In this document: in pieces, positions 1 through 64,000 of the stretch
Layout: every line of letters starts with the position of its first letter
How positions within the stretch are numbered: position 1 is the first letter of the stretch
Source: Amycolatopsis keratiniphila subsp. keratiniphila
GTDB taxonomy: Bacteria > Actinomycetota > Actinomycetes > Mycobacteriales > Pseudonocardiaceae
Assembly (NCBI RefSeq): GCF_001620365.2
Contig: NZ_LQMT02000008.1
Span: forward strand, 1 to 64,000
Direction of reading: 5' to 3'
Length of the DNA stretch: 64,000 nt
Program-made: the position numbers and the translations under genes
The notes under the pieces: generated by a model
The model's database searches: none
The model's input: the letters and a program-made list of their open reading frames with translations, nothing else
Told to the model about the DNA's origin: nothing

Positions 1-209
1 CGCAACCGCTGCACCTCATCGCGGGTGGCTGGGTCCTCCGTCGCCGGTCCGGCCTCGGCGGCCTGTTTGGCTACGTTGACCCACGATCGCAGGGTTTCGT
101 GATTGACACCGAGCTCGCGGGCGATCTGCCGCAACGGCCGGTCACTGGAGTTGACCAGCTCGATGGCGTCGCGACGGAACTGCTCCGGATACTTCGACCT
201 GCGGGACAC
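1..209 (-). CDS. IS3-family transposase OrfA, N-terminal part (cut by left edge)
   Basis: The minus strand encodes 69 codons of a small helix-turn-helix protein before the window ends. It reads VSRRSKYPEQFRRDAIELV, then SDRPLRQIARELGVNHETLR and WVNVAKQAAE. This is the typical OrfA (IS911/Hin-like HTH) of IS3-family elements, which binds the element ends and is fused to the DDE catalytic OrfB by a programmed frameshift. The GTG start at 209 was chosen because AGGGAGG lies 8 nt upstream (224-218). OrfB would lie outside the window to the left. Family assignment rests on the motif pattern and is fairly secure; the IS group is not determined. Confidence 0.85.
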   Translation of the reverse strand, partial: MSRRSKYPEQFRRDAIELVNSSDRPLRQIARELGVNHETLRSWVNVAKQAAEAGPATEDPATRDEVQRL

Positions 210-267
210 CAGGACATCCTCCCTCCAGACCTGTGTCTGGAATCAAGGTGTCCGCTCCCAGGGGGCA
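1..267 (-). mobile_element. Right-hand end of an IS3-family insertion sequence (partial)
   Basis: The OrfA start lies about 55 bp inside the likely element boundary. The plus-strand sequence at 247-267 ends in CCAGGGGGCA, so the element would begin TGCCCCCTGG on its own coding strand. TG...CA ends are usual for IS3 elements. The other terminal repeat is outside the window, so the boundary and any 3-4 bp target duplication are inferred only. Confidence 0.5.
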
Positions 268-305
268 ACTCCACGAGTTACGGCTTCAAGCACGCATGTT
301 CGATG

Positions 306-364
306 AAGCGCGTGAAGGCCCCCTTCCCTCGGCTCAACCGAAGGAAGGGGGCCTTCACGCGCTT
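306..364. repeat. Perfect 22-bp inverted repeat, 15-nt spacer
   Basis: Arms at 306-327 and 343-364 are exact reverse complements (left arm begins AAGCGCGTGAAGGCCCCC), separated by 15 nt. No T-run follows, so it is not a classical terminator. It lies between the IS end and the ABC-transporter promoter. It resembles the other long intergenic palindromes in this window, especially 43143-43185, which shares the GAAGGC core. Confidence 0.9.
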
Positions 365-416
365 GGGACACCCGCAAGCGGGCTCTGTCGGAAAGTTGCA
401 AGTTCTCATCCAGTTA

Positions 417-446
417 TTGCGTTAATCCGGGGCTTCACTTTAGAGT
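417..446 (+). promoter_or_regulatory. Candidate promoter of the alpha-glucoside transporter operon
   Basis: TTGCGT (417-422) and TAGAGT (441-446) are spaced by 18 bp and lie about 50 bp before the lipoprotein gene. GTGACCGCAATCAC just downstream (445-458) has 4-bp inverted ends, and GTTGCAAG (395-402) lies upstream; either could be an operator. The call is by eye only. Confidence 0.4.
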
Positions 447-494
447 GACCGCAATCACGTGACAGCCGTCGCGATCCCGAGATGAGGCTTGAAG

Positions 495-1868
495 ATGAGC
501 AGCACTTGGTCCCCTGCCGTGCGCCGCCGGATGTTCTGCCTGCTCCTTGCGGGCGGACTCACCCTGGGGGTGGCCGCCTGCGGTTCCGGCTCCGGTGAAA
601 GCACCGGGGGCAAGGTCAAGATCACCGTGACCGGGCAGCCCCCGACCAGCCAGCCGTTCGAGCGCGGCGTGTTCGACGCCGACGTCAAGGAGTTCGAGGA
701 GAGCCACCCGGACATCGACATCGAGCCGCACGAAGGGTTCATGGACCCGAAGACGTTCTCCGCCAAACTCGCCGGCGGGCAGCTCGAAGACGTCTACTAC
801 GTCTACTTCACCGACCCCGCGCAGATCATCGCGCGCCGCCAGGCCGCCGACATCACCGAAGCGGCCAAGGGCCTGAAGAACTTCGGCGACATCAAACCGG
901 AATTACTCGACAACTTCCGGGATGCCGACGGCAAGCTCTACGGCCTCCCGACGATGAACTACAGCATGGGCCTGGTCTACAGCCGCCCGCTGTTCCAGAA
1001 GGCCGGGCTCGACCCGAATAAACCGCCGCAGACCTGGGACGAGGTCCGCGCGGCCGCGAAGAAGATCACCGCGCTGGGCAACGGCACCGTCGGATACGCC
1101 GACTACAGCAAGAACAACCAGGGCGGCTGGCATCTGACCGCCTGGCTCTACTCCATGGGCAGCGAGGTCGCCCGCAAGGACGGCGACAAGTGGGTCGCCG
1201 CCTTCAACAACGAGAAGGCCAAGGCAGCCCTGAACCAGTTGCGCGCCATGCGGTGGGAAGACGACAGCATGGGCAGCAAGCAGTTGCTCGAAGCGCAGGA
1301 CGTCCAGCGCATGATGGGCGCCGGCCAGCTCGGCATGTACATGGCCGCCCCGGACAACGTCCCGGTGCTCGTCAAGCAGTTCAACGGCAAGTACGAGGAC
1401 TACGGCGTCGCGGGGATGCCGGGCGGGCAGGGCACGCTGCTCGGCGGCGAGGGCTACATGATCAACCCCAAGGCCTCACCGGAGAAGATCAAGGCCGGTT
1501 TGGAATGGGTCCGCTGGAAGTACCTCAACCCGGAGCGCTTCGAGAAGCACGTCCAGCAGTACGTCGACGGCAAGCAGCCGGTCGGGCTGCCGGCCGAGCC
1601 GACCCCGGACGTCTGGCAGGGCGCCGTCCGTGATCAGCAGCTCGCGGTGAAGGCCAAGCACGCCAACGTTCCCGCCGAGAACTACCAGTCCTATGTGGAC
1701 TCCGTTTCGCGGATCAAGGGCAGCATCGAACCACCGAACGCGCAGCAGGTCTACGCCATTCTCGACAGCGTGATGCAGGCGGTGCTCACCGATCGGAACG
1801 CGGATATCGACCAGCAGCTGTCCTCGGCCGAGTCGAAGGTCAACAGTGTCCTCGCCCAGGTCAAGTAG
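495..1868 (+). CDS. ABC transporter sugar-binding lipoprotein (family 1)
   Basis: A 457-residue extracellular solute-binding lipoprotein. The N-terminus has charged residues (AVRRRM), a hydrophobic stretch and the lipobox GVAAC, so the mature protein is anchored by its lipidated Cys. The body has the family-1 (maltose/alpha-glucoside type) pattern, including LYGLPTMNYSMGLVYSRPLF and GGEGYMINPKASPEK. ATG 495 was chosen because GAGG lies 7 nt upstream; an in-frame TTG two codons earlier is less likely. Two permease genes and a GH13 glucosidase follow in one operon. This matches the aglEFG-aglA layout for alpha-glucoside uptake known from streptomycetes, so alpha-glucosides are the inferred ligand. 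No ATPase gene is present, so a shared MsiK-type ATPase is expected elsewhere. Confidence 0.9.
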   Translation: MSSTWSPAVRRRMFCLLLAGGLTLGVAACGSGSGESTGGKVKITVTGQPPTSQPFERGVFDADVKEFEESHPDIDIEPHEGFMDPKTFSAKLAGGQLEDVYYVYFTDPAQIIARRQAADITEAAKGLKNFGDIKPELLDNFRDADGKLYGLPTMNYSMGLVYSRPLFQKAGLDPNKPPQTWDEVRAAAKKITALGNGTVGYADYSKNNQGGWHLTAWLYSMGSEVARKDGDKWVAAFNNEKAKAALNQLRAMRWEDDSMGSKQLLEAQDVQRMMGAGQLGMYMAAPDNVPVLVKQFNGKYEDYGVAGMPGGQGTLLGGEGYMINPKASPEKIKAGLEWVRWKYLNPERFEKHVQQYVDGKQPVGLPAEPTPDVWQGAVRDQQLAVKAKHANVPAENYQSYVDSVSRIKGSIEPPNAQQVYAILDSVMQAVLTDRNADIDQQLSSAESKVNSVLAQVK

Positions 1869-2820
1869 CGTCCTCGACTGGCCCGCGACAACGTCGTCGC
1901 GGGCCGGTCGGCCGGTCGCCTCGGCGGCCGAACGCCGCCGGAGCCGGTTGCGCCGCAAGCTCAAGGAGAACGTCACCGCGTACGGCCTGCTGTGCGCCGC
2001 GCTCGTGGTGTTCGCCCTGTTCTCGTGGTATCCGATCGTGCGCGGGGTGCTACTGAGCTTCCAGCAGGTCGACTTCGTCAACCCGCCGACGTGGGTCGGC
2101 TTCGACAATTTCACCCGCCTGTTCGAAGACCCGCTGTTCGGTATCGCCTGGCGCAACACGCTGTTGTTCACCGGGCTGGCACTGGTGTTCGGGTTCGTGG
2201 TGCCCTTCCTGACCGCGGTGCTGCTCAACGAACTGCGGCACGCCAAGGCGTTCTTCCGGCTGGCGGTCTACCTGCCGGTGATGCTGCCGCCGGTGGTCAC
2301 CGCCCTGATGTGGAAGTGGTTCTACGACCCGGGCGCCGGCCTGTTCAACTCCGCCCTCGGTGCCGTCGGCCTGCCCGGCGGCCAGTGGCTGGACTCGAGC
2401 GACACGTCGATGCTGTCGCTGGTGTTCGTGTCGACGTGGGCGAACATGGGCAGCACCACGCTGATCTACCTCGCCGCGCTCGGCACCATCCCCGGCGAGC
2501 TCTACGAAGCCGCGGAACTGGACGGCGCGGGGCTGTGGAAACGCCTGATCCATGTCACCCTGCCGCAGACGAGGTTCGTGTTGCTGGTGCTCCTGCTGCT
2601 ACAGGTGGTGGCGACCATGCAGGTGTTCACCGAGCCGTACGTGATGACCGGCGGCGGACCGGACGACTCCACCGTCACCGTGCTCCTGCTGCTGTACCGC
2701 TATGCCTTCGTCTACAACGACTTCGGCTCGGCCAGCGCGTTGAGCCTGCTGTTGTTCGTCGCGCTCGGGGTGTTCTCCGCGTTGTACGTGCGCCTGACCC
2801 GGAAGGCGGATGAGTCGTGA
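1846..2820 (+). CDS. ABC sugar transporter permease, MalF-type
   Basis: A 324-residue inner-membrane permease with about six membrane helices after a basic N-terminus (AAERRRSRLRRKLKENV). The cytoplasmic EAA loop that docks the ATPase is visible as YEAAELDGAGLWKRL. The GTG start at 1846 has GAAGG about 7 nt upstream and overlaps the lipoprotein gene by 23 nt, which suggests translational coupling. A TTG at 1948 is an alternative that would shorten the N-terminus. It pairs with the next gene to form the membrane channel of an alpha-glucoside type importer. A 10-bp hairpin (1880-1905) lies within its first codons. Confidence 0.88.
   Translation: MSSPRSSSVLDWPATTSSRAGRPVASAAERRRSRLRRKLKENVTAYGLLCAALVVFALFSWYPIVRGVLLSFQQVDFVNPPTWVGFDNFTRLFEDPLFGIAWRNTLLFTGLALVFGFVVPFLTAVLLNELRHAKAFFRLAVYLPVMLPPVVTALMWKWFYDPGAGLFNSALGAVGLPGGQWLDSSDTSMLSLVFVSTWANMGSTTLIYLAALGTIPGELYEAAELDGAGLWKRLIHVTLPQTRFVLLVLLLLQVVATMQVFTEPYVMTGGGPDDSTVTVLLLLYRYAFVYNDFGSASALSLLLFVALGVFSALYVRLTRKADES
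1880..1905 (+). promoter_or_regulatory. Stem-loop at the lipoprotein/permease junction
   Basis: GGCCCGCGAC (1880-1889) and GTCGCGGGCC (1896-1905) form a perfect 10-bp stem with a 6-nt loop just after the binding-protein stop codon. A stem here could protect the upstream mRNA and so raise binding protein above permease, as in other sugar ABC operons. This role is inferred. Confidence 0.55.
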
Positions 2821-3686
2821 GGACGCTCGTCTCCCCCAGCACGCTTCGCAGCCCCGGCGGCAAGATCGGGTACGCCGTGATCTTCGCCTGCACGCTGCTC
2901 CTGTTCGTCATCGCGTTCCTGTTCCCGTTGTACTGGGCGGTGACCGGCGCGATGAAGTCACCCCAGGAGCTGGCTCAGACACCGGCGACGTTCATTCCGA
3001 CCGAGTGGCATCCGGAGACCTTCGCCGACGCGTGGGACCAGCTGAGCCTCGGCAAGTACTTCCTCAACACCGTCATCGTCGCCGGCGGTGCCTGGCTGGC
3101 CCAGCTGGCCATCGACGTCCCCGCGGCCTTCGCGTTGTCGAAGCTGCGGCCGAAGTTCGGCAACGTCGTGCTCGGGCTGATGCTCGCGACGTTGATGCTC
3201 CCCGCCGCGGCCCTGCTGGTGCCCACCTACGTGACGATCACCGACCTGCCGTTGCTGGACATCAACCTGATCAACTCTCCGGCGGCGGTCTGGCTGCCCG
3301 CCGCCGCGAACGCGTTCAACATCTACCTGCTGAAACGGTTCTTCGACCAGATCCCCGACGAGCTGATCGAAGCCGCGCGGCTCGACGGCGCGGGACCGGT
3401 GCGCACCCTGTGGCGCATCATCCTGCCGATCTCCCGGCCGATCCTGGCCGTGGTCTCGATCCTCGCGGTGGTGGCCGCGTGGAAGGACTTCATCTGGCCG
3501 CTGCTGGTGTTCCCGGACACCGAAAAGCAGACGCTGTCGGTGATGCTGCAACGCGTGGCCATCGACATGCCGCTGAACGTGCTGGTCGCCGGCATGGTGC
3601 TCGCCAGCCTGCCGATGGTGGCGCTGTTCCTGGCGTTCCAGCGGCACATCCTCGCCGGGCTCACCGCCGGCAGTCTCAAAGGCTGA
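2817..3686 (+). CDS. ABC sugar transporter permease, MalG-type
   Basis: A 289-residue permease with one N-terminal helix (VIFACTLLLFVIAFLFPLYW) followed by the five-helix core. The EAA loop is EAARLDGAGPVRTLWRIILP. The GTG start overlaps the previous stop codon (GTGA), so the two subunits are probably made in equal amounts. It forms the importer channel with the MalF-type partner. The C-terminal AGLTAGSLKG is typical of MalG-like subunits. The glucosidase gene starts 46 nt downstream. Confidence 0.9.
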   Translation: MRTLVSPSTLRSPGGKIGYAVIFACTLLLFVIAFLFPLYWAVTGAMKSPQELAQTPATFIPTEWHPETFADAWDQLSLGKYFLNTVIVAGGAWLAQLAIDVPAAFALSKLRPKFGNVVLGLMLATLMLPAAALLVPTYVTITDLPLLDINLINSPAAVWLPAAANAFNIYLLKRFFDQIPDELIEAARLDGAGPVRTLWRIILPISRPILAVVSILAVVAAWKDFIWPLLVFPDTEKQTLSVMLQRVAIDMPLNVLVAGMVLASLPMVALFLAFQRHILAGLTAGSLKG

Positions 3687-3732
3687 CTCTCGCCGCATTC
3701 GGGGTTTCCACAAACGATTGGGAGGGCATTTC

Positions 3733-5331
3733 GTGACCGCAACAGGGCAGTCCGCCGGATGGTGGCGGAGCGCGGCGATCTACCAGGTCTACCTCCGCAG
3801 TTTCGCGGACGGGAACGGTGACGGCGTCGGCGATCTCGCCGGTGTCCGCGCGCGGCTGGACTACCTGGCCGAACTGGGGATCGACGCGATCTGGTTCACC
3901 CCGTGGTATCCGTCGCCGATGGACGACGGCGGCTACGACGTCGCCGACTTCCGGGAGATCGACCCGCTCTTCGGCACGCTCGCCGAAGCGGAGGAGCTCA
4001 TCGCCGCGGCCCACGCCAAGGGGATCCGCGTGATCATCGACATCGTGCCGAACCACTGTTCCGACGAGCACCGCTGGTTCAAGGAGGCCTTGGAGGCCGC
4101 GCCGGGATCGCCCGAGCGGCAACGGTTCTGGTTCCGGCCGGGCCGCGGGCCGGACGGCTCCGAGCCGCCGAACAACTGGAAGTCGCGCTTCGGCGGCTCC
4201 GCCTGGACGCGGGTCCCGGACGGCGAGTGGTATCTGCACCTGTACAGCTCGCGCCAGCCGGACTTCAACTGGGACAACCAGGAGATCCGCGCCGATTTCG
4301 AGGACGTGCTGCGGTTCTGGTTCGACCGCGGGGTCGACGGGTTCCGCATCGACGTCGCCGACGGGCTGGTGAAGGACCCGCGGCTGCCCGACGTCGATCC
4401 GGGCGACGAGACGCCGTTCTCCGATCAGGAGGGGTTGCACGAGATCTACCGGTCGTGGCGCAAGATCGCCGACAGCTACCCGGGCGACCGGGTGCTGGTC
4501 GGCGAGATGTGGCTGCCGGATATGTCGCGGGCCGCGCGCTATCTGCGCCGCGACGAACTGCACGCGGCGTTCAACTTCGATTTCCTGGTGTGCCCCTGGG
4601 ATTTCGCCCGGTTCAGAGATGTCATCCAACGGACGCTGGCGGCGCACGAGGAGGTCGGCGCGCCCGCGGCGTGGGTGCTGTCGAACCACGACGTCACCCG
4701 GCACGTGACCCGGTACGGCCGCGAGGGCGACACCGGTTTCGCGTTCGCGGACCGGCTGCACGGCACCCCGGTGGACCGGGGACTCGGGACCCGCCGGGCA
4801 CGGGCGGCGGCGTTGCTGACCATGGCCCTGCCCGGTGGTCTCTATGTCTACCAAGGGGAAGAGCTCGGCCTGTGGGAGATCGAGGACATCCCGGGCGAAC
4901 TCCGGCAGGATCCGGTGTGGGCCCGGACGAACGGCGCCGACCCCGGCCGGGACGGCTGTCGGGTGCCGCTCCCCTGGTCCGGCGACGCGCCGCCGTTCGG
5001 TTTCGGCACGGGCGGAGCGTGGCTGCCCCAGCCCGGGGAATGGCGTTCCAGCACGGCGGAGGCGCAGGCGGACGACCCGGCGTCGATGCTGCGGCTCTAC
5101 CGCGACGGCCTACGGATGCGCGAGGAACTTCCCGCGCTCGGCCCGGGTGATCTGGAGTGGCTGGAGCTGGGCGACGGCGTGCTCGCGTTCTCCAGGGAGC
5201 CTGGCTTCACCTTCGTGCTGAACTTCTCGGACAAGCCCGTACCGCTGCCGCCGCATCGCGAGGTGCTCATGGTCAGTGGCCCCCTCGACCGTGAACTCCC
5301 GACGGACACGGCGGTGTGGCTACGCACCTGA
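3733..5331 (+). CDS. GH13 alpha-glucosidase
   Basis: A 532-residue cytoplasmic glycoside hydrolase with the (beta/alpha)8 barrel motifs of family 13: DIVPNH (region I), GFRIDVADG (II, nucleophile Asp207), VGEMW (III, acid/base Glu258) and LSNHD (IV, transition-state Asp320). The short substrate-side loops and lack of a signal peptide fit an intracellular exo-acting alpha-glucosidase or oligo-1,6-glucosidase. It would hydrolyse imported maltose-type oligosaccharides to glucose. GTG 3733 is preferred over the in-frame TTG at 3718 because GGGAGGG sits at 3720-3726. Its stop codon directly abuts that of the convergent SARP gene. The exact linkage preference cannot be read from sequence. Confidence 0.92.
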   Translation: MTATGQSAGWWRSAAIYQVYLRSFADGNGDGVGDLAGVRARLDYLAELGIDAIWFTPWYPSPMDDGGYDVADFREIDPLFGTLAEAEELIAAAHAKGIRVIIDIVPNHCSDEHRWFKEALEAAPGSPERQRFWFRPGRGPDGSEPPNNWKSRFGGSAWTRVPDGEWYLHLYSSRQPDFNWDNQEIRADFEDVLRFWFDRGVDGFRIDVADGLVKDPRLPDVDPGDETPFSDQEGLHEIYRSWRKIADSYPGDRVLVGEMWLPDMSRAARYLRRDELHAAFNFDFLVCPWDFARFRDVIQRTLAAHEEVGAPAAWVLSNHDVTRHVTRYGREGDTGFAFADRLHGTPVDRGLGTRRARAAALLTMALPGGLYVYQGEELGLWEIEDIPGELRQDPVWARTNGADPGRDGCRVPLPWSGDAPPFGFGTGGAWLPQPGEWRSSTAEAQADDPASMLRLYRDGLRMREELPALGPGDLEWLELGDGVLAFSREPGFTFVLNFSDKPVPLPPHREVLMVSGPLDRELPTDTAVWLRT

Positions 5332-6882
5332 TCACCGGCCGGTCGTGACCCGGCCGATCCGGCCGCGCATCCGTGCGCGGCCCGCCGGGTCACGCCAGGC
5401 GAGGTGCCTGTCGAGCACCTCGCGGAGCACACCGCCGAGGACGAGGCCTTGGGTGGCGGCCTCGACGCAGGCGTGGTCGCGGAGCCAGTCGAACAGCTCC
5501 GACGAGCGTCCTCCCGGCAGCACGGACCGAAGGAGGTCTTCGGTGGTGTGGTCCGCTTGCGCGCACACGTACAACGCCCAGCGATGCGCCTCCGTCGGCG
5601 GATCACCGGCCAGGTGGGCGTACAGGGTGTCCACCACGTAGCGTGCCGCGTCCGCTTGCGGTGACCTGCTGACTTCGGCGGCCAGGGAGAGCGCGAACGG
5701 GTTGCCCGCCGCGAAGTCCACAATGGACTTCCGAAGGTCCGGCCCGACACCGCGTGCTTCGAGCAGCGCCGCGGACTCGTCGTCACTCAAGGGTTCGAGC
5801 TTCCGGATCGTGATCCGGCCCGACCACGCCGGATCGACCAGCAGCGTGGCGTCCGGACCCGTACGGCCCGCGATCACGGCCGTGACGTCTCCGGGCAGCC
5901 GGCGCAGGGTCTCCGCCGGATCGTCGAGCCCGTCGAACAGCCGCACGGGTCTGCCCACGGACGCCGCGTCGTCGGCGAACTTCCGGATCAGGGTCGACTT
6001 CCCGATCCCGGGGGATCCGGTGAGGAACAGCACCCCACCTCTCGCGAGCAATCGCCGGAACTCCGCGCGTTCGCGTTCACGTCCGACGAACAGCGGGTCC
6101 GGTCCGCGGGGTGTGGGCGTCCGCTCGTCCTCGGCACGAAGCACCTTTTGGTGCAGTGCCCGCAGTTTCGGCCCCGGCCGGACGCCGAGTTCCGCGTCGA
6201 ACAGGTCGTGGATCGACCGATAGAGCTCGAGGGCCTCGGCGCGGCGCCCGCCACGATGGAGGGCGAGGAGATAGATCTCGTACAGCGGTTCTTCGAGGCG
6301 ATTGCGCTCGATCAGCGCGGGCACCTCGGCCACCACCTCGTCGTGCTCCCCGAGTTCGAGGCGCAGCCTGAGCAGTTCCTGGGTTGCGGTCAGCTTCAGC
6401 CGCTCAAGGCGCGAACGCTCGTGTTCGGCCGCTTCGCCGGGAACGCCGGCCAGTGCCGTTCCGGTCCACAGTCCGAGCGCCCGCTCCAGCAGCTTCGCCG
6501 CCGTCTCCACGGAACGCGCCTGACGCGCGCTTTCGATCAGCCCGGCGAACTCGACCGCGTCGACCTCGAAGCGATCGGGATCCAGCCGGTAGCCGCCGGA
6601 CCGCGAGACGATCGCCGATCCCAATCCCTGCAAGGAGAGCAACCGCCGGAGACGGGAGATGTAGGTCCGGATCACCGCCTCCCCGGTGGCGGGCGCCCGC
6701 TCGCCCCAGAGCCCGTCGATCAGCTCGCCGGTCCGGACGAAACTGCCCGCGTTGGCCAGCAACAGCATCAGCACGGCCTGCTGTTGTGGCGAACCGAGGT
6801 CCAGCCGGGTGCCGCCACTGGTGAACCCCGGCGGGCCGAGCACGGTGAAGCGGTACCGGACTTCCTGCGGCAGAGGGGACAT
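5332..6882 (-). CDS. SARP-family transcriptional regulator with NB-ARC-like NTPase domain
   Basis: A 516-residue AfsR/SARP-type regulator. Order: winged-helix DNA-binding domain (about residues 10-95, GSPQQQAVLMLLLANAG), bacterial transcriptional activation domain (about 100-250, HRGGRRAEALELYRSIH), then a P-loop NTPase domain with GSPGIGKST (Lys295). It lacks the TPR domain of full-length AfsR. ATG 6882 has no Shine-Dalgarno but follows TACCTT by 7 nt, so the mRNA is probably leaderless; an in-frame extension to 6978 is less likely. SARPs often activate antibiotic clusters, but none is visible here. The divergent OsmC gene shares its promoter region and is a possible target. Confidence 0.88.
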   Translation of the reverse strand: MSPLPQEVRYRFTVLGPPGFTSGGTRLDLGSPQQQAVLMLLLANAGSFVRTGELIDGLWGERAPATGEAVIRTYISRLRRLLSLQGLGSAIVSRSGGYRLDPDRFEVDAVEFAGLIESARQARSVETAAKLLERALGLWTGTALAGVPGEAAEHERSRLERLKLTATQELLRLRLELGEHDEVVAEVPALIERNRLEEPLYEIYLLALHRGGRRAEALELYRSIHDLFDAELGVRPGPKLRALHQKVLRAEDERTPTPRGPDPLFVGRERERAEFRRLLARGGVLFLTGSPGIGKSTLIRKFADDAASVGRPVRLFDGLDDPAETLRRLPGDVTAVIAGRTGPDATLLVDPAWSGRITIRKLEPLSDDESAALLEARGVGPDLRKSIVDFAAGNPFALSLAAEVSRSPQADAARYVVDTLYAHLAGDPPTEAHRWALYVCAQADHTTEDLLRSVLPGGRSSELFDWLRDHACVEAATQGLVLGGVLREVLDRHLAWRDPAGRARMRGRIGRVTTGR

Positions 6883-6889
6883 GCGCGGA

Positions 6890-6895
6890 AAGGTA
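6890..6895 (-). promoter_or_regulatory. -10 element of the SARP gene (leaderless)
   Basis: Minus-strand TACCTT ends 7 nt before the ATG at 6882, placing the expected transcription start at or next to the start codon. No ribosome-binding site is present. Confidence 0.55.
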
Positions 6896-6953
6896 GGCGG
6901 ACCCCGGCCGCGGCGGCGACCGTCGGACGACGTCGTCGGCGTACGTCGTCCAG

Positions 6954-7015
6954 GGGTGACGTACACGAATGACGTCATCCGACGGTCGCCGAGGTCAGGG
7001 GCGGATTCCTACGGT
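6954..7015 (+). promoter_or_regulatory. Shared promoter module, copy 1 (OsmC gene)
   Basis: The 38-bp block 6954-6991 (begins GGGTGACGTACAC) matches 16265-16302 at 33 positions. In both copies CCTA of the -10 region starts 17 bp after the block, and the ATG starts 14 bp after that. Here the -10 is CCTACGGT (7008-7015) and the gene starts at 7022, so the mRNA is probably leaderless. GTACGTC (6941-6947) and GACGTAC (6958-6964) also form an inverted repeat. A common activator is likely. Confidence 0.7.
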
Positions 7016-7021
7016 TGCGGC

Positions 7022-7453
7022 ATGTCTGAAACCACGTACACCGCCGTCGCCACTTCGACCGCGGAAGGCCGCAACGGCGGCCGCGCGACCTCCGACGACG
7101 GCGTGCTCGACGTCGGCCTCGCCGTCCCGAAGGCCTTCGGCGGCTCCGGCGACGGCACGAACCCCGAGCAGCTGTTCGCCGCGGGCTGGGCGTCCTGCTT
7201 CGTCGGCGCCGTCCGCCGCGTCGCGGGCGTCAAGAAGGTGAAGCTGGAAGACCTCGCTGTCGTCGCCGAGGTGACGCTGCACCACGACACCGACGCGGGC
7301 GAGTTCCACCTGAGCGCCGCACTGCACCTGGAGGCCACCGGCATCGACCAGGCCACGGCCGACGAACTGGTGCAGGGCGCGCACCAGGTGTGCCCGTACT
7401 CCAAGGCGACGCGCGGGAACGTCGAGGTCACGCTGGACGCCACCGTCGCGTGA
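7022..7453 (+). CDS. OsmC/Ohr-family organic hydroperoxide reductase
   Basis: A 143-residue thiol peroxidase of the Ohr/OsmC family. These enzymes reduce organic and fatty-acid hydroperoxides with a reactive Cys pair. Both are present: Cys59 in GWASCFVGAV (peroxidatic) and Cys124 in HQVCPYSKATRGN (resolving). Length and spacing are normal for Ohr. The ATG at 7022 lies 7 nt after the -10, in a likely leaderless transcript. Its promoter carries a 38-bp block shared with the lipoprotein gene at 16333, so it may belong to a small stress regulon. The adjacent divergent SARP gene could regulate it. No MarR-type OhrR gene is next to it. Confidence 0.92.
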   Translation: MSETTYTAVATSTAEGRNGGRATSDDGVLDVGLAVPKAFGGSGDGTNPEQLFAAGWASCFVGAVRRVAGVKKVKLEDLAVVAEVTLHHDTDAGEFHLSAALHLEATGIDQATADELVQGAHQVCPYSKATRGNVEVTLDATVA

Positions 7454-7753
7454 GCCGACCGTCTCGTGAGTGGCGAGGACGGCTCTGACCAGGGTGTCTT
7501 GGCTGCCTACTGGCTTCCGGCTGCTGCCGGTCCCTGGCTCGCGATCCGTGAAGGTTGTGGAGGTGTGTCGCGAAAGCCACTTTCGGGACATCAGACGTCT
7601 CGAAAGTGGCTTTCGCGACATGATCGCCAAGGCGGTAGTGGACCCGGCCACAGCCGACGTTGCGAAAGCCACTTTCGCAACCTTCAGCGTTGCGAAAGTG
7701 GCTTTCGCAACCCCCGCGGCGACGGCCGAGCCCGGCCGAAGACACCCTTGGCC
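7454..7753. repeat. 300-bp gene-free block of nested palindromes
   Basis: Three inverted repeats sit inside one another between convergent genes. Outer arms 7473-7492 and 7758-7777 (CTCGTGAGTGGC core, one mismatch in 20) enclose the block; the right arm overlaps the last codons of the LuxR gene. Inside are a perfect 20-bp repeat (7566-7585/7601-7620, 15-nt loop) and a perfect 23-bp repeat (7659-7681/7689-7711, loop CTTCAGC). Each inner arm is itself a palindrome of type GCGAAAG-CCA-CTTTCGC. No gene was found here. Confidence 0.92.
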
Positions 7754-10465
7754 CTAACCGTCCTTGCCACTCACGAGCCCCAGCGCTTTCTTGAGTTCCG
7801 CCCGCGAACTCACCCCGAGCTTCGGGAAGATCCGGTGCAGATGCGTGCCGACCGTCCGGTGCGACAGGTACAGCCGCTGCCCGATCTCCCGGTTCGTCAG
7901 GCCTTCGGCGGCCAGTTGCACGATGCTCAGCTCGTGCGGGGTCAGCTTCTCCCGCGCGTCCGGGCCGCGGTTGGGGCTCGACTCCCCCGCGCTTCGCAGT
8001 TCGCGGCGCGCCCGTTCGGCCCACGCGGTCATGCCGAGCGCGTCGAACGTCTCCCGCGCGGTGCGCAGATGTGCCCGCGAGTCCACGGCTCGCCGTTGCC
8101 GCCGCAGCCATTCGCCGTAGGCAAGATGCAGCCGCCCGCGTTCGGCCGGCCAGCCGTCGAGCTCCGCCCGCAGCGCGGTCTCGAACAGTTCGTCGCTCGG
8201 TTCGAGCACGGCGCGGGCGTACCGCAAGCCGATGTGCAGAGCGGGCGCCGGGGTCGTCGCGGCGAGCGGCTCCATCTCCGCGACGATCTCGCGCAAGGCC
8301 TCGACCTGCCCCGCCCGGACCGCGACCTCGGTGAGTTCCGCGATGAAATAGACGCGCAGCGCGAGCTGGAATGCGGGATCGGCGGGGTCGAAGAGACGCC
8401 GCAGGTCGGCGAACGCGTCGTCGAAGCGGCCTTCGCTCGACGCGGCGATGCCTCTGGCGAGCTGCACGGTGGCCAGTACCGGCCGGGCACCGGCGGCGAG
8501 CGCGGTCCGTTCGGCCTCGTCGGCCAGCGTCTTGGCCTGTTTGTGCTCACCCCGCAGCGCGGCGATCTCGGCCTGGACCGCGGTGGCGAACCCGTACATG
8601 AACGGCTGCCCGGTCTCCTTGGCGAATTTGGCCGCCTCCGCCGCGACCGGCACCGCGCCGGCGAGGTCACCGAGCCGGACCCTGCTCCACGCCTGGACAG
8701 CCAAGGCACGCGGCAACAACCCGAGCCTGCCTTGCGCCCGCAGCCCCGGAGCCGCGGCCGCGGAGAACCGGGCCGCCAGATCGACCGCGCCGACCTGCAG
8801 CGACGCGCTGCCGAGGAAGCGGTCGACCTCGGGGTCGGCACCGGTGGCGGCGGCGAGCCCGCGCAGCTCGCCGAGCACGGCCTCGGCCCGGTCGAACGGC
8901 GCCACGTAGGCGGCGACGGCGACCAGCCTCGGGTCGGAGTTCTCCACCGGCAGACGATCCGCGACGGCGAGCAGCGTTCCCCGGGTGTCCGCACCGGGTT
9001 CGGCCCAGAAACACCTCATGGCCGCGCCCCACAGGACGCGCATCGCCGAATCCGGGTGCCCGTCCTCCGCGATCGACTCGGCCAGCCGCGCCAGTTCCGC
9101 GATCCGTGAGAGATCCTCGCGGGCGCCGTCCTCGAACCCGCTGAGCAGCCAGCTCGCCGTCGCTCGTTGCCGTGAGGTGAGCTCTCCCGCGCGTGCGTCG
9201 CGGACGAGCCGTTCCGCCGTCTCACGACCGCCGGATTCGACGGCCAGCTCGGCCGCGCGCAGCAACCGGTCCGCCCGGCGCTCCGGATCGAGGCTCAGCG
9301 ACGCCGCCTGCTCCAACGCGGCGACGGCGGCCGTCACACCACCGCGATGCCGCGCGCGATCGGCGGCGTTCTCCAGTTCCCGTGCCACGTTCTCGTCGGC
9401 TCCGGTGGCGGCCGCCGCCCAGTGCCAGGCGGCGCGATCCGGCTGTCCACGGAAGATCTCGGCGAGGCTCGAGTGCGCGCGTCGCCGTTCCTCGGCCGGC
9501 ACCGAAGCGGGAATGGCCGAACGCATCAACGGGTGCCGGAACGAGACCGTCCTGGCTTCGAGGTCGATCAGCCGGGCTTCCGCGGCGGCATTCAGCGCCG
9601 ACGGCTCGACGTCTTCACCCAGCAACGCCGACGCCGCCGCGAGGGTGTCGGCGAGCGAACCGGTCTCGTTGAGCGCGGCGACCAGCAAGGTCGTGCGCGC
9701 CGGTTCCGGCAGGGCGGTGAACCGGGCCCCGAACGTGCGCTCCAGTCGCTCGGTGAGGGGTAGCACTGGATCCGAGGTGCCGGTCAGGGCCGACGGCAGC
9801 TCGGTCAGGGCCAGCGGGTTGCCCGAGGCTTCGGCCAGGATCCGGGAGCGGACCGGCGAGGTGATCCCAGGGGCGACGGAGTCGAGCAGCTCGGCGGCCA
9901 CCTCATCGGGAAGGCGCTCCAGGTCCATTGAGGACAGTCCCGCGTCGCGCAACGGCGACGGCTCCCCGTCCCGCAGGGTCGCGATCAGGACGATCGGTTC
10001 CGTCTCGATCCGCCTGGCCACGAACGCGAGCACGTCGGCGCTCTCGCGGTCCATCCAGTGGACGTCTTCGGCGGCGATCAGCAACGGTTTGGCCGACGCC
10101 TCCTCCGAAAGCAGCGTCAGCGCGGCGAGCCCGACCAGGTACGCGTTCGGCTCCGTCCCTTCGGCCAGCCCGAGCGCCGCCCACAGCGCGGAACGCTGCG
10201 GCGCGGGCAGCAGGTCGGCGCCCGCCCGGACCGGATGGAGCAGCTGATGCAGCGCGGCGTACGCGAAGTTGCGTTCGGCCTCGACGCCGGTCGCCCGCAG
10301 CACCCGCAGGCCGCCGAGCGTCGCCGCGGCCACGGCCTCCGCGACGAGCGCGGACTTCCCGACGCCCGGTTCGCCCTGGAGGAGCACGCCGCCACAGCCC
10401 GCGGCGGGACCGTCGACGAGTTCGGTCAGGTCCTTCAGCTCGGCTTCCCGTCCGAAAAGCGGCAT
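7754..10465 (-). CDS. LAL-type LuxR-family transcriptional regulator (large ATP-binding)
   Basis: A 903-residue regulator. It starts MPLFGREAELKDL and has a Walker A motif LLQGEPGVGKSALVAEAV near residue 40, a LIAAEDVHWMD Walker B-like motif, a long helical TPR-like middle, and a C-terminal LuxR helix-turn-helix (LTPHELSIVQLAAEGLTNRE, then IGQRLYLSHRTVGTHLHRIF). LALs sense small molecules through the ATPase/TPR part and activate transcription; MalT is the best-known relative. ATG 10465 begins the conserved domain; GGGAGG lies 11 nt upstream, a little far. The gene converges on the OsmC gene across the palindrome block. Its targets are unknown, with the divergent secreted cupin gene (10597) the nearest candidate. 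Confidence 0.9.
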   Translation of the reverse strand: MPLFGREAELKDLTELVDGPAAGCGGVLLQGEPGVGKSALVAEAVAAATLGGLRVLRATGVEAERNFAYAALHQLLHPVRAGADLLPAPQRSALWAALGLAEGTEPNAYLVGLAALTLLSEEASAKPLLIAAEDVHWMDRESADVLAFVARRIETEPIVLIATLRDGEPSPLRDAGLSSMDLERLPDEVAAELLDSVAPGITSPVRSRILAEASGNPLALTELPSALTGTSDPVLPLTERLERTFGARFTALPEPARTTLLVAALNETGSLADTLAAASALLGEDVEPSALNAAAEARLIDLEARTVSFRHPLMRSAIPASVPAEERRRAHSSLAEIFRGQPDRAAWHWAAAATGADENVARELENAADRARHRGGVTAAVAALEQAASLSLDPERRADRLLRAAELAVESGGRETAERLVRDARAGELTSRQRATASWLLSGFEDGAREDLSRIAELARLAESIAEDGHPDSAMRVLWGAAMRCFWAEPGADTRGTLLAVADRLPVENSDPRLVAVAAYVAPFDRAEAVLGELRGLAAATGADPEVDRFLGSASLQVGAVDLAARFSAAAAPGLRAQGRLGLLPRALAVQAWSRVRLGDLAGAVPVAAEAAKFAKETGQPFMYGFATAVQAEIAALRGEHKQAKTLADEAERTALAAGARPVLATVQLARGIAASSEGRFDDAFADLRRLFDPADPAFQLALRVYFIAELTEVAVRAGQVEALREIVAEMEPLAATTPAPALHIGLRYARAVLEPSDELFETALRAELDGWPAERGRLHLAYGEWLRRQRRAVDSRAHLRTARETFDALGMTAWAERARRELRSAGESSPNRGPDAREKLTPHELSIVQLAAEGLTNREIGQRLYLSHRTVGTHLHRIFPKLGVSSRAELKKALGLVSGKDG

Positions 10466-10583
10466 GGTGCGGCATTCCTCCCGTCGGCCAGGGGCGGCCG
10501 CACCTTCGACGATACCCAAACGGTCCGGTTAGGACTGGCGGCGGCGTCCACAGGATGTAGACGGCATGTCAACACGATCGGCC

Positions 10584-10589
10584 TAGCTT
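10584..10589 (+). promoter_or_regulatory. -10 element of the cupin gene (leaderless)
   Basis: TAGCTT ends 7 nt before the ATG at 10597. A GTCAAC-like -35 lies about 17 bp upstream (10568-10575 region). No Shine-Dalgarno sequence is visible. Confidence 0.5.
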
Positions 10590-10596
10590 CGGTCGC

Positions 10597-11031
10597 ATGC
10601 ACCAGGCTTCCCGGCTCACCTTCGCTCTCGCGCTCACCGGCCTGGCCGTCGGCTTGGCTCCCGCGACCGCGAACGCCACCCCCGGACGCGGTGTCAGCGC
10701 CGTGACCCTCTTCGACCACGTGGTCGGCGGCACCCAGTACGTGCTGAAGGAGATCACGCTGGCGCCCGGTGGCAGCACCGGCTGGCATTTCCACCCCGGC
10801 GCGGTCAGCGGAGTGGTCGAACGCGGCGTCCTCAGCCACCACGACGCGACCTGCGCGAGCGATGGCGTCTACCACGCCGGGCAGGCGATCACCGAGGAGA
10901 GCGGACCCGGTTACGTCCACATCGGACGCAACCTCGGGACCGAGCCGGTCGTGCTCGAGGTGCTCTACCGGGTGCCCGCAGGTCAGGCGCTGGCCGTCGA
11001 CGTGCCCGATCCCGGCTGTTCGTTCGACTGA
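10597..11031 (+). CDS. Secreted cupin-domain protein
   Basis: A 144-residue protein with a signal peptide (TFALALTGLAVGLAPATANA) followed by one cupin barrel. The cupin motif 1 pattern is GGSTGWHFHPGAVSGVVERG and motif 2 falls in YHAGQAITEESGPGYVHIGR. The two His in WHFHPG and the later VHIGR His are likely metal ligands. It is exported, probably to the cell wall or medium. No enzyme activity can be assigned; cupins range from storage proteins to dioxygenases and isomerases. The tannase-type esterase gene starts 17 nt after its stop, so the two are probably cotranscribed, perhaps for breakdown of plant phenolics. Confidence 0.8.
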   Translation: MHQASRLTFALALTGLAVGLAPATANATPGRGVSAVTLFDHVVGGTQYVLKEITLAPGGSTGWHFHPGAVSGVVERGVLSHHDATCASDGVYHAGQAITEESGPGYVHIGRNLGTEPVVLEVLYRVPAGQALAVDVPDPGCSFD

Positions 11032-11048
11032 AATCCTGAAGGAAAGTG

Positions 11049-12620
11049 ATGAGACGCAAGAAGCTGTTCCTCGCGGCGGCACCGCTGGCCGCCCTGCTGC
11101 CGCTGGTGCTGACCTCGGTCACCCAGACGGCGCCCGCCCAAGCGGCGGCGACGTCGTGCGCGGCGGTCCCCGTTTCGGCGCCGGACGGGGCGCGGATCGA
11201 GTCCGTCCAGGCGGAGCACAAGCCCGGCGGCACCGTCACGTTCCCGCCCACCCCGTTCACGCCTCCCGCCACGATCACCGACGTGCCCGCGTACTGCGAG
11301 ATCACCGTCATCCTGACCCACGGCACGGCGGGTGATCACGTCAAGGTCGCCGTCACCCTGCCCCGGACCGGGTGGACCGGCAGGCTTCAGGCGATCGGCG
11401 GCAGCGCGTACACCGCCGGTGACTTCGGCGCCCCGCTCGTCCAGGCGGTCAAGGACGGTTTCAGTGGCGTGACCACCGACGCGGGCGTCCCCCTGACCTT
11501 CCTCGACACCTCCTGGGCGCTCACTCCCCGGGGCGAGATCAACCAGCCTCTCGTGACGAACTTCGCGACCCGGTCCGTACACGAGGCCGCGCTCGTCGGG
11601 AAGGACGTGACGCAGAAGTTCTACCAGCGGGAAGTCGCCTACTCGTACTGGAACGGCTGCTCGACCGGCGGTCGTCAGGGCTACTCCGAAGCGCAGCGGT
11701 ATCCGGGCGACTTCGACGGTGTCCTGGCGAACGCGCCCGCCGTGCACTGGGCGGAGTTCGCAGTCGCGACGCTCTGGCCGCGGGTCGTGATGAACCAGGA
11801 GAAGACCTTCCCGGCGACCTGCGTCTTCACCGCCTTCCAGCAGGCCGCGATCAAGGCCTGCGACGGCCGGGACGGCGTCACGAACGGCATCGTCGACCGG
11901 CCCGACGAGTGCGGTTACGATCCCCGGTCGCTCATCGGCACGAAGGTGCTCTGCGGCGACAAGGAGGTCACCGTCACCGCGGCGGACGCCGAGGTCGTGC
12001 GCAAGATCTGGGCCGGGCCGACCGACGAGCACGGACGACGGCTCTGGGCGGGCCTGCCCAAGGGAGCGGATTTCGGCCCGGTGACGACGGCTCCCGGCTT
12101 CCCGGTCGCGGTGGGCTGGGTGCGGACGTTCTTGAAGAAGCAGCCCGGATTCGACACCGAGAAGCTCACCTACCGCCAGTTCGCCGACCTGTTCCGCCAG
12201 TCGGTGCGGGAATACGACGACGTCATCGGGACCTCGGACCCGGATCTGTCGGACTTCCGGCGGGCTGGCGGCAAGCTGATCACCTTCGTCGGCACCGACG
12301 ACCAGCTGATCCCGCCGGGCGGAACGCTGCGGTACCGCCACGAGGTGGAGCGCGAACTGGGCGGCTCGAAACGGGTGAACGACTTCTACCGGCTGTTCCT
12401 CGCCCCCGGTGTCGCGCATTGCGGCGGCGGCGCGGGCGCCACGCCGACGAACGCGCTGGGCGCGCTCGTCGACTGGGTCGAACACGGTAAGGCACCGGCG
12501 ACCCTGCCCGCGGCGAACGGCGGCAAGACCCGCGATCTCTGCCCGTATCCGCAGGTTTCGCGGTACCGCGGCCACGGTGATCCCGCGGTGGCGTCGAGCT
12601 ACCGCTGCACCCTCCGCTGA
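11049..12620 (+). CDS. Secreted tannase/feruloyl esterase family hydrolase
   Basis: A 523-residue exported alpha/beta hydrolase of the tannase family (Pfam tannase; fungal FaeB relatives). A signal peptide (LFLAAAPLAALLPLVLTSVT) precedes the mature enzyme. The family's CS-D-HC signature is complete: NGCSTGGRQGY (Cys204-Ser205, nucleophile), the GTDDQLIPP Asp (417 or 418), and VAHCGGG (His457-Cys458); the two Cys are known to form a disulfide beside the active site. Such enzymes cleave galloyl, feruloyl or other phenolic esters of plant cell walls. ATG 11049 is preferred because AAGGA lies just upstream. A strong terminator follows at 12635-12674. Confidence 0.88.
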   Translation: MRRKKLFLAAAPLAALLPLVLTSVTQTAPAQAAATSCAAVPVSAPDGARIESVQAEHKPGGTVTFPPTPFTPPATITDVPAYCEITVILTHGTAGDHVKVAVTLPRTGWTGRLQAIGGSAYTAGDFGAPLVQAVKDGFSGVTTDAGVPLTFLDTSWALTPRGEINQPLVTNFATRSVHEAALVGKDVTQKFYQREVAYSYWNGCSTGGRQGYSEAQRYPGDFDGVLANAPAVHWAEFAVATLWPRVVMNQEKTFPATCVFTAFQQAAIKACDGRDGVTNGIVDRPDECGYDPRSLIGTKVLCGDKEVTVTAADAEVVRKIWAGPTDEHGRRLWAGLPKGADFGPVTTAPGFPVAVGWVRTFLKKQPGFDTEKLTYRQFADLFRQSVREYDDVIGTSDPDLSDFRRAGGKLITFVGTDDQLIPPGGTLRYRHEVERELGGSKRVNDFYRLFLAPGVAHCGGGAGATPTNALGALVDWVEHGKAPATLPAANGGKTRDLCPYPQVSRYRGHGDPAVASSYRCTLR

Positions 12621-12634
12621 GGTCCTCCAGACCC

Positions 12635-12674
12635 GTGCCCGTCGTGCCGGCGCCCCCTCCGGCACGACGGGCAC
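12635..12674 (+). terminator. Hairpin terminator after the tannase gene
   Basis: Arms 12635-12650 (GTGCCCGTCGTGCCGG) and 12659-12674 pair perfectly over 16 bp with an 8-nt loop, starting 15 nt after the stop codon. No U-tract follows, which is usual for high-GC actinobacteria. Confidence 0.85.
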
Positions 12675-12961
12675 TTCCTCACTCTGTGAGAACTCTTTGC
12701 CTTACCCCTCAAAAGTACGGTATTGACGACAGTGGACACCGCGACGGCGCACCTCGCACGGCTGTGCACCACTTCGTCCGAAGAAAGCGAAACCGTTGTA
12801 CCGCAACGGAATCACCGGCCGGATCAGCACTGAACACCGCCATATCGCCCCGCGTCACGGCCGGGCGATATGACCCAAATGGTATGTACCAGTCGAGTGA
12901 TACGCCTCGTACGGTCGGGGACGAATCCCCCTCCCCCGCCCGTTTCGAGGAAAGCGTTGAA
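12675..12961 (+). other. Upstream region of the S1 protease gene
   Basis: A 287-bp gene-free stretch (341 bp from the tannase stop). It holds a perfect 10-bp inverted repeat, CATATCGCCC (12841-12850) and GGGCGATATG (12863-12872), which could be an operator or a leader hairpin. TTGCCT followed by TACGGT near 12697-12720 may be promoter elements, but spacing is poor. GAGGAAAG at 12947-12954 is the ribosome-binding site for the protease. No small gene was found. Confidence 0.5.
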
Positions 12962-14308
12962 ATGAACAGAAAGATCTTAGCCGCGACTGCCGCGGCCATA
13001 ACCGGGGCAGGCTTGGTCACCGCCATCGCCCTGACCCCCAGCGCGAGCGCCGGTCAACAAGCCACCGCCGGCGACCAGGTCCAGTCCGAAATGCTGGCCG
13101 CGATGGCCCGCGATCTGAAGATCAGCCCCGACCAGGCCAAGCTCCGGCTCGCGAGCGAACAGCGCGCCGCGGTCGCCGACAACACGCTGAAGAAGCAGCT
13201 CGGCATGTCGTACGCCGGATCGTGGCTGGACGGCAGCGGGACCACGCTGACCGTGGCGGTCACCGACGCCGCCGTGGGCGATCTGGTGCGCGCCGCGGGC
13301 GCGACCCCGAAGACGGTGGCCCGTAGCGCCGCCGACCTCGACGCGGCGAAGCTCCGGCTGGACGCCAAGGCCACCAAGGCACCGAAGACCGTTCCCGGCT
13401 GGTACACCGACGTCACCACCAACTCGATCGTCGTACTCGCCAACGCCGGTGGCGAAGCCGCCGCGAAGTCGTGGGCGACCTCCTCGGGCGTGCCGTCCGA
13501 CGTGGTCCGCGTCGAGACCAGCACCGAACAGCCTCGTCCGCTGATCGACATCATCGGCGGCAACGCCTACACCTTCGGCTCGGGCCGCTGCTCCATCGGT
13601 TTCGCGGTCGACGGCGGCTTCGTGACCGCCGGTCACTGCGGCACCACCGGAACCCGCACGTCGAACCCGAGCGGGACCGTGGCCGGTTCCAGCTTCCCCG
13701 GCAACGACTACGCGTGGGTCCGCGCCGACGCGGGCAACACCCCGCGCCCGCTGGTGAACCGCTACCCCGGCACCGTGCCGGTCGCCGGTTCGACCGAGGC
13801 GCCGGTCAACTCGTCGGTGTGCCGCTCCGGCTCCACCACCGGGTGGCGCTGCGGCACCATCCTGCAGAAGAACACCTCGGTCACCTACCCCGAGGGCACC
13901 ATCACCGGCCTGACCCGGACCAACGCCTGCGCCGAGCCCGGCGACTCCGGCGGTTCGTGGCTCACCGGCGACCAGGCGCAGGGCGTCACCTCCGGCGGCT
14001 CCGGCAACTGCACCTCCGGCGGCACCATCTACTTCCAGCCGATCTCGGAGATCCTGAGCGTCTACAACCTGCGCCTGACGGTCAGCGGGAACCCGCCGTC
14101 CAGCACCACCACCACGCCCACGACTCCGACCACGCCGACCAGCCCGACGACGTCGAACCCGCCGGGCGGCACCTGGGCGCCGTACACGTACTACGGCTCC
14201 GGCGCGACCGCCACCTACGGCGGCAGCAACTACCGGGTCATCCAGCCGCACACCTCCTTGCCCGGCTGGGAACCGCCGAACGTGCCCGCGCTTTGGGAAC
14301 TCGCCTGA
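12962..14308 (+). CDS. Secreted S1-family (streptogrisin-like) protease with chitin-binding domain
   Basis: A 448-residue pre-pro-protease. Order: signal peptide (ILAATAAAITGAGLVTAIAL), a propeptide of about 160 residues of the alpha-lytic/streptogrisin type, a chymotrypsin-fold catalytic domain, a Thr/Pro linker (TTTPTTPTTPTSPTT), and a C-terminal CBM5/12-like domain (WAPYTYYGSGATATYGGSNY). The triad is visible as GHCGT (His225), NDYAW (Asp249) and GDSGGSW (Ser329). The layout matches streptogrisin C, where the propeptide assists folding and the CBM binds chitin. ATG 12962 has GAGGAAAG upstream. The sigma-factor frame overlaps its last codons. Confidence 0.93.
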   Translation: MNRKILAATAAAITGAGLVTAIALTPSASAGQQATAGDQVQSEMLAAMARDLKISPDQAKLRLASEQRAAVADNTLKKQLGMSYAGSWLDGSGTTLTVAVTDAAVGDLVRAAGATPKTVARSAADLDAAKLRLDAKATKAPKTVPGWYTDVTTNSIVVLANAGGEAAAKSWATSSGVPSDVVRVETSTEQPRPLIDIIGGNAYTFGSGRCSIGFAVDGGFVTAGHCGTTGTRTSNPSGTVAGSSFPGNDYAWVRADAGNTPRPLVNRYPGTVPVAGSTEAPVNSSVCRSGSTTGWRCGTILQKNTSVTYPEGTITGLTRTNACAEPGDSGGSWLTGDQAQGVTSGGSGNCTSGGTIYFQPISEILSVYNLRLTVSGNPPSSTTTTPTTPTTPTSPTTSNPPGGTWAPYTYYGSGATATYGGSNYRVIQPHTSLPGWEPPNVPALWELA

Positions 14309-14934
14309 CCTGGACCGCCCCCGGCGACCCGACCTCGCCGGGGGCGGTTCCTCCTCTTGACGACGGCGCGCGGGCGGCGGATCTCGAATCCCTCGTCCCC
14401 CGCGCCCGCCGCGGTGACCCCGCGGCGACGAACGAGCTGATGAGCATCGTCCAGCCGGTGGTCGCGGACTACTGCCGCAGCAGGATGGACGGAACGGACG
14501 CGCGGGTGATCGCCGCGGAGGACGTCGCGCAGGAGACCTGCCTCGCCGTGCTCACCGCGCTGCCCACCGCGAGGACCACCGGCGGCTCCTTTCTCGCCGC
14601 CGTCCTCGGGATCGCCGCCCGGAAGGTCGCCGCTGCCTTCCGGAGGCGAGCCCGGGACAGGTCGGAACCCACACCCGATCCGCCCGAACGCGCGACGCCC
14701 GAGACCGACGAACCCGAGCGGCTGGCCCTCGCCGCCGACGGCCACGACCGGTTGACGCGGCTGATGAGCACCCTTCCCGGTATCCAGCAGGAGATCCTCC
14801 GGTTGCGGATCACGGTGGGGATGACGGCGCCCGAAACGGGAGCGGTCCTGCGGGTGAGCCCTGGTCTGGTCCGGGTCGCCCAGCATCGCGCCCTGCAGAA
14901 ACTCCGCACGATCATCAGCGAGGACGACCTGTGA
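14293..14934 (+). CDS. ECF sigma factor, ShbA-like
   Basis: An RNA polymerase sigma factor of up to 213 residues. Region 2 is seen in LVPRARRGDPAATNEL and AAEDVAQETCLAVLTALPTA; region 4 in LPGIQQEILRLRITVGM and SPGLVRVAQHRALQKLR. The pattern resembles ShbA, the ECF factor that drives hrdB transcription in Streptomyces, but orthology is not shown. No ATG or GTG start exists before region 2. The only conventional start is TTG 14293 inside the protease gene (CTG 14305 is next), with no good Shine-Dalgarno, and a hairpin (14315-14347) then falls in the first codons. Start position is therefore uncertain. The LysR gene downstream overlaps by GTGA. Confidence 0.72.
   Translation: MGTRLTWTAPGDPTSPGAVPPLDDGARAADLESLVPRARRGDPAATNELMSIVQPVVADYCRSRMDGTDARVIAAEDVAQETCLAVLTALPTARTTGGSFLAAVLGIAARKVAAAFRRRARDRSEPTPDPPERATPETDEPERLALAADGHDRLTRLMSTLPGIQQEILRLRITVGMTAPETGAVLRVSPGLVRVAQHRALQKLRTIISEDDL
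14315..14347 (+). terminator. Hairpin after the protease gene, inside the sigma-factor 5' end
   Basis: CCGCCCCCGGCGA (14315-14327) and its exact complement (14335-14347) form a 13-bp stem with a 7-nt loop, 7 nt after the protease stop codon. It should terminate or attenuate protease transcription before the sigma-factor gene. Confidence 0.75.
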
Positions 14935-15932
14935 TCAGCCCCCTCATCGGTCCCGGGGACGGCCACACCTGGCCGATGGACATCGACGTCCGGCATCTGC
15001 GGCTCCTCGACGCGATCGCGTCGGCGGGCAGCATCGCGAAGGCCGCCACCGCGCTCGGGCTCTCCCAGCCCGCGCTGAGCGCGCAGCTCCACCGGGTCGA
15101 ACGGGCACTGGAACGGACGGTGTTCGAACGCGACCGGCACGGCGTGCGGCCCACCGCGCTGGGCGAAGTGCTGCTGAACCACGCGCGGCGCGTCCTCGCC
15201 GCGGCGGACGACCTCGAACTGGCCATCCGCCGGTTCCACACCGCCCCCGACGAGGGGCTGCTCCGGATCGGCGCGCTCCCGACGGTCTTCGCCGAGACGT
15301 TGAGCGGCGTGGTCGCCGCGGCCGCCCCCGGCCGTCCGGTCGAACTGCTCACGGTGACCAGCCGGACCGCGCTGTTCTCGGCGCTTCTCGACGACACGGT
15401 GGAATTGGCGCTGTACGTGGACCACCCCGGGCAGGAAATCGTTCCGCCCGAGGGAATCAACCTGCTTCCCGTCGGAACGGAGCCGGTGTTCGTGACCGTG
15501 TCCCCGGAGCATCCCGTGGCCGGACGCGGTGAGGTTTCGCTGGCGGACCTCGACGGCTCGGCCTGGCTCACCGCGGCCGGTGGGGACGACGAGTTCCTCG
15601 ATCACCTGACTGATCAGTGCGCACGGGCCGGGCTCGGCGCGATCACCGTGCGGAAGCTGGAACCGGCGGTGCTGCGGCAGACCGTCCGGCGTGATCCCCG
15701 TGCGGTGGCGCCGGCCCAGTCCCTCGATTCCGGTTCCACGATGCCCGGCCCGGTGGTCGCGCTCCGGGGTGTACCGCTGAGGACGCGTCATCTCCTGCTG
15801 TGGCGCGACGGCTCACCGGTCGACGTCCCGGCCGTCCGAAGTGGACTGGTGCACGCGATCACCGAGCTGGCCGCGATCCGCCACCGGCTTCCCGAGTGGG
15901 CGGCGGCGAATCCCGGCTGGCTCGGGACCTAG
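14931..15932 (+). CDS. LysR-family transcriptional regulator
   Basis: A 333-residue LysR regulator. The N-terminal winged helix is VRHLRLLDAIASAGSIAKAA followed by LGLSQPALSAQLHRVERAL; the rest is the periplasmic-binding-like effector domain. GTG 14931 overlaps the sigma-factor stop (GTGA) and has GAGGA about 7 nt upstream, which favours it over ATG 14976 even though the conserved domain begins at the latter. Cotranscription with the sigma-factor gene is likely. Its 3' end overlaps the convergent small secreted-protein gene by 4 nt. Targets and effector are unknown. Confidence 0.88.
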   Translation: MISPLIGPGDGHTWPMDIDVRHLRLLDAIASAGSIAKAATALGLSQPALSAQLHRVERALERTVFERDRHGVRPTALGEVLLNHARRVLAAADDLELAIRRFHTAPDEGLLRIGALPTVFAETLSGVVAAAAPGRPVELLTVTSRTALFSALLDDTVELALYVDHPGQEIVPPEGINLLPVGTEPVFVTVSPEHPVAGRGEVSLADLDGSAWLTAAGGDDEFLDHLTDQCARAGLGAITVRKLEPAVLRQTVRRDPRAVAPAQSLDSGSTMPGPVVALRGVPLRTRHLLLWRDGSPVDVPAVRSGLVHAITELAAIRHRLPEWAAANPGWLGT

Positions 15933-16174
15933 CGCTGGATGCAGTCGAGGCCGAGCCCGAACGCCGTGAGCACGTACTGGCAGATGTGCGTCGCGTGCAC
16001 TTCGTCGGTTTCCAGGCAGCCCACCGGAATGCCCAGCAGGTCCACCGCGCACGACGCGTAGAACTGATTCGGGCTGCCGGGCACCGGGTCCGCGGCGGCG
16101 GGCGAGGCGGTGACGGCGCCCGCGGAGACCAAGAACGTGACCGCGGCCGCCAAGGCGGCGATTCGAGACTTCAT
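15929..16174 (-). CDS. Small secreted four-cysteine protein, function unknown
   Basis: An 81-residue protein with a clear signal peptide (AALAAAVTFLVSAGAVTASP, cleavage near AAA-DPV). About 53 mature residues carry four Cys (ASCAV, VGCLE, HICQY, LDCIQ), so two disulfides are possible. It was not recognised as a known family. AAGGAG precedes the ATG at 16174 at normal spacing; a longer in-frame start at 16264 is not supported. It ends tail to tail with the LysR gene with a 4-nt overlap. Confidence 0.75.
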   Translation of the reverse strand: MKSRIAALAAAVTFLVSAGAVTASPAAADPVPGSPNQFYASCAVDLLGIPVGCLETDEVHATHICQYVLTAFGLGLDCIQR

Positions 16175-16264
16175 CGTTCTCTCCTTTTCTTCCCCTGGCG
16201 GGTCGATGTCCCGCGTATTCCCCGGATCCGGCCGGTTCACCTGCCGATCACCGGAAAGTGTCAC

Positions 16265-16326
16265 GGGTGACGTACACCGATGACGTCGCCCGACGGGCGC
16301 CGCGGTCCCCAGGCCGGTCCTAGCTT
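16265..16326 (+). promoter_or_regulatory. Shared promoter module, copy 2 (DUF6130 lipoprotein gene)
   Basis: Block 16265-16302 matches 6954-6991 at 33 of 38 positions, with the same 17-bp gap to the -10 CCTAGCTT (16319-16326) and the same 14-bp step to the ATG at 16333. This conservation of sequence and helical phase argues for one regulator acting at both promoters. The transcript is probably leaderless. Confidence 0.7.
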
Positions 16327-16332
16327 GAGTTC

Positions 16333-16800
16333 ATGCCCGCCTTTGGGAAGCTCGCCCTCACCGCCGCCGTTCTGCTCACCGCCGCATGCGGCGCTCCCCC
16401 GGCGGCGCCCGCACCACCTCCTGGCACGGCCGCCGGCTGGTCGCCCGCCCCCGTCGTGCCGTTGCCGTCGCAACCGCCGCCTTCGCTGGTCGTGGACGCG
16501 CCCTTGCCCGATCAGCTGGCGATGGGGCTGGTCGTGTTGCGGTACCGGGCGGAAAACCTCCGGATCGTCCCGGTCTACGGCCCGGCCGCCCTGGACGTGT
16601 CGCCGCGGATCGGCCACATCCACGTGACCGTCGACGACGCGGCGTGGCACTGGGCGGACGGCAGCGGGGAGCCGCTGATCATCCAGTCGCTGCCGGCGGG
16701 ACCGCACAAGGTGTGGATCGGGCTCGCCGATCCGACGCACAAGATCCTCGACGAGAAAACGGTGAACTTCGTCGTTCCCGTCCACAGTGGACACCACTGA
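16333..16800 (+). CDS. DUF6130-family lipoprotein
   Basis: A 155-residue lipoprotein: lipobox LLTAACGA near residue 20, a Pro/Ala-rich linker of about 30 residues, then a compact beta-rich domain with RIGHIHVTVDDAAWHWAD and LPAGPHKVWIGLADPTH. The latter pattern matches DUF6130 proteins as I remember them. The conserved His and Trp could bind a ligand or metal, but no function is known. It is the first gene of a likely two-gene unit with the aldo/keto reductase 19 nt downstream. It shares a promoter module with the peroxide-reductase gene at 7022, which hints at a stress or redox role. Confidence 0.78.
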   Translation: MPAFGKLALTAAVLLTAACGAPPAAPAPPPGTAAGWSPAPVVPLPSQPPPSLVVDAPLPDQLAMGLVVLRYRAENLRIVPVYGPAALDVSPRIGHIHVTVDDAAWHWADGSGEPLIIQSLPAGPHKVWIGLADPTHKILDEKTVNFVVPVHSGHH

Positions 16801-16819
16801 GAAATTTTGGAGACCCTCG

Positions 16820-17911
16820 ATGACTTTGGATCAGTACTACCTGCTCGGCCGCTCCGGGCTGCGCGTCAGCCGGATCGCGCTCGGCACGATGAACTTCGGC
16901 ACCGGCGGTTTCCACGCCGCGTACGGCAAGACCGAGGACGAGGTCCGCCCGATCTTCCGCGAGTACCTCGACGCGGGCGGGAACTTCGTCGACACCGCGG
17001 ACTTCTACACCGCGGGCGAAAGCGAGACCATCCTCGGCCGCCTCATCGCCGAGGCGAAAGTGCGCGACCGGGTCGTGCTCACCACCAAGTACACCAACAG
17101 CGTCGACCCCGGCGATCCGAACGCCGGCGGCAACGGCCGCAAGCATCTGATCCGGGCGCTCGAAGCATCGTTGCGGCGGCTGGGCACCGACCACGTCGAC
17201 CTGTTCCTGCTGCACACCTGGGATCGCGTCACGCCGGTCGAAGAGGTGATGCGCACGTTCGACGATCTGGTGCGCGCCGGAAAGATCCGCTACGCCGGGC
17301 TTTCCGACGTGCCCGCTTGGTACGCCGCGCGAGCGCAGAGCTTCGCCGAGGCGAACGCGCTGACCCCGGTCGTCAATCTCCAGCTGCCCTACTCGCTCGT
17401 GGAGCGGACCATCGAGACCGAACACGTGCCGATGGGACGGCATCTCGGGCTCGGCGTCACCGCGTGGAGCCCGCTGGCAGGCGGATTCCTCACCGGCAAG
17501 TACCGGCCGACCGGCGAGACGCCGTCGGGCGAAGGCAGGCTGAGCGATCCGGGAAGCTCAGGGAAATCGTGGACTGACCGGGATTGGGCGTTGCTGAAGC
17601 CGCTGGAGAAGGTCGCGGACGAACTCGGTGTCACGATGGCGCAGGTCGCGATCAACTGGGTCACGACCCAGCCGGGCGTCGCGGCGGCGATCGTCGGGGC
17701 GAGCAGCGCGGACCAGCTGGGCAAGAGCATGGCGGCGCTGGACTTCGAACTGCCGCCGGATCTGCGGGCGCTCCTCGACGAGGCGAGTGCCGTTCCGCCG
17801 GAGTCGGTGTACCGGATGTTCACGCCCGAGTACCAGAACTGGGTGATCTCGCCCGGGGTGAAGGTCGGGGACAAGCCGGCGGGGTACGCGCCCGAGGTGC
17901 GGAACTGGTGA
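16820..17911 (+). CDS. Aldo/keto reductase
   Basis: A 363-residue NADPH-dependent oxidoreductase with the (beta/alpha)8 AKR fold. The tetrad is visible: Asp and Tyr in NFVDTADFYTAGESE, Lys in VVLTTKYTN, His in DLFLLHTWD. It reduces aldehydes or ketones to alcohols; the C-terminal GVAAAIVGASSADQLGKSM is the cofactor-binding end typical of AKR11/12-like enzymes. ATG 16820 was chosen for GGAGA 6 nt upstream. It lies 19 nt after the lipoprotein gene and is probably expressed from the same promoter. Substrate is unknown. Confidence 0.9.
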   Translation: MTLDQYYLLGRSGLRVSRIALGTMNFGTGGFHAAYGKTEDEVRPIFREYLDAGGNFVDTADFYTAGESETILGRLIAEAKVRDRVVLTTKYTNSVDPGDPNAGGNGRKHLIRALEASLRRLGTDHVDLFLLHTWDRVTPVEEVMRTFDDLVRAGKIRYAGLSDVPAWYAARAQSFAEANALTPVVNLQLPYSLVERTIETEHVPMGRHLGLGVTAWSPLAGGFLTGKYRPTGETPSGEGRLSDPGSSGKSWTDRDWALLKPLEKVADELGVTMAQVAINWVTTQPGVAAAIVGASSADQLGKSMAALDFELPPDLRALLDEASAVPPESVYRMFTPEYQNWVISPGVKVGDKPAGYAPEVRNW

Positions 17912-18275
17912 CCGGGCTCCGCGGGTGATGGGGTGTTGCCGGAATTCGGCGACGGGCTTGGCCTGACTCTGTCGCCGATTTCCGGCGACCGGTGTGGATG
18001 GCCGACTCGGAACGACCGGCATTGGGCGGACGGTCGCCGTTTCGCGGCAACTGACCTGCTGGTCGTGTCATAGGCGTCTCGGGGGCCGACGCCGTTCTGG
18101 CCGTCGTCGGTTTCCGGCGACGGGCCGGGATGGCCAGGCCGAGCTCACGTGAACCGGTCGCCACATCCCGGCAACGAACCGGCCGGTCATGCCATGGCTG
18201 CCCCGACGGCACCAACACCGGCCAGAACCGTCGCCGATTTCCGGCAACCGCCGAGACAACCACCTCGCGACCCGA
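17912..18275. repeat. 364-bp gene-free region with degenerate palindromic repeats
   Basis: Five or more short copies of a palindromic unit of type GTCGCCGATTTCCGGCGAC occur at 17935-17953, 17971-17990, 18032-18050, 18104-18123 and 18230-18249. Copies differ at several positions and are unevenly spaced. The region separates convergent aldo/keto reductase and CGNR genes. No gene or typical terminator was found. Confidence 0.65.
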
Positions 18276-18839
18276 TCAGGAACTCCCCGACTTCCTCCGC
18301 TGATTGGCCTGAAACCGCGCCTTCTTCGACCGATTCCCGCACGTGTTCATGTCACACCACCGACGTGTGCGGCTCTGGCTGGTGTCGAAGAAGGCGGCCA
18401 GACAGGTCGGCGACGCGCACAACGCCATCTTCCCGTCCCGTTCGCCCGAGATGATGCTGATCGCGTCGGCGGCGATCACGCTGAGGGCGTCTTCCACGCC
18501 GGCGACCCGCCATCGCCGCTCGCCTTCGGAGGTCAGGACGGCCGCGGCCCGCCCCTGAACGCTGCGGTCGTTGATGACCTGGACAGCGGCAGCGGGCAGG
18601 ACTTCTCGAGTCGCGGTCGCGGTCGCGGCGGCGTGAATCGCTTCCCTCAGTTCCCGGGCGAGGTCGAGCTGGGCCGCGGTGCAGGACTCCACGGCGAGGC
18701 CGCTCACCGCCAGCCAGTCCACGAGCCGCTGCGGCGTGGGAATGCGCTCCACGGGCTCACCACGACGCTCCGTCAAAGTCGCCGTGAAGCTGGTCGCCAG
18801 CACGCTGCCGAGGCGGAAGTCGGGGAAGCCGGATCGCAT
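18276..18839 (-). CDS. CGNR zinc-finger (ABATE-domain) regulator
   Basis: A 187-residue protein with an N-terminal ABATE-like domain (RLVDWLAVSGLAVESCTAAQ) and a C-terminal CGNR zinc finger: CASPTCLAAFFDTS, then RRWCDMNTCGNRSKKARF. The four Cys bind Zn and the basic tail is thought to bind nucleic acid. CGNR proteins are presumed stress-linked transcription regulators. The ATG at 18839 follows TAAGGT by 6 nt and has no Shine-Dalgarno, so a leaderless mRNA is likely. It is divergent from the epoxide hydrolase gene, and 11-bp direct repeats between them may be its binding sites. Confidence 0.88.
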   Translation of the reverse strand: MRSGFPDFRLGSVLATSFTATLTERRGEPVERIPTPQRLVDWLAVSGLAVESCTAAQLDLARELREAIHAAATATATREVLPAAAVQVINDRSVQGRAAAVLTSEGERRWRVAGVEDALSVIAADAISIISGERDGKMALCASPTCLAAFFDTSQSRTRRWCDMNTCGNRSKKARFQANQRRKSGSS

Positions 18840-18845
18840 GGAACC

Positions 18846-18900
18846 ACCTTAGCCGGTTGCGTCGCGGCGGGACGAGCTGTTAGAACCGTCTTAGCCGGTT
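18846..18900. promoter_or_regulatory. Divergent promoter with direct repeats CTTAGCCGGTT
   Basis: The same 11-mer occurs at 18848-18858 and 18890-18900, 42 bp apart (about four helical turns). The first copy overlaps the minus-strand -10 TAAGGT (18846-18851) of the CGNR gene. The second lies about 17 bp before the epoxide hydrolase start. An operator for the CGNR protein is inferred. Confidence 0.5.
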
Positions 18901-18916
18901 CACGACAGGAGGTCAC

Positions 18917-20056
18917 ATGACCAGCGAAGTGCAAGCCTTCGAAGCCCACGCGACCGACGCCGAACTCGACGATCTGCGTGCCCGATTGGCCGCGGCGCGG
19001 CTACCGGAAGCCGCGACGGTCCCCCGCTGGGGGCAGGGCGTTCCTCTCGCCGACCTGATCGAGGTCGTGGACTACTGGCGCACGGAGTACGACTGGCGGC
19101 GGTTCGAAGATCGCCTCGACCGGATCGGGCAATACCGCACGACCATCGACGGCCTGGGGATCCACTTCCTGCACCGCCGGTCCGCCCGCGCCGACGCCAC
19201 TCCCCTGGTCCTGACGCACGGCTGGCCGGGCAGCATCGCCGAGTTCGTCGATGTGGTGGACGAACTGGCGGACCCGGCGGCCCCGGACACACCGGCGTTC
19301 CACGTCGTGGTCCCGTCGCTGCCGGGCTTCGGCTACAGCGACAAACCGGCCACCACCGGATGGGGAACCGAAAAGATCGCGGCCGCCTGGGTCGAACTCA
19401 TGGGCAGGCTCGGCTACGACAGGTTCGCGGCCCATGGCGGCGACTGGGGCGGCAACATCACCACGGTCCTCGCCGGCCGGTTCCCGGACCATGTTCTCGG
19501 TATCCACACCACGTTCGCGGAGGGACCGCCCGGGCTGACGACCGAAGGACTCACCCCGGCCGAGCGCGAATGGACCGAGGAGACCTACGACTTCTGGCAC
19601 CACCGCGCGGCCTACGCCAAACAGCAGGCGACCCGCCCGCAGACCATCGGCTACTCGCTCGTCGACTCTCCGGTCGGCCTGCTCGCCTGGATCCTCGACA
19701 AGTTCGCCGAGTGGTCGGACACCGAGGACAGCCCGTTCGAGACGATCTCCCGGGACCGCATCCTCGACGACGTCACCCTGTACTGGCTGACCCGGACCGG
19801 CGCGTCTTCGGCCCGCATCTACTACGAGAGCCACGACTCGCTCGACCCCGAACTCCGCGTCGACGTCCCGGCGGCGATCACCGTCTACCCCCGCGACATC
19901 GAGAAGTACCCGCGCCCCTGGGCGCAGGAGCGGTACCGGCGGATCGTCCGATGGAGGTCACCCGAGTCCGGCGGACATTTCCCGTCCCTGGAGGTTCCCG
20001 GGTATTTCGTCAAGGATCTACAGGAAGGCCTCGCGGCGGTGCGGCAAGCGGTATAG
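18917..20056 (+). CDS. Epoxide hydrolase family protein (EHN domain)
   Basis: A 379-residue alpha/beta hydrolase. The N-terminal EHN region (PRWGQGVPLADLIEVVDYWR) is typical of epoxide hydrolases. The oxyanion motif is THGWPGS and the nucleophile is Asp176 in AHGGDWGGNI, so an ester intermediate with an epoxide is expected, not a Ser-type hydrolysis. The catalytic His is in SGGHFPSLEVP. It would convert epoxides to diols in the cytoplasm; juvenile-hormone or limonene-type substrates cannot be told apart. AGGAGG precedes the ATG. The CGNR gene upstream is the likely regulator. The 3' end lies 4 nt from the next convergent gene. Confidence 0.9.
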   Translation: MTSEVQAFEAHATDAELDDLRARLAAARLPEAATVPRWGQGVPLADLIEVVDYWRTEYDWRRFEDRLDRIGQYRTTIDGLGIHFLHRRSARADATPLVLTHGWPGSIAEFVDVVDELADPAAPDTPAFHVVVPSLPGFGYSDKPATTGWGTEKIAAAWVELMGRLGYDRFAAHGGDWGGNITTVLAGRFPDHVLGIHTTFAEGPPGLTTEGLTPAEREWTEETYDFWHHRAAYAKQQATRPQTIGYSLVDSPVGLLAWILDKFAEWSDTEDSPFETISRDRILDDVTLYWLTRTGASSARIYYESHDSLDPELRVDVPAAITVYPRDIEKYPRPWAQERYRRIVRWRSPESGGHFPSLEVPGYFVKDLQEGLAAVRQAV

Positions 20057-20060
20057 GTCG

Positions 20061-21089
20061 TTATACGATCCTCGACACGGGGCCGCCCGCCTTCACCCGG
20101 TCGTAGATCGCCCTCAGCCATGGCTGCCGAACGGCCGGAAGCCGCGCCAGCGTGTACAGGAAGACGTCCGGCGCGGGTGAAAGAGGCCCCCTCGGACGCT
20201 TCGGCAACGGGTCGTCCCGGAGAACACCCGCCGGCATGACCCCGGAAACCGGGGCGGTCACCGGGTCCTGTCCGAAAGCCAGCCAGGTCCACACCTCGGC
20301 CGCCAGCGGGACCACGTCGGTCGCGCTCGAATGCGGCCACGGACGTCCGGTCACCGGATGCCGCGGCACGAGAGCGATGTCGTCGGAATCCGGCAATCCG
20401 GGGCCCGCGAGTGCCAGGTTCCGGCGCGGCGGGCCGGACGAAGGCAGGGCGAGAGCGGCGCCGAAGACCGCGGAGACAAAACCATCCTCCACGGCGATCG
20501 TCCCGCCCCCGGAAACCGCGAACAGATGCGCCAGGGCATCGCCGACGGCCGCTTCCCAGTACGGGCACCACGCTCCTGAGGGTTCGACCGGCGGTAAACC
20601 TTCGAAAGTCCAGTCCTCGACAAGAGATTCTTCGGAGGGCTCGAATCGCACGGAGTCCGGGACGAACCGCACCTCCTGCCAGCGCGAGCAGTCGTCGATC
20701 CGGGTCCCCACCTCCAGTCCACAGCTAGCGCACGCGAGGTTGGGACCGCTACGGCCGTCCACGCCGTAGCAGTAGCCGTCGCACCGTTCCGGAATCAGCA
20801 CTGTCTCGCAGGTGTCCCCCGGCGCGACCACGATCGATCCGGCCGCCCCGTCCGAAAGCAGGAGGACGGGCGCGAACAGCCTTCGAGCTTCCGCTTCGCT
20901 CTCGTCCCACGCTCGCCACGGCGGGCCGAACGGCTCCGGGTCGACGGCATAGGTCCCCGCCCGCATGAGCGGCGGCAGCAGGGCGTGCCCGTAACTGTTG
21001 CGCGCGTGCACCGGGAGAGCGACCCGTGTGACCGGCACGGTCAGTTCGGCGCCACAACCCGCACAACAGAACACGACCACCAGCCCCAC
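20061..21089 (-). CDS. Uncharacterised protein with N-terminal Cys pair motif
   Basis: A 342-residue soluble protein I do not recognise. It begins VVVFCCAGCGAEL, a possible half zinc ribbon, and has a second Cys group (CDGYCYGVDGRSGPNLACAS, then CGLEVGTRIDDC). Together these could form a zinc-binding head of a nucleic-acid or protein-interaction type. The rest is Gly/Pro-rich with SGGGTIAVEDGFVSAVFGAA. There is no signal peptide. GTG 21089 is used; GTG codons 9 and 15 nt later are also possible. The next gene starts 19 nt upstream on the same strand side, so it may be last in the operon with the dehydrogenase and hydrolase. Confidence 0.65.
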   Translation of the reverse strand: MGLVVVFCCAGCGAELTVPVTRVALPVHARNSYGHALLPPLMRAGTYAVDPEPFGPPWRAWDESEAEARRLFAPVLLLSDGAAGSIVVAPGDTCETVLIPERCDGYCYGVDGRSGPNLACASCGLEVGTRIDDCSRWQEVRFVPDSVRFEPSEESLVEDWTFEGLPPVEPSGAWCPYWEAAVGDALAHLFAVSGGGTIAVEDGFVSAVFGAALALPSSGPPRRNLALAGPGLPDSDDIALVPRHPVTGRPWPHSSATDVVPLAAEVWTWLAFGQDPVTAPVSGVMPAGVLRDDPLPKRPRGPLSPAPDVFLYTLARLPAVRQPWLRAIYDRVKAGGPVSRIV

Positions 21090-21108
21090 CCCCAGCCAGG
21101 TCGCCAGA

Positions 21109-21753
21109 CTACGCCGGCCCGAGGAACTCCCCCGCCACCGCCGCGAATTCTTCCGGTCTGCTGCCGTGCACCCGATGTCCCGCGTCCTCGACGACCACCA
21201 GGCGACAGTCCGGGATCAGCCCGCACATCCGCTCCAGCGACTCACGGCCCACATGACTGGACGGCCCACCGCTGATCAGCAGGGTCGGCGCCGTGATCAC
21301 GCCGAGCCGCTCCCACCAGGCAGGGTCGGGCGTGCGGAGTTCGGTCATGATCGGGTCGATCAGCCGCCAGTCGAACGGCAACGGCCCGGACGGCTCCTGC
21401 GCGGGAGCCAACGGTTCCAACGCCTCGAGTGGAGGTGGCGGGGTGTCCTCGACGACCAGCCGCCGCACGCGGCCGGGCAGCCGCTGGGCGAGCAGCACGG
21501 CGACCCGGCCGCCCATCGAATGACCGACCAGGTCCGCTTCCTCGCCGAGGAGTTCGGCCACGCCGTCGGCCATCGCGTCGAGCGAGTAGCTCTCCACGTG
21601 GGCACTGTCGCCGTGCCCCGGCAGGTCGACCGCCACGACACGGCGATCCAGGCGGGCGGCGAAATCGTCCCAAGTGCCCGCCTTGCTGCCCAGGGCGTGC
21701 AGCAGGACGACGGGCACCCCGCCGGACGGGCCGGTCTCCCGGAAGGCGAGCAT
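21109..21753 (-). CDS. Alpha/beta hydrolase
   Basis: A 214-residue small alpha/beta hydrolase. The nucleophile elbow is VGHSMGGRVAVLLA, the oxyanion segment LLHALGSKAGTWDD, and the catalytic His is in VEDAGHRVHGSRPEEF. The Asp is likely near LLISGG. It is cytoplasmic and of the esterase/lactonase type; substrate unknown. The ATG shares one nucleotide with the stop of the upstream hydroxyacid dehydrogenase gene, so the two are translationally coupled. Hydrolysis of a lactone or ester followed by NAD-linked oxidation is one possible reading of the pair, but it is an inference. Confidence 0.85.
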   Translation of the reverse strand: MLAFRETGPSGGVPVVLLHALGSKAGTWDDFAARLDRRVVAVDLPGHGDSAHVESYSLDAMADGVAELLGEEADLVGHSMGGRVAVLLAQRLPGRVRRLVVEDTPPPPLEALEPLAPAQEPSGPLPFDWRLIDPIMTELRTPDPAWWERLGVITAPTLLISGGPSSHVGRESLERMCGLIPDCRLVVVEDAGHRVHGSRPEEFAAVAGEFLGPA

Positions 21754-22760
21754 CAGGCCCGCAGGTGCGCCCGGTCCGGCGCGACGGCATGCCGCAACGG
21801 TTCCCCGAGCACGAATCGCCGCAGTTCCGCCGCCACGAGTTCGCCCATCCGCGCACGCTCGGCGCCCAGCGCGCCGGCCAGATGCGGGGTGAGCACCACG
21901 TTCGGCAACGTGTACAGCGGCGAATCCGGCTCCGGCGGTTCCGGCCAGGTGACGTCGAGGATCGCGGTGAGATCGGGACGCTCTGCCAGCACCGGGACGA
22001 CCGACGGTTCGTCGACGACGGCGCCGCGGGCGGTGTTGATCAGGGTCGCGCCGACGCCCATCCTTGCCACCAGCTCGCCGTCGACGAGCCCTTCGGTCTC
22101 CGGCAGCAACGGCGCGTGCAGGCTGACCACGGGACACGTGGCGAACAGTTCGTCCAGGCCCACCAGCCGCACGCCGAGGCCGTCGGCGGTCGCCGGGTCG
22201 ACGACGGGGTCGCTCGCGAGCACTTCCACGTCGAAACCGCGCAAATGCGACGCGACGAGAGCACCGATCTCGCCGAGACCGAGCAGTCCGACGCGGGACC
22301 GGTACGCGCCCGCGACCCGCGGATCCGGCGGATAGGCCCGCCGCTCCCGGATCTCCCGGGAGATGCGGTGCACCTGCTTGAGTCCTAAGAGGACCTGGGC
22401 CAGGGTGAACTCGGCGACCGGGACGGCGTTCGCGGCCGCGGCGGACACGATCGGCAGCTCACGCGCCCAGAACTCGGGCGTGGTCAGCGGCCGGACCGAG
22501 CCGGCCGCGACGAGCACGGCCCGCAGGTCCCGCGCGTGTCCCAAAAGGACGGAGTCCAGCACCGGGGCACCCCAGCCGGACAGCAGGATTTCGACGCCTT
22601 CCAGCGCCGCCGGGTCCTCCGCCAGCCGCTCGCGGGTGAGCGGTTCACGCAGGTCCGCCAGCGTGCCGATCTCCTTCAGCACCGCCTCGGGGTAAACGTC
22701 GTCGCGGCGGCGCTCCTCCATCACGAGAAGTGCTGTCGGCCGGTGTCGCAGCTCGGTCAT
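21753..22760 (-). CDS. D-isomer-specific 2-hydroxyacid dehydrogenase (NAD-dependent)
   Basis: A 335-residue dehydrogenase. The Rossmann motif is VGLLGLGEIGALVASHLRGF. The catalytic residues are Arg in INTARGAVVDE, Glu in the AILDVTWPEPPEPDSPLY segment and His in VVLTPHLAGA, as in D-lactate, glycerate and phosphoglycerate dehydrogenases. Substrate would be a 2-keto acid or 2-hydroxy acid. The ATG at 22760 has GGAGGT upstream; longer in-frame extension is not supported. The gene is divergent from the polysaccharide-utilisation operon, so it may act on an acid made from the imported sugar (e.g. from unsaturated uronates), which is an inference from position. Confidence 0.88.
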   Translation of the reverse strand: MTELRHRPTALLVMEERRRDDVYPEAVLKEIGTLADLREPLTRERLAEDPAALEGVEILLSGWGAPVLDSVLLGHARDLRAVLVAAGSVRPLTTPEFWARELPIVSAAAANAVPVAEFTLAQVLLGLKQVHRISREIRERRAYPPDPRVAGAYRSRVGLLGLGEIGALVASHLRGFDVEVLASDPVVDPATADGLGVRLVGLDELFATCPVVSLHAPLLPETEGLVDGELVARMGVGATLINTARGAVVDEPSVVPVLAERPDLTAILDVTWPEPPEPDSPLYTLPNVVLTPHLAGALGAERARMGELVAAELRRFVLGEPLRHAVAPDRAHLRA

Positions 22761-22867
22761 TCCTACCTCCGGCGGCGACCATACATCGGATGCCTGAGCC
22801 GGTCCACGGACGGCGAGTCCCGCGCAGAGGCAAACACGGGAGATTGAAATTCGTAATGATCGGACCA

Positions 22868-22897
22868 TTGACCGGAGACCGGGAAAGCGCTTACCGT
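22868..22897 (+). promoter_or_regulatory. Promoter with LacI-type operator for the polysaccharide operon
   Basis: TTGACC (22868-22873) and TACCGT (22892-22897) are 18 bp apart. The near-palindrome GGAAAGCGCTTACC (22882-22895) has the central CG and flanks of LacI-family operators and overlaps the -10. Repression by the operon's own LacI gene (28936) is the natural inference. Confidence 0.7.
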
Positions 22898-22942
22898 CCC
22901 CTCCGAGGTAGACAGCGTGGTCCACAGTGAACAGGAGAAGCG

Positions 22943-24271
22943 ATGCGGAAATCGCGGTGGATCGGCGTGGGACTCACTGTCTCAGCGCTGGTCCTTTCGG
23001 GCTGCTCGGCAGGCCCCGCCGGAACGAACGTCGCGCAGGACACCAAGGCGCCGTTGGAACTGTGGACCCGGACGACCCCCGGCGGCCCCGGCGAACAGGC
23101 CACCAAGCGGCTCGCGGAAGCCTTCGAGAAGGCCACGGGATTCAAGGTGCAGGTCACCGCGATCTTCGACGACTTCGAGACGAAGCTGGCCCAGCGCGCC
23201 GCCCAGCGCGACCTGCCGGACATCGTGATGAACGACGTCACCCAGGTCGGCACGCTGAAGAGCCAGGGTCTCGTGCGTGAGATCGAACAAGGCAAGATCA
23301 AGCACGCGTCGGAGCTCACCGAGCAGGCGCTGAAGTCCAACCAGACCCCGGACGGCAAGCTGTACGGCCTGCCCTACAGCGCGCAGGCTTCGGCGTTGCT
23401 GATCCGCAAGGACTGGCGCGAGAAGCTCGGCAAGGGCGTCCCGCAGAGCTGGGCCGAACTGGCGGACCTCGCCAAGGCCTTCACCACCGGCGACCCCGAC
23501 GGCAACGGGAAGAACGACACCGCGGGCCTGAACGCGACGCTGTCGACCAAGCGGGGTTACGCCTCCTGGTACTTCTCCAACTTCCTGTGGGCCGCGGGCG
23601 GCGACTTCATCACCGAAGCCGGTGACGGCAAGTACAAGCCCGCGATGAGCACGCCCGAATCCGTGGCCGCGGTGCAGTGGTTCCGCGACCTCGGCTGCAA
23701 GGACAACGTGATCCAGCCCGGTTCGGTCACCATGCCGACCCCCGCGACCAACGAGACCTTCGAAGCGGGCAAGGCCGGGATGTACGTCGTCGGCCCGTAC
23801 CTGCTGCCCCGGTTCGACAAGTCGCTCGGCAAGGACAAGTACGAGGTCGTCCCGATGCCGAAGGGCGCCAAGAACGCCGACGTCCTCGCCGAGGGCCTGT
23901 CGATCTTCATGATGGCCGGTTCGCCGAACCAGGCAGGCCAGGACGCCTTCGGTGACTTCGCGATCTCGGCCGACGGCCAGAAGATCGGCATGGAGGGCGA
24001 GTCGGCCTTCATCGTGCAGCTCCCGGTGAACAAGAACGTCGACATCACCCAGGTCCGCTCCGACCCGCGGTGGAAGACCTACGCCGAGATCTACGCGAAG
24101 TCCGGCCACTACGCGCCGTCCATCCCGAACTGGACGCCGGTCCGCCAGGACACCGCCGACACGATCAGCGCGCTCGTCGCCGACTGCAAGCTCGATCTCA
24201 AGGCGGAACTGTCCAAACTCGACACCAAGCTCACCGCGACCTTGCAGCAACAGGGGATCAGCGCCTCATGA
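22943..24271 (+). CDS. ABC transporter sugar-binding lipoprotein
   Basis: A 442-residue lipoprotein with lipobox LVLSGCSAG and a family-1 solute-binding fold (LELWTRTTPGGPGEQATKRL at the start, KLYGLPYSAQASALLIRKDW in the hinge region). It captures an oligosaccharide outside the membrane and delivers it to the two downstream permeases. AGGAG precedes the ATG. It is the first gene of an operon with alpha-L-fucosidase and a PL6 lyase, so its ligand may be a fucose- or uronate-containing oligosaccharide. An ATPase gene is missing, as in most actinobacterial sugar importers. Confidence 0.9.
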   Translation: MRKSRWIGVGLTVSALVLSGCSAGPAGTNVAQDTKAPLELWTRTTPGGPGEQATKRLAEAFEKATGFKVQVTAIFDDFETKLAQRAAQRDLPDIVMNDVTQVGTLKSQGLVREIEQGKIKHASELTEQALKSNQTPDGKLYGLPYSAQASALLIRKDWREKLGKGVPQSWAELADLAKAFTTGDPDGNGKNDTAGLNATLSTKRGYASWYFSNFLWAAGGDFITEAGDGKYKPAMSTPESVAAVQWFRDLGCKDNVIQPGSVTMPTPATNETFEAGKAGMYVVGPYLLPRFDKSLGKDKYEVVPMPKGAKNADVLAEGLSIFMMAGSPNQAGQDAFGDFAISADGQKIGMEGESAFIVQLPVNKNVDITQVRSDPRWKTYAEIYAKSGHYAPSIPNWTPVRQDTADTISALVADCKLDLKAELSKLDTKLTATLQQQGISAS

Positions 24272-25224
24272 CCGTAGATCACGCCAAGCCGGCGGCCGTC
24301 GGCGCGGACCGTCCCGCCGTGAAGCGGGCGCCCGCGCCGAAGGCCCGCAGGCGCAGCGACCGCGACGGGAAGTGGTGGACGCCGTGGCTGTTCCTGGCCC
24401 CCGCCCTCATCCTGTTCGTGTACTTCAAGTTCATCCCGATGATCACCGCGGTGACGATGTCCTTCCAGGACGTCCAGCCGTATCTGGGCAACCAGTGGGT
24501 CGGCGGGCAGAACTACAGCACCGTCCTCGGTGACGAGGCGTTCCACTCCGCGATCTGGCACACGGTCGTGATCGCGGTCGGGCAGACCGCGGGGTCGATG
24601 ATCCTCGGCCTCGCGCTCGCCCTGCTGATGGAGGGCCAGAGCAAGCGGCTGAAGTTCCTGCGGTCGGCGGCGTTCCTGCCGGTGGTCGTGCCGATCGCGG
24701 TGGTCGCCGAACTGTGGCGCATCATGTACCACCCGACCGAGGACGGGATGCTGAACTCCATCCTCGGCCTGGTCGGGCTGGGCCCGTCGGGATTCATCAA
24801 CGATCCCGACACGTCGATGGTCTCGGTGATCATCACCGGGATCTGGCGCGGCGCCCCGTACGACATGATGATCTTCCTGGCCGGTCTGGCCGGTATCGAC
24901 CGCGGCCTCTACGAAGCGGCCACTGTGGACGGTGCCTCCCGCTGGCGGAAGATCCTCCACGTGACGCTGCCCGGCCTGCGGTCGGTGTTCTCGATCCTGT
25001 TCGTCCTCGCGGCGATCCGCGGCCTGCGCGTGTTCACCGAGGTGTTCCTGCTGACCAACGGCGGGCCGAACGGCTCGACCGAGGTGGCGATGACCCTGAT
25101 CTACAAACTCGGCCTGGAACAGAACCGGCTGGGCGTCGGCGCGGCGGGCGCGGTCCTGCTGTTCCTCGCGACGCTCGTGCTCACCCTGTTCGTCCAGGTG
25201 CTCCGACGGAGGCGAGACGCATGA
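24268..25224 (+). CDS. ABC sugar transporter permease, MalF-type
   Basis: A 318-residue permease. A basic cytoplasmic N-terminus (KRAPAPKARRRSDRDGK) leads into six membrane helices, the first PWLFLAPALILFVYFKFIPM. The EAA loop is YEAATVDGASRWRKILHVTL. ATG 24268 overlaps the preceding stop (ATGA). It forms the importer channel with the next gene product. Confidence 0.9.
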   Translation: MTVDHAKPAAVGADRPAVKRAPAPKARRRSDRDGKWWTPWLFLAPALILFVYFKFIPMITAVTMSFQDVQPYLGNQWVGGQNYSTVLGDEAFHSAIWHTVVIAVGQTAGSMILGLALALLMEGQSKRLKFLRSAAFLPVVVPIAVVAELWRIMYHPTEDGMLNSILGLVGLGPSGFINDPDTSMVSVIITGIWRGAPYDMMIFLAGLAGIDRGLYEAATVDGASRWRKILHVTLPGLRSVFSILFVLAAIRGLRVFTEVFLLTNGGPNGSTEVAMTLIYKLGLEQNRLGVGAAGAVLLFLATLVLTLFVQVLRRRRDA

Positions 25225-26087
25225 CCGCGGCCAACGATTCCGCCCTCGGCCTCGACGCCGTCAAATCACCGGCCGGACGGGTCCTGAAGTTCGTCCTGTA
25301 CGCCCTGCTGCTCCTGGTGTTCGCCGGGCCGCTGCTGGCGCTGCTGGTCAGCGCGTTCAACGACGTCTCCGATCCGACGGCGCTGAGCGTCGTCCCGTCG
25401 AGCCCCACCCTGGACAACTTCGGCATCGCCTTCGACCTGGGCGTGGGGATGTATCTCCTCAACTCGTTCCTGGTGGTCGGCTTCGGCCTGCTGCTGCAGG
25501 TCGTCGTCTCGGTGCTGGCCGGCTACGCGCTGGCGCGCAAGAAGTTCCGGTTCATGACCTTCGTGCTGGTCGCGATCCTGGCGACGCTGATGCTGCCGGA
25601 GGAGATCCTCGCGATCCCCCTCTCGCTGATCCTGTCGGATCTGCCGGTGGTGCATCTGAACCTGATCGGCAGCCTCGCCGGGATGATCGTGCCGCTGGGC
25701 GCGTGGGCCTTCTCGATCCTGGTGATGACCGAGTTCATGAAGGACGTCCCCCGCGAACTCGAAGAGGCCGCGCGGATCGACGGCGCCGGCGATCTGCGGA
25801 TCTTCGCGCAGATCATCCTCCCGATGTGCAAGCCCGCGCTCGGCGTGATCGGCGTCTTCGGCTTCACGATGATCTGGGACCAGTACCTGCTGCCGTTGCT
25901 GGTGTCGACCGACGCCTCGACCTACACCCTGCCGCTGGCCCTGCGGACCTTGCGGATCGACACGAACGTCACGCCCGGCGTGATCATGGCCGCGTCGCTG
26001 CTGGCGCTGCTCCCGTCGGTCGCCGCGTTCCTGTTCTTCCAGCGTTCGTTCGTCCGTGGCCTCGCCTCGGGCGCGCTCAAGGGCTGA
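25221..26087 (+). CDS. ABC sugar transporter permease, MalG-type
   Basis: A 288-residue permease with the first helix FVLYALLLLVFAGPLLALLV and EAA loop EEAARIDGAGDLRIFAQIIL. It starts in an ATGA overlap with its partner and ends with RGLASGALKG, the usual MalG-type tail. The fucosidase gene follows after 21 nt, so uptake and cytoplasmic hydrolysis are made together. Confidence 0.9.
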   Translation: MTAANDSALGLDAVKSPAGRVLKFVLYALLLLVFAGPLLALLVSAFNDVSDPTALSVVPSSPTLDNFGIAFDLGVGMYLLNSFLVVGFGLLLQVVVSVLAGYALARKKFRFMTFVLVAILATLMLPEEILAIPLSLILSDLPVVHLNLIGSLAGMIVPLGAWAFSILVMTEFMKDVPRELEEAARIDGAGDLRIFAQIILPMCKPALGVIGVFGFTMIWDQYLLPLLVSTDASTYTLPLALRTLRIDTNVTPGVIMAASLLALLPSVAAFLFFQRSFVRGLASGALKG

Positions 26088-26108
26088 CCCACCATCACAA
26101 GGAGCGAT

Positions 26109-27410
26109 GTGAGTTCCACCGCCTGGTTCACCCACGACCGGTTCGGGATGTTCGTCCACTGGGGACTGTATTCCCTGGCCGCCCGGCACGAATGGGTGCA
26201 GAACCACGAGAAGCTGACCGACGAGCAGTACCGGGTCTACTTCGATCACTTCGAGCCGGACAAGTACGACCCGCGGTCCTGGGCGCGCGCCGCGAAGGCC
26301 GCGGGCATGACCTACGTCGTGCTGACCACCAAGCACCACGACGGTTTCTGCCTGTGGGACAGCGACCTCACCGACTTCAAGGTGACGAACACGCCGTACG
26401 GCAAGGATCTGCTCGGCCCGTTCGTCGACGCCTGCCGCGAGGAAGGCCTGAAGGTCGGCTTCTACCACTCGCTGATCGACTGGCACCACCCGGCTTTCCC
26501 CGTCGACGGCACCCATCCCCGCCGTGACGACGCGGAGTACATCGCGGCGCACCAGTACGCCGACATCGCCGAGTACCAGCTCTATCTCCACGGTCAGGTG
26601 CGCGAACTGCTCACCCGCTTCGGCACGATCGACTACCTGTTCTTCGACTTCTCGTACAAGGGCCGCAAGGAATGGTGGGGCGGCAAGGGACCGGCCGACT
26701 GGGACTCCCCCGGCCTGCTCGCGCTGGTCCGCGAACTCCAGCCCGGCATCCTGGTCAACGACCGCACCGGGATCCCCGGCGACTTCATCACCCCGGAGCA
26801 GTACCAGCCGTCCGGCCCGATGACCCGCGACGGTGTCCCCGTGGTGTGGGAGGCGTGCCAGACCCTCAACGGCAGCTGGGGTTACGACCGCGACAACCTC
26901 GACTACAAGAGCCCCGAACTGCTCATCCGGATGCTGGTCGACGGCGTGTCCAAGGACGGCAACCTGCTGCTCAACGTCGGGCCGAACGGCCGGGGCGAGA
27001 TCGACCCCCGTGCGCACGAAGTCCTCGCCGAGATCGGCCGCTGGATGGACCGCCACGAACGCTCCATCCGCGGCTGCGGTCCCAGCGAGTTCACCGCGCC
27101 CGCCGACGGCCGCTACACCCAGCGCGGGGACCGGCTGTACCTGCACCTGTTCAGCTGGCCGATGAACCACGTCCACCTGCCCGGGCTCGCCGGGCGGGTG
27201 CGTTACGCCCAGTTGCTCGACGACGCCTCGGAAATCCGGCAGGTGCACACGGATCCCGGGCAGACCGCGCAGAACACCCAGATGGGCGGGCAGCCGGAAG
27301 GCACGCTCACCCTGAAGCTCCCCATCCGGAAACCGGACACCCCGGTCCCGGTGATCGAACTGTTCCTCAGCACCGAAAGCCCCGCCGCCGAAACCCGCCC
27401 CACCGATTGA
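26109..27410 (+). CDS. Alpha-L-fucosidase (GH29)
   Basis: A 433-residue glycosidase of family 29: WFTHDRFGMFVHWGLYSLAA at the N-terminus, TTKHHDGFCLWDS for substrate binding, and IDYLFFDFSYKG containing the likely nucleophile Asp180. The C-terminal part forms a small beta-sandwich. It has no signal peptide, so it removes terminal alpha-L-fucose (or a similar 6-deoxy or galacto-configured sugar) from imported oligosaccharides in the cytoplasm. The GTG at 26109 has AAGGAG upstream, while the ATG two bases earlier is out of frame and followed by a stop. It sits between the importer genes and the PL6 lyase. GH29 includes some broad-specificity members, so substrate needs testing. Confidence 0.9.
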   Translation: MSSTAWFTHDRFGMFVHWGLYSLAARHEWVQNHEKLTDEQYRVYFDHFEPDKYDPRSWARAAKAAGMTYVVLTTKHHDGFCLWDSDLTDFKVTNTPYGKDLLGPFVDACREEGLKVGFYHSLIDWHHPAFPVDGTHPRRDDAEYIAAHQYADIAEYQLYLHGQVRELLTRFGTIDYLFFDFSYKGRKEWWGGKGPADWDSPGLLALVRELQPGILVNDRTGIPGDFITPEQYQPSGPMTRDGVPVVWEACQTLNGSWGYDRDNLDYKSPELLIRMLVDGVSKDGNLLLNVGPNGRGEIDPRAHEVLAEIGRWMDRHERSIRGCGPSEFTAPADGRYTQRGDRLYLHLFSWPMNHVHLPGLAGRVRYAQLLDDASEIRQVHTDPGQTAQNTQMGGQPEGTLTLKLPIRKPDTPVPVIELFLSTESPAAETRPTD

Positions 27411-27423
27411 GCACGGAGGCATC

Positions 27424-28866
27424 ATGGATCGCAGAAGGTTCCTCAGCGGCGCCACCCTCGGCGCCGCGCTGATCACCGTCCCCTGGGTCACCGCGGGCAC
27501 GGCGTCGGCCAAACCGCAGGGGCTGTGCGCACTGAACGTCAGTTCGCTGACCGAGTTGCAGACCGCGATCAACCGGGCGGCTCCCGGTGCCGTCATCACG
27601 GTGGAGAACGGGACGTACGCCGTGCCGTCGGGCAAGCCGATCACCGTCAAGGGCAGGCGCGGCACGAAGGACCAGCCGATCACGATCATCGCCCAGTCCC
27701 GCGGCGGGGTGACGTTCACCGGTGAGCAGAGCTTCGTCTTCGACGACTCCACCGGTGTCACGCTCAGCGGATTCGAGTTCCGGCAGAGCACCACGCTGGA
27801 GATCCCCGCGAACTGTTCGCGAATCCGCCTCACCCGCAACGATTTCCAGCTGGCCGACCTCCCGGACCTGGACTGGGTGATGGTCCGCGCCGACTACAGC
27901 AAGGTCGACCGCAACCATTTCCACCACAAGACGACGATCGGCGTCATGCTCTGCATCGAGGGCGCGGACGACGACAAGATGGCTACCGGCGTCCACGTCG
28001 TGCGGAACTACTTCTCCGACCACAGCTTCGCCGGCGACAACGGCGGCGAGCCGATCCGGCTCGGGGTCAGCCCGCGCGCCCTGAGCACCGCCTCCGCCAC
28101 GGTGGAGTACAACCTGTTCGAACGCGCGAACGGCGACCCGGAGGCGATCTCGGTCAAGTCGTCGGGCAACTTCATCCGCCACAACACCATCCGGAACAGC
28201 CGGGGCGGCATCGTGCTGCGCCACGGGAACAAGTCCGTCGTCGAAGCCAACTTCATCCTCGACGGCAAGGACGGCATCCGGATCTACGGCAACGACCACA
28301 AGATCGTCAACAACTACATCGCCGGACTGTCCAGCAGGGCGCTGGTCGTCGGCAGCGGCACCGTCCGGGACCACTTCCCGGGAGAATCGAAGGAATCCCG
28401 CCGTAAGAACGACGCGGCGGACCGGGTGCTCATCGCGCACAACACGCTGCTGAACAACGGCGGCACGCTCTCCGGCGAGACCAACCGGACGATCGAACCG
28501 CGCGACTGCACGATCTCGGACAACATCTTCGTCGGCGACAACGAAGACCTGGTCTCGATGAGCACCACGGGCAACTTCACCTGGTCCGGCAACATCCTGT
28601 GGGGTTCGGGCGGGAACGGCAACATCCCGGCCGGCACCTTCCGCCGGGTCGACCCGAAGCTCGTGCAGGGCACCGACGGGATCTCGCGGCTGGCCGCGGG
28701 CAGCCCCGCGATCGACTCGGCGACCCTCTCGACCGCACCGGTCACGCTGGACATCGACGGTCAGGCCCGCGGCAGCCTGCGTGACGTCGGCGCCGACGAG
28801 TACTCGACGGCCGCCATCGCCAACCGGCCGCTCACCACCGCGGACGTCGGCCCCGGCGCTCCGTAG
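27424..28866 (+). CDS. Tat-exported polysaccharide lyase family 6 (chondroitinase B/alginate lyase-like)
   Basis: A 480-residue right-handed beta-helix lyase. It starts MDRRRFLSGATLG, a twin-arginine signal, with cleavage near GTASA. The PL6 active site is recognisable: DPEAISVKSSGN (Glu240, Lys245 as base) and VLRHGN (Arg266, His267), the same arrangement as Lys250/Arg271 of chondroitinase B; the position of that enzyme's first Ca-binding Glu is Asp here. PL6 enzymes cleave alginate or dermatan-type uronate chains by beta-elimination, giving unsaturated products. GGAGG precedes the ATG at close spacing. The gene follows the fucosidase by 13 nt, and a terminator follows it. The real substrate is unknown. 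Confidence 0.88.
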   Translation: MDRRRFLSGATLGAALITVPWVTAGTASAKPQGLCALNVSSLTELQTAINRAAPGAVITVENGTYAVPSGKPITVKGRRGTKDQPITIIAQSRGGVTFTGEQSFVFDDSTGVTLSGFEFRQSTTLEIPANCSRIRLTRNDFQLADLPDLDWVMVRADYSKVDRNHFHHKTTIGVMLCIEGADDDKMATGVHVVRNYFSDHSFAGDNGGEPIRLGVSPRALSTASATVEYNLFERANGDPEAISVKSSGNFIRHNTIRNSRGGIVLRHGNKSVVEANFILDGKDGIRIYGNDHKIVNNYIAGLSSRALVVGSGTVRDHFPGESKESRRKNDAADRVLIAHNTLLNNGGTLSGETNRTIEPRDCTISDNIFVGDNEDLVSMSTTGNFTWSGNILWGSGGNGNIPAGTFRRVDPKLVQGTDGISRLAAGSPAIDSATLSTAPVTLDIDGQARGSLRDVGADEYSTAAIANRPLTTADVGPGAP

Positions 28867-28874
28867 TGAAAGCC

Positions 28875-28912
28875 GGGCTCACGCCGGCGGCAGCCCCCGC
28901 CGGCGTGAGCCC
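28875..28912 (+). terminator. Hairpin between the lyase and LacI genes
   Basis: A perfect 16-bp stem (28875-28890 with 28897-28912, left arm GGGCTCACGCCGGCGG) and 6-nt loop lie 8 nt after the lyase stop. It should partly separate the catabolic genes from the regulator genes downstream. Confidence 0.85.
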
Positions 28913-28935
28913 ACCGCACCACCTTGGGAGGAACC

Positions 28936-29973
28936 ATGGCGCAGCGTGCCGCGGGTTCGGCCACCCTGGCCGACGTCGCCCGTGAGGCCGGAGTGTCGCT
29001 CGCGACGGCGTCGAGGGCGCTCAACGGCGGGACGAGACAGGTCAGCGGCACCCTGCGCGAATCGGTGCTGCGGGCCGCGGAACGCTTGCAGTACACGGCG
29101 AACGTGCCCGCGCAGGCGATGGCCCGCGGCCGCGGCAATGTCGTCGGGCTGCTGGTGCACGACATCGTCGACCCGTACTTCTCCTCGATCGCGTCCGGCG
29201 TGATGCGCGTGGCCGCCCGGCACGGGCTGACGGTCACCATCGCGAGCACGGAAAACCATCCGGAGAAGGAACTCGAGTACGTCACGACGTTGCGCGGGCA
29301 ACGGGCTCGGGCGGTCATCCTCGCCGGGTCGCGGAACGAAGACAGTGCCCTGCAACGGAATCTGACCAAGGAACTCAAGGCGTTCGAGGCCGCCGACGGC
29401 CAGGTCGTGGTGATCGGGCAGCGGAAACTCCCCTTCGACACCGTCATGCTGGAGAACCGCGCGGGAGCGGCGGATCTGGCCGAACAACTCGCCCGGCTCG
29501 GGCACCGTGACTTCCTCGTCCTCGCCGGGCCGTCCGGCCTGCTGACCTCGCGGGACCGGGTGCTGGGTTTCCGTGACGGCCTCGCCCGCCACGGCGTGCC
29601 CTTGCCCGAAAACCACGTGCTGCGCGCGGAATTCACTCGCGACGGCGGCTACGCGGCGATGGTGCGGGCGATCGAGAGCGGCTTCCGCGGCTGCGTGTTC
29701 GCGGTCAACGACGTGATGGCCGTCGGCGCGATGGCCGCCTGTCGCGACCGCGGTCTGCTGGTCCCCACGCAGATCGCGATCGCGGGGTTCGACGACATTA
29801 TTACCTTGCGCGACATAAGGCCTTCGCTGTCGACTGTGCGGGTGCCGATCGAGCGCATGGGCGAACAGGCCCTCGACTTCATCCTCGACCACCGCGCGGA
29901 CGGTCCCCGTGTCAAGCCGATCACCGGCGAGGTCGTGCTGCGGGAAAGCACTCAACCGTTGGAGGGAAAATGA
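28936..29973 (+). CDS. LacI-family transcriptional regulator
   Basis: A 345-residue repressor. The HTH and hinge helix are TLADVAREAGVSLATASRAL and RAAERLQYTANVPAQAMARG; the effector domain has the periplasmic-binding fold (VVGLLVHDIVDPYFSSIASG, later GFDDIITLRDIRPSLSTVRV). ATG 28936 has GGGAGGA upstream. Its genomic position in the polysaccharide operon and the LacI-type operator at 22882-22895 make it the likely local repressor, released by an oligosaccharide. The isomerase gene overlaps its end by ATGA. A small effect on the GH2 gene at 43425, which also has LacI-like sites, is possible. Confidence 0.92.
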   Translation: MAQRAAGSATLADVAREAGVSLATASRALNGGTRQVSGTLRESVLRAAERLQYTANVPAQAMARGRGNVVGLLVHDIVDPYFSSIASGVMRVAARHGLTVTIASTENHPEKELEYVTTLRGQRARAVILAGSRNEDSALQRNLTKELKAFEAADGQVVVIGQRKLPFDTVMLENRAGAADLAEQLARLGHRDFLVLAGPSGLLTSRDRVLGFRDGLARHGVPLPENHVLRAEFTRDGGYAAMVRAIESGFRGCVFAVNDVMAVGAMAACRDRGLLVPTQIAIAGFDDIITLRDIRPSLSTVRVPIERMGEQALDFILDHRADGPRVKPITGEVVLRESTQPLEGK

Positions 29974-30731
29974 TCCGCCCGGGACTGTGTTCGGTGACCT
30001 TGCGGCGGCTGGACGCCGACGACGTCGCCCGTCGCGCCGAGGAGGCGGGGCTGCAGGTGATCGAATGGGGTGCCGACGTCCATGTCCGCCCCGGTGACGA
30101 CTGGGCGGCCGAGCGCGCGTTCGAGGCCATGGCACGGCACGGGCTGACCTGCGACTCCTACGGTTCCTATTTCCGCGCGACCCCGATGGAGACCGGGAAG
30201 TTCGGCGAGATCGCCGCCACCGCGGTCCGGCTCGGCGCCTCGCGGATCCGGGTGTGGGCGGGGAAAGCGGGCTCCGAGGACGTCGACTCCTACGAACGCG
30301 AGCAGATCGTCGCCGGGCTCCGCGAGGCCGCCGACGTCGCGAACGAGCACGGACTCGAAGTCGCGCTGGAGTTCCACGGCGGGACGCTGACCGATACCGC
30401 CGAATCGACCGTGCGGTTGCTCGAAGAGGTCGGCCGCGACAATCTCGGCACCTACTGGCAGCCGCCGCAGGATCTGCCGGACGAGCAGGCGCTGACAGGG
30501 CTGGAACTGGTACTCGACCAGGTCCGCGCGGTGCACGTGTTCTCGTGGTGGCCCAGCAACGAGCGGCATCCGCTGACCTTCCGGACGGAGCTCTGGACGC
30601 GGGCGTTCGGTCTGCTCGCCAAGGCCGGACGGCCGCTCGACGCGTTGCTGGAGTTCGTCCCGGACAACGACCCGGACCTGATCCCCGGTGAGGCCGACTC
30701 GCTGCGGAAGCTGATCGAGGCGGGCGCGTGA
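29970..30731 (+). CDS. Sugar phosphate isomerase/epimerase (xylose isomerase-like TIM barrel)
   Basis: A 253-residue AP-endonuclease-2/xylose-isomerase-like TIM barrel. Visible metal or substrate residues include Glu in VIEWGADVHV, Glu in VALEFHGGTLTDT, His in RAVHVFSWWP and Glu in LLEFVPDNDP. Members of this superfamily isomerise or epimerise sugars, keto acids or inosose. It starts in an ATGA overlap with the LacI gene and overlaps the SGNH gene, so the three are one translational unit. In this setting it could convert a released monosaccharide or keto-sugar acid into a central-metabolism intermediate. Exact reaction unknown. Confidence 0.82.
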   Translation: MIRPGLCSVTLRRLDADDVARRAEEAGLQVIEWGADVHVRPGDDWAAERAFEAMARHGLTCDSYGSYFRATPMETGKFGEIAATAVRLGASRIRVWAGKAGSEDVDSYEREQIVAGLREAADVANEHGLEVALEFHGGTLTDTAESTVRLLEEVGRDNLGTYWQPPQDLPDEQALTGLELVLDQVRAVHVFSWWPSNERHPLTFRTELWTRAFGLLAKAGRPLDALLEFVPDNDPDLIPGEADSLRKLIEAGA

Positions 30732-31360
30732 GGTTCACCGAAGCCGACCGCCTGCTGTTCGCCGGCGACTCCATCACCGATTCCAGCCGCGACCGCACCG
30801 ATCCCGCGTCGCTCGGCAAGGGCTACGTGCGGCGGATCGCGGATCTCCTCGGCGACGGCCCGGAGGTGCTCAACCGGGGGATCAACGGAAATCGGATCTA
30901 CGACCTCGAAGCCCGCTGGGCCACCGACGTCCTCGCGGCGCGTCCCACGGTGCTGACGGTGAAGATCGGCATCAACGACACCTGGCGGACGTTCGACCGC
31001 GGCCTGCCGAGCCCGATCGACAAGTTCCGTGCCGCCTACTCCCGGCTGCTGGCGGGCGCACGGCGGGATCTCCCGGCCGAGTTGTACGTGATCACGCCGT
31101 TCCTGCTGCCGGTGGAGCCCGAACAGCAGGACTGGGTCGCCGATCTTGCGCCCCGTGTCGAGGCCGCGATCGAGGTGGCGACCGAGTTCGGCGCGCGGCT
31201 GATCCGCGCGGATCTGTTCATGCCGCGGGCGGCCGCCGAGCACGGGGCGGCGACGCTGGCCCCGGACGGCGTCCACCCCAGCCCGCTGGGACATCGCCTG
31301 CTCGCCGAAGCCTGGCTCGCGGCGGCCGGGTCGCCGGTCCAGGAGGCCCCGCTCTCGTAG
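30728..31360 (+). CDS. SGNH/GDSL hydrolase (carbohydrate esterase-like)
   Basis: A 210-residue SGNH esterase. The four blocks are present: LLFAGDSITDSS (Ser), NRGINGN (Gly), KIGINDTWR (Asn) and LAPDGVHPSPLGHRL (Asp/His). The pattern resembles rhamnogalacturonan acetylesterases and other carbohydrate deacetylases. No signal peptide is present, so it would deacetylate imported oligosaccharides. The GTG start overlaps the isomerase stop (GTGA). It is the last gene of the operon; the kinase gene's -10 lies 5 nt beyond its stop. Confidence 0.88.
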   Translation: MRFTEADRLLFAGDSITDSSRDRTDPASLGKGYVRRIADLLGDGPEVLNRGINGNRIYDLEARWATDVLAARPTVLTVKIGINDTWRTFDRGLPSPIDKFRAAYSRLLAGARRDLPAELYVITPFLLPVEPEQQDWVADLAPRVEAAIEVATEFGARLIRADLFMPRAAAEHGAATLAPDGVHPSPLGHRLLAEAWLAAAGSPVQEAPLS

Positions 31361-31364
31361 CGGA

Positions 31365-31370
31365 TACAGT
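31365..31370 (+). promoter_or_regulatory. -10 element of the kinase gene (leaderless)
   Basis: TACAGT ends 7 nt before the GTG at 31378. There is no Shine-Dalgarno. The element is only 5 nt past the SGNH stop codon, so the kinase can be transcribed alone. Confidence 0.55.
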
Positions 31371-31377
31371 TGCGTCC

Positions 31378-32679
31378 GTGAACCGGGATGCCGTCATTGC
31401 CGGACGTTACCGGCTGGAGCGCGAGGTCGGCCGGGGCTCGATGGGCGTGGTGTGGCGGGCGCGGGACGAGCGGCTCGACCGCACGGTGGCGCTCAAGCAG
31501 CTGCTGCCGGACACCTCGCCGGACGGCGCGCCGTTCCGGTCGATCGTGCGCGCGATGCGGGAGGCCAGGGTCGCCGCGCGGCTCAAGCATCCGCACGCCG
31601 TCACCGTGTACGACGTCGTGGAGCAGGACGGAACGCCGTTCCTGGTCATGGAATACCTGCCGTCGCGGCCGCTGACGGACCTCCTAGCGGACGACGGCCT
31701 GCTCCCCGCAGGCCGGGTCGCGGAACTCGGCGCGCGGATCGCCTCGGCGCTGGCCGCCGCGCACGAGGACGGGATCCTGCACCGCGACGTCACGCCCAAC
31801 AACATCCTGATCACCGGCGACGGGAACGCGAAGATCGCCGATTTCGGCCTGTCCCACGCCACCGGGGAAGGGACCATGACCGGCGGCGGGCTCGTCGTCG
31901 GCACTCCCGCCTACCTCTCCCCCGAGGTCGCCGACGGCGAGGAACCCGGCTACCCGTCGGACGTGTTCTCGCTCGGCTCCACGCTCTACACCGTGCTGGA
32001 GGGTGCGCCGCCGTTCGGCACCGACGCCAACCAGATCGCGCTCCTCAAACGGGTCGCCCGCGGCGAGATCGTCACGCCCCGCACCACCGGCCCGCTCACG
32101 GACGTCCTGCTGCGCATGCTCCGGCGCGATCCCGCGGAACGGCCGGACATGGCCGAGGCCGGACGGATGCTCGCCGCCGTCGCCGACGGCCGTCCGGCGA
32201 TCCTGGCCGGCACCAAACGGCTTCCCGCGCCCGCCCGCCGATCGCGCTTGCCGATCGCCATCGCGGGCGGCGTGGTGGTGGCGGGAGGCGTCCTGGCGGG
32301 GATCCTGCTGTTCGACGGCGACGCACCCGACGCCGTCGCCCCGGTGGCGGTGCCTTCGCCGTCGGCCGCGAAGCCGGTGTGCGAAGCGCGTTACGAGATC
32401 GCCAACCGCTGGCCCGGCGGCTCGGAGATCCGCGTGTCCGTCCGCAACGCCCAGGACACCCGGCTCACCGGCTGGGAGGTCAGCTGGACGCTGCCGCCCG
32501 GCACCCGTATCGCCAATCTGTGGAACGGTTCCCTCGCGCAGGACGGCGATCGCGTGCGAGTGTCCGAAGTGGACTGGAACGCGGTACTACCCGCCGGCGG
32601 GACGACCACGTTCGGCTTCATCGCGACCACCGAGGACGACGGCGGGGACACGCCGGTCGCGGTGTGTCGGAGTTCCTGA
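31378..32679 (+). CDS. Transmembrane Ser/Thr protein kinase with extracellular CBM2-like domain
   Basis: A 433-residue receptor-type kinase. Residues 8-270 are a Hanks-type kinase: Gly loop GRGSMGVVW, Lys40 in VALKQLL, HRDVTPNN with catalytic Asp137, DFGLSHA, and the activation segment GTPAYLSPEV. One helix (about 291-312, IAIAGGVVVAGGVLAGILLF) crosses the membrane. The outside part (335-430) starts and ends with Cys (Cys335, Cys430) and has the family-2 carbohydrate-binding pattern: conserved Trp residues in NRWPGG and LTGWEVSW, IANLWNGSL, and EVDWNAVLPAGGTTTFGF. CBM2 modules bind cellulose, chitin or xylan. This suggests polymer sensing. It follows the polysaccharide operon by 17 nt. The CBM assignment is by pattern and fairly strong. 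Confidence 0.88.
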   Translation: MNRDAVIAGRYRLEREVGRGSMGVVWRARDERLDRTVALKQLLPDTSPDGAPFRSIVRAMREARVAARLKHPHAVTVYDVVEQDGTPFLVMEYLPSRPLTDLLADDGLLPAGRVAELGARIASALAAAHEDGILHRDVTPNNILITGDGNAKIADFGLSHATGEGTMTGGGLVVGTPAYLSPEVADGEEPGYPSDVFSLGSTLYTVLEGAPPFGTDANQIALLKRVARGEIVTPRTTGPLTDVLLRMLRRDPAERPDMAEAGRMLAAVADGRPAILAGTKRLPAPARRSRLPIAIAGGVVVAGGVLAGILLFDGDAPDAVAPVAVPSPSAAKPVCEARYEIANRWPGGSEIRVSVRNAQDTRLTGWEVSWTLPPGTRIANLWNGSLAQDGDRVRVSEVDWNAVLPAGGTTTFGFIATTEDDGGDTPVAVCRSS

Positions 32680-32699
32680 GCTGGTTCCCTGCGGAGGCC

Positions 32700-32745
32700 G
32701 TCGTGAGTGGCGATTCGGGTTCTAACCCGAATCGCCACTCACGAC
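32700..32745. terminator. Perfect 22-bp palindrome after the kinase gene
   Basis: Arms 32700-32721 and 32724-32745 are exact complements around CT, starting GTCGTGAGTGGCGATTCGG, 20 nt after the kinase stop codon. It shares CGTGAGTGGCGA with the outer palindrome at 7473-7777. It may end kinase transcription. Confidence 0.8.
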
Positions 32746-32770
32746 CACCTGGACCGAACGGCGGCTTCGC

Positions 32771-32915
32771 GTGATCGAACGGACAACACGTGTGATCAGA
32801 CGGACGACACGCGTGACCGGAGGGACGACACGACCGCGACGAAGCCGCAGCCGCGAGTCGTCCGTCCAAACACACGTGTCGTCCATCCAGACACGCGAGT
32901 CGTCCATCTGGTCAC
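32771..32915. repeat. Mirror-image minisatellite: three 21-bp units, 19-bp centre, three inverted units
   Basis: Units 32771-32791, 32792-32812 and 32813-32833 are direct repeats (GTGAyC at the start, GGACGACACG near the end). After 32834-32852 three units of the same type run in the opposite direction: 32853-32873, 32874-32894, 32895-32915. All six are exactly 21 bp. A transcript from either strand could fold into a 63-bp imperfect stem. It lies between convergent kinase and LacI genes. Confidence 0.9.
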
Positions 32916-32931
32916 GCAAGATCGCCAGTGG

Positions 32932-33945
32932 CTAACGTGCGGTCGATTCCCGCGCGTTCAGGCGCACGGGAACCTCGATCCGGTTCGGCCCACCGTCGAC
33001 ACCCTCGACGAGGTCCATCAACGCCGTGGCGGCACGGCCGCCCACCTCACGGGGATGCACGAACATCCCGGTCACCTGCGGCGAAACGAGCCGGAGCGAA
33101 CCACTGTCGACGGCACTGCAGATCCCGAGCCCGTCGGGTACCGCGAGCCGTCGGCGGCGGGCCTCGTGGAGGACGCCGAGGGCAAGGTTCTCCGACGTCG
33201 TGAAGACGGCATCCGGACGTACCGGGCGGTCGAGCAGCCTGCCCAGCGCATCCGCCGTGCCTTCGGTGGTCGGCGGCTCGTCGATCTCGACCACCACCGG
33301 CTCCAGTCCCCGCTCCTCCAGCCAGCCGGTGTAGCCCGCGACCAGGTCCGCCGCGTACGACCGGCGGGTGTCGGTGGTGATCATCGCCGGCCGCTCGTAA
33401 CCGTTGTCCGCCAAGTGATCCAGCATCAGCCGGGCGGCCGCGACCAGGTCGTTGTCGACGACGACCGGCACCGGGCACGGCGCCGCCATCGGCCGTCCGA
33501 CGGTGACCAGAGGCCGGTCACGGCACCAGCCGGTCGCGAAGAAAGGCTCGTCGCCACGGGGATCCACCAGGATCGCGCCGTCGACGGCGAAGGCGTTCAG
33601 CCGGTCGAGGTCGGCGTCCGTCGGGGCGAGAAGCAAGGCGTACGACCGTTTCGACGCGGCCTCGGCCGCCCCGTTGAGCACTTCGAGGAAGTAGTCCGAG
33701 TTGGGCACGAGCGCGCAGGCGCTGCTCGCGTCGACCGAGTTCGCGAGCTGGATCGCCAGGGTGCGGCTGCGCCGGGTGACCAGCTGCTGCGCGTGCACAC
33801 TCGCCTGATAGCCGAGGTCGGCCGCCGCCCGCGCGACCCGCTGCCGGGTCTGCTCGGAGATCCGCCCCTGTCCGCTGAGCACGTGGGAGACGGTGGTGAT
33901 CGAGACCCCCGCGGCGGCGGCGACGTCACGGATGGTCGGCGACAC
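32932..33945 (-). CDS. LacI-family transcriptional regulator
   Basis: A 337-residue repressor. The HTH is IRDVAAAAGVSITTVSHVLS, followed by the hinge helix RVARAAADLGYQASVHAQQL and a periplasmic-binding-like sensor domain. The GTG at 33945 directly follows the stop codon of the upstream flavin reductase gene with no gap, and GGAGG lies 5 nt before it, so both are one operon. The effector and operators are unknown. The GH2 glycosidase promoter at 43263 has LacI-like sites and is a possible distant target. Confidence 0.9.
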   Translation of the reverse strand: MSPTIRDVAAAAGVSITTVSHVLSGQGRISEQTRQRVARAAADLGYQASVHAQQLVTRRSRTLAIQLANSVDASSACALVPNSDYFLEVLNGAAEAASKRSYALLLAPTDADLDRLNAFAVDGAILVDPRGDEPFFATGWCRDRPLVTVGRPMAAPCPVPVVVDNDLVAAARLMLDHLADNGYERPAMITTDTRRSYAADLVAGYTGWLEERGLEPVVVEIDEPPTTEGTADALGRLLDRPVRPDAVFTTSENLALGVLHEARRRRLAVPDGLGICSAVDSGSLRLVSPQVTGMFVHPREVGGRAATALMDLVEGVDGGPNRIEVPVRLNARESTAR

Positions 33946-34590
33946 TCAGGCCTCCACGGGCGGTCCCCAGACGCGGTTCGGCCGGTCGGTGTCCAGCCGA
34001 TAGTCGGTGACATGGGCGTCGCCCAGCCTACGGCCGAGATCCTCCGCCGCCGCCAACGGCCGGGCGGGATCACGCTCCACCTCGCCCCGGCTGTTGCCGA
34101 CGCCGACCACGATCCCGGCGAGATCCTGACGCAGATACCGGGTGAGTTCCTGGAACTGGGCCTCGAGGCCGAGCGTCGCGCCGCGATAGCTCTCCTCGCA
34201 GGAAATCAGCACCGCGGCCCGTTTACCCATCAACCCAGGCACGACGTCGGCGGTGTGCGGCGAACTGCCGGAGGTGTAACAGAAAAGCCGGTCGAAGAAC
34301 GACTTGAGCCGCCCGGTCATGCCGTACCAGTGCAGTGGCGTCGCGTAGACGATCGCGTCCGCCGGGAGCACGTGATCGAACAGCAGACGCTCGTAGCCGT
34401 CCCCGATGCCGCACGACCGATCGCTCAGCCGGCAGTCACGGCAGTCGCCCAGCGGCGACTCGACGAACTCGGAGAGCCGGGCGAAGTCGACCGTGTGCCC
34501 GGACTCCTCCGCACCTTTGCCCAAAGCCTGCGCGAGAGCCCAGGAATTGCCTTCACGACGCGGGCTCGAATCGAGCACCAAGACCTTCAC
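33946..34590 (-). CDS. NAD(P)H-dependent FMN reductase / flavodoxin-fold oxidoreductase
   Basis: A 214-residue flavodoxin-like protein. KVLVLDSSPRREGNSW is the phosphate-binding start of an NADPH-dependent FMN reductase, and IVYATPLHWYGMTGRLKSFF binds the flavin. A Cys-rich insert (GDCRDCRLSDRSCGIGDGY) resembles that of iron-sulfur flavoproteins; metal binding is only possible. The GTG at 34590 has GGGGAGAA upstream, part of which lies in a 16-bp hairpin (34597-34642). It is cotranscribed with the LacI-type gene just downstream. Reaction: electron transfer from NAD(P)H to FMN, a quinone or an unknown acceptor. Confidence 0.83.
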   Translation of the reverse strand: MKVLVLDSSPRREGNSWALAQALGKGAEESGHTVDFARLSEFVESPLGDCRDCRLSDRSCGIGDGYERLLFDHVLPADAIVYATPLHWYGMTGRLKSFFDRLFCYTSGSSPHTADVVPGLMGKRAAVLISCEESYRGATLGLEAQFQELTRYLRQDLAGIVVGVGNSRGEVERDPARPLAAAEDLGRRLGDAHVTDYRLDTDRPNRVWGPPVEA

Positions 34591-34596
34591 GTGGTT

Positions 34597-34642
34597 CTCC
34601 CCGGAGAGACTGCAAAAACGCTTTTTCAGTCTCTCCGGGGAG
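34597..34642 (-). promoter_or_regulatory. 16-bp palindrome covering the flavin reductase ribosome-binding site
   Basis: Arms 34597-34612 (CTCCCCGGAGAGACTG) and 34627-34642 are exact complements; inner A5/T5 runs extend the stem with one bulge. On the minus strand the second arm ends GGGGAG, the Shine-Dalgarno of the gene starting at 34590. It may also end the upstream hydrolase transcript, which stops 24 nt before it. Confidence 0.75.
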
Positions 34643-34666
34643 GTTTCACCTGTCAAGCGACCCAGG

Positions 34667-35371
34667 TCAGGCGACCTTGGCGGCCGCCGCGAGGATGACC
34701 TCGGCGACGACGTCCGGCCGCGAGACCGAGACGGCGTGCGAAGCGTCGACCCTGGTGACCTCCGAACCGGCACGGTCGGACATGAACGCCTGCGCGGCGG
34801 CGGGGATCGCGTGATCCTGCTCGGCGATCAGCGCCCACGACGGCAGGTTCTTCCACGCCGGCTCGCCGTCGAACGGGGTGCCGAGCGCGCGCTCGGTGAC
34901 CGGACGCTGGGTGACCGCCATGACGTCGGCGGTCTCCGCGGGGACGTCGGCCGCGAACACGTCCGAGAAGTTCTCGGGCTTGATCGACAGCTCACCCTGG
35001 GCGGCCAGCACGTTCGTGGTGTCCGGCCCGAGCTTGCCACCCTCGAACCGGCCGGACAGCTCGAACACGCTCTCCCCCGCCTCCGGCTGGAAGGCGGCGA
35101 TGTAGACGAGCGCCTTGACGTTGGGCGCGGCGGTGGCCGCGCGGCTGATCACCACACCGCCGTAGGAGTGCCCGGCCAGCACCACGGGGCCGTCCACTCC
35201 GTTGACGACGTCGGCGACGTAGGCCGCGTCGGACTCGATGCCGCGCAGCGGGTTCGACGCCGCCAGCACGCGATAGCCTTGCTCACGCAGCTTCGGGACG
35301 ACGCCGTTCCAGCTGGACGAGTCGGCGAAAGCACCGTGGACCAGGACGATGGTGGGCTTCTGGTTGCTCAT
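34667..35371 (-). CDS. Alpha/beta hydrolase
   Basis: A 234-residue alpha/beta hydrolase of the salicylate-esterase-like/EstC group: IVLVHGAFADSSSWNGVVPK (oxyanion), VVLAGHSYGGVVISRAA (nucleophile Ser), and RVDASHAVSVSRPDVV (His). No signal peptide. Such small hydrolases are common in actinobacteria and act on esters, nitriles or lactones; substrate not determined. The ATG at 35371 follows GGAGCAGCA. It is divergent from a TetR gene, with paired 18-bp repeats between them, so TetR control is likely. Confidence 0.87.
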   Translation of the reverse strand: MSNQKPTIVLVHGAFADSSSWNGVVPKLREQGYRVLAASNPLRGIESDAAYVADVVNGVDGPVVLAGHSYGGVVISRAATAAPNVKALVYIAAFQPEAGESVFELSGRFEGGKLGPDTTNVLAAQGELSIKPENFSDVFAADVPAETADVMAVTQRPVTERALGTPFDGEPAWKNLPSWALIAEQDHAIPAAAQAFMSDRAGSEVTRVDASHAVSVSRPDVVAEVILAAAAKVA

Positions 35372-35393
35372 TGCTGCTCCTTCAGAGCCAGGG

Positions 35394-35484
35394 AGAATGA
35401 TCGGTCTTTCTGCCTCAACCATGTCGGCCCGGGATGCCTTCCGCAACGTGACGAAGACGACCTGGTGGAATGACCGTTCTTTCT
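35394..35484. promoter_or_regulatory. Two direct repeats in the hydrolase/TetR intergenic region
   Basis: GAATGATCGGTCTTTCT (35394-35411 region) and GAATGACCGTTCTTTCT (35468-35484) differ at two positions and are about 73 bp apart. Each is an imperfect palindrome of the AGAA...TTCT type. The second precedes the tetR -10. They fit paired TetR operators serving both genes. Confidence 0.55.
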
Positions 35485-35485
35485 C

Positions 35486-35491
35486 TAGAGT
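35486..35491 (+). promoter_or_regulatory. -10 element of the TetR gene (leaderless)
   Basis: TAGAGT ends 6 nt before the ATG at 35498. No Shine-Dalgarno is present. Confidence 0.55.
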
Positions 35492-35497
35492 TGAAAG

Positions 35498-36058
35498 ATG
35501 CCGACTGTCGACCGGGACGTACACCCGAAGATCCGGCTGCTCGAGACAGCGTCACGGCTCTTCTACGCGGAGGGCATCCATGCCGTCGGCGTGGAGCGTC
35601 TGGTCTCCGAAGCGGCCGTGACCAGGGCGACGTTCTACCGCCACTACCCCACCAAGGACGACCTCGTCGCCGCCTACCTGAGCACCACGAGCGAACGGAT
35701 CCGCGCGGGCGTCGGCGCGGTGACGCAAGGGAAGCCCGCCCGCGAAGCGCTGCTCGCCGCTCTGGGCATCGTCGGCGACCGGACGCTCGACGACGACTTC
35801 CGCGGTTGCCAGTTCCTCAACGCCGCCGCCGAATACCCCGATCGCGCGCACCAGGTGCGGCAGGTCATCGACGATCACCGGAACTGGTTCTTCGGCGTGC
35901 TCCGGGACTTGGCGCGCGACGCGGGCCATGCCGACCCCGAGCATGCCGCCCGCACGCTCGTCCTCCTCCGCGACGGCGCCCTACACGGCGGGAACCTCGA
36001 CGACCCCGAGACCGTGCGAACCACCCTGGCCCGAGCGGTGGCCGACGTCGCGGGCTGA
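35498..36058 (+). CDS. TetR-family transcriptional regulator
   Basis: A 186-residue TetR repressor. HTH: ASRLFYAEGIHAVGVERLVS followed by AVTRATFYRHYPTKDDLVAA. The C-terminal ligand domain contains GCQFLNAAAEYPD, as in many TetR proteins of the TetR_C group that respond to small aromatic or ester ligands. It is divergent from the alpha/beta hydrolase and probably represses it and itself through the repeats at 35394-35484. The ligand may be the hydrolase substrate. Confidence 0.9.
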   Translation: MPTVDRDVHPKIRLLETASRLFYAEGIHAVGVERLVSEAAVTRATFYRHYPTKDDLVAAYLSTTSERIRAGVGAVTQGKPAREALLAALGIVGDRTLDDDFRGCQFLNAAAEYPDRAHQVRQVIDDHRNWFFGVLRDLARDAGHADPEHAARTLVLLRDGALHGGNLDDPETVRTTLARAVADVAG

Positions 36059-36140
36059 GCTTCATCGCGTCTTCTCGACGGTCGTAACAAGTGCTACCTT
36101 CGCGGGAGGGGGGGCACGGCCGGACCGAGGAGCGGCGACG

Positions 36141-37724
36141 ATGAGGCTTTCTCCCAGCGCGCATGTCGACCCGTTCTGCCGTGACCGGCTGCCTCCCGCC
36201 GATCAGTGGCCGGAGTTCGTCTTCGCCCTGCCGGAACTCCGCTATCCCGACAGGCTGAACGCCGCGACCGCGTTGCTCGACGACACCATCACCCGGCTCG
36301 GTCCGGACCGGCCTTGCCTGCTCTCCCCCGCCGAAACGTGGACCTACGGCGAAGTCCTCGCCCGCGCCAACCGCGTCGCCCACGTCCTGGTCACCGAATT
36401 CGGTGTGGTCCCGGGCGATCGGGTGCTGCTGCGGGGCACCAACACCCCGTGGCTCGCGACGGTCTGGCTGGCCGTGCTCAAGGCGGGCGCGGTGGCCGTC
36501 ACGAGCATGCCGATGCTGCGACGGGCCGAACTCGACAAGATCGTCGGCCGCGCGAAGCCCGCGCTCGCCGTCTGCGACGAGCGCCTGACGGACGAACTCC
36601 CGCCCGATCTGCCCGTCGTGGCGTACGGAACGGAACTCGCCGCCCGCGCGGAACGGCATCCGGCGACGTTCGCCGACGTCCCGACCGCGGCCGACGACGT
36701 CGCCCTGCTGGCCTTCACCTCCGGCACGACGGGCTCCCCGAAAGCGACCATGCATTTCCATCGCGATCTGCTCGCGATCGCCGACACGTTCTCCCGGCAC
36801 GTCGTGCGCCCGACGTCCGGCGACCTCTTCTGCGGCACACCACCGCTGGCCTTCACGTTCGGACTCGGTGGCCTGCTGGTCTTCCCGTTGCGTGCCGGGG
36901 CGGCGACGCTGCTCGTCGAACGCGCCACCCCGGCCGAACTCGCCGCCATCGTCGCCGAGAAGGGCGTCACCGTCCTCTTCACCGCCCCGACCGCGTACCG
37001 CGCGATCCTCAACGCCGGCGAGGGACGGCTTCTGGCCGGAGTGCGCCGGGCCGTCTCCGCGGGCGAGTCGCTTCCCGCTCCCGTGGCCGAGCAGTACCGG
37101 GCGATCGTCGGGCGGCCGCTCATCGACGGGCTCGGCAGCACCGAAATGCTGCACGTGTTCATCTCCGCCGCCGACGACGACGCGCGTCCCGGCGCGACCG
37201 GCAAGGTCGTACCCGGCTACGAGGCGGCCGTCCTCGACATCGACGGTTCGCCCGTACCCGACGGCACGCCCGGCTTCCTGGCGGTGCGCGGCCCCACCGG
37301 CTGCCGCTACCTCGAAGACCCGCGCCAGCGCGACTACGTCCGCGACGGCTGGAACTTCACCGGCGACACCTATGTGCGCGACGCCGACGGCTACTTCCGG
37401 TTCGTCGCGCGCAGCGACGACATGATCATCTCGTCGGGCTACAACATCGCCGCCCCGGAGGTCGAGGAAGTCCTGCTGACCCATCCGGACGTGGACGAAT
37501 GCGCCGTGATCGGCACACCGGACCCGGATCGCGGTTCGGTCGTCACCGCGTTCGTCGTCCCCCGCCCCGGCGCCGAACCCGGCACGGATCTCGTGAAAGC
37601 CTTGCAGGACCACGCGAAGGCGACCGCGGCGCCGTACAAGTATCCGCGGCGCGTGCGGTTCATCGAGGCGCTGCCGCGCAACGCGAGCGGGAAGCTTCAG
37701 CGGTACTTGTTGCGGGAGTTGTGA
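36141..37724 (+). CDS. AMP-binding acyl-CoA ligase (benzoate/2-aminobenzoate-CoA ligase-like)
   Basis: A 527-residue adenylate-forming enzyme. Core motifs: A3 LAFTSGTTGSPKATMHFHRD, A5 GLGSTEMLHVF, A7 FTGDTYVRDADGYFRF and A10 LPRNASGKLQRY with the catalytic Lys. The GCRYLEDPRQRDYVRDGWNF segment resembles benzoate-CoA ligase-type enzymes. It would activate an aromatic or aryl acid to its CoA thioester using ATP. GAGGAGCGG precedes the ATG. It starts 82 nt after the TetR gene, with a possible -10 at TACCTT (36095-36100). No aromatic degradation genes are adjacent, so the substrate is uncertain. Confidence 0.83.
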   Translation: MRLSPSAHVDPFCRDRLPPADQWPEFVFALPELRYPDRLNAATALLDDTITRLGPDRPCLLSPAETWTYGEVLARANRVAHVLVTEFGVVPGDRVLLRGTNTPWLATVWLAVLKAGAVAVTSMPMLRRAELDKIVGRAKPALAVCDERLTDELPPDLPVVAYGTELAARAERHPATFADVPTAADDVALLAFTSGTTGSPKATMHFHRDLLAIADTFSRHVVRPTSGDLFCGTPPLAFTFGLGGLLVFPLRAGAATLLVERATPAELAAIVAEKGVTVLFTAPTAYRAILNAGEGRLLAGVRRAVSAGESLPAPVAEQYRAIVGRPLIDGLGSTEMLHVFISAADDDARPGATGKVVPGYEAAVLDIDGSPVPDGTPGFLAVRGPTGCRYLEDPRQRDYVRDGWNFTGDTYVRDADGYFRFVARSDDMIISSGYNIAAPEVEEVLLTHPDVDECAVIGTPDPDRGSVVTAFVVPRPGAEPGTDLVKALQDHAKATAAPYKYPRRVRFIEALPRNASGKLQRYLLREL

Positions 37725-37743
37725 AAGCGGCTTTCGCCACCGG

Positions 37744-39021
37744 TCAGCGAATCCCGCGCCGCCGATTCGCCGCCACCAGCGCGACAATGCTCAGCGACGC
37801 TGTCGCCAAGAGGTAGTAACCGGGCGAAACAGGCGATCCGGTGGCCGCGATCATCGCGGTCGCGATGGTCGGCGTGAATCCGCCGAAGATCCCGACGGTG
37901 GCGTTGTAGGCGAACGAAAGCCCCGTTGCCCTGGTGTGAGCCGGGAAGACATCGGCCATCACCGAAGGAAGCGCGCCGAAGTAGATGGCCTTCAACAGGC
38001 CCAGGATCGTCATGGTCACCGTGAGGGTCAGGAACGACGGCGAAGTGGTGACCCACAGATACAACGGCACCACCCCGGCCCCGATCACCGCCGCGGCCAC
38101 GATCATGATCCCGATGCGGCCGTGCCGGTCGGTGAGCAGTCCCACGATCGGTGTCACGAAGGTCAGAATGGCCGCGGTGATCATCAGGGCGACGAACGAC
38201 AGCGAGTCGTCGAGGCCGAGGTTCTTGATCGCGAACGTCGGCAGCGACTGCAGGATGAAGTTCAGCGAGGTCGAGACGACCAGCGCTCCGCCGGCGATCA
38301 GCAGGCCGCCCCAGTGGAAGCGGAACAGCGTCCGGACCGGCGTCGACTTCGACTGTTTCTCTTGAGCGACTTCGGGTTCGTCGACGTGACGCCGGATGTA
38401 GTAGCCGACCGGGCCGACGAGCAGCCCGAAGACGAACGGGATCCGCCAGCCCCACGACGTCATCGCGTCGGCGCTGAGCGAAGCGGTCAGCCCGGCGGCG
38501 AACCCGGCGGACATCAGCGTCGCGAAACCCTGGCTGGCGAACTGGAAGCTGCCGAGGAAACCCTTGCGGCGGTCGTCCTGTTCGATCAGGAACGACGTGG
38601 CCGCCCCGAATTCCCCGCCCGCGGCGAATCCCTGGATCAGCCGCGCGACGATCACGCCGACCGGCGCGAGGAACCCGATCGTCGCGTAACCCGGCATCAC
38701 CGCGAGCAGGAACGTCCCGATCACCATCAGCCAGATGGTCAGCACGAGCGCCTTCTTGCGGCCGAACCGGTCGGCGTAGGCACCGAGCACCAGACCGCCG
38801 AGCGGGCGCACGAGGAACGTGATGCCGAAGACCGCGTACGCCTGGACGAGCTGCACGGCGGCGTTCCCACCGGGGAAGAAGGTCTTGCCGATGTAGGCCG
38901 CCATCAGCGCGTACACGCCGAGGTCGAACCATTCGAGCGCGTTGCCGATGGTCGCCGCGGCGATCGCGCGCCGCGTGGACGACGGCGTGCGCGGTTTGGC
39001 CACCGTCCTGCCGGTCGTCAT
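37744..39021 (-). CDS. MFS transporter, metabolite:H+ symporter (MHS) type
   Basis: A 425-residue twelve-helix carrier. It starts with RRAIAAATIGNALEWFDLGV, the hallmark of the MHS family (ProP, citrate, shikimate, ketoglutarate carriers), followed by YADRFGRKKALVLTIWLM in the loop 2-3 and RLIQGFAAGGEFGAATSFLI in helix 5. It imports a carboxylate or amino-acid-like compound with a proton. The ATG overlaps the dipeptidase stop (ATGA), and GGGGAGGAGG lies upstream. Cotranscription with the dipeptidase points to uptake of a peptide-like or N-acyl amino acid substrate. Confidence 0.87.
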   Translation of the reverse strand: MTTGRTVAKPRTPSSTRRAIAAATIGNALEWFDLGVYALMAAYIGKTFFPGGNAAVQLVQAYAVFGITFLVRPLGGLVLGAYADRFGRKKALVLTIWLMVIGTFLLAVMPGYATIGFLAPVGVIVARLIQGFAAGGEFGAATSFLIEQDDRRKGFLGSFQFASQGFATLMSAGFAAGLTASLSADAMTSWGWRIPFVFGLLVGPVGYYIRRHVDEPEVAQEKQSKSTPVRTLFRFHWGGLLIAGGALVVSTSLNFILQSLPTFAIKNLGLDDSLSFVALMITAAILTFVTPIVGLLTDRHGRIGIMIVAAAVIGAGVVPLYLWVTTSPSFLTLTVTMTILGLLKAIYFGALPSVMADVFPAHTRATGLSFAYNATVGIFGGFTPTIATAMIAATGSPVSPGYYLLATASLSIVALVAANRRRGIR

Positions 39022-40400
39022 GCCTCCTCCCCGCGCCGTCCGAGCGCGTGGAACAACGCCGTGGCGAGGACGAGGCCTTCGCGCGCGATCGGCGCGAGCA
39101 GGTGCTCGTCGGGCGCGTGCTGCAGGCAGCCGGGATAGGAATGCGGCAGCCACAACGTCGGGAGGCCGAGCAGGTCGGTGAACACGTGGTTCGGCAGTCC
39201 CCCGCCGAAGCTCGGCAGGATCGCCACCGGCTGCCCGGAAACCTCGTCGAGCACGCTCTTCGCCCAGCCGACCCACGGGTCGTCGACAGGGGTGCGGCTG
39301 GCGAGGAAGCTGCCCTCGGCGGTCACGTCGACCATCGGAAACCCGTTCGCGGCAAGGTGTTTCGTGATCGCTTCGCCCACGCCGTCGACATCGGTTCCGG
39401 CGACGTAACGCAGTTGCAGCATCGCCCGGGCGCGGCCAGGAATGGCGTTCACCGGACGGTCGATGTCGGCCGCGCCGAGCGAAAGGACTTCGAGCGTGTT
39501 CCAGCCGTACAACCGCTCGGCCGCCGTCAGGCCGGTGTCGCCCCAGCCGTCGTCCAGCGCCGGGTCACCCGGTTTGTTCCCGATCTCGAGGCCGGCGAGC
39601 GCCGCACGGACGCTGTCCGGGAGCTCGGGCGGCAGGAGTTCCGGCACCTGGACGCGGCCGTGCCCGTCGACGAGACAGGCGATCGCGCCCGCGAGGGTGG
39701 TGGCGGGATTGCGCAGGACTCCGCCCCAGTTCCCCGAATGGTAGGCGTCGGGGCGGAGATCGACGTCGAGGGCGATCCGGACGCTGCCCCGCGCGCCGAG
39801 GAACACCGTCGGTGTCGCCGCGTCCAGGCGCGGGCCGTCGGACGCGATGAGGACGTCGGCGCTCAGCGCCTCCCGGTTCGCCTCGACGAACTCGTCGAGT
39901 CCTGGCGAGCCGATCTCCTCCCCGGTCTCGAAAAGGAACTTGAGGTTGAAGCCGAGCGAACCCGTTTCGGCGAGGAGCAGCCTGAGCGCGGTCAGGTTGA
40001 TCAGGTGCTGCCCTTTGTTGTCCGCCGAACCGCGGCCGTACCAGCGCTCGCCGTCGGCGGTCAGCGTCCACGGATCCCGGCCTTCGCTCCAGCGGCCCTC
40101 GTGCCCGTCGACGACGTCGGCGTGGCCGTAGCACAGGAGGGTCGGCAGGTCCGGGCGCTCGACGCGGGTGCCGATCAGGAACGGGCCGCCGTCCGGGTCG
40201 GGATTCGGGTACGTCTCCACCGAACAGCCGAGCGCGGTCAGCGCCGGGGTCAGCACGTCGTCCAGGTATGCCTTGATGGCAACGCGGCCGCTCGGGTGAT
40301 CGCTCACCGTCGGATATCGGACGAGTTCGGCGAGCTCGGCGAAGAACGCGCCGGAGTCGACGTGCTCGTGGGCCTTCGTGACCAGTTCCGCTGGGATCAC
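39018..40400 (-). CDS. M20-family metallopeptidase (dipeptidase-like)
   Basis: A 460-residue zinc peptidase of the M20 family (ArgE/DapE/CPG2). Metal ligands and base are visible: LLCYGHADVVDGHEG (His, Asp), RGSADNKGQHL (Asp), FLFETGEEIGSPG (Glu base and ligand), VLIASDGPRL (Asp) and the C-terminal QHAPDEHLL His. The dimerisation domain carries YHSGNWGGVLRNPA. It hydrolyses a dipeptide or N-acyl amino acid. GTG 40400 has GGGAGA 7 nt upstream; the longer frame to 40469 lacks an RBS. The MFS carrier is coupled downstream and a LysR gene is divergent, forming a regulated uptake/hydrolysis unit. Confidence 0.88.
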   Translation of the reverse strand: MIPAELVTKAHEHVDSGAFFAELAELVRYPTVSDHPSGRVAIKAYLDDVLTPALTALGCSVETYPNPDPDGGPFLIGTRVERPDLPTLLCYGHADVVDGHEGRWSEGRDPWTLTADGERWYGRGSADNKGQHLINLTALRLLLAETGSLGFNLKFLFETGEEIGSPGLDEFVEANREALSADVLIASDGPRLDAATPTVFLGARGSVRIALDVDLRPDAYHSGNWGGVLRNPATTLAGAIACLVDGHGRVQVPELLPPELPDSVRAALAGLEIGNKPGDPALDDGWGDTGLTAAERLYGWNTLEVLSLGAADIDRPVNAIPGRARAMLQLRYVAGTDVDGVGEAITKHLAANGFPMVDVTAEGSFLASRTPVDDPWVGWAKSVLDEVSGQPVAILPSFGGGLPNHVFTDLLGLPTLWLPHSYPGCLQHAPDEHLLAPIAREGLVLATALFHALGRRGEEA

Positions 40401-40449
40401 CGCGTTGTCTCCCGATTCGCTCGTCGAGTGTCGCAGAGGAGCGTAAGTC

Positions 40450-40508
40450 GGTTTGCGTACCCTGACCATTGCCGTTTACCGTGCTCCGCGTTCTCATTAC
40501 GGCAAACC
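40450..40508. promoter_or_regulatory. LysR operator region between dipeptidase and LysR genes
   Basis: Two nested inverted repeats: GGTTTGC (40450-40456) with GCAAACC (40502-40508), and TTGCCGT (40469-40475) with ACGGCAA (40499-40505). Paired sites of this kind in a divergent promoter fit a LysR-type regulator acting on both genes. Confidence 0.55.
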
Positions 40509-40521
40509 TGCGGAGCCCCTG

Positions 40522-41445
40522 ATGCGACTACTGCCGATCGCGTTGACGTACTTCCTCGAAGTCGCCCGCACCGGCTCGGTGTCCGAGGCGGCGACGGAAC
40601 TGACGGTCGCCCCCTCGGCGATCAGCCGTCAGATCGCCAAACTCGAAGCGGGTATCGGGGTGCCGTTGTTCGTCCGGCATCCGCGGGGCATGGTGCCGAC
40701 CGAGGCCGGGACCCGGCTGCTCGACCACGTCCGCCGCAGCGAGGCCGAATCGGCCGTTCTCGTCGACGAACTCCGCACCGGCCGCGGGCTGCACGCCCGG
40801 TCCCTGACGGTCGCCTGCTCCGAGGGCTTCGCCCGCCGCGTGGTCCCGCAGGCCATCGCCGCCTTCCGGCGCGACCATGACGTCACGTTCCACATCGACG
40901 TCGTGACCAGGGACGAGGCGACACGCCGGGTCCTCGAAGGTGCGGCCGACGTCGCCGTCACGTTCGCGACCGGGCCGCAGCACGGCGTGCGCGTCGAGAG
41001 CGCGGTCGTGGTCCCGGTGTACGCGATCGTGCCGCTCGGTCATCCGTTGACCAGCCGCGACGCCGTCGGGCTCGCCGAACTGTGCGAGCATCCGCTCGCG
41101 CTGCCGGCGCCGGGACAGAGCCTGCGCGATCTGTTCGACATCGCCGCGCGGATCGAGAACCTCACGGCGCATCCGGTGCTGGAGTGCAACGAACTGAGCC
41201 CGAAGTACGAGTTCGTCCGCTGCGGCGGCGGGATCGCCCTGGTCGGCGGGCTGGGTGACATCGAGGAGGACGCGGCCACCGAAGGGGTCGCGTACGTGCT
41301 GCTCGACAACGCCGTGTTCCGCAAACGCGAAGCCCAGGTGCAGACCATGGCGGGGCGGACGTTGTCCTTGGCCGCCATGCGGTTCACCGCGCTGCTGACG
41401 TCGTTCGTCCGGCCTCCGGTCAGCCGATCAGCACCCCGGGATTGA
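40522..41445 (+). CDS. LysR-family transcriptional regulator
   Basis: A 307-residue LysR protein. HTH: YFLEVARTGSVSEAATELTV, then PSAISRQIAKLEAGIGVPLF. The effector domain follows (LTVACSEGFARRVVPQAIAA). ATG 40522 starts the conserved domain. It is divergent from the dipeptidase/MFS operon and its likely operators lie between them, so it probably controls that operon in response to the imported compound. Its 3' end overlaps the convergent flavoenzyme gene by 26 nt. Confidence 0.9.
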   Translation: MRLLPIALTYFLEVARTGSVSEAATELTVAPSAISRQIAKLEAGIGVPLFVRHPRGMVPTEAGTRLLDHVRRSEAESAVLVDELRTGRGLHARSLTVACSEGFARRVVPQAIAAFRRDHDVTFHIDVVTRDEATRRVLEGAADVAVTFATGPQHGVRVESAVVVPVYAIVPLGHPLTSRDAVGLAELCEHPLALPAPGQSLRDLFDIAARIENLTAHPVLECNELSPKYEFVRCGGGIALVGGLGDIEEDAATEGVAYVLLDNAVFRKREAQVQTMAGRTLSLAAMRFTALLTSFVRPPVSRSAPRD

Positions 41446-43003
41446 GGATTCCCGCCGGGTCGAGCGCGGATTTGGCGGCGGTGATCGCGGCGGCGAAGGG
41501 GCCGGGACGCTGCCGGTCGTACCAGGGCCGGTGATCGCGGCCGACGGCGTGGTGATGGGTGATCGTGCCGCCGTGACCCGCGATCGCCTCGGAGACGGCG
41601 GCCTTGATCTCGTCCCACTGGGCGACCGTGCTCCCCCAGCGCCCGGCGGCGTAGATCCCGTAATAGGGCGCGGGACCGTCGGGGTACACATGACTGAAAC
41701 GGCAGGTGACGACACCCGCACCACCGCACACCGCGTCGATCGCGGCGCGGGCCGCCGAGGTGATCGCGTCGTGGAACTCCGGGAAGCCGTCCCACGTGCA
41801 CGCGGTTTCGAAGGTCTCCACGATCAGCGAACGGCGGGCCAGCGCGTCGCGTTGATAAGGCATCCGCAAGAAGGACGAGCGCCAGGCCGATGCGCTGTCC
41901 TGACCGGCGGAATCCTTGCTGCGCCTGGCTTTCACCACACCACCGTGGCCCGCGGTCAGTTCGAGCGCGCGGTCGAGCCAGGTGTCGACCGGATGATCGG
42001 CGGATTCGAACGCGACCAGCAGGAGACCGCCGCCCACACTCGCGCCCGCGTTGATGAACGCCTCCGCCGGGTCGAGCAGACGGCAGTTCGACGGGTACAG
42101 CCCGGACTGCGCGATCGCGCGCGTGGCGGCGACCGCGTCCTCCTGCCGTTCGAAGGCGACGGACGCGGTCACCTGCCAGACCGGCCGGTCCTGCAGGCGC
42201 ATCCAGGCTTCGGTGATCACGCCGAGCGTCCCCTCGGAGCCGAGGAACATCCGGTCTGGCGAGGGACCCGCGCCCGAGCCCGGCAGGCGCCGCGATTCGC
42301 TGATCCCGGCGGGTGTGACGACGCGCAGCGATTCGGTGAGATCGTCGATATGCGTGGCGAGGGTGGCGAAATGCCCGCCCGCACGGGTGGCGAGCCAGCC
42401 GCCGAGCGTCGAATGGGCGAACGACTGCGGGAAATGCCGCAGGGTCAGCCCCAGTGGGCGAAGCCGGTCTTCCAGCGCCGGTCCGAAGATCCCGGCCTGG
42501 ATGCGCGCCGCGCGGCTGACCGTGTCCACTTCGAGCACCTCGCCGAGACCGGCCAGATCCATCGAAACCGCGGGACCGTCGAACCGCGGCTCGACCCCGC
42601 CGACCACGGAACTGCCGCCGCCGTAAGGAATCAACGGGGTACCGGAGGCCGTGCACCAGTCCAGGAGGTCGACGACGTCCTGTTCCGTGCGCGGGCGGGC
42701 GACCAGATCCGGGACGTGGTCGAGCCGTCCGAGTAGATTGCGGACGACGTCGCGGAACGCCTTGCCGCGAGCGTGGGACAACCGGTCGACCGCTCCGTCG
42801 CTGCACAACGCGGCGAGCGTGGCGGGCGGCCGGATCCTCGGCGCCGGGAGGTCGAGATCCGCGGGATCCGGCGGCGCGTGATCGGTGAAGTCGTGGCCGG
42901 GCAGCACCCCCGACGTGCGGGCGACCAGCGCGTCGGACTCTTCCTTGGACAGTTCGCCGTCAGTGGTGCCCCAGCCCCACCACGAACGCTCCTCGGCCGG
43001 CAT
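41420..43003 (-). CDS. FAD-binding oxidase, alkylglycerone-phosphate synthase (AGPS)-like
   Basis: A 527-residue VAO/PCMH-fold flavoenzyme. FAD-binding loop: TPLIPYGGGSSVVGG and HSTLGGWLATRAGGH. The C-terminal HHH motif ITHHHAVGRDHRPW, which holds catalytic residues in alkyl-dihydroxyacetonephosphate synthase, is present, and the protein ends with the family-typical ALDPAGILNPGVL. The family's named reaction swaps the acyl group of acyl-DHAP for a fatty alcohol to give an ether lipid; many bacterial homologues lack proof of this. No fatty alcohol enzyme is adjacent. GGAGG precedes the ATG. A strong promoter with an overlapping palindrome lies upstream. Confidence 0.85.
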   Translation of the reverse strand: MPAEERSWWGWGTTDGELSKEESDALVARTSGVLPGHDFTDHAPPDPADLDLPAPRIRPPATLAALCSDGAVDRLSHARGKAFRDVVRNLLGRLDHVPDLVARPRTEQDVVDLLDWCTASGTPLIPYGGGSSVVGGVEPRFDGPAVSMDLAGLGEVLEVDTVSRAARIQAGIFGPALEDRLRPLGLTLRHFPQSFAHSTLGGWLATRAGGHFATLATHIDDLTESLRVVTPAGISESRRLPGSGAGPSPDRMFLGSEGTLGVITEAWMRLQDRPVWQVTASVAFERQEDAVAATRAIAQSGLYPSNCRLLDPAEAFINAGASVGGGLLLVAFESADHPVDTWLDRALELTAGHGGVVKARRSKDSAGQDSASAWRSSFLRMPYQRDALARRSLIVETFETACTWDGFPEFHDAITSAARAAIDAVCGGAGVVTCRFSHVYPDGPAPYYGIYAAGRWGSTVAQWDEIKAAVSEAIAGHGGTITHHHAVGRDHRPWYDRQRPGPFAAAITAAKSALDPAGILNPGVLIG

Positions 43004-43032
43004 CGTCGCCTCCGTTCGATATGACTCCCCAG

Positions 43033-43063
43033 TAAGTTACTTATCGGTCAGTTACCGTGTCAA
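43033..43063 (-). promoter_or_regulatory. Promoter with operator-like palindrome for the AGPS-like gene
   Basis: On the minus strand TTGACA (43063-43058) and TAACTT (43039-43034) are 18 bp apart, near consensus. The palindrome TAAGTTACTTA (43033-43043) covers the -10, and GTTAC recurs at 43051-43055. A repressor, perhaps TetR-type, is inferred. Confidence 0.6.
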
Positions 43064-43424
43064 CGCATGAAGCACAGCACCCCAGGACCAGGGACACGCC
43101 GCGGGTGCTTCGAGTGGGTCGACAGCAGCCCTCAGAGGTAGCGAAGGCCTCCTTTCCTACCTTCAGAGTAGGGAAGGAGGCCTTCACGGACCGCGCCCCG
43201 ACGATCGCCTGACACACCGGACAGCTCTTCCGCCCACGACCGATTCGACGCCTTCGACGCTTTACAACGTTGTATCAACGATGTAAAAACAGTCTGACGG
43301 CCAGCCGTGGCCCGGCTCACACCGGTTCCCTCCGGCCACGGGGTCGTGGTTTCACGCCTGCACAGGTCCAGTGGGAGGCGCACCTCCGCCGAGGCGGCCG
43401 CCCCCGGAGAAGGGTGTCGAGCAG
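43064..43424 (+). other. Gene-free region with a palindrome and LacI-like operators
   Basis: About 360 bp between the divergent AGPS-like and GH2 genes. It holds an 18-bp inverted repeat at 43143-43160/43168-43185 (one mismatch; loop CTTCAGA, nearly the loop of the palindrome at 7682). It also holds CAACGTTG-type sites at 43263-43274 and 43275-43289. GGAGA at 43406 is the only weak ribosome-binding site for the GH2 gene. No small gene was found. Confidence 0.7.
43263..43289 (+). promoter_or_regulatory. LacI-like operators upstream of the GH2 gene
   Basis: TACAACGTTGTA (43263-43274) is a perfect 12-bp palindrome with the central CG of LacI operators. TCAACGATGTAA follows directly as an imperfect second site, and CCAACGTTGTC lies at 43430-43440 just inside the coding region. 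Three related sites in 180 bp suggest repression by a LacI-family protein. Confidence 0.6.
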
Positions 43425-45941
43425 ATGTTGCCAACGTTGTCACCACAACGCCCCCGGAGACGTTTCCGGAAACCCCTGACCGCCGCGGTGGTCGCCATCA
43501 CCGCCCTGGCGTTGACGTCGGGGGCCGCGACGGCCGCGGAGAGCGGCTGGAAGATGGGCAAGCCACGCCTGACCACCCCGTGGACGAACCAGGTGTCGCC
43601 CACCAACGCGCTGCCCGAATACCCACGGCCGCAACTGGTGCGCGAGAACTGGCAGAACCTCAACGGGGTCTGGGAGTTCGCCGGCGCCGCACCGGGCGAG
43701 GTCCCGCCTTTCGGCGAGAAGCTCGCCGAGAAGATCCTGGTCCCCTACCCCACCGAATCGGCGCTGTCCGGGATCCAGCGGCACGAGGACTACATGTGGT
43801 ACCGGCGCACGTTCACCGTGCCCCGGAACTGGAACGTCGGCAAGGAGAACACCCTCCGGATCAACTTCGGCGCCGTGGACTACAAGGCGAAGGTCTACGT
43901 CAACGGCAAGGAGGTCGCCGCGCACCAGGGCGGCTACGGCGCGTTCTCCGCGGACGTCACCTCGGCCCTGAAACCCAAGGGAGAGCAGGAGATCATCGTC
44001 GGCGTCGAAGACCACACCGACGCCACCTGGCAGCCCGTCGGCAAACAGCGCCGGGTTCCCGACCGCGGGATCTTCTACGAGGGCGCCTCGGGCATCTGGC
44101 AGACCGTGTGGATGGAGCCGGTCGCGGCCAAGCACATCGGCACGCTCGGCATGGTCCCTGACCTCAAGTCCTCCACGCTCAAGCTCACCGTCGACACCGG
44201 TGGGAACTCCGGGCTGACCGTCGAGGCCGTGGTCCGCGACGGCCGGAAGGTGGTCAGCCGCAGCAAGGCGTCCGCGGCCGGGACGATCTCGCTGCCGGTG
44301 CCCAAGGCGAAACTCTGGTCGCCGGATTCGCCGTTCCTCTACGACCTCGACGTCGAGCTGAAGGACGGCCGCCGCACCGTCGACAAGGTGTCGTCCTACT
44401 TCGGCATGCGCGAATTCGGCACCGCGAAGGGCGCCGACGGCAAACTCCGGTTCACCCTCAACGGCAAGATCCTCTTCCTCCAGTCCACTTTGGACCAGGG
44501 CTACTGGCCGGACGGCATCTACACCGCGCCGACCGACCAGGCGCTGCGCTTCGACCTCGAACAGCACAAGGTCCTCGGCTTCAACACGGTCCGCAAACAC
44601 ATCAAGACCGAACCCGACCGCTGGTACCACCACGCCGACAAGCTCGGCCTGCTCGTCTGGCAGGACATGCCGTCGATGCGCACCGGCGGCCGCCCGCCCG
44701 TCGACGCCCAGCGGCAGTTCAAGGCCGAGCTGAAGGAACTGGTGGAGCAGAAGAAGAACTGGACCTCGATCGTCGGCTACGTGCCGTTCAACGAGGGCTG
44801 GGCGGAGTGGTCGCGCGAGGAGACCGGGCAGGTCGCCGAGAGCGTCAAGGCCCAGGACCCGACCCGTCTGGTCAACGCGCACAGCGGCGTCAACTGCTGC
44901 GATTCGCTCGGCGACTCGGGCAAGGGTGACGTCCTCGACTGGCACGCCTACCCCGGCCCCGCGAAGCCGATGCCCGACGCCAAGCGGATCTCGATCGACG
45001 GCGAGCACGGTGGCTACGGTCTCGAAGTCGAGGACCACATGTGGTTCGGCGAAGGTCACGCCTACGAGATGGTGAAGGACCAGGCGACCCTGAACAGCCG
45101 CTACGTCCAGAACCAGCGCGACGTGCTCGCGTCCGCGCAGAGCTGCGGCATCAGCGGCTCGATCTACACACAGATCACCGACGTCGAGCACGAGGTCAAC
45201 GGCTTCTTCACCTACGACAGGCAGGTGAAGAAGATGGACTTCGCGCAGGTGCGCGCGGTCAACCAGGCGATCATCCGCAACGCCGACGGCAGCGGTTCGG
45301 GCGCGCCCGACCCCGGTCCCGGCACTCCGGGGATCGACGGTGTGCACGCCTACAAGTTCGACGAGGGCACCGGTTCCAGCGCCAAGGACTCGGTCGGCAC
45401 CGCGCACGCCACCCTGACCAACGCGCAGTGGGCCGGCGGCGTCGAAGGCGGCGCGCTGGCCTTCACCGGCAACGGACAAGCCGACACCGGGACGAACCTC
45501 GTCAACACAGCCGGGAGCTACTCGGTTTCGGCGTGGGCGAAACTGGACGAGGCGAGCGGGGCGTTCCAAACCGTCGTCAGCCAGGACACCGGCCGCGACA
45601 GCGCGTTCTTCCTGCAGTACTCCGGGCAGGACCAGCGGTGGGCGATGAGCTTCGTCGGCCTCCGCGCCCTCTCCCCGGAGAAGCCGGAAGTCGGCCGCTG
45701 GTACCACCTGACCGGCGTTCGCGACGCCAAGGCGGGCACGTTGTCGCTGTACGTCGACGGCACGAAGGTCGCCTCGCAGAACGCCTGCTCGGCCGCCCCG
45801 AGCACCGGCCACACAGTGATCGGCCGCGGCCAGTACGGCGGTCAGCAGGTCGACTTCCTGCGCGGCGCGGTGGACGACGTCCGGCTCTACGACCGGCCGC
45901 TGTCTGACGCCGAGGTCGCGACGCTCGCGAAGCGCGACTGA
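43425..45941 (+). CDS. Exported GH2 glycosidase with C-terminal LamG domain
   Basis: An 838-residue exported enzyme. After a long basic n-region (SPQRPRRRFRK) and a hydrophobic core (LTAAVVAITALALTSGAATA) come the GH2 sugar-binding jelly roll (HEDYMWYRRTF), immunoglobulin-like domain and TIM barrel. The acid/base is Glu457 in VPFNEGW, and Glu527 in ISIDGEHGGYG is the likely nucleophile. Residues about 639-838 form a concanavalin-like LamG domain that may bind polymer. It is of beta-galactosidase/glucuronidase type but the exact sugar is unclear. ATG 43425 is preferred; its RBS is weak. Upstream LacI-like operators and a downstream shared terminator bracket the gene. Confidence 0.87.
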   Translation: MLPTLSPQRPRRRFRKPLTAAVVAITALALTSGAATAAESGWKMGKPRLTTPWTNQVSPTNALPEYPRPQLVRENWQNLNGVWEFAGAAPGEVPPFGEKLAEKILVPYPTESALSGIQRHEDYMWYRRTFTVPRNWNVGKENTLRINFGAVDYKAKVYVNGKEVAAHQGGYGAFSADVTSALKPKGEQEIIVGVEDHTDATWQPVGKQRRVPDRGIFYEGASGIWQTVWMEPVAAKHIGTLGMVPDLKSSTLKLTVDTGGNSGLTVEAVVRDGRKVVSRSKASAAGTISLPVPKAKLWSPDSPFLYDLDVELKDGRRTVDKVSSYFGMREFGTAKGADGKLRFTLNGKILFLQSTLDQGYWPDGIYTAPTDQALRFDLEQHKVLGFNTVRKHIKTEPDRWYHHADKLGLLVWQDMPSMRTGGRPPVDAQRQFKAELKELVEQKKNWTSIVGYVPFNEGWAEWSREETGQVAESVKAQDPTRLVNAHSGVNCCDSLGDSGKGDVLDWHAYPGPAKPMPDAKRISIDGEHGGYGLEVEDHMWFGEGHAYEMVKDQATLNSRYVQNQRDVLASAQSCGISGSIYTQITDVEHEVNGFFTYDRQVKKMDFAQVRAVNQAIIRNADGSGSGAPDPGPGTPGIDGVHAYKFDEGTGSSAKDSVGTAHATLTNAQWAGGVEGGALAFTGNGQADTGTNLVNTAGSYSVSAWAKLDEASGAFQTVVSQDTGRDSAFFLQYSGQDQRWAMSFVGLRALSPEKPEVGRWYHLTGVRDAKAGTLSLYVDGTKVASQNACSAAPSTGHTVIGRGQYGGQQVDFLRGAVDDVRLYDRPLSDAEVATLAKRD

Positions 45942-45948
45942 GCCCGAG

Positions 45949-45982
45949 CACGCGGCGCCGGGGTCACTCCCGGCGCCGCGTG
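45949..45982. terminator. Bidirectional terminator between GH2 and DUF885 genes
   Basis: Perfect 14-bp stem (45949-45962 with 45969-45982, CACGCGGCGCCGGG) and 6-nt loop. The stop codon of the convergent DUF885 gene (45964-45966) lies in the loop, so both transcripts probably end here. Confidence 0.8.
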
Positions 45983-47619
45983 TCCGTCACCCACTCCCGC
46001 ACGATGTCGCCGAGCACCGGCAGCGGCACCTGCCCGTTCCTCAGCACCACGTCGTGGAAGTCGCGGATGTCGAACGCCTCCCCCAGCTGTTCCTCGGCGA
46101 AGGCCCGCAACCGCTGGATCTCCAGCCTGCCCGTCATGTACGACATCGCCTGACCGGGCCATTCGATGTAGCGATCGGTCTCCGATTGCACCTCGACATC
46201 GCTGAGCACGCAATGTTCCGCGAGGTAGTCCACGCATCGCTGCCTGCTCCAGCCCAGCGCGTGCAGCCCGGTGTCGACGACGAGCCGCGCGGCGCGCAAG
46301 GAATCCTCGGCGACCATGCCGAGCCGCATCACGTCGTCGGAGTACAGCCCCATCTCGTCGGCGAGCCGTTCGGTATAGAGCGCCCAGCCCTCGTCGAACG
46401 CCGAGAGCGGGACGAGCCTGCGCAGCCGTGGCACTTCCTCCAGCTCATAGGACACACCGGCCTGGAAATGGTGCCCTGGAACGGCTTCGTGGAAGGCGAC
46501 CGACTCGGCGATGAACCGGAACCGCTCGGTCACCCGGTAGGTGTTGGTGGAGTAGACGCCGGGACGGCTGCCGTCCGCCGACGGCGGCATGTAGTACGCC
46601 TGCGCGGCGGAGGGCCCGTCGGCTTCCGGCACGGCACGCACGACGCATTCGGCCGACGGTATCCGCCGGAACCAGCCGGGTGCGGCGGCCGCGGCCCGCG
46701 CGACGGCTTCCGTCGCGGTCGTGACCATCTCGTCCGCGTCCCGCCAGCGCAGGGACGGATCCGTGCGCATCCGGAGCCGGACCGCGACGGGATCGTCCTC
46801 GCCGAAGACGGCCGCGCCGAGCCGCCGGTACTCCTCGTCCAGCGCCCGGCCGAGTTCGAGACCGGTCTCGTGCAGTTCCTCCGGCGAGATCCCGGTGGTG
46901 GTGTGCGTCTTGACCAGGCCGGCGTAACTTTCCTTGCCGCCATCCAGCCAGCAGAGACCCGGCCGGTCGTCGGGGCGGCCACGTCCGGCGATCTCCCGGG
47001 CGAGCATTTCGCGATAGGCGACGAGCGCCGGGCGCACCCGCTCGGTGAACAGCCGCTCCCGCCGCTCGACGCGGTCGCCGGTCAACGGCGGGACGAGCAG
47101 CGGGTGGCGTTCGGTGGTCAGGGTCCGGTCCAGGTAGTCGATGGCGTTGCGCACCGCCCGTTCCACCGGTGTCCGGCCCGCCGCGATCCCGGCGCGGTGG
47201 CGTTCGGCCAGCGCCGCGAAGAAGTCCGGGAACGCCGCCAGCCTGGCCAGATAGTCCTCCTCCGCCTGTTCCCCCGACGGCTCCAGCTGCGGAAGCCAGG
47301 CCAGCGCCCCGATCCCCTCGGCCACCATCGGATCGGCGAGGATGAACTCCGTGAGCCGCGAATCCAGCCTGGTCAGAAGCGATTCCGCGTGATGGGCAAT
47401 GACTCCGAGGGTGATCCGGTCCGGATCGGCGGACCGGGCGGCGTGCCCGGCGATCCGGGCGGCGCGCTCCCGCAGCCGGTCGTCGCCCGCCTCCGAGACG
47501 TCCCGCAGTTCGTGGTCGTGCCCGGGGACGTTGTCGAACGTCGCCATCAAAGGGAGCTCGGTCGCGAGGACGTCGAGGAGTTCGTCGGCCAGCTCCGCCG
47601 CGGTGGGCTCATCGCTCAT
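45964..47619 (-). CDS. DUF885 family metallopeptidase
   Basis: A 551-residue helical protein of the DUF885 family. The zinc-binding pattern is FHEAVPGHHFQAG, and the downstream Glu is in SAFDEGWALYTERL. These are features of the carboxypeptidase-like thermolysin-fold group. No signal peptide is seen, so it is cytoplasmic. Substrate unknown; a peptide or dipeptide is assumed. The ATG at 47619 was used; upstream elements are unclear. It is divergent from the 3-hydroxyisobutyryl-CoA hydrolase gene. Confidence 0.83.
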   Translation of the reverse strand: MSDEPTAAELADELLDVLATELPLMATFDNVPGHDHELRDVSEAGDDRLRERAARIAGHAARSADPDRITLGVIAHHAESLLTRLDSRLTEFILADPMVAEGIGALAWLPQLEPSGEQAEEDYLARLAAFPDFFAALAERHRAGIAAGRTPVERAVRNAIDYLDRTLTTERHPLLVPPLTGDRVERRERLFTERVRPALVAYREMLAREIAGRGRPDDRPGLCWLDGGKESYAGLVKTHTTTGISPEELHETGLELGRALDEEYRRLGAAVFGEDDPVAVRLRMRTDPSLRWRDADEMVTTATEAVARAAAAAPGWFRRIPSAECVVRAVPEADGPSAAQAYYMPPSADGSRPGVYSTNTYRVTERFRFIAESVAFHEAVPGHHFQAGVSYELEEVPRLRRLVPLSAFDEGWALYTERLADEMGLYSDDVMRLGMVAEDSLRAARLVVDTGLHALGWSRQRCVDYLAEHCVLSDVEVQSETDRYIEWPGQAMSYMTGRLEIQRLRAFAEEQLGEAFDIRDFHDVVLRNGQVPLPVLGDIVREWVTDTRRRE

Positions 47620-47729
47620 AACCGATGACTACCAGACCGGGACCGGCGTCCGCTGGCAGATATTCGCATTCGCAAAAGCGCGCGCTGAGTCCTGCGCCAC
47701 AACTCCGACATGGTCGGACTTCCGACTTT

Positions 47730-47735
47730 TAGGGT
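47730..47735 (+). promoter_or_regulatory. -10 element of the HIBCH gene (leaderless)
   Basis: TAGGGT ends 6 nt before the GTG at 47742; this also favours that start over TTG 47739. Confidence 0.5.
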
Positions 47736-47741
47736 GGCTTG

Positions 47742-48740
47742 GTGAATGACGCCCAGTTCCTCGTCCAGAGCGGAATCGGCCGGATCACGCTGAACCGGCC
47801 GCGTGCGCTGAACTCGCTGAACCACGGCATGGTCCTCGCCATGCTCGACCACCTCGAAGCGTGGCGCGCCGACCCGGGGGTCCGTGCCGTGCTGATCGAC
47901 GGCGCCGGCGATCGCGGGCTCTGCGCCGGCGGCGACATCCGCGCCATCTACGAGGACGCGCGCGCCGGCGGCACCGCGTCGTTGCGGTTCTGGGCCGACG
48001 AATACCGTCTCAACCTCCTGATCTCGCGTTACCCGAAGCCGTATCTCGCGCTCATGGACGGGCTTGTGATGGGCGGCGGGGTCGGCGTCTCCGCGCACGG
48101 CAGCCACCGGATCGTCACCGAACGCTCCCGTGTCGGCATGCCCGAGACGGGCATCGGTTTCGTCCCCGACGTCGGTGGCACGTATCTGTTGTCGCGGACA
48201 CCCGGCGAACTCGGGACGCATATCGCGCTCACCGCCGGGGCGATCTCCGGGCCCGACGCGATCCACTGTGGACTCGCCGATCACTTCGTGCCCAGCGAAC
48301 GGATCCCGGATCTGCTCGACGCGCTCACCTCGCGCCCCACGGACGAAGCGCTGGAACTGATCGCCGAACCCGCGCCGCCGAGCGCGCTGGCCGGGGACGC
48401 CGCCTGGATCGACCACTGCTACACGGCGGACACCGTCGAAGAGATCCTTTCCCGGCTCCACGCCGGCGGTGACGCCGCCGCGACCGCCGCCAAGGAGATC
48501 GAGGCGAAGTCGCCGACCGCACTGAAGGTGACCCTGCGGGCACTCCGGTCGGCGGCGGCGCTGCCCGACCTGGAAACCGTGCTGGCGCAGGAATACCGGA
48601 TCTCGGCCCACGCCCTCTCGACCGCCGAATTCGCCGAAGGCATCCGGGCGCAGATCATCGACAAGGACCGTGCTCCGAAGTGGTCGCCCGCCACGCTGTC
48701 CGAAGTGGACGAACGGATCGTCGACGCCTACTTCTCCTGA
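47742..48740 (+). CDS. 3-hydroxyisobutyryl-CoA hydrolase (crotonase fold)
   Basis: A 332-residue crotonase-family enzyme. GLCAGGDIRAIYEDA and LVMGGGVGVSAHGSHRIVTE form the oxyanion hole, and MPETGIGFVPDVGGTYLLSR holds the catalytic Glu and Asp diagnostic for HIBCH. The length and C-terminal extension are also those of HIBCH. It frees 3-hydroxyisobutyrate from its CoA ester in valine breakdown. The gene stands alone; its end overlaps the convergent SWIM gene by 13 nt. Confidence 0.88.
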   Translation: MNDAQFLVQSGIGRITLNRPRALNSLNHGMVLAMLDHLEAWRADPGVRAVLIDGAGDRGLCAGGDIRAIYEDARAGGTASLRFWADEYRLNLLISRYPKPYLALMDGLVMGGGVGVSAHGSHRIVTERSRVGMPETGIGFVPDVGGTYLLSRTPGELGTHIALTAGAISGPDAIHCGLADHFVPSERIPDLLDALTSRPTDEALELIAEPAPPSALAGDAAWIDHCYTADTVEEILSRLHAGGDAAATAAKEIEAKSPTALKVTLRALRSAAALPDLETVLAQEYRISAHALSTAEFAEGIRAQIIDKDRAPKWSPATLSEVDERIVDAYFS

Positions 48741-49432
48741 CCGGTGATCGCCCGGTAGAGCGGCCGCAGCAGGGCGGTGACCGAGGTTCCGTCCACTGTG
48801 GCCTTGAGCGGCGGGACCTCGTCGAGCAGTCCCAGCGGATCCCCGGCCGGCGGGCGACGCCGGTTCGTGACGTCGCCGGCCGGGCCCCAGCCGAAGAAGT
48901 CGTCCATCACCTCGTCGAGCTCCGGTGTCTCGTCCTCCGCCGCCGGGGCGGTCACGCGCGCACCCGCCTGACGTCCGATCTCTTCGAGCAGCGTCGCGCG
49001 ATCGCGCCCGCGAAGCGTGAAGATCGCGAACGGATCCGCGTCCGCCTTGAGGGCGATCAGGGCCGCGACGAGGTGATCGCACGGGACACGGGTGCCGGGA
49101 CACGTGCAGTCCAGCGACAGTTCCCACGCTGCCTCAGGGAACAGCGGCACCTGCTCGGCGGCGAAGAAGCGATCGATGTCGTCCGGGACCCGTCCGTCGA
49201 GCAGGGCGGTCCTCGTGGGCTCGTCCGCCACGACGGCGGCGACGACCGCCGTCCACACCTGCTTGCCGAACGCCGGCAGGCCGATACGGACCTCGTAGAA
49301 CCGTTGCCGGGTCACCCGGACCCTGGCGACGGCGGCCCCCGGCCCCAGCGTGAGCGTATCGACCGTGCAGGGCGGAACCAGTCCTTTGTGGACGTCCAGT
49401 TCGTCGAGCGCCCGGCGGAATCCCTCAGTCAT
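48728..49432 (-). CDS. SWIM zinc-finger protein
   Basis: A 234-residue protein with a SWIM zinc finger: LDCTCPGTRVPCDHLVAALI (CxC...CxH). SWIM domains bind Zn and DNA or protein. The N-terminal part is beta-rich (VARVRVTRQRFYEVRIGLPA) and the C-terminal part is acidic and flexible (EDETPELDEVMDDFF). Its start overlaps the end of the SNF2 helicase gene by 8 nt, so the two are coupled. SWIM/SNF2 gene pairs recur in actinobacteria and probably work as one complex in DNA handling. Confidence 0.85.
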   Translation of the reverse strand: MTEGFRRALDELDVHKGLVPPCTVDTLTLGPGAAVARVRVTRQRFYEVRIGLPAFGKQVWTAVVAAVVADEPTRTALLDGRVPDDIDRFFAAEQVPLFPEAAWELSLDCTCPGTRVPCDHLVAALIALKADADPFAIFTLRGRDRATLLEEIGRQAGARVTAPAAEDETPELDEVMDDFFGWGPAGDVTNRRRPPAGDPLGLLDEVPPLKATVDGTSVTALLRPLYRAITGQEK

Positions 49433-52421
49433 CGGCCGCCTCCCTGCCGAGTGTGAAGACCTCGCGCAGCGAATCGGTGGACAGCTCGGTGAGCCAGTCC
49501 TCCCCGTCGGTGACGACGAGATCGGCCAGCGCCTCCTTCTTGGTGATGACGTCGTCGATGCGTTCCTCGATGGTTCCGGGACAGACGAATTTCCGCACCT
49601 GGACGCTGCGGCGCTGGCCGATGCGGAACGCGCGGTCGGTGGCCTGTTCCTCCACCGCCGGATTCCACCATCGGTCGAGATGCAGGACGTGGGTGGCGGC
49701 GGTGAGGGTCAGCCCCGCTCCCCCGGTCTTCAGCGACGCGAGCAGGATCGACGGGCCCTCGCCCGACTGGAAGTGCTCGACGATCGAATCGCGGCGCCGC
49801 TGTGACAGCCCGCCGTGCAGGAAGGCGATCTTCACGTTCAGCCGGTGCGAGAGATGCGGCACGAGCAGGTGGCCGAACTCGGCGAACTGGGTGAAGCACA
49901 GCGCGCGGTCGCCGGAGTCCAGGATCTCCGCGAGGAGTTCCTCGAGCCGGTTGACCTTGCCGGAGCGGTGTCCGATCGGCGAACCGTCGTGCAGCAGATG
50001 CGCGGGATGGTTGCAGATCTGCTTGAGCTTGGTGATCGCGGCGAGGATGTTGCCACGCCGTTTGACCCCGGCGCTGTCGGCGATCTTCGTCATCATCTCG
50101 TCCACGGTCGCGCGGTAGAGCGTCACCTGTTCGCGGGTGAGGCGGTATTCCTGCAGGATTTCGATCTTCTCGGGCAGGTCCGCGAGCACGGTGGGGTCGG
50201 TTTTGAGGCGCCGCAACAGGAACGGCCGCGTCAGGCGGCGCAGCTCGGTGGCGGCGGCGAGGTCGCCCCGTCGCTCGATCGGCACCTCGAACCGCTCGCG
50301 GAACTCTTGCCTGCCACCGAGGACGCCGGGGTTGAGCAGATCCGAAAGCGACCACAGGTCGGCGAGCCGGTTCTCCACCGGTGTCCCGGTCAGCGCGACC
50401 CGGTGCCCGGCGGGGATGCGGCGCAGGGCCTGCGCGGGTCCGGTGTTCTGGTTCTTGACCGCCTGCGCCTCGTCGAGCACGAGCCGGTGCCAGCGGACGC
50501 CCGCGAGTTCGTCGGCGTCGCGGGCGGCGGTCGAGTAGGTGGTGACGACGAGATCCGCACCCTCGGTCGGCACGCGGCCGCGGTCGGCGCCGTGATGGAG
50601 GTGGACACGCAACTCCGGGGCGAATTTGGCTGTTTCCCGTTGCCACGTCCCGAGCAGCGACATCGGACAGACCAGCAATGTCGGCTGCCTGTCGTCCTGC
50701 GCTCTCTCCATCGCTTCGAGCGCGAGCAGCTGGACGGTCTTGCCCAGTCCCATGTCGTCGGCGAGGCAGGCCCCGAGCCCGATCGACGTCATGAACGAAA
50801 GCCAGGCGACACCGCGGCTCTGATAGGGCCGCAGCGTCGCGACGAAGGTCGGCGGTGGCTCGACCGGTTCGATGGCGCGCTGGACCCGGCCGGCGAGGAA
50901 GTCGTCGATCCAGCCGTCGGTGGTGACTTCGGTGACCGGCAGCGGTGTTTCGAAGCCGCCGCGGAGCAGCGCGAGCAGGTCCGCCGGCGTGGGCAGCGGC
51001 GGCTTCTCGCGGTCCGGATCGCGGCGGAGATACTCCAGGCCCGCGCGCAGCAGTTCGGGGTCCACGCTCACCCAGCGGCCGCGCAGCCGCACCAACGACG
51101 ACTTCGCGGCGGCGAGCCCGGCGAGTTCCTCGTCGGTCAGCGCGTCCTCCCCGACGGCGAGCGCCCAGCGGTAGGAGGCGAGCTGGTGCCGTCCCAGCCG
51201 GTGCACGGCGGCCTGGTCGACCGGTGCGCCGCGGACGGACAGCTTGAGCGCGAGCTTCCGCCTGCCGCCCCAGCTCGCCGGGAGCTGGACGTCGAATCCG
51301 GCCGCGACCAGCTGTTCCGCGCCGCCGTCGAGGAACTCCACGGCTTCGGCGACGGTGAGGTCGTAGGTGCCCGGCTTCTCGGCATCTACCGCGGGCCCGA
51401 GCAGCGGCAGTACCCCGGCTGCACGCTCCAGCTCGGCGGTGAAGAGACCTTCGGGATCGGTGAACTTCGCGCCCGCCTTGCCGGACCAGACGTCCTCGGC
51501 CGGGAGCAGGAGACTCGGGTCGGCGGTGGAGCGCAGGAGGAAACGCAGCTGCCACTTGGTGCCGTCTCCGGTCTGATCGTCGGGGTCGTCGGCCGGGCCG
51601 TGCAGCGTCGGAACCTCGTCGAGCCGGAGGCAGACCGTACCCTCGGTGAGGTCCGTGTCGCCGATCGCGTCCCAGGCGGCGATGCCCTCCGCGACGATCC
51701 CCATCCGCCCCGGCGACTGGCCGACCCGGTCGTCGGCACTCTTCAGCGCGTGGAGCCACGACCCGAACGGGCCTTCGCGACCGTCGCTTTCCGTGGCATG
51801 CCCCGCGGCACCCAGCCGATCGCGGACTGCGGCGTCGACCAGGGTGTGGAGGGCGTCGGTGACGAGCGCCACCGGATCCGGCCCGGGATGTTCGGCCCGG
51901 CCGACCGGTGGGGTGGCCGCGATCAACGCGCGGACCGCGACCGCGTCACCGCCCCGGGCCACCGGCCGCCAGCGCGCCCGCGCCACGATCTCGTTCCGCA
52001 CGAGCGTCGGCAGCACCCGGCCGCGGCGGACCAGGTCTTCCGCCAGCCGGACGACGGCGCGGAGATGGCGGACCGAAGTGCCGTAACTGACCGTCTCGGC
52101 CAGGTCTTCGAGCTCCGAGGGGTCGACCAGGAGGGCAGGCACCGACCAGGATTCCAGCGTCGGTTCCGGCTGCGGACGGCCACGGATACCCAGTTCGGGC
52201 GAGGCGATCGGGCCGCCGCGCCGCGACGGCAACAGCAGGACGGCGGTCGCCGGTTTGCCGGGATGCAGGGCGGTCAGATCCGCGACCGAGGCGGCGAACG
52301 GATGCGGCCGGGCCGCGCTCGACGGCCGCATCGACGTCGTCGCCGGGCGGTCGCCGTGTTCACCCCAGAGCACGATCCCGCGGCCACGGGACCACAAGCC
52401 GTGCACGACCAGTGGCGACAT
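49425..52421 (-). CDS. SNF2-family DEAD/DEAH helicase (HepA-like)
   Basis: A 998-residue SNF2 translocase. The N-terminal 450 residues belong to the bacterial SNF2_N-associated region; the motor begins near residue 530. Motif I is LADDMGLGKTVQLLALEA, motif II VLDEAQAVKNQ, motif III ALTGTPVENRLADLWSL, and motifs V-VI are SLKTGGAGLTLTAATHVLHL and ATDRAFRIGQRRSVQVRKFV. It uses ATP to move on double-stranded DNA; roles in repair or RNA polymerase recycling are known for relatives. Mycobacterial HelZ is a likely relative. The SWIM gene overlaps its end. GAGGGGG precedes the ATG. It is divergent from the YaaA-like gene. Confidence 0.9.
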   Translation of the reverse strand: MSPLVVHGLWSRGRGIVLWGEHGDRPATTSMRPSSAARPHPFAASVADLTALHPGKPATAVLLLPSRRGGPIASPELGIRGRPQPEPTLESWSVPALLVDPSELEDLAETVSYGTSVRHLRAVVRLAEDLVRRGRVLPTLVRNEIVARARWRPVARGGDAVAVRALIAATPPVGRAEHPGPDPVALVTDALHTLVDAAVRDRLGAAGHATESDGREGPFGSWLHALKSADDRVGQSPGRMGIVAEGIAAWDAIGDTDLTEGTVCLRLDEVPTLHGPADDPDDQTGDGTKWQLRFLLRSTADPSLLLPAEDVWSGKAGAKFTDPEGLFTAELERAAGVLPLLGPAVDAEKPGTYDLTVAEAVEFLDGGAEQLVAAGFDVQLPASWGGRRKLALKLSVRGAPVDQAAVHRLGRHQLASYRWALAVGEDALTDEELAGLAAAKSSLVRLRGRWVSVDPELLRAGLEYLRRDPDREKPPLPTPADLLALLRGGFETPLPVTEVTTDGWIDDFLAGRVQRAIEPVEPPPTFVATLRPYQSRGVAWLSFMTSIGLGACLADDMGLGKTVQLLALEAMERAQDDRQPTLLVCPMSLLGTWQRETAKFAPELRVHLHHGADRGRVPTEGADLVVTTYSTAARDADELAGVRWHRLVLDEAQAVKNQNTGPAQALRRIPAGHRVALTGTPVENRLADLWSLSDLLNPGVLGGRQEFRERFEVPIERRGDLAAATELRRLTRPFLLRRLKTDPTVLADLPEKIEILQEYRLTREQVTLYRATVDEMMTKIADSAGVKRRGNILAAITKLKQICNHPAHLLHDGSPIGHRSGKVNRLEELLAEILDSGDRALCFTQFAEFGHLLVPHLSHRLNVKIAFLHGGLSQRRRDSIVEHFQSGEGPSILLASLKTGGAGLTLTAATHVLHLDRWWNPAVEEQATDRAFRIGQRRSVQVRKFVCPGTIEERIDDVITKKEALADLVVTDGEDWLTELSTDSLREVFTLGREAADD

Positions 52422-52493
52422 GTTCCCCCTCTCCGCGGTCTGGTCCCTCCAGCATGCCCGGCACCGATCAGCGGCCGATCAGCGAGTCGCCGA

Positions 52494-52499
52494 TAGGAT
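52494..52499 (+). promoter_or_regulatory. -10 element of the YaaA-like gene (leaderless)
   Basis: TAGGAT ends 7 nt before the ATG at 52507. No Shine-Dalgarno is visible. Confidence 0.55.
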
Positions 52500-52506
52500 C
52501 ACTTCG

Positions 52507-53124
52507 ATGGAGGCAGCCGACGTTCTCGACGCGATCGATCCGCGCGAGGCATTGACCGTTCTCGGCCCTTCCAAGGCCAAGAACCGAGGCGGGAATGCCG
52601 CGGGAACCGAGACCGCCTGGCCGGAACCGATGCTTCGCGCACGAGCCGAGATCTTGGCGAGGTCCAAGGTCGAAAGCGGCGGCCTGCGGCCCGCGTGGCT
52701 GCGCTACAGCGGGAACTTCTACCGGAATGTCGGCGGCGCGCTGGGTGAGGCGGCCGAGCACGGGCGAACGCTGATCCTCAGCGGCGGCTACGGGATCCTG
52801 CGCGCCGGCGAGCCGATCTCCTACTACGACCGGAAGCTGCGGCTCAGCGACTGGCCGCCGGGAGTGCTCGAAGACGCCGTGCTGGGGGAAGCGCGCCGGA
52901 TCGGCGCGACGAAAGCGGTCACTTTCGTCTCCGCCAGCGCCGATTACGCGAAACTGGCCCGGCGGATCCCTTGGGACATCGAGGCCTTGCTGGTCACGAT
53001 CGAGTTCCACGGTGGCGGCGCGCAGGTCGAGGTGCCCCGGCGGCTGGCCCAGGCCTTCAGCGCGTGGTGGCGCCGGTCGCCGTCGGACTATCCGGCCGGA
53101 ATGGTCGTGGAGGAACTGGGCTGA
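52507..53124 (+). CDS. YaaA/DUF6884-like protein
   Basis: A 205-residue soluble protein. The central WLRYSGNFYRNVGGAL, LILSGGYGILRAGEPISYY and LEDAVLGEARRIGATKAVTF resemble the YaaA/DUF6884 superfamily, which binds DNA or nucleotides and includes peroxide-stress factors and parts of DNA modification systems. The assignment is by pattern and moderately sure. It is leaderless, divergent from the SNF2/SWIM pair and ends 1 nt before the convergent MarR gene. A part in DNA protection with the helicase is possible, but only position supports it. Confidence 0.6.
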   Translation: MEAADVLDAIDPREALTVLGPSKAKNRGGNAAGTETAWPEPMLRARAEILARSKVESGGLRPAWLRYSGNFYRNVGGALGEAAEHGRTLILSGGYGILRAGEPISYYDRKLRLSDWPPGVLEDAVLGEARRIGATKAVTFVSASADYAKLARRIPWDIEALLVTIEFHGGGAQVEVPRRLAQAFSAWWRRSPSDYPAGMVVEELG

Positions 53125-53125
53125 T

Positions 53126-53554
53126 TCACGGCCACTGCGCCTCGGAAAGCACGCGCGCGGCCTTGAGGAACGCCTTCCGGTCGGCGGCCGACAGCCGGCC
53201 GAGCAGCCGTTCCTCCTGCTCCTGGATCCGGGCCTGGGCCGACCGCCGCGACGCGCGGCCCGCCTCGGTGATCCCCAGCAGCCGGACCCGGCGGTCCTTC
53301 GGGTCCGGCTCGCGGGTGATCAGCCCGTCCGCCTGGAGGGTGTCGAGGGTGCCGATGATCCGGGTCTTGTCCGCACCGATCGCCTTGGCGAGAGCGGCCT
53401 GCGTACGGACGGGCCCGTCGTCGAGGGCGCTCAGCACCACGTAGCCCCACATGGTCAACCCGTGCTCGGCCAGCACCGGCGTCTCGGCGTTCATCAGCCG
53501 TCGCATCAGCCCGCCGAGCATCGCCGCGAGATCCGGCCTCCCCTGCTCCGCCAT
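53126..53554 (-). CDS. MarR-family transcriptional regulator
   Basis: A 142-residue winged-helix regulator. TMWGYVVLSALDDGPVRTQA, ALAKAIGADKTRIIGTLDTL and GLITREPDPKDRRVRLLGIT are the MarR HTH and wing. The ATG at 53554 follows TATGGT by 6 nt and has no RBS, so a leaderless transcript is expected. It is divergent from a DinB-like enzyme gene and a perfect 7-bp inverted repeat overlaps that gene's start codon. MarR proteins usually repress such partners and respond to phenolics or oxidants. Confidence 0.88.
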   Translation of the reverse strand: MAEQGRPDLAAMLGGLMRRLMNAETPVLAEHGLTMWGYVVLSALDDGPVRTQAALAKAIGADKTRIIGTLDTLQADGLITREPDPKDRRVRLLGITEAGRASRRSAQARIQEQEERLLGRLSAADRKAFLKAARVLSEAQWP

Positions 53555-53560
53555 GCGCAG

Positions 53561-53566
53561 ACCATA
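53561..53566 (-). promoter_or_regulatory. -10 element of the MarR gene (leaderless)
   Basis: Minus-strand TATGGT ends 6 nt before the ATG at 53554. Confidence 0.55.
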
Positions 53567-53603
53567 CCGACCGAAGTCGCGGAACCGGTTGACGAACTCG
53601 TAC

Positions 53604-53628
53604 GCATACGTAGATGATGTGCGTATGC
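53604..53628. promoter_or_regulatory. MarR operator overlapping the DinB-like gene start
   Basis: GCATACG (53604-53610) and CGTATGC (53622-53628) form a perfect inverted repeat with an 11-bp spacer, centred on the likely -10 TAGATG. The right half contains the ATG at 53625. Binding would block both transcription and initiation of the target. Confidence 0.7.
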
Positions 53629-54233
53629 CTATCGATGACCTTCGCATCCTCGACGCCATCGTGACCCGGGCCAGCCTGGACCTCGTCACCAAGATCACCC
53701 CCGCGGACCTGGCCGAACCGACCCCGTGCAGTGCCTGGACCCTGCACGGCCTGCTGGCGCACATGGCGACCCAGCACCACGGCTTCGCCGCCGCGGCCGA
53801 AGGCGAGAGCCACCTCGACCATTGGCGGCTGGTCCCGCTGGGCGACGACCCCATCGGCACCTACCGCGCCTCGGTGAACCGGGTGCTGAACGCCTTCGTC
53901 CCCCACGACCTCGCCGACCGGAAATTCGCCCTTCCCGAGTTCTCCACCGAAGTCACCTTCACCGCGGAGCAGGCCCTCGGCTTCCATTTCGTCGACTACC
54001 TGGTGCATTCGTGGGACGTGGCCAAAACCCTCGGCCTGCCGATCACGTTCCAGCAGGAGGTCCTTGACGCCGGACTGCGGTTCGCCAAGGCGATCCCGAA
54101 CGGGAAGAGCCGAAACGCGCCGGGCGCGGCGTTCGCGCCGGCCGTCGAAGCGACGGGACAGTCCGATTTGGACACGATCGTCGCCCTGCTGGGCCGTTCC
54201 CCGTCGTGGCCGGATCAGGTGGCCGCGGCGTGA
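53625..54233 (+). CDS. TIGR03086-like metal-binding protein (DinB/maleylpyruvate isomerase fold)
   Basis: A 202-residue protein of the DinB-like four-helix group: TPCSAWTLHGLLAHMATQHH near the N-terminus and FHFVDYLVHSWDVAKTLGLP later. The three His (LLAHMATQHH, LVHSWD) would bind a metal. Family members include mycothiol-dependent maleylpyruvate isomerase, and thiol-dependent transfer or isomerisation with mycothiol is a reasonable guess. The ATG at 53625 lies in the MarR operator. It overlaps the convergent hydrolase gene by 19 nt. Confidence 0.8.
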   Translation: MPIDDLRILDAIVTRASLDLVTKITPADLAEPTPCSAWTLHGLLAHMATQHHGFAAAAEGESHLDHWRLVPLGDDPIGTYRASVNRVLNAFVPHDLADRKFALPEFSTEVTFTAEQALGFHFVDYLVHSWDVAKTLGLPITFQQEVLDAGLRFAKAIPNGKSRNAPGAAFAPAVEATGQSDLDTIVALLGRSPSWPDQVAAA

Positions 54234-55087
54234 CGCGCGGCCTCGAGAATCCGGGCGGTGACAAGGTCAGGCTTCTCCAGCGACAACCCATGAGTGGCCT
54301 TGGGCACGACCTCGACCTCGATGTGCGGGTTCAGTGATGCGAGCCGGGCCGCCACCGCGCGAGCGTCGTGGATGACGCTGCGTTCGCCGACGACGATCCG
54401 GGTGGGCACGTCGATCGCCGCCAGCTCGTCGTCACCGAACAGGTGCATCTCAGGGAGTTGCTGCTTGTACTTGAGCGCGGCGAAGAGCAGAGGCCGCACC
54501 GTGTGCCGCACGCCTGGATCTCCCGACGCCACCAGCCGCAGGAGCCACTTGGGCAGGAACCAGAGGAAGATCTCGCGCAGGCTCCACCAGATGAAGCTCC
54601 GGCCGATCACGCCGAACCCCGCCGCTTCGATGGCGACGACACCCGCGATCCGGGAGGTGGACCGCGTCGCGAGGTTCAGCGCGAGCCAGCCGCCTCGCGA
54701 AACACCGGCGAGGTAGACCTTTTGGTGGTCTGTGTCCGCGAGAACGCCTTCGATGACCTCGGCGAGCCAGTCCGCGCAGTCCTCCACGGACTCGATCGGC
54801 GCGGTCTGGATCGATCGCCCGGGCTCGCCGAGGGAGTCGACCGCGTGGATCCGGTACCGGACGGCGAGTTCGGCGATATGCGGATACCAAGACAGCGACG
54901 TGCCCATCCCACCGGAAAGCAGCACGATCGGCGGGCCGTCCTCAGGCCCGCAACTGCGGACTCGCGTCGGGCCGAATTTCGTCTCGATATCCAACTCTTC
55001 GGCGGGAACCGGCCACTTCCGCAGAATCTCGTCGTAGACGGCGAAGAAGCGCTCTTCGGCCTTTTTGTCGGTGAACTCCCCCAGCAT
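54215..55087 (-). CDS. Alpha/beta hydrolase
   Basis: A 290-residue alpha/beta hydrolase. VLLSGGMGTSLSWYPHIAEL replaces the usual HG oxyanion motif, the nucleophile is Ser in LAGVSRGGWLALNLA, and the His is in VVPKATHGLSLEKPDLV. A lid-like region (FIWWSLREIFLWFLPKWLLR) is very hydrophobic and may contact membranes or lipids. GAGGAGG precedes the ATG at 55087. A TetR operator (55108-55119) lies just upstream and the tetR gene is divergent, so it is likely repressed until a ligand is present. Confidence 0.85.
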   Translation of the reverse strand: MLGEFTDKKAEERFFAVYDEILRKWPVPAEELDIETKFGPTRVRSCGPEDGPPIVLLSGGMGTSLSWYPHIAELAVRYRIHAVDSLGEPGRSIQTAPIESVEDCADWLAEVIEGVLADTDHQKVYLAGVSRGGWLALNLATRSTSRIAGVVAIEAAGFGVIGRSFIWWSLREIFLWFLPKWLLRLVASGDPGVRHTVRPLLFAALKYKQQLPEMHLFGDDELAAIDVPTRIVVGERSVIHDARAVAARLASLNPHIEVEVVPKATHGLSLEKPDLVTARILEAARHAAAT

Positions 55088-55107
55088 CTGGCCTCCTCTG
55101 GTTTTTA

Positions 55108-55119
55108 GTGCACTTGCAC
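55108..55119. promoter_or_regulatory. TetR operator between hydrolase and TetR genes
   Basis: GTGCACTTGCAC is a perfect 5-bp inverted repeat around CT, with TTA and ATAA extending the symmetry on the two sides. It lies 21 bp before the hydrolase start and 56 bp before the tetR start. Confidence 0.6.
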
Positions 55120-55174
55120 CATAACAGTGGGTGGCCATTTCGGCCACCCCTCACCGGCATGGCAGAGTGACCGC

Positions 55175-55780
55175 GTGCCGAAACGTGTGGACCACCAAGA
55201 GCGCAGGCGCGAGATCGCGGAGGCGCTCTTCCGGATCGCCGCCGCCCAAGGACTGCAGGCGGTCACGCTGCGTGCGGTGGCCGCGGAGGCGGGCATCTCG
55301 ATGAACCTGGTGCAGTACTACTTCCCGACCAAGGAAGAGATGCTGCGCTTCTCCTGGCAGCGGATCGTCGAGCTGACCGCGGAGCACGCCGGGAAGACCA
55401 TCGGCGAGGCGATGAAGACCGGTGACGAGCGCATCATCGTGCGCGCCTATCTGACCGCGGTACTGCCGGACGACGAGCGCGCCCGCATGCTCTCCGCCGT
55501 CCAGATCGCGTATTTCGCCGTCGACGTCACGCGCGGCAGCCAGGATCCCGATCAGGAACCGCTTCTGCCCCACCTCGTCCACGCGATCACCGAACTGCTC
55601 CGGGCGGCCCAGGAGAAAGGCGACGTTTCCGCGCACCTCGATCCCCGGCTCGAGGCGGACTCCCTCGCGACGATGTCCGCCGGCCTCGTCACGGCGATCA
55701 TGGTCGACGCCTACACGGCCGAGCGCGCGTCGGAGATCGTCGACTACCGGCTGGACGGGGTGTTCAGCGGCGCTCGATGA
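55175..55780 (+). CDS. TetR-family transcriptional regulator
   Basis: A 201-residue TetR repressor: ALFRIAAAQGLQAVTLRAVA, then GISMNLVQYYFPTKEEMLRF as HTH. The ligand domain follows. GTG 55175 follows CAGAGT by 6 nt, consistent with a leaderless transcript; an earlier in-frame start at 55127 is unlikely. It is divergent from the alpha/beta hydrolase, and the palindrome at 55108-55119 is its probable operator. Its end overlaps the next, convergent tetR gene by 17 nt. Confidence 0.88.
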   Translation: MPKRVDHQERRREIAEALFRIAAAQGLQAVTLRAVAAEAGISMNLVQYYFPTKEEMLRFSWQRIVELTAEHAGKTIGEAMKTGDERIIVRAYLTAVLPDDERARMLSAVQIAYFAVDVTRGSQDPDQEPLLPHLVHAITELLRAAQEKGDVSAHLDPRLEADSLATMSAGLVTAIMVDAYTAERASEIVDYRLDGVFSGAR

Positions 55781-56483
55781 GCGCCTCGATACCGTCCAGG
55801 ATGCGCCCGAGGCCGAACTCGATGTCCGCTTCCTCGATACCTTCTTCGCCGTACGCCTCACCGGAAATCACGGCGGCGACGCGGGTGTAGCCCCGCTCTT
55901 CGAGACGCGGCCCCAGAAACGAGCCCAGGGCCCGGACCCGATCAGGAGGGCTCGCGTTCACGTCCCGGAGCAACGAGGCGGTGCTGCGGACCCATCCGTC
56001 GACCAGTACCGCGCAGCCCGTGACGTCCTGAGCGTTCAGCCCTGAATCGGCCATCCCCTCAAGGAAGTTCTCCAGCCACCCCAAGAGATTCGGCGTACTG
56101 GGCGCGCTTCGCACCGGCAGGTCGATCAGCCACGGATGACGACGGCAGCGTTCGAGGAGCGCGCGAGCCCAGGCGGTGACCGCGGCGCGCCAATCGCCAG
56201 GCGTCGATTTCGGCGGCGGACCCCAGGCCGCTTCGGCCACGAGGACGAGCAGTTCCTCTTTCGAGCTCAGATACCGGTAAAGCGCGTTCGCGGTGACGCC
56301 GAGGCGTTTGGCGATCGAAGGCATGGACAGTGCCGCATAGCCCTCCGCGTCGGCCTGCGCGATGGCCGCGTCGACGATCTGCTCGAGGCTGTATCCCGGT
56401 TTCGGCCCGCGCCGGGGCGCCGGAGCGTGCCCCCAGGCCAGCGCCGTACCCGGCGGCAGCAACTCGATCTCGACGTCGTCCAT
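55764..56483 (-). CDS. TetR-family transcriptional regulator
   Basis: A 239-residue TetR regulator. After a short N-terminal arm, the HTH is IVDAAIAQADAEGYAALSMP followed by AKRLGVTANALYRYLSSKEE. The C-terminal domain resembles TetR_C_1, found in regulators of export and antibiotic functions. ATG 56483 is preferred. It is divergent from the carotenoid oxygenase gene, and two 13-bp direct repeats lie between them, so it likely controls that gene. Confidence 0.88.
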   Translation of the reverse strand: MDDVEIELLPPGTALAWGHAPAPRRGPKPGYSLEQIVDAAIAQADAEGYAALSMPSIAKRLGVTANALYRYLSSKEELLVLVAEAAWGPPPKSTPGDWRAAVTAWARALLERCRRHPWLIDLPVRSAPSTPNLLGWLENFLEGMADSGLNAQDVTGCAVLVDGWVRSTASLLRDVNASPPDRVRALGSFLGPRLEERGYTRVAAVISGEAYGEEGIEEADIEFGLGRILDGIEALIERR

Positions 56484-56513
56484 CGGGGCATTGTTGCATC
56501 CAAAACCGGTAAA

Positions 56514-56542
56514 GGCATACACTGTTCATGGCATACACAGTT
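56514..56542. promoter_or_regulatory. Direct repeats GGCATACAC(T/A)GTT between TetR and oxygenase genes
   Basis: Copies at 56514-56526 and 56530-56542 differ at one base and are 16 bp apart. ACTGT and ACAGT ends also give a small inverted repeat (56521-56541). They fit a TetR-type operator for both genes. Confidence 0.55.
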
Positions 56543-56566
56543 ACGTCACGAACTGGGGGATCGACC

Positions 56567-58024
56567 ATGACCGAACCGACCAGGCGGAACGTGCTCCGCG
56601 GCGCGGCCGCGCTCGCCATCGCCGGAACGGCCGCGAGCAGCGGATCCGCATTTGCCGCGCCGGCTCCGGCGAAACCGCGCTACCCGTTCCTCGAAGGCGC
56701 CTTCGCGCCCGTCACCGAAGAGGTGACCGCGTTCGGGCTACCGGTGACCGGCCGCATTCCGAGCGATCTGTGCGGGCGCTACCTGCGCACGGGGCCGAAC
56801 GTGCTCGGCCTCGAAGATCCGCGCGCGCACCACTGGATGCTGGGCGAGGGAATGGTGCACGGCGTCCGGCTGCGCGACGGGAAGGCCGAGTGGTACCGCA
56901 ACCGCTGGGTCCGTTCGTCCGGTGTCGCGGCGAAACTCGGCGAGCGGTACCCGTGGCCGGTGCCCGCCGAGGACTTCGCGCCGAACACGCACGTGATGGC
57001 CCATCACGGCCGCATCCTCGCCCTGCAGGAATCCGGCGCCCCGCCGTACGAACTCGACGGCGAGCTGAACACGTTGGGCCCGTTCGATTTCAGCGGTTCA
57101 CTGGAGGGCTCCTATACCGCGCACACCAAGTTCGACGCCCGCGCCGACGAGCTGCACGCGGTGACCTATCACCCGACCTGGGACCACGTGCGGCATCTGA
57201 TGGTCGACCGGACCGGCCGCGTGGTGCGGACCACCCGCATCCCGGTCACCGACAGCCCGATGATGCACGACTTCGGGCTCACGGAGAACTACGTGGTCGT
57301 CTTCGACGTACCGGTCACCTTCGATCCACAGCCGGGCAAGATCGTGCCCTACAAGTGGAACCCGGATCACCAGGCCCGGGTCGGGGTGATGAAACGCGAC
57401 GGCGGGCCGGTCCGCTGGTTCGGGGTGGATCCGGTGTTCTACTCGCACACCCTCAACGCCTACGAGCAGGGCTCCACGGTGGTGGTCGACCTGACCACGA
57501 TGCCCGCGCCCTTCGAGGTCTCCGGAAAGCAGGGCTTCGGTGGTCCGTCCGCGTCGGGACCGCCGGTGCTGGAGCGCTGGACGATCGACCTCGCGCAGGG
57601 ACGGGTCCGGCGCCGCGTCCTCGACGACCGGCCGCAGGAATTCCCGCGGGTCAACGAAAGCCTCGTCTCTCGACGGCACCGGTACGGCTACTCGGCCTCC
57701 CCCGGCGAACTGTTCGACGTCTACCTGGACAAGCCCTCCGGCTCCTTCGGCAACGCGTTGATCAAGCACGACCTGCGGACCGGACGCTCGGACGTGCACC
57801 GCTTCGGCCGGGGCGCCGACGCGAGCGAGGCGGTGTTCGTGCCGTCCTCCCGAGGCAAGGCCGAGGACGACGGCTACGCCCTCGCCTACGTCAACAACCC
57901 CGACCGCAACGCGTCGGACCTGGTGATCCTCGCGGCGCAGGACTTCACCGCGAAACCCTTGGCACGCATCCACCTGCCGAGGCCGGTACCGCTGGGCTTC
58001 CATGGCAGCTGGATCGCCGACTGA
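56567..58024 (+). CDS. Carotenoid cleavage oxygenase (RPE65-like), Tat signal
   Basis: A 485-residue non-haem iron enzyme. The four Fe-binding His are visible: TYHPTWD (His202), MMHDFG (His234), YSHTLN (His294) and GFHGSW (His479). These define the seven-bladed propeller of carotenoid and stilbene cleavage oxygenases. The start has TRRNVLRGAAALAIAGTAAS, a likely twin-arginine signal, so the folded iron enzyme would be exported, which is unusual for this family. It cleaves a conjugated double bond of a carotenoid, apocarotenoid or lignostilbene using O2. The divergent TetR gene likely regulates it. A terminator follows. Confidence 0.9.
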   Translation: MTEPTRRNVLRGAAALAIAGTAASSGSAFAAPAPAKPRYPFLEGAFAPVTEEVTAFGLPVTGRIPSDLCGRYLRTGPNVLGLEDPRAHHWMLGEGMVHGVRLRDGKAEWYRNRWVRSSGVAAKLGERYPWPVPAEDFAPNTHVMAHHGRILALQESGAPPYELDGELNTLGPFDFSGSLEGSYTAHTKFDARADELHAVTYHPTWDHVRHLMVDRTGRVVRTTRIPVTDSPMMHDFGLTENYVVVFDVPVTFDPQPGKIVPYKWNPDHQARVGVMKRDGGPVRWFGVDPVFYSHTLNAYEQGSTVVVDLTTMPAPFEVSGKQGFGGPSASGPPVLERWTIDLAQGRVRRRVLDDRPQEFPRVNESLVSRRHRYGYSASPGELFDVYLDKPSGSFGNALIKHDLRTGRSDVHRFGRGADASEAVFVPSSRGKAEDDGYALAYVNNPDRNASDLVILAAQDFTAKPLARIHLPRPVPLGFHGSWIAD

Positions 58025-58030
58025 CCGATC

Positions 58031-58061
58031 GGGCTGTCGCCGGACTTCCCGGCGACAGCCC
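58031..58061. terminator. Hairpin between oxygenase and DUF5682 genes
   Basis: GGGCTGTCGCCGG (58031-58043) pairs perfectly with 58049-58061 around a 5-nt loop. It lies between two convergent stops and may serve both. Confidence 0.8.
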
Positions 58062-58067
58062 ATCCGT

Positions 58068-60830
58068 TCACACTCCGGTGAGCACCTCCTCCAACGCGGC
58101 GGCGGAGTCCGGATACCGCTCGAGCAACGCCAAACCGGTGGGCGTGGTGCTCCCCCACGGCTCGTCGCACCCCAGCAGACCCGCCACCGCGTCACACACC
58201 GCCGGATGCGCCGCCAGCAGCGCGAGGCCGCCTTTGGCCTTCCTCGCCACCGCGACGGGTTCCGGCTGGTCGTGCCAAGGCGGAACCCATTCGTCGAGCG
58301 CCGCGAGACGGCCGGGGAAGATCCGGCCGGCTTCACGCACGAGCAAGGGCACCAGTTCGGCTCCCCGCGACCGCAGGGTGGTGATCAACGTCGGCAACCA
58401 CGGCAACAGCAACCTGTCCGGAAGCTCGGCGAAGGCGTTCGACACCGCCTCGACGACGAAGTCGGCCAGCCCCGGCGCCGGCTCCAGCGCGTGCACGAAC
58501 CCACTGAGGTAGCGCGGATAAGCGGGCAGCACCATCGGGTTCGTCAGCAGTCCGGCGCACCGTTCCCGCAGCTCCGCCCGGGAGAGACGGCCGAGCTGCA
58601 CCTGTGCCGCCCACAGCAACGCCACTTTCGACGGCTCCTGCGGATGCGATCCGACGATCGCCAGCTCCAGCTGGGTGCGGTCGCATCCCAGTGACAAAGC
58701 GAGCGACTCCATGCTGAACAGGAAGCCCAGCATCGCGGCGACCTGCTCGACACCGGCTTCGTCGTCGGCGAAGGCCGCCGGGAGCAGGGTGCAGTAGTGC
58801 GCGTACCCCGTCCTGACGAAGTCCTCGATCCATCGAGGCAGCACCGGCTCGCTGGTCCGGTAATGCGCCAGCAGCCTGCGCACCCGCCGCAGCACTTCCG
58901 GAGCGCCGTCGACGTTCCGTTCGGTGGCCAGCACCTCCAGGGCGCGCGTCCCCAACTCCCCCGCGAGCCGCGCGCTGCGAAGGTAAAGCGTCGCGTCTTC
59001 GACCGCTCCGAGCACCTTCGCGGCGGTGGCCTGCGGATGGTAGGCAGCGCGCCGAAGCCGTTGCTCCAGCACCTGCTCGACGCTGACCCCCTCGTAACCC
59101 AGCTCGATGAGGGCCCGCTGGTGGGTGCCCAGTGCCAGATCCCACGACTCCTGGATCGGCCGCTCGCCGAGCCGCCGCTCGCCCATGATCGGCCTCGCCG
59201 CACCGTGCGGCATCAGATAGCGCAACATCCACAGCAGATCGGAGCAGGGCTCCAGCTCCGGCCGCGACGCTATGTCGAGCAGCGCCCGCTGCACACCTCG
59301 TTGCTGCAGCTTGAGGTTCAGCGGCTCCAGCCTGTCGTGCACGTCGCGCGCCAAGGGTGGCAACGCGTCGTACCCGACCTGGCCGATCCGGTCGCCACCC
59401 ATCATGATCTCGACGAGGCGGCGTATGTCGCGCCTGCCGGGCACGACGTCCTTCTCGATGCAGGTGACCGCCGCGTCCTGGAAGTCGTACGGTGTCGGCT
59501 TGGCCCGGTCACGCATGCCCGCCAGCAGGATCGAGGTCTCGAAGACCGCGATGGCGTCGGCCGTCGAGGACAGGTACCCGTTCCGGCGCGCCGCCCGCAC
59601 GATCTCGACCGACCAGCCCAGCAACTCGGCCTCGTCCAGCCGGTCGAGTACCGGAGACCGTTGCAGGAAGCCGGAAAGCTGGTCCGATGGTTCCACTGCC
59701 ACCGGATCCGGCGTCGGCGCGGGCAGCGCCGCGGCCTTCTTCCGCTTCGGCCCGCCCACCTGTCCTTCCAGCTGGAACTGCTTCACCTTGGTGCGCTTGA
59801 GGTTCTTGGCCCACTCGGTCGCCGCGATCGACACCGATCCCCCGGCGAGCCCGAACTGCGCCTCGATCGAGGCGTGGCTCGACGGGATCAGCCCGTACTG
59901 CCAGGTGCTCTCACTGCGCGGGCTGATCACGAACCCGTCCGAACCTTCGACGCCGAACTCCGCGACCCGGCTTGCCGCGTGGAAGGCGCCGCAGACGTAG
60001 AGGCACTCCGCCGGGTCCGCCCCTGACGCCGCGAGGTGTTCGCGCATGCGGGTCCACATGTAGCGCTCGCGGTCTTCGTCCACCCGCACGTGCCGGGTGT
60101 CCCCCGGCGCGAGACGGCGGAACAGGCTGCCGATCAGGAACATGACCTGGCGATAGGTGTCGTGGTCGCTGTCACCGAGCGGCAGCTCGACGTACTGGTG
60201 CCACCACTCCGACCAGTGCCGCACCCGCCCGTGCCGCAGCAGGTGTTCCTCGAGTTCGGCGAACCGGGGCCGCAGATCGCCGATCTCGACGCCGACCGCG
60301 TCACCGTGCAGCGCCGCCTCCTCCTCGGCGGGCGGAGCGTCCGGATCAGTGGACGGTTCGCGTTCGTCCCATTGGAAGACGTGGTCCGCCGACCGGTCGA
60401 CCAGGACGAGCTCGACGCCCGGGGTGTCGAGGGCGTACGCGATCGCCTGGTACTCCGCCGAAGCCTCGGTGATCGGCGCGACCACGGACAAGGGCGCCCA
60501 CTCCGCGGGGAACCCCTTCACCTCCGTCGCGAACGCCTGCACCGCCACGGGAAGACGGCAGTTGCGCAGCTCGGTCAGCAACGGCGCCATGTCCTCGCAC
60601 AGTTCGAGGTAGACCACCTTCGGCTGCTTCTCCCGCAACCGCCGTGCCATCGCGACGGCCGAAGCCGGGGAATGGTGGCAGACCGGAAAGATCTCCAACG
60701 GCTCGCGCACCGCGCGGTCGACGTCGTCGACGAGCCCGAGCAGGATGCCCTCCAGCGCGCCGGGCCCGTCGGCGAAGGCGGCCGCGGCCTCCTGCAACTG
60801 GCCGCGCAACGCCTCTAAGGCGCCGCTCAC
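58068..60830 (-). CDS. DUF5682 family protein with N-terminal TraB/TIKI-like domain
   Basis: A 920-residue soluble protein. The first 330 residues carry FPVCHHSPASAVAMARRL (His52, His53), KVVYLELCED (Glu76) and YVCGAFHAASRV (His284). This layout is like the TraB/PrgY/TIKI and EreA/ChaN proteins, where such His and Glu form a metal or hydrolase site. That link is my inference. A basic segment (KNLKRTKVKQFQLE) and a large helical C-terminal part of about 500 residues follow. It is the last gene of a MoxR/VWA operon and starts in a 4-nt overlap with the MoxR gene. Homologous clusters recur in bacteria, but their role is unknown. Confidence 0.8.
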   Translation of the reverse strand: MSGALEALRGQLQEAAAAFADGPGALEGILLGLVDDVDRAVREPLEIFPVCHHSPASAVAMARRLREKQPKVVYLELCEDMAPLLTELRNCRLPVAVQAFATEVKGFPAEWAPLSVVAPITEASAEYQAIAYALDTPGVELVLVDRSADHVFQWDEREPSTDPDAPPAEEEAALHGDAVGVEIGDLRPRFAELEEHLLRHGRVRHWSEWWHQYVELPLGDSDHDTYRQVMFLIGSLFRRLAPGDTRHVRVDEDRERYMWTRMREHLAASGADPAECLYVCGAFHAASRVAEFGVEGSDGFVISPRSESTWQYGLIPSSHASIEAQFGLAGGSVSIAATEWAKNLKRTKVKQFQLEGQVGGPKRKKAAALPAPTPDPVAVEPSDQLSGFLQRSPVLDRLDEAELLGWSVEIVRAARRNGYLSSTADAIAVFETSILLAGMRDRAKPTPYDFQDAAVTCIEKDVVPGRRDIRRLVEIMMGGDRIGQVGYDALPPLARDVHDRLEPLNLKLQQRGVQRALLDIASRPELEPCSDLLWMLRYLMPHGAARPIMGERRLGERPIQESWDLALGTHQRALIELGYEGVSVEQVLEQRLRRAAYHPQATAAKVLGAVEDATLYLRSARLAGELGTRALEVLATERNVDGAPEVLRRVRRLLAHYRTSEPVLPRWIEDFVRTGYAHYCTLLPAAFADDEAGVEQVAAMLGFLFSMESLALSLGCDRTQLELAIVGSHPQEPSKVALLWAAQVQLGRLSRAELRERCAGLLTNPMVLPAYPRYLSGFVHALEPAPGLADFVVEAVSNAFAELPDRLLLPWLPTLITTLRSRGAELVPLLVREAGRIFPGRLAALDEWVPPWHDQPEPVAVARKAKGGLALLAAHPAVCDAVAGLLGCDEPWGSTTPTGLALLERYPDSAAALEEVLTGV

Positions 60831-61939
60831 GAGAGGGTGGCGATCGCGTCGCGGCCGCCGTCGAGGAACTCCGGCCAGTCCCCGCCCTCGTCCTTGCTGC
60901 GCGGCTCGACGACACCGTGCAGGTACTTGTTGAGGATCGCCAGATCCTCCGGCTCACGACGGGCGAGCGAGCCGACCAGCGACGACGCCAGGGTGCGGGC
61001 GGTCAGCGCGCGTTCCCCGAAGAAGTTGCTGTGCAACACCGCGTCTTCGAGCACGCCGATCTGTTCGGCCGTGGACAACGCGGACTCCAGCTTCTCGTCG
61101 TCGCTGCCGGCCGACGCCGCCGCTGCGCGAAGGTCGCCGAAGCTGCGCAAGAGCACATCGAGCAGCGTCGGCGGCACGTCCAGCTCGATCTGGTGACGGC
61201 GCAGGAGTTCCTCGGTGCGGAAGCGGACGATCTCCGCCTCGCTCTTCTTGTTCGTCACCACCGGGATGCGGACGAAGTTGAAGCGGCGTTTGAGCGCGGA
61301 CGACAGATCGTTGACCCCGCGGTCGCGGCTGTTGGCGGTGGCGATCACGGAGAAGCCGGGCTTGGCGAAGACGATGCCGTCGCTGTCCAGCTCCGGTACC
61401 GAGATGTACTTCTCCGACAGGATCGAGATCAGCGCGTCCTGGACGTCGCTGGTGGACCGGGTCAGCTCCTCGAACCGGCCGATCGAGCCCGCCTCCATCG
61501 CGGTCATGATCGGCGACGGGATCATCGACTCGCGGGACTGGCCCTTCGCGATGACCATCGAGACGTTCCACGAGTACTTGATGTGGTCCTCGGTGGTGCC
61601 GGCGGTCCCCTGCACGACGAGGGTCGAGTTGCGGGAGATCGCGGCGGCCAGCAGCTCGGCGAGCCAGCTTTTGCCGGTGCCCGGATCTCCGATCAGCAGG
61701 AGCCCGCGGTCCGAGGCGAGCGTGACGATGGCCCGTTCGACGATGCTCCGGTCGCCGAACCACTTCTGCGAAATCTCACGGTCGAGGCCGTCGGCGCGCT
61801 CGGACCCCAGGATGAACAGGCGCAGCATCTTCGGGGACAGGCGCCAGGCGAACGGCTTGGGATTGCCGTCGACCGACTCCAGCCAGTCCAGCTCTTCGGC
61901 GTACTTGATCTCGGCGGGGGCGCGCAACAGGTCGGACAT
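60827..61939 (-). CDS. MoxR-type AAA+ ATPase
   Basis: A 370-residue AAA+ ATPase. Walker A is LLIGDPGTGKSWLAELL (Lys90), sensor 1 is VIATANSRDRGVNDLS, and SSALKRRFNFVRIP carries the arginine finger. The long helix-2 insert and SILSEKYISVPELD fit the MoxR group, whose members act with VWA proteins as chaperones or metal/cofactor loaders. It lies between the VWA and DUF5682 genes, starting 19 nt after the first and overlapping the second by 4 nt. It resembles E. coli YehL in setting. Confidence 0.88.
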   Translation of the reverse strand: MSDLLRAPAEIKYAEELDWLESVDGNPKPFAWRLSPKMLRLFILGSERADGLDREISQKWFGDRSIVERAIVTLASDRGLLLIGDPGTGKSWLAELLAAAISRNSTLVVQGTAGTTEDHIKYSWNVSMVIAKGQSRESMIPSPIMTAMEAGSIGRFEELTRSTSDVQDALISILSEKYISVPELDSDGIVFAKPGFSVIATANSRDRGVNDLSSALKRRFNFVRIPVVTNKKSEAEIVRFRTEELLRRHQIELDVPPTLLDVLLRSFGDLRAAAASAGSDDEKLESALSTAEQIGVLEDAVLHSNFFGERALTARTLASSLVGSLARREPEDLAILNKYLHGVVEPRSKDEGGDWPEFLDGGRDAIATLS

Positions 61940-61958
61940 GTCTTGCCTTTCGGGGAGT

Positions 61959-63329
61959 TCAGGAGGTGAGGAAAGTTTTGAGTTCGTGGACGAGTTTGGT
62001 GATGTGACCGGAGATCACGGGCGTGCCGAGATCCTTGAAGCGCTCGCGGAACCAGGGATTGACGCTGCCCCGGCCGGCGCTGGTGACCGAACCGACCGGG
62101 ATGAACTTCGCCCCGGACCGGTGGATCGCGGCCATGCTCTCGAAGAGCTGCTCGACGCGGGTCTCGTAGAAGTCCGAGATCCACACCACCACGGTGTTCG
62201 CGGGCTCGGCGATCTTCGGCTGGGTCAGCCCCATCGCGACCATGCCGTCGTTGCCGCCGCCCAGGTTCGTGCGCAGCAGCGTTTCGAACGGGTCGTGGAC
62301 CCACGGGGTGAGGTCGAGCGCCTGCGTGTCGTAGGCGATCAGATGAACGTCCACTTTGGGCAGTCCGGCGAAGATCGAGGCCAGGACCGCGCAGTTGACC
62401 ATCGAGTCGACCATGGAACCGGACTGGTCGACGACCGCGATGAGCCGCTGTGGCGTGGTCTTCTTCGCGGTCTGCTTGTAGTACAGGCGATCGACGTAGA
62501 GCCGTTCCTCTTCCGGGCTCCAGTTGGTGAGGTTCTTCCAAATGGTGCGATCGAGGTCGAGGTTGCGGAACACGCGCTTCGGCGGGACCGAACGATCCAC
62601 CTTGCCCGTCGAGGCCTTCTCGACCTGGGTCCGCAGGACCTCCGCGATCTCGTCGACGTAGCGCCGGATGAGCGACTTGGCGTTGGCCAACGCCACTCCG
62701 GACAGGTTGTCCTTGTCCCGCAACAACTGTTCGATGAGGGACATACTCGGGCTCAGCTTCGCCGCGAGCGCGGGATCGGCGAGGACCTCGCGCAGATGCA
62801 TCCGCTTCACGAGGTCCGCCTCGATGTCGCCGAGGTCCGGGCCGATGGCCGGGAGGAGGGTGCTCAGATCGGGTGTGCCGCCCCCGCCGGTGCCGCCGAG
62901 CCCGGTCGGAGCGCCTCCGGAACGACCACCGCGCAACTCACCAGGGCGGCAGCCGAGCGCGCGCTCCAGCCAGCCCGCGTCGGACTGCCAGCAGGACAGC
63001 CGCCCGGCGGTCACCGTGTGCGGCGGCTGAGCGAAGACGTTGAGCAGCACCTTCGATACGAGCGCCGCGCGCCGCACTTCCGCCGCCTTGTCCCGGCCGT
63101 CCCCGGCTTCGGGGACCATCAGCCCGTCGAACTCTGCGGCCAGCTCCGGATGACGCTGGACGACCGAGTCGACCGCGACGTTCGGATCCAGCAGCGCCGA
63201 CGGCAAGCCGATGTCCTCGACCACGGCCACACTCGCGGACTCGAGCGCGGCCTGCTCCTCGGTGTCGAAGAGCCGGGCGAGCAGCCGCCAGTACAGGACC
63301 TGGCGGCGGTTGTCCTCGGGTTCGGTCAT
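61959..63329 (-). CDS. VWA-domain protein (MoxR partner)
   Basis: A 456-residue cytoplasmic protein with a C-terminal von Willebrand factor A domain. The MIDAS is VVDQSGSMVDS (Asp301, Ser303, Ser305), completed by TNLGGGNDGMVA and WISDFYETR. The N-terminal half is helical, with a Gly-rich linker (RGGRSGGAPTGLGGTGGGG). VWA proteins of this type bind targets through a metal ion and recruit the MoxR ATPase. The ATG overlaps the upstream stop (ATGA). It resembles E. coli YehP in setting. Confidence 0.87.
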   Translation of the reverse strand: MTEPEDNRRQVLYWRLLARLFDTEEQAALESASVAVVEDIGLPSALLDPNVAVDSVVQRHPELAAEFDGLMVPEAGDGRDKAAEVRRAALVSKVLLNVFAQPPHTVTAGRLSCWQSDAGWLERALGCRPGELRGGRSGGAPTGLGGTGGGGTPDLSTLLPAIGPDLGDIEADLVKRMHLREVLADPALAAKLSPSMSLIEQLLRDKDNLSGVALANAKSLIRRYVDEIAEVLRTQVEKASTGKVDRSVPPKRVFRNLDLDRTIWKNLTNWSPEEERLYVDRLYYKQTAKKTTPQRLIAVVDQSGSMVDSMVNCAVLASIFAGLPKVDVHLIAYDTQALDLTPWVHDPFETLLRTNLGGGNDGMVAMGLTQPKIAEPANTVVVWISDFYETRVEQLFESMAAIHRSGAKFIPVGSVTSAGRGSVNPWFRERFKDLGTPVISGHITKLVHELKTFLTS

Positions 63330-64000
63330 TTCCGCAGCAACCTTCCGGCACGCTCGCGCAGCACGGCCGCGGCGTCGGTGGCCGCCTTCTCGGCTTTCAC
63401 TCCGACCTTGTCCGTGGTGCCGCCGGCCCAGGCTCCGGCGTGCACGGCGGTGGTCTTCTTCCGCACGGTGGTCTCGACGGCGAGCGGCTGGAGGCGGAAT
63501 CCACCGTCCCACCGGATCAGGCCGATGCACGCGCTGGAACTCGCGACGGCCTTCGGCGTCAGCGGACCGGCCGCCGGGATGCGGTCCGTCTCGACGAAGA
63601 GCCGATTCCCGGCGAAGGTGAACGTGACCTCGTCTTCGCCACCCTCGATGTCGTAACCCTCGAGGAAGACGGGAACGGCGATCCGCACCGGGTGCCGGTC
63701 CAGCGGTGCGACCGCCGGGATGACGGCCTTCGGCAGGGCTACGCGTGCCGTGGAGAAAGCGTCCGCAGGTTCGCCGAGGCGGGCGTGCTCGTCCCGCCAG
63801 AGCAAGTCGCCCTCGGCGGTGACCGGCATGCCGGCGAGGTCCATGGAGCGGCCCTCGCTGATCGCCTTGAGCAGGGAAAGATGCGGGCGCAGCAACTGCC
63901 AGATCCCGGCGCCGATGATCGTGTCCGGCTTGGGCACGGTCGCGTTCGCACGCACGAGACGGGGCGCTGTGCCGTCCTCGGGTTCGAACACGGCGTGGAC
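63326..64000 (-). CDS. C-terminal part of the first gene in the MoxR/VWA operon (cut by right edge)
   Basis: The visible 224 residues are soluble and open at the right edge. Segments include GAGIWQLLRPHLSLLKAISE, EGDLLWRDEHARLGEPAD and SSSACIGLIRWDGGFRLQPL, ending in a basic, Ala-rich tail. The frame continues off the window, so the GTG at 63991 is probably internal. In related clusters, such as E. coli yehLMPQ, a SWIM zinc-finger protein or a similar long protein is present; this may be it, but no Cys motif is visible in this part. It overlaps the VWA gene by 4 nt. Confidence 0.7.
   Translation of the reverse strand, partial: VHAVFEPEDGTAPRLVRANATVPKPDTIIGAGIWQLLRPHLSLLKAISEGRSMDLAGMPVTAEGDLLWRDEHARLGEPADAFSTARVALPKAVIPAVAPLDRHPVRIAVPVFLEGYDIEGGEDEVTFTFAGNRLFVETDRIPAAGPLTPKAVASSSACIGLIRWDGGFRLQPLAVETTVRKKTTAVHAGAWAGGTTDKVGVKAEKAATDAAAVLRERAGRLLRK

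Follow-up and report, generated by a model that had tools for sequence, protein, structure and literature searches.

The locus analyzed here, in a stretch of 64,000 nucleotides from Amycolatopsis keratiniphila subsp. keratiniphila (hereafter the window), raises the question of whether a bacterial receptor kinase can read a solid polysaccharide directly and, if so, whether it reports to the polysaccharide operon beside it. In the usual view, it is soluble fragments that reveal insoluble cellulose or chitin to bacteria. If a conserved receptor kinase carries an intact binding face for insoluble glycan, this would link the solid polymer directly to protein phosphorylation, in a family, the Pseudonocardiaceae, that is rich in antibiotic producers. 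The reading that we favor, at a probability of roughly 0.55, is a single-pass receptor Ser/Thr kinase with its kinase domain inside the cell and a CBM2a-type domain outside, which would contact an insoluble beta-1,4-glycan (cellulose or chitin). The features on which the analysis is based are collected in Table 1.

Table 1. Positions of the kinase-CBM2 gene, its domains and its surroundings (window positions unless a locus is named)
Feature	Position	Strand	Remarks
Receptor Ser/Thr kinase-CBM2 fusion gene	31378..32679	+	433 aa ORF
Hanks kinase domain, predicted cytoplasmic	31390..32202	+	residues 5-275
Predicted single transmembrane segment	32251..32316	+	about residues 292-313; single hydropathy peak
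Pro/Ala/Ser low-complexity linker	32317..32379	+	fast evolving, dN/dS 0.41
CBM2 domain, predicted extracellular	32380..32667	+	residues 335-430, C335-C430
W345	32410..32412	+	W17 of C. fimi CBM2a (1exg); invariant, 31/31 kinase-CBM2s
W382	32521..32523	+	W54 of CBM2a; invariant, 31/31
W400	32575..32577	+	W72 of CBM2a; in 31 homologues W 23, Y 5, H 2, gap 1
Hairpin, 27-bp arms	32695..32750	+	3' of kinase stop; contains GTGAGTGGCGATTCGGGTT
Upstream co-oriented operon	22943..31360	+	context; functional link to kinase not supported
LacI-family regulator, convergent, downstream of kinase	32932..33945	-	context
CBM-less array kinase	L027 4054-5004		
CBM-less array kinase	L029 3855-4790		
CBM-less array kinase	L030 10435-11526		
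CBM-less array kinase	L031 4693-6066		
CBM-less array kinase	L045 5025-6164		

Architecture of the gene and identity of its external domain

The initial annotation had described a complete Hanks kinase, one membrane helix and an external domain that resembles a CBM2 carbohydrate-binding module and is bounded by Cys335 and Cys430, which are the sole cysteines of the 433-aa protein. The open reading frame has a codon-position GC content of 0.74/0.54/0.91, typical for coding sequence here. The kinase proved to be as described, with a Pfam Pkinase match (PF00069) at residues 11-261 (158.7 bits, E 2.4e-46) and with K40, E62, H135-R136-D137, N142 and D155-F156-G157 invariant in 26 homologues. The catalytic-loop Lys is replaced by Thr (HRDVTPNN) in the window kinase, as in most of its Amycolatopsis homologues, and is retained in the fusion homologues of most other genera; we count this replacement against our preferred explanation. 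The Lys of HRDxKPxN is usual in Hanks-type Ser/Thr kinases and is not essential for membership, and we assign the window kinase to this group. No PASTA match was found by Pfam in the fusion protein, and its score with the NCBIfam PASTA-kinase model NF033483 (236.6) is below the cut-off of 450.

One transmembrane segment is predicted. There is a single hydropathy peak, at residues 293-311 and preceded by Arg-rich sequence, but AlphaFold2 called no transmembrane helix (pLDDT below 50 across residues 279-330), so that the assignment rests on hydropathy.

The external domain was matched by the Pfam CBM_2 profile (PF00553) at residues 335-419 with 83.5 bits (E 1.5e-23), far above the curated cut-off of 24 bits. 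In a sequence search of the PDB, its best matches were CBM2 domains: 6f7e, 3ndy, 1exg/6qfs and the chitin-binding 2rtt. The AlphaFold2 model, built from 31 sequences, is of high confidence (pLDDT 92.5, pTM 0.84) and has the beta-sandwich fold of CBM2 (Z 14.7 to 3ndy_E and 14.3 to 6qfs_B, and 36% identity to 6f7e); cellulose-binding CBM2 domains were ranked first by both Foldseek and VIA-align, and the closest solved structures are of the CBM2a type. Across 31 diverse kinase-CBM2 proteins, no substitution occurs at C335, C430, W345, W382 or G348. The match to CBM2 is far beyond chance in profile, fold and conservation.

Two types of CBM2 differ in the third residue after the first Trp, which is Gly in CBM2a (cellulose type) and Arg in CBM2b (xylan type); the PDB title of 1e5b, an R262G mutant, is in line with this rule. 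Alignment to 1exg puts W345, W382 and W400 on the three binding Trp of the C. fimi CBM2a, W17, W54 and W72. The features of CBM2b (Arg at the R262 position and a two-Trp site) were not found in the external domain, where G348 is invariant and W400 is present. The three Trp and Gly348 indicate the CBM2a type, and cellulose binding is predicted.

At the 5' end, GATACAGTTG is conserved at window positions 31363-31378, directly before the GTG start, where its -10-box-like placement makes it a candidate for leaderless transcription; in several relatives the apparent start of the gene lies further downstream. The very strong hairpin behind the stop codon, of which there is no second copy within the window, is likely to mark the transcript end of the kinase gene. 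The intergenic region at 32752-32917, which separates the kinase gene from the convergent LacI gene, holds three copies of a 21-bp direct repeat and overlapping, long imperfect inverted repeats.

Distribution and origin of the kinase-CBM2 family

Homologous matches running through both the kinase and the CBM2 were identified in 34 of the 60 Amycolatopsis genomes sampled, with 84-100% identity in 14 genomes and 49-59% in the other 20. Among the best 30 CBM2 loci from 150 Pseudonocardiaceae genomes, kinase fusions make up the majority and the remainder are LPMO-like secreted proteins. Altogether we collected 63 distinct sequences of kinase-CBM2 fusions, in which at least ten Pseudonocardiaceae genera are represented, among them Amycolatopsis and Kutzneria (L114); the fusion is conserved in related genomes. 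One of the fusion genes among the best 30 loci (G468, L188 7239-8575) is split by an apparent frameshift, reflecting either sequencing error or decay. Outside the family, no fusion was present among the 30 best class-level CBM2 loci, the best locus per genome being that of a secreted enzyme. Likewise, no CBM2 was found on the kinases examined, up to 42 per genome, in 40 CBM2-rich actinobacteria outside the family; the longest kinase matches in these genomes, when inspected, carried other external domains. A search of plasmids gave no full-length match.

In a kinase-domain tree of 102 sequences, in which non-fused kinases from other genera are thinly sampled, all fusions fall into one clade (support 0.97), and the nearest kinases outside it carry different external domains. 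This topology is consistent with one ancestral kinase-CBM2 fusion followed by duplication, for which the case is strong but not closed. Judged from the sequences, the kinase-CBM2s are a single family in the Pseudonocardiaceae, mainly vertically inherited.

In some Amycolatopsis genomes, two kinase-CBM2 genes form an array with a LacI gene and the gene of a further kinase that has no CBM. The CBM-less kinases are devoid of the HRD Asp and the DFG Asp, and most of them also of the beta-3 Lys. They nest inside the fusion clade and have lost the CBM2, and each is likely to be a pseudokinase partner of the array receptors.

This loss, together with the variability of the third Trp across the family, would suit a CBM2 that is merely a spacer or a relic no longer binding sugar, on a kinase that responds to something else. 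We find such an explanation improbable, since the two other ligand-face Trp are invariant across ten genera and selection on the CBM2 matches that on the kinase. For the Amycolatopsis orientalis group, to which the window belongs by its named relatives, median dN/dS values were calculated from 14 members, the window included: 0.177 (kinase), 0.183 (CBM2) and 0.413 (linker). The first two values are nearly equal, so that purifying selection in this group acts as strongly on the CBM2 as on the kinase.

Genomic neighborhood of the kinase gene

The initial annotation had suggested that the kinase reports to the adjacent operon, which encodes an SBP, two permeases, GH29-type and PL6/chondroitinase-B-type enzymes, a LacI regulator, a TIM barrel protein and a GDSL protein. 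A dedicated sensor of this GH29/PL6 system would agree with the position of the kinase gene, co-oriented and 17 bp after the GDSL gene, with the terminator-like hairpin that follows it, and with the synteny of kinase and operon, which is conserved in the A. orientalis group. Three close relatives (G042, G021, G015), however, retain the operon and flanking genes at 83-98% identity and have lost the kinase; decayed remnants persist at its place in two of them, as 52 bp of CBM2 sequence (87%) in G042 and as kinase fragments in G015. The operon thus does not depend on the kinase. It has a LacI regulator of its own and a predicted operator, a LacI-type palindrome at 22882 upstream of its first gene, and neither cellulose nor chitin is suggested as substrate by its enzymes. 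Paralogues are found in unrelated surroundings, and in other clades the fusion sits beside a gene that we named HtpG-like from reading its sequence, beside STAS or LacI genes, or beside unrelated genes, and no consistent association of the kinase-CBM2 homologues with polysaccharide genes was found. The suggested link to the operon is left unsupported, and we regard a dedicated sensor as very unlikely.

Probable ligand and relation to known systems

Because the three ligand-face Trp are retained in the CBM2, we may fairly infer that insoluble polymer is sensed directly by the receptor kinase considered here. Its topology, ligand, ligand-dependent activation and targets are all part of a predicted scheme. 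Through W345, W382 and W400, the CBM2 would lie flat on the surface of an insoluble beta-1,4-glycan. With many receptors attached to a single polymer surface, these would cluster or dimerize, and the kinase would trans-autophosphorylate and phosphorylate cytoplasmic targets. Against this scheme, W400 is replaced in 7 of 31 homologues and missing in one, and the homologues are not consistently associated with polysaccharide genes. The other strong CBM2 proteins of the same genome include exported GH18-type chitinases, which makes chitin as credible a ligand as cellulose.

A role in cellulose degradation only does not fit everywhere, since in six genomes from two other genera (G468, G506, G536, G557, G497, G529) the kinase carries the only CBM2 and GH6 cellulase was not found; LPMO_10 was also not found in G468, G497 and G529. 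These genomes speak for an alternative reading, in which the CBM2 would recognize a surface polymer of the cell itself, either the glycan chains of peptidoglycan or a beta-glucan of its own making, and would monitor the growing cell wall or serve as an anchor to it, in the way that PASTA kinases use muropeptides. A link between Streptomyces PknB and the beta-glucan synthase CslA (PMC13432765) points the same way. However, the residues of the CBM2 match the cellulose-binding type, and the GlxA-type oxidase domain, used as the sole marker of the Streptomyces apical glucan system, was present in one of 16 genomes tested, missing from the other 15, and not found in the genome of the window. We consider recognition of the cell's own polymer rather unlikely. 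Extending the preferred reading, contact with solid beta-1,4-glycan, to the whole family is more tentative and falls somewhat short of even odds: Pseudonocardiaceae receptor kinases would read such surfaces via CBM2 with no need of soluble breakdown products, some Amycolatopsis having tandem receptors and a CBM-less pseudokinase partner.

The nearest functional precedent is found in clostridia, where RsgI proteins sense biomass with external CBMs through anti-sigma factors (PMC4711584). RsgI1/2/4 of Clostridium thermocellum and, apparently, the kinase-CBM2 are sensors that cross the membrane once and contact insoluble polysaccharide with a C-terminal CBM outside the cell. The RsgI proteins combine an anti-sigma-I domain with a CBM3 and act via a sigma factor, whereas here a Ser/Thr kinase is combined with a CBM2, and the predicted cytoplasmic part contains no anti-sigma-I domain. 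With the PknB/PASTA receptor kinases of Actinobacteria, the fusion shares the kinase superfamily, the predicted topology and an external glycan-related sensor, but it has no PASTA repeats. Its CBM2 resembles the CBM2a domains that secreted cellulases, LPMOs and chitinases carry (1exg, 6qfs, 6f7e, 3ndy, 2rtt) in fold, cysteines and three-Trp face, and differs from them in being attached to a membrane kinase. A literature search, with most subscription papers outside its scope, returned no description of bacterial kinases with CBM2; entries for the fusion may already exist in domain databases.

One report (PMC3377646) describes, for S. roseum and T. bispora, Ser/Thr kinases that are regulated by CelR and adjoin LacI genes. 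Those kinases, whose LacI regulators are linked to cellulose, share a LacI neighbor with some Amycolatopsis fusions, but the passages on them mention no CBM2, and the parallel is one of position only. Regulation of the window locus by CelR was considered and rejected, as the window contained no CelR operator better than chance. In another Amycolatopsis, a perfect CelR palindrome, TGGGAGCGCTCCCA, is located near a CBM2-bearing LPMO gene (L178 8209-8222).

Follow-up and report, generated by a model that had tools for sequence, protein, structure and literature searches.

An operon of the soil bacterium Amycolatopsis keratiniphila subsp. keratiniphila was found to join a MoxR AAA+ ATPase and a VWA protein to a DUF5682-like protein whose N-terminal domain, as supported by structure prediction and profile comparison, is akin to the TraB/TIKI superfamily, and we tentatively favour that the products form an ATP-driven remodelling complex of MoxR and VWA that is dedicated to this TraB-fold protein. 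The DNA analysed, here called the window, comprises 64,000 nt (contig NZ_LQMT02000008.1, positions 1-64,000). Four reading frames, all on the minus strand, occupy 58068-64000, with a 4-base overlap at two of the junctions and a 19-base gap at the third, and a fifth gene, encoding a cysteine-rich protein of 185 residues, starts the operon beyond the window edge:

58068..60830, minus strand: DUF5682-like protein, 920 aa, GTG start, with a predicted TraB-fold N-terminal domain and a helical C-terminal region
60827..61939, minus strand: MoxR AAA+ ATPase, YehL-like, 370 aa (AAA_5 and YehL identity)
61959..63329, minus strand: VWA (CoxE-like) protein, YehP-like, 456 aa (VWA_CoxE and YehP identity)
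63326..64000, minus strand: C-terminal part of a 467-aa protein with no assigned family, open at the window edge
contig 63326-64729: the whole 467-aa gene
contig 64699-65256: 185-aa Cys/His-motif gene, first of the operon, outside the window

We refer to operons carrying the 467-aa and 185-aa genes as type A, and compared a sample of 80 other actinomycete loci of this kind. All 80 retain the last four genes in the same order and 79 carry all five, so the four-gene block is not a product of chance; together with Pfam support, this conservation confirms the operon delineated at 58068-64000 in an earlier, sequence-only reading. The MoxR-DUF5682-VWA trio reaches further: it is present in E. coli, as yehL-yehM-yehP, and all 12 plasmid or phage-collection records compared, which represent five phyla, contain it; at four loci DUF5682 and VWA are fused in one reading frame. 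Such coupling, as well as the fusions, speaks for a dedicated complex. The sequence-only reading would have been abandoned had the genes not co-occurred, or had DUF5682 lacked a fold match to the TraB/TIKI group; co-occurrence is conserved among the type A loci and across the five phyla, and a fold match was found.

The MoxR protein matches Pfam AAA_5 (E 1.9e-36), congruent with its initial annotation as an AAA+ ATPase, and over 340 aa it shows 42% identity to YehL, which together would place it in the YehL subfamily, as judged by comparison with YehL alone. The bpMoxR profile of the MoxR-vWA-beta-propeller ternary systems stayed below its cut-off (17.2 bits vs 27). The VWA protein in turn matches VWA_CoxE (E 5.6e-27) and shares 33% identity with YehP over 308 aa. 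Motifs of the two proteins, with their conservation in 81 sequences, are located as follows:

61667..61690, minus strand: Walker A, GDPGTGKS, 81/81
61457..61480, minus strand: Walker B region, GRFEELTR, Glu-Glu replacing the usual Asp-Glu, 80/81
62412..62435, minus strand: MIDAS DxSxS segment, VVDQSGSM, 80/81, the remaining one with Ile for the second Val
62244..62264, minus strand: third MIDAS position, LGGGNDG, with Asn for the usual Thr (Thr 56/81, Asn 25/81)

The equivalent Walker B region of YehL reads VRFEEITR. The MIDAS had at first been taken as intact, a description that does not hold for the window protein, where the motif is DxSxS...N...D and Asn replaces the Thr of DxSxS-T-D.

The 920-residue protein was recognized as DUF5682 (PF18934) in a whole-genome profile search (E 1.8e-28, 99.9 bits, cut-off 26), while plain hmmscan gave no DUF5682 match, and profile-profile comparison (hhalign) of the type A protein with canonical DUF5682 yielded E 2.8e-20, in agreement with the label originally given. 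The CHHSP, ELCED and GAFHA pattern, also pointed out previously, is indeed present and kept in 81, 80 and 81 of 81 type A sequences, respectively. The key residues and regions are:

60672..60677, minus strand: histidines H52 and H53 of motif 1 (PVCHHSP), invariant in 25/25 diverse DUF5682 and 81/81 type A sequences
60603..60605, minus strand: glutamate E76 of motif 2 (YLELCED), invariant in 25/25 diverse DUF5682
60069..60071, minus strand: basic residue R254 of an RExxM-like motif, invariant in 25/25 and aligned with the Arg-Asp...Met stretch of PrgY
59979..59981, minus strand: histidine H284 of motif 3 (CGAFHA, GxxH), invariant in 25/25 diverse DUF5682
59820..60728, minus strand: predicted TraB/TIKI-like N-terminal domain, residues 35-337 (AF2 model, Foldseek and VIA matches)
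58401..59063, minus strand: helical repeats of the C-terminal region, the confidently modelled part, around residues 590-810 (AF2 full-length model)

The order H52/H53, E76, R254, H284 follows the TIKI/TraB pattern of a first His, a Glu, a basic residue and a second His. The Gly of the first GxxH is replaced by Pro in the window, in other type A proteins and in some canonical DUF5682, most canonical members having Gly; in our judgement this Gly is a usual rather than a defining position of the superfamily. In RRSP, the 2His/2Glu set places one Glu at position -2 relative to the first His, according to the available part of the source (PMC6254334). No acid occupies this position in DUF5682 and, because the set is thus incomplete, we do not, judging from sequence, class the protein as an Ere- or RRSP-type enzyme; YbaP (TraB) likewise has no acid at this position. 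The C-terminal region returned structure matches to generic helical repeats, nothing more specific.

Structure prediction of the N-terminal domain was of modest quality (pLDDT 63, pTM 0.66; one of five models with a mean pLDDT above 50), and the full-length model is poor in this domain. In Foldseek, a single protein of Tetrahymena takes the first three places among PDB matches (E 5.8e-3 to 6.0e-2; Z 9.3-10.1 by VIA comparison with its chains); its deposited name is 'TraB family protein', and it is one of the subunits of a respiratory complex in this ciliate. Next follows the erythromycin esterase EreC, rank 4 among the matches listed (Z 6.3 and 6.2), the former a collinear match over 135 residues with Z below 8, and in the viral library, too, a TraB family protein gives the best structure match (E 0.14). 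No Foldseek match reached E <= 0.001, and a sequence search of the domain against the PDB returned chance matches only. Profile comparison links DUF5682 without type A to the PrgY-type TraB profile (E 8.6e-6, probability 83%, 209 columns, all motifs in register), with a score of 46.0 against a maximum of 20.6 among 200 shuffles; a first shuffle run had given anomalous scores near 131-133 in three of 200, and in a repeat with gap-rich columns removed none of 600 exceeded 20.8. Type A alone compares with PrgY at E 0.018, so its link to PrgY runs through canonical DUF5682. The Ere profile gave no significant match (E 0.015), a failure that is uninformative since TraB and EreA do not detect each other either (E 0.055). 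There was no direct Pfam TraB match (PF01963) for the DUF5682 protein, and when related genomes were searched for ChaN and TraB there was nothing to align.

With its predicted alpha/beta core, the N-terminal domain is hence supported, by model and profiles, as akin to the TraB/TIKI superfamily, and the TraB/TIKI/EreA kinship proposed from the motifs has stood. DUF5682 shares the predicted fold and the motif order GxxH-E-R-GxxH with TraB/PrgY/GumN, its own features being a doubled His, a C-terminal region that is large and helical, and MoxR and VWA as fixed partners. As regards a dedicated complex, the TraB-fold matches, the PrgY profile match and the invariant motif residues speak in favour, whereas the Foldseek values, the type A-PrgY value, the one absent Glu and the Pro for Gly speak against.

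Most likely, a MoxR ring and VWA adaptor would bring a client to the TraB-fold domain or remodel it for that domain. The VWA protein would serve the ring as adaptor, on the lines of NorQ/NorD, for which a model puts this adaptor inside the pore of the ring (PMC9976466, available part). The ring may then act with the DUF5682 protein, by opening the client or by loading or exposing the DUF5682 active site, whereupon the candidate centre H52/H53-E76-R254-H284 could hydrolyse an amide or ester bond. As to this hydrolytic step, TraB members need not be enzymes, and the closest solved match is the respiratory-complex subunit. Possible, yet doubtful, is the further-reaching reading of the trio as an undescribed ATP-powered hydrolytic machine, in which the AAA+ ring would feed or gate a TraB/TIKI-fold peptidase or esterase via the VWA adaptor in at least five phyla, E. 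coli K-12 YehL-YehM-YehP included.

Alternatively, though we consider it unlikely, the DUF5682 protein may itself be the client, with MoxR and VWA inserting a metal or cofactor into the TraB-fold site and the finished protein acting alone. MoxR/VWA pairs of known role do mature metalloproteins, nitric oxide reductase being the target of NorQ/NorD (available parts of PMC9976466 and PMC3893208), and here one dedicated pair adjoins one constant third protein; the DUF5682-VWA fusions however suggest a lasting partnership, not a passing client. It is improbable that the TraB-fold domain is a non-enzymatic metal-, haem- or protein-binding module of a stress or respiratory assembly factor: the ciliate subunit as top solved match and the missing Glu would fit, but neither His varies across five phyla, nor do the Glu and the Arg, a constancy beyond the needs of a scaffold.

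The two upstream genes differ between lineages. The 467-aa protein has no Pfam match above cut-off, and the SWIM or effector domains that the sequence-only reading proposed to look for in this gene, the first of its four, were not borne out. For the 185-aa protein no Pfam family, SWIM included, was matched at E 1, and its motif is C-x7-C-x7-C-x-H, not the SWIM CxCx(n)CxH. A first view of the two genes as YehQ in two pieces was dropped when profile comparison lent it no support (hhalign probability 0.2-0.8%), and the C/H motif spacing of YehQ differs from that of the 185-aa protein. Both are probably client- or site-specific accessories, as their positions are taken by different genes in other lineages. 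In E. coli yehL-yehM-yehP-yehQ, YehL and YehP are the MoxR (42%) and VWA (33%) counterparts and YehM the DUF5682 protein (759 aa vs 920), whereas YehQ, with Pfam SWIM matches, shows no detectable relation to either accessory and the gene order is unlike that of the window; yehLMPQ was thus aptly called a partial parallel. Canonical DUF5682 operons, here type B (Amycolatopsis, Deinococcus, Rhizobium, Hymenobacter), have the MoxR-DUF5682-VWA core in common with type A, with DUF5691 and SWIM partners replacing the 467-aa and 185-aa proteins.

Occurrence is patchy, with any DUF5682 in 21 of 246 genomes of the phylum. Among 80 Amycolatopsis genomes type A is found in 21 and type B in 51, never together (Fisher p 4e-13, relatedness uncontrolled); as the p value ignores relatedness and the types co-occur in three genomes outside the genus, we do not claim them as mutual replacements. 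The types have no common flanks (five type B loci), no conserved flank surrounds the type A loci, and horizontal spread is probable. One genome was rejected as a clean empty site: it retains the HAD gene and its outward neighbour with no operon beside them, but the RPE65-like gene could not be located in it. Phage carriage was likewise rejected, with no relatives in viral contigs and no type A operon among the phage-collection records; a single 'Bacteriophage sp.' entry, unverified, has the trio and may be bacterial.

This patchiness and probable spread, with some plasmid records carrying the operon beside DNA methylase or restriction genes, would be compatible with an anti-phage or other conflict system having the TraB-fold domain as effector, a role we deem rather improbable. 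The suggested linkage to defence islands was not recovered: in a small sample, 76 flanking proteins matched 12 PADLOC families and 76 controls matched 13, with one protein per family, so the flanks show no excess. At E 0.1 neither the DUF5682 nor the 467-aa protein matches any PADLOC family, and the match of the VWA protein is weak. Moreover, the components are highly conserved (median MoxR identity 93% in type A loci), without effector turnover or a conserved flank. The MoxR-vWA ternary conflict systems similarly combine MoxR, VWA and a third component, given as VMAP, inactive STAND, FtsH or beta-propeller in the available part of PMC7159879, in which SWIM, TraB, Tiki, DUF5682 and Yeh are absent from the text.

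Returning to the proposed MoxR/VWA complex, we regard the operon as a new variant of MoxR/VWA systems. NorQ/NorD and RavA/ViaA presumably have a MoxR of another subfamily, and we know of no TraB-fold protein in their operons. Like the window operon, they combine a MoxR ring with a VWA partner (available parts of PMC9976466 and PMC3893208). The designation as undescribed is valid for the open-access literature searched, where we found no description of function for the YehL-subfamily MoxR or the E. coli yeh operon, and not for public records, in which components are annotated and the E. coli operon is already named. A fold for the constant third partner, candidate active-site residues and the VWA fusions together make this unexplained E. 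coli operon testable by mutants, and if the TraB-fold domain is active, the trio would join an AAA+ ring to a hydrolase fold in a combination that is new.

The operon at the window's edge extends beyond it on contig C71, part of a 9.09 Mb genome, and comprises five genes (hereafter type A), listed here with one neighbour:

58068-64000, minus strand: DUF5682-like, MoxR and VWA genes and the end of the 467-aa gene
contig 64729, minus strand: start of the 467-aa gene, beyond the window edge
contig 64699-65256: 185-aa gene, beyond the window, overlapping the 467-aa gene
window 56528-58024: RPE65-type carotenoid-cleavage dioxygenase homologue, adjoining the operon on one side

A HAD hydrolase gene adjoins the opposite side. 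The RPE65-type homologue at 56528-58024 has a weak TAT-signal match. Elsewhere in the window (48728-52421, minus strand), a SNF2 helicase (DUF3670) is followed by a SWIM protein as a separate helicase-SWIM pair; the best NCBIfam match of the helicase is the SCO1167/SCO6262 family helicase, with 723.6 bits under the cut-off of 1200.

In bacterial and archaeal genomes, 534 relatives of the 920-aa DUF5682 protein were detected, and the best 80 of them were kept. The 467-aa, VWA, MoxR and DUF5682 genes maintain identical order and strand in 80/80 kept loci, and the 185-aa gene is also present in 79, with median identities to the window of 75% (185-aa), 72% (467-aa), 82% (VWA), 93% (MoxR) and 81% (DUF5682). 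Because any given flanking gene is common to at most four of 40 kept loci, we regard the five genes as the unit. The kept loci are from actinomycetes, e.g. Amycolatopsis, Crossiella, Lentzea, Saccharopolyspora and Streptomyces, with Amycolatopsis the nearest named relatives among the matches listed. Proteins from Streptomyces have 77-84% identity to the window, versus 69-71% in two genomes of the window's own order, which suggests horizontal spread of type A. At one locus (L165 in genome G095, 8791-12660), the type A MoxR and DUF5682 are each split into two frames, through either decay or sequencing error.

The E. coli yeh genes, a partial parallel in the sequence-only reading, are indeed related: YehL and the window's MoxR share 42% identity over 340 aa, YehP and the VWA protein 33% over 308 aa, and YehM belongs to the DUF5682 family (E 2.4e-98). 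Profile comparison detected no kinship of the 185-aa and 467-aa proteins to YehQ or to SWIM proteins of other DUF5682 operons. The 185-aa protein carries a conserved C-x7-C-x7-C-x-H pattern that differs from SWIM in spacing, and gave no match in a Pfam search. The 920-aa protein (58068-60830) passed the PF18934 cut-off in a whole-genome profile search (99.9 bits), and its N-domain (residues 35-337) matches canonical, non-type-A DUF5682 with E 2.8e-20 in profile-profile comparison. Three plain hmmscan runs nevertheless returned no PF18934 match: standard annotation can overlook divergent members of this family.

The full-length DUF5682 model is poor in the N-domain, which modelled alone reached a mean pLDDT of 63 and pTM of 0.66 (remaining four models, 37-48). 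Against the PDB, the three top hits of the N-domain all come from a single Tetrahymena respiratory-complex chain present in several copies (Foldseek E 5.8e-3 to 6.0e-2; VIA Z 9.3-10.1), deposited as 'TraB family protein'; a TraB-family subunit is also mentioned in the publication describing the complex (PMC10060162). Two EreC entries rank next, with VIA Z of 6.3 and 6.2, ahead of an unrelated chain (Z 5.1). The top match in a viral library is, weakly, a TraB family protein (E 0.14). In profile comparison, canonical DUF5682 aligned to PrgY-type TraB over 209 columns (E 8.6e-6, probability 83%) with GxxH, Glu, Asp, Arg...Met and GxxH all in register, scoring 46.0 against a maximum of 20.6 among 200 column shuffles; type A alone gave just E 0.018. 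TraB and EreA are an accepted related pair, and the same approach, with small alignments, detected no kinship between them. Collectively, predicted structure and profile comparison make TraB-fold kinship of the N-domain likely.

Invariant positions in 25 diverse DUF5682 members comprise both His of HH[SG]P, a Glu about 23 residues further, one Asp, Arg and Glu within an RE...M motif, and Gly and His within GxxH. The TIKI enzyme RRSP requires two His, two Glu and one basic residue (PMC6254334); the first Glu of this set is absent from the N-domain, as it is from YbaP. Alternatively, the TraB-fold domain could be a non-catalytic module.

In the MoxR ATPase, Walker A and the arginine motif SALKRRF are invariant (81/81, window included). 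Walker B is usually Asp-Glu; here the region (61457-61480) reads FEELTR, with Glu-Glu, in 80/81, and YehL likewise replaces the first Asp (FEEITR). The VWA MIDAS retains DxSxS and the last Asp in 81/81, its Thr being replaced by Asn in the window and 24 others. In NorD, Thr and the last Asp are required for function and dispensable for NorQ binding (PMC9976466). The C-terminal part of DUF5682 is modelled as an all-helical repeat with only generic structural matches.

PF18934 is present in 72/80 Amycolatopsis genomes, 51 with type B operons (canonical DUF5682 with SWIM and DUF5691 genes) and 21 with type A, one of the latter as a partial copy only; six type B genomes hold seven further places. 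A spread sample of the phylum gave 21/246 genomes. MoxR, DUF5682 and VWA occur together in 12/12 fetched plasmid/phage-collection records (Actinomycetota, Pseudomonadota, Bacteroidota, Deinococcota, Fusobacteriota and one unverified phage record), with differing further partners: SWIM and DUF5691, SWIM and DUF4132, or others. The phage record, an unverified 'Bacteriophage sp.' fecal contig (L175, MT835988.1), carries the trio from 274 to about 4800 and may be bacterial DNA. A single frame, 1243-1645 codons long, encodes DUF5682 and VWA together at L153 (genome G254, same place as L137), L141 (G273), L158 (G049) and L177 (a Streptomyces plasmid); of the nine long-type loci searched, L138, L139, L140, L154 and L155 were missed by the pattern and left uncounted.

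The operon might instead be a conflict system, and single plasmid copies adjoin a DNA methylase or restriction system. We called 229 flanking genes around 42 type A loci and scanned 76 from 21 loci with PADLOC (E 1e-15), yielding 12 families with one protein each, versus 13, likewise one protein each, for 76/80 control genes from 20 arbitrary stretches; no defence-gene excess was seen over this control, with a small sample and crude gene calling.

Neither DUF5682 nor DUF5691 is mentioned in the open-access papers searched. Among these, two genome papers contain two or more of the yehLMPQ names, four papers contain YehL together with MoxR, one of which (PMC3893208) names it only as a subfamily, and TraB family with MoxR appears in a single unrelated paper; none mentions SWIM zinc fingers together with MoxR.

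From complex formation onward, we infer that the MoxR ring, using the VWA protein as its adaptor, most likely works on the DUF5682 protein or together with it; a rival possibility is that the DUF5682 protein is itself a client matured by MoxR/VWA. With the MoxR ring acting on or with DUF5682, the predicted TraB-fold domain would hydrolyse a client, and specificity would come from the 185-aa and 467-aa proteins.
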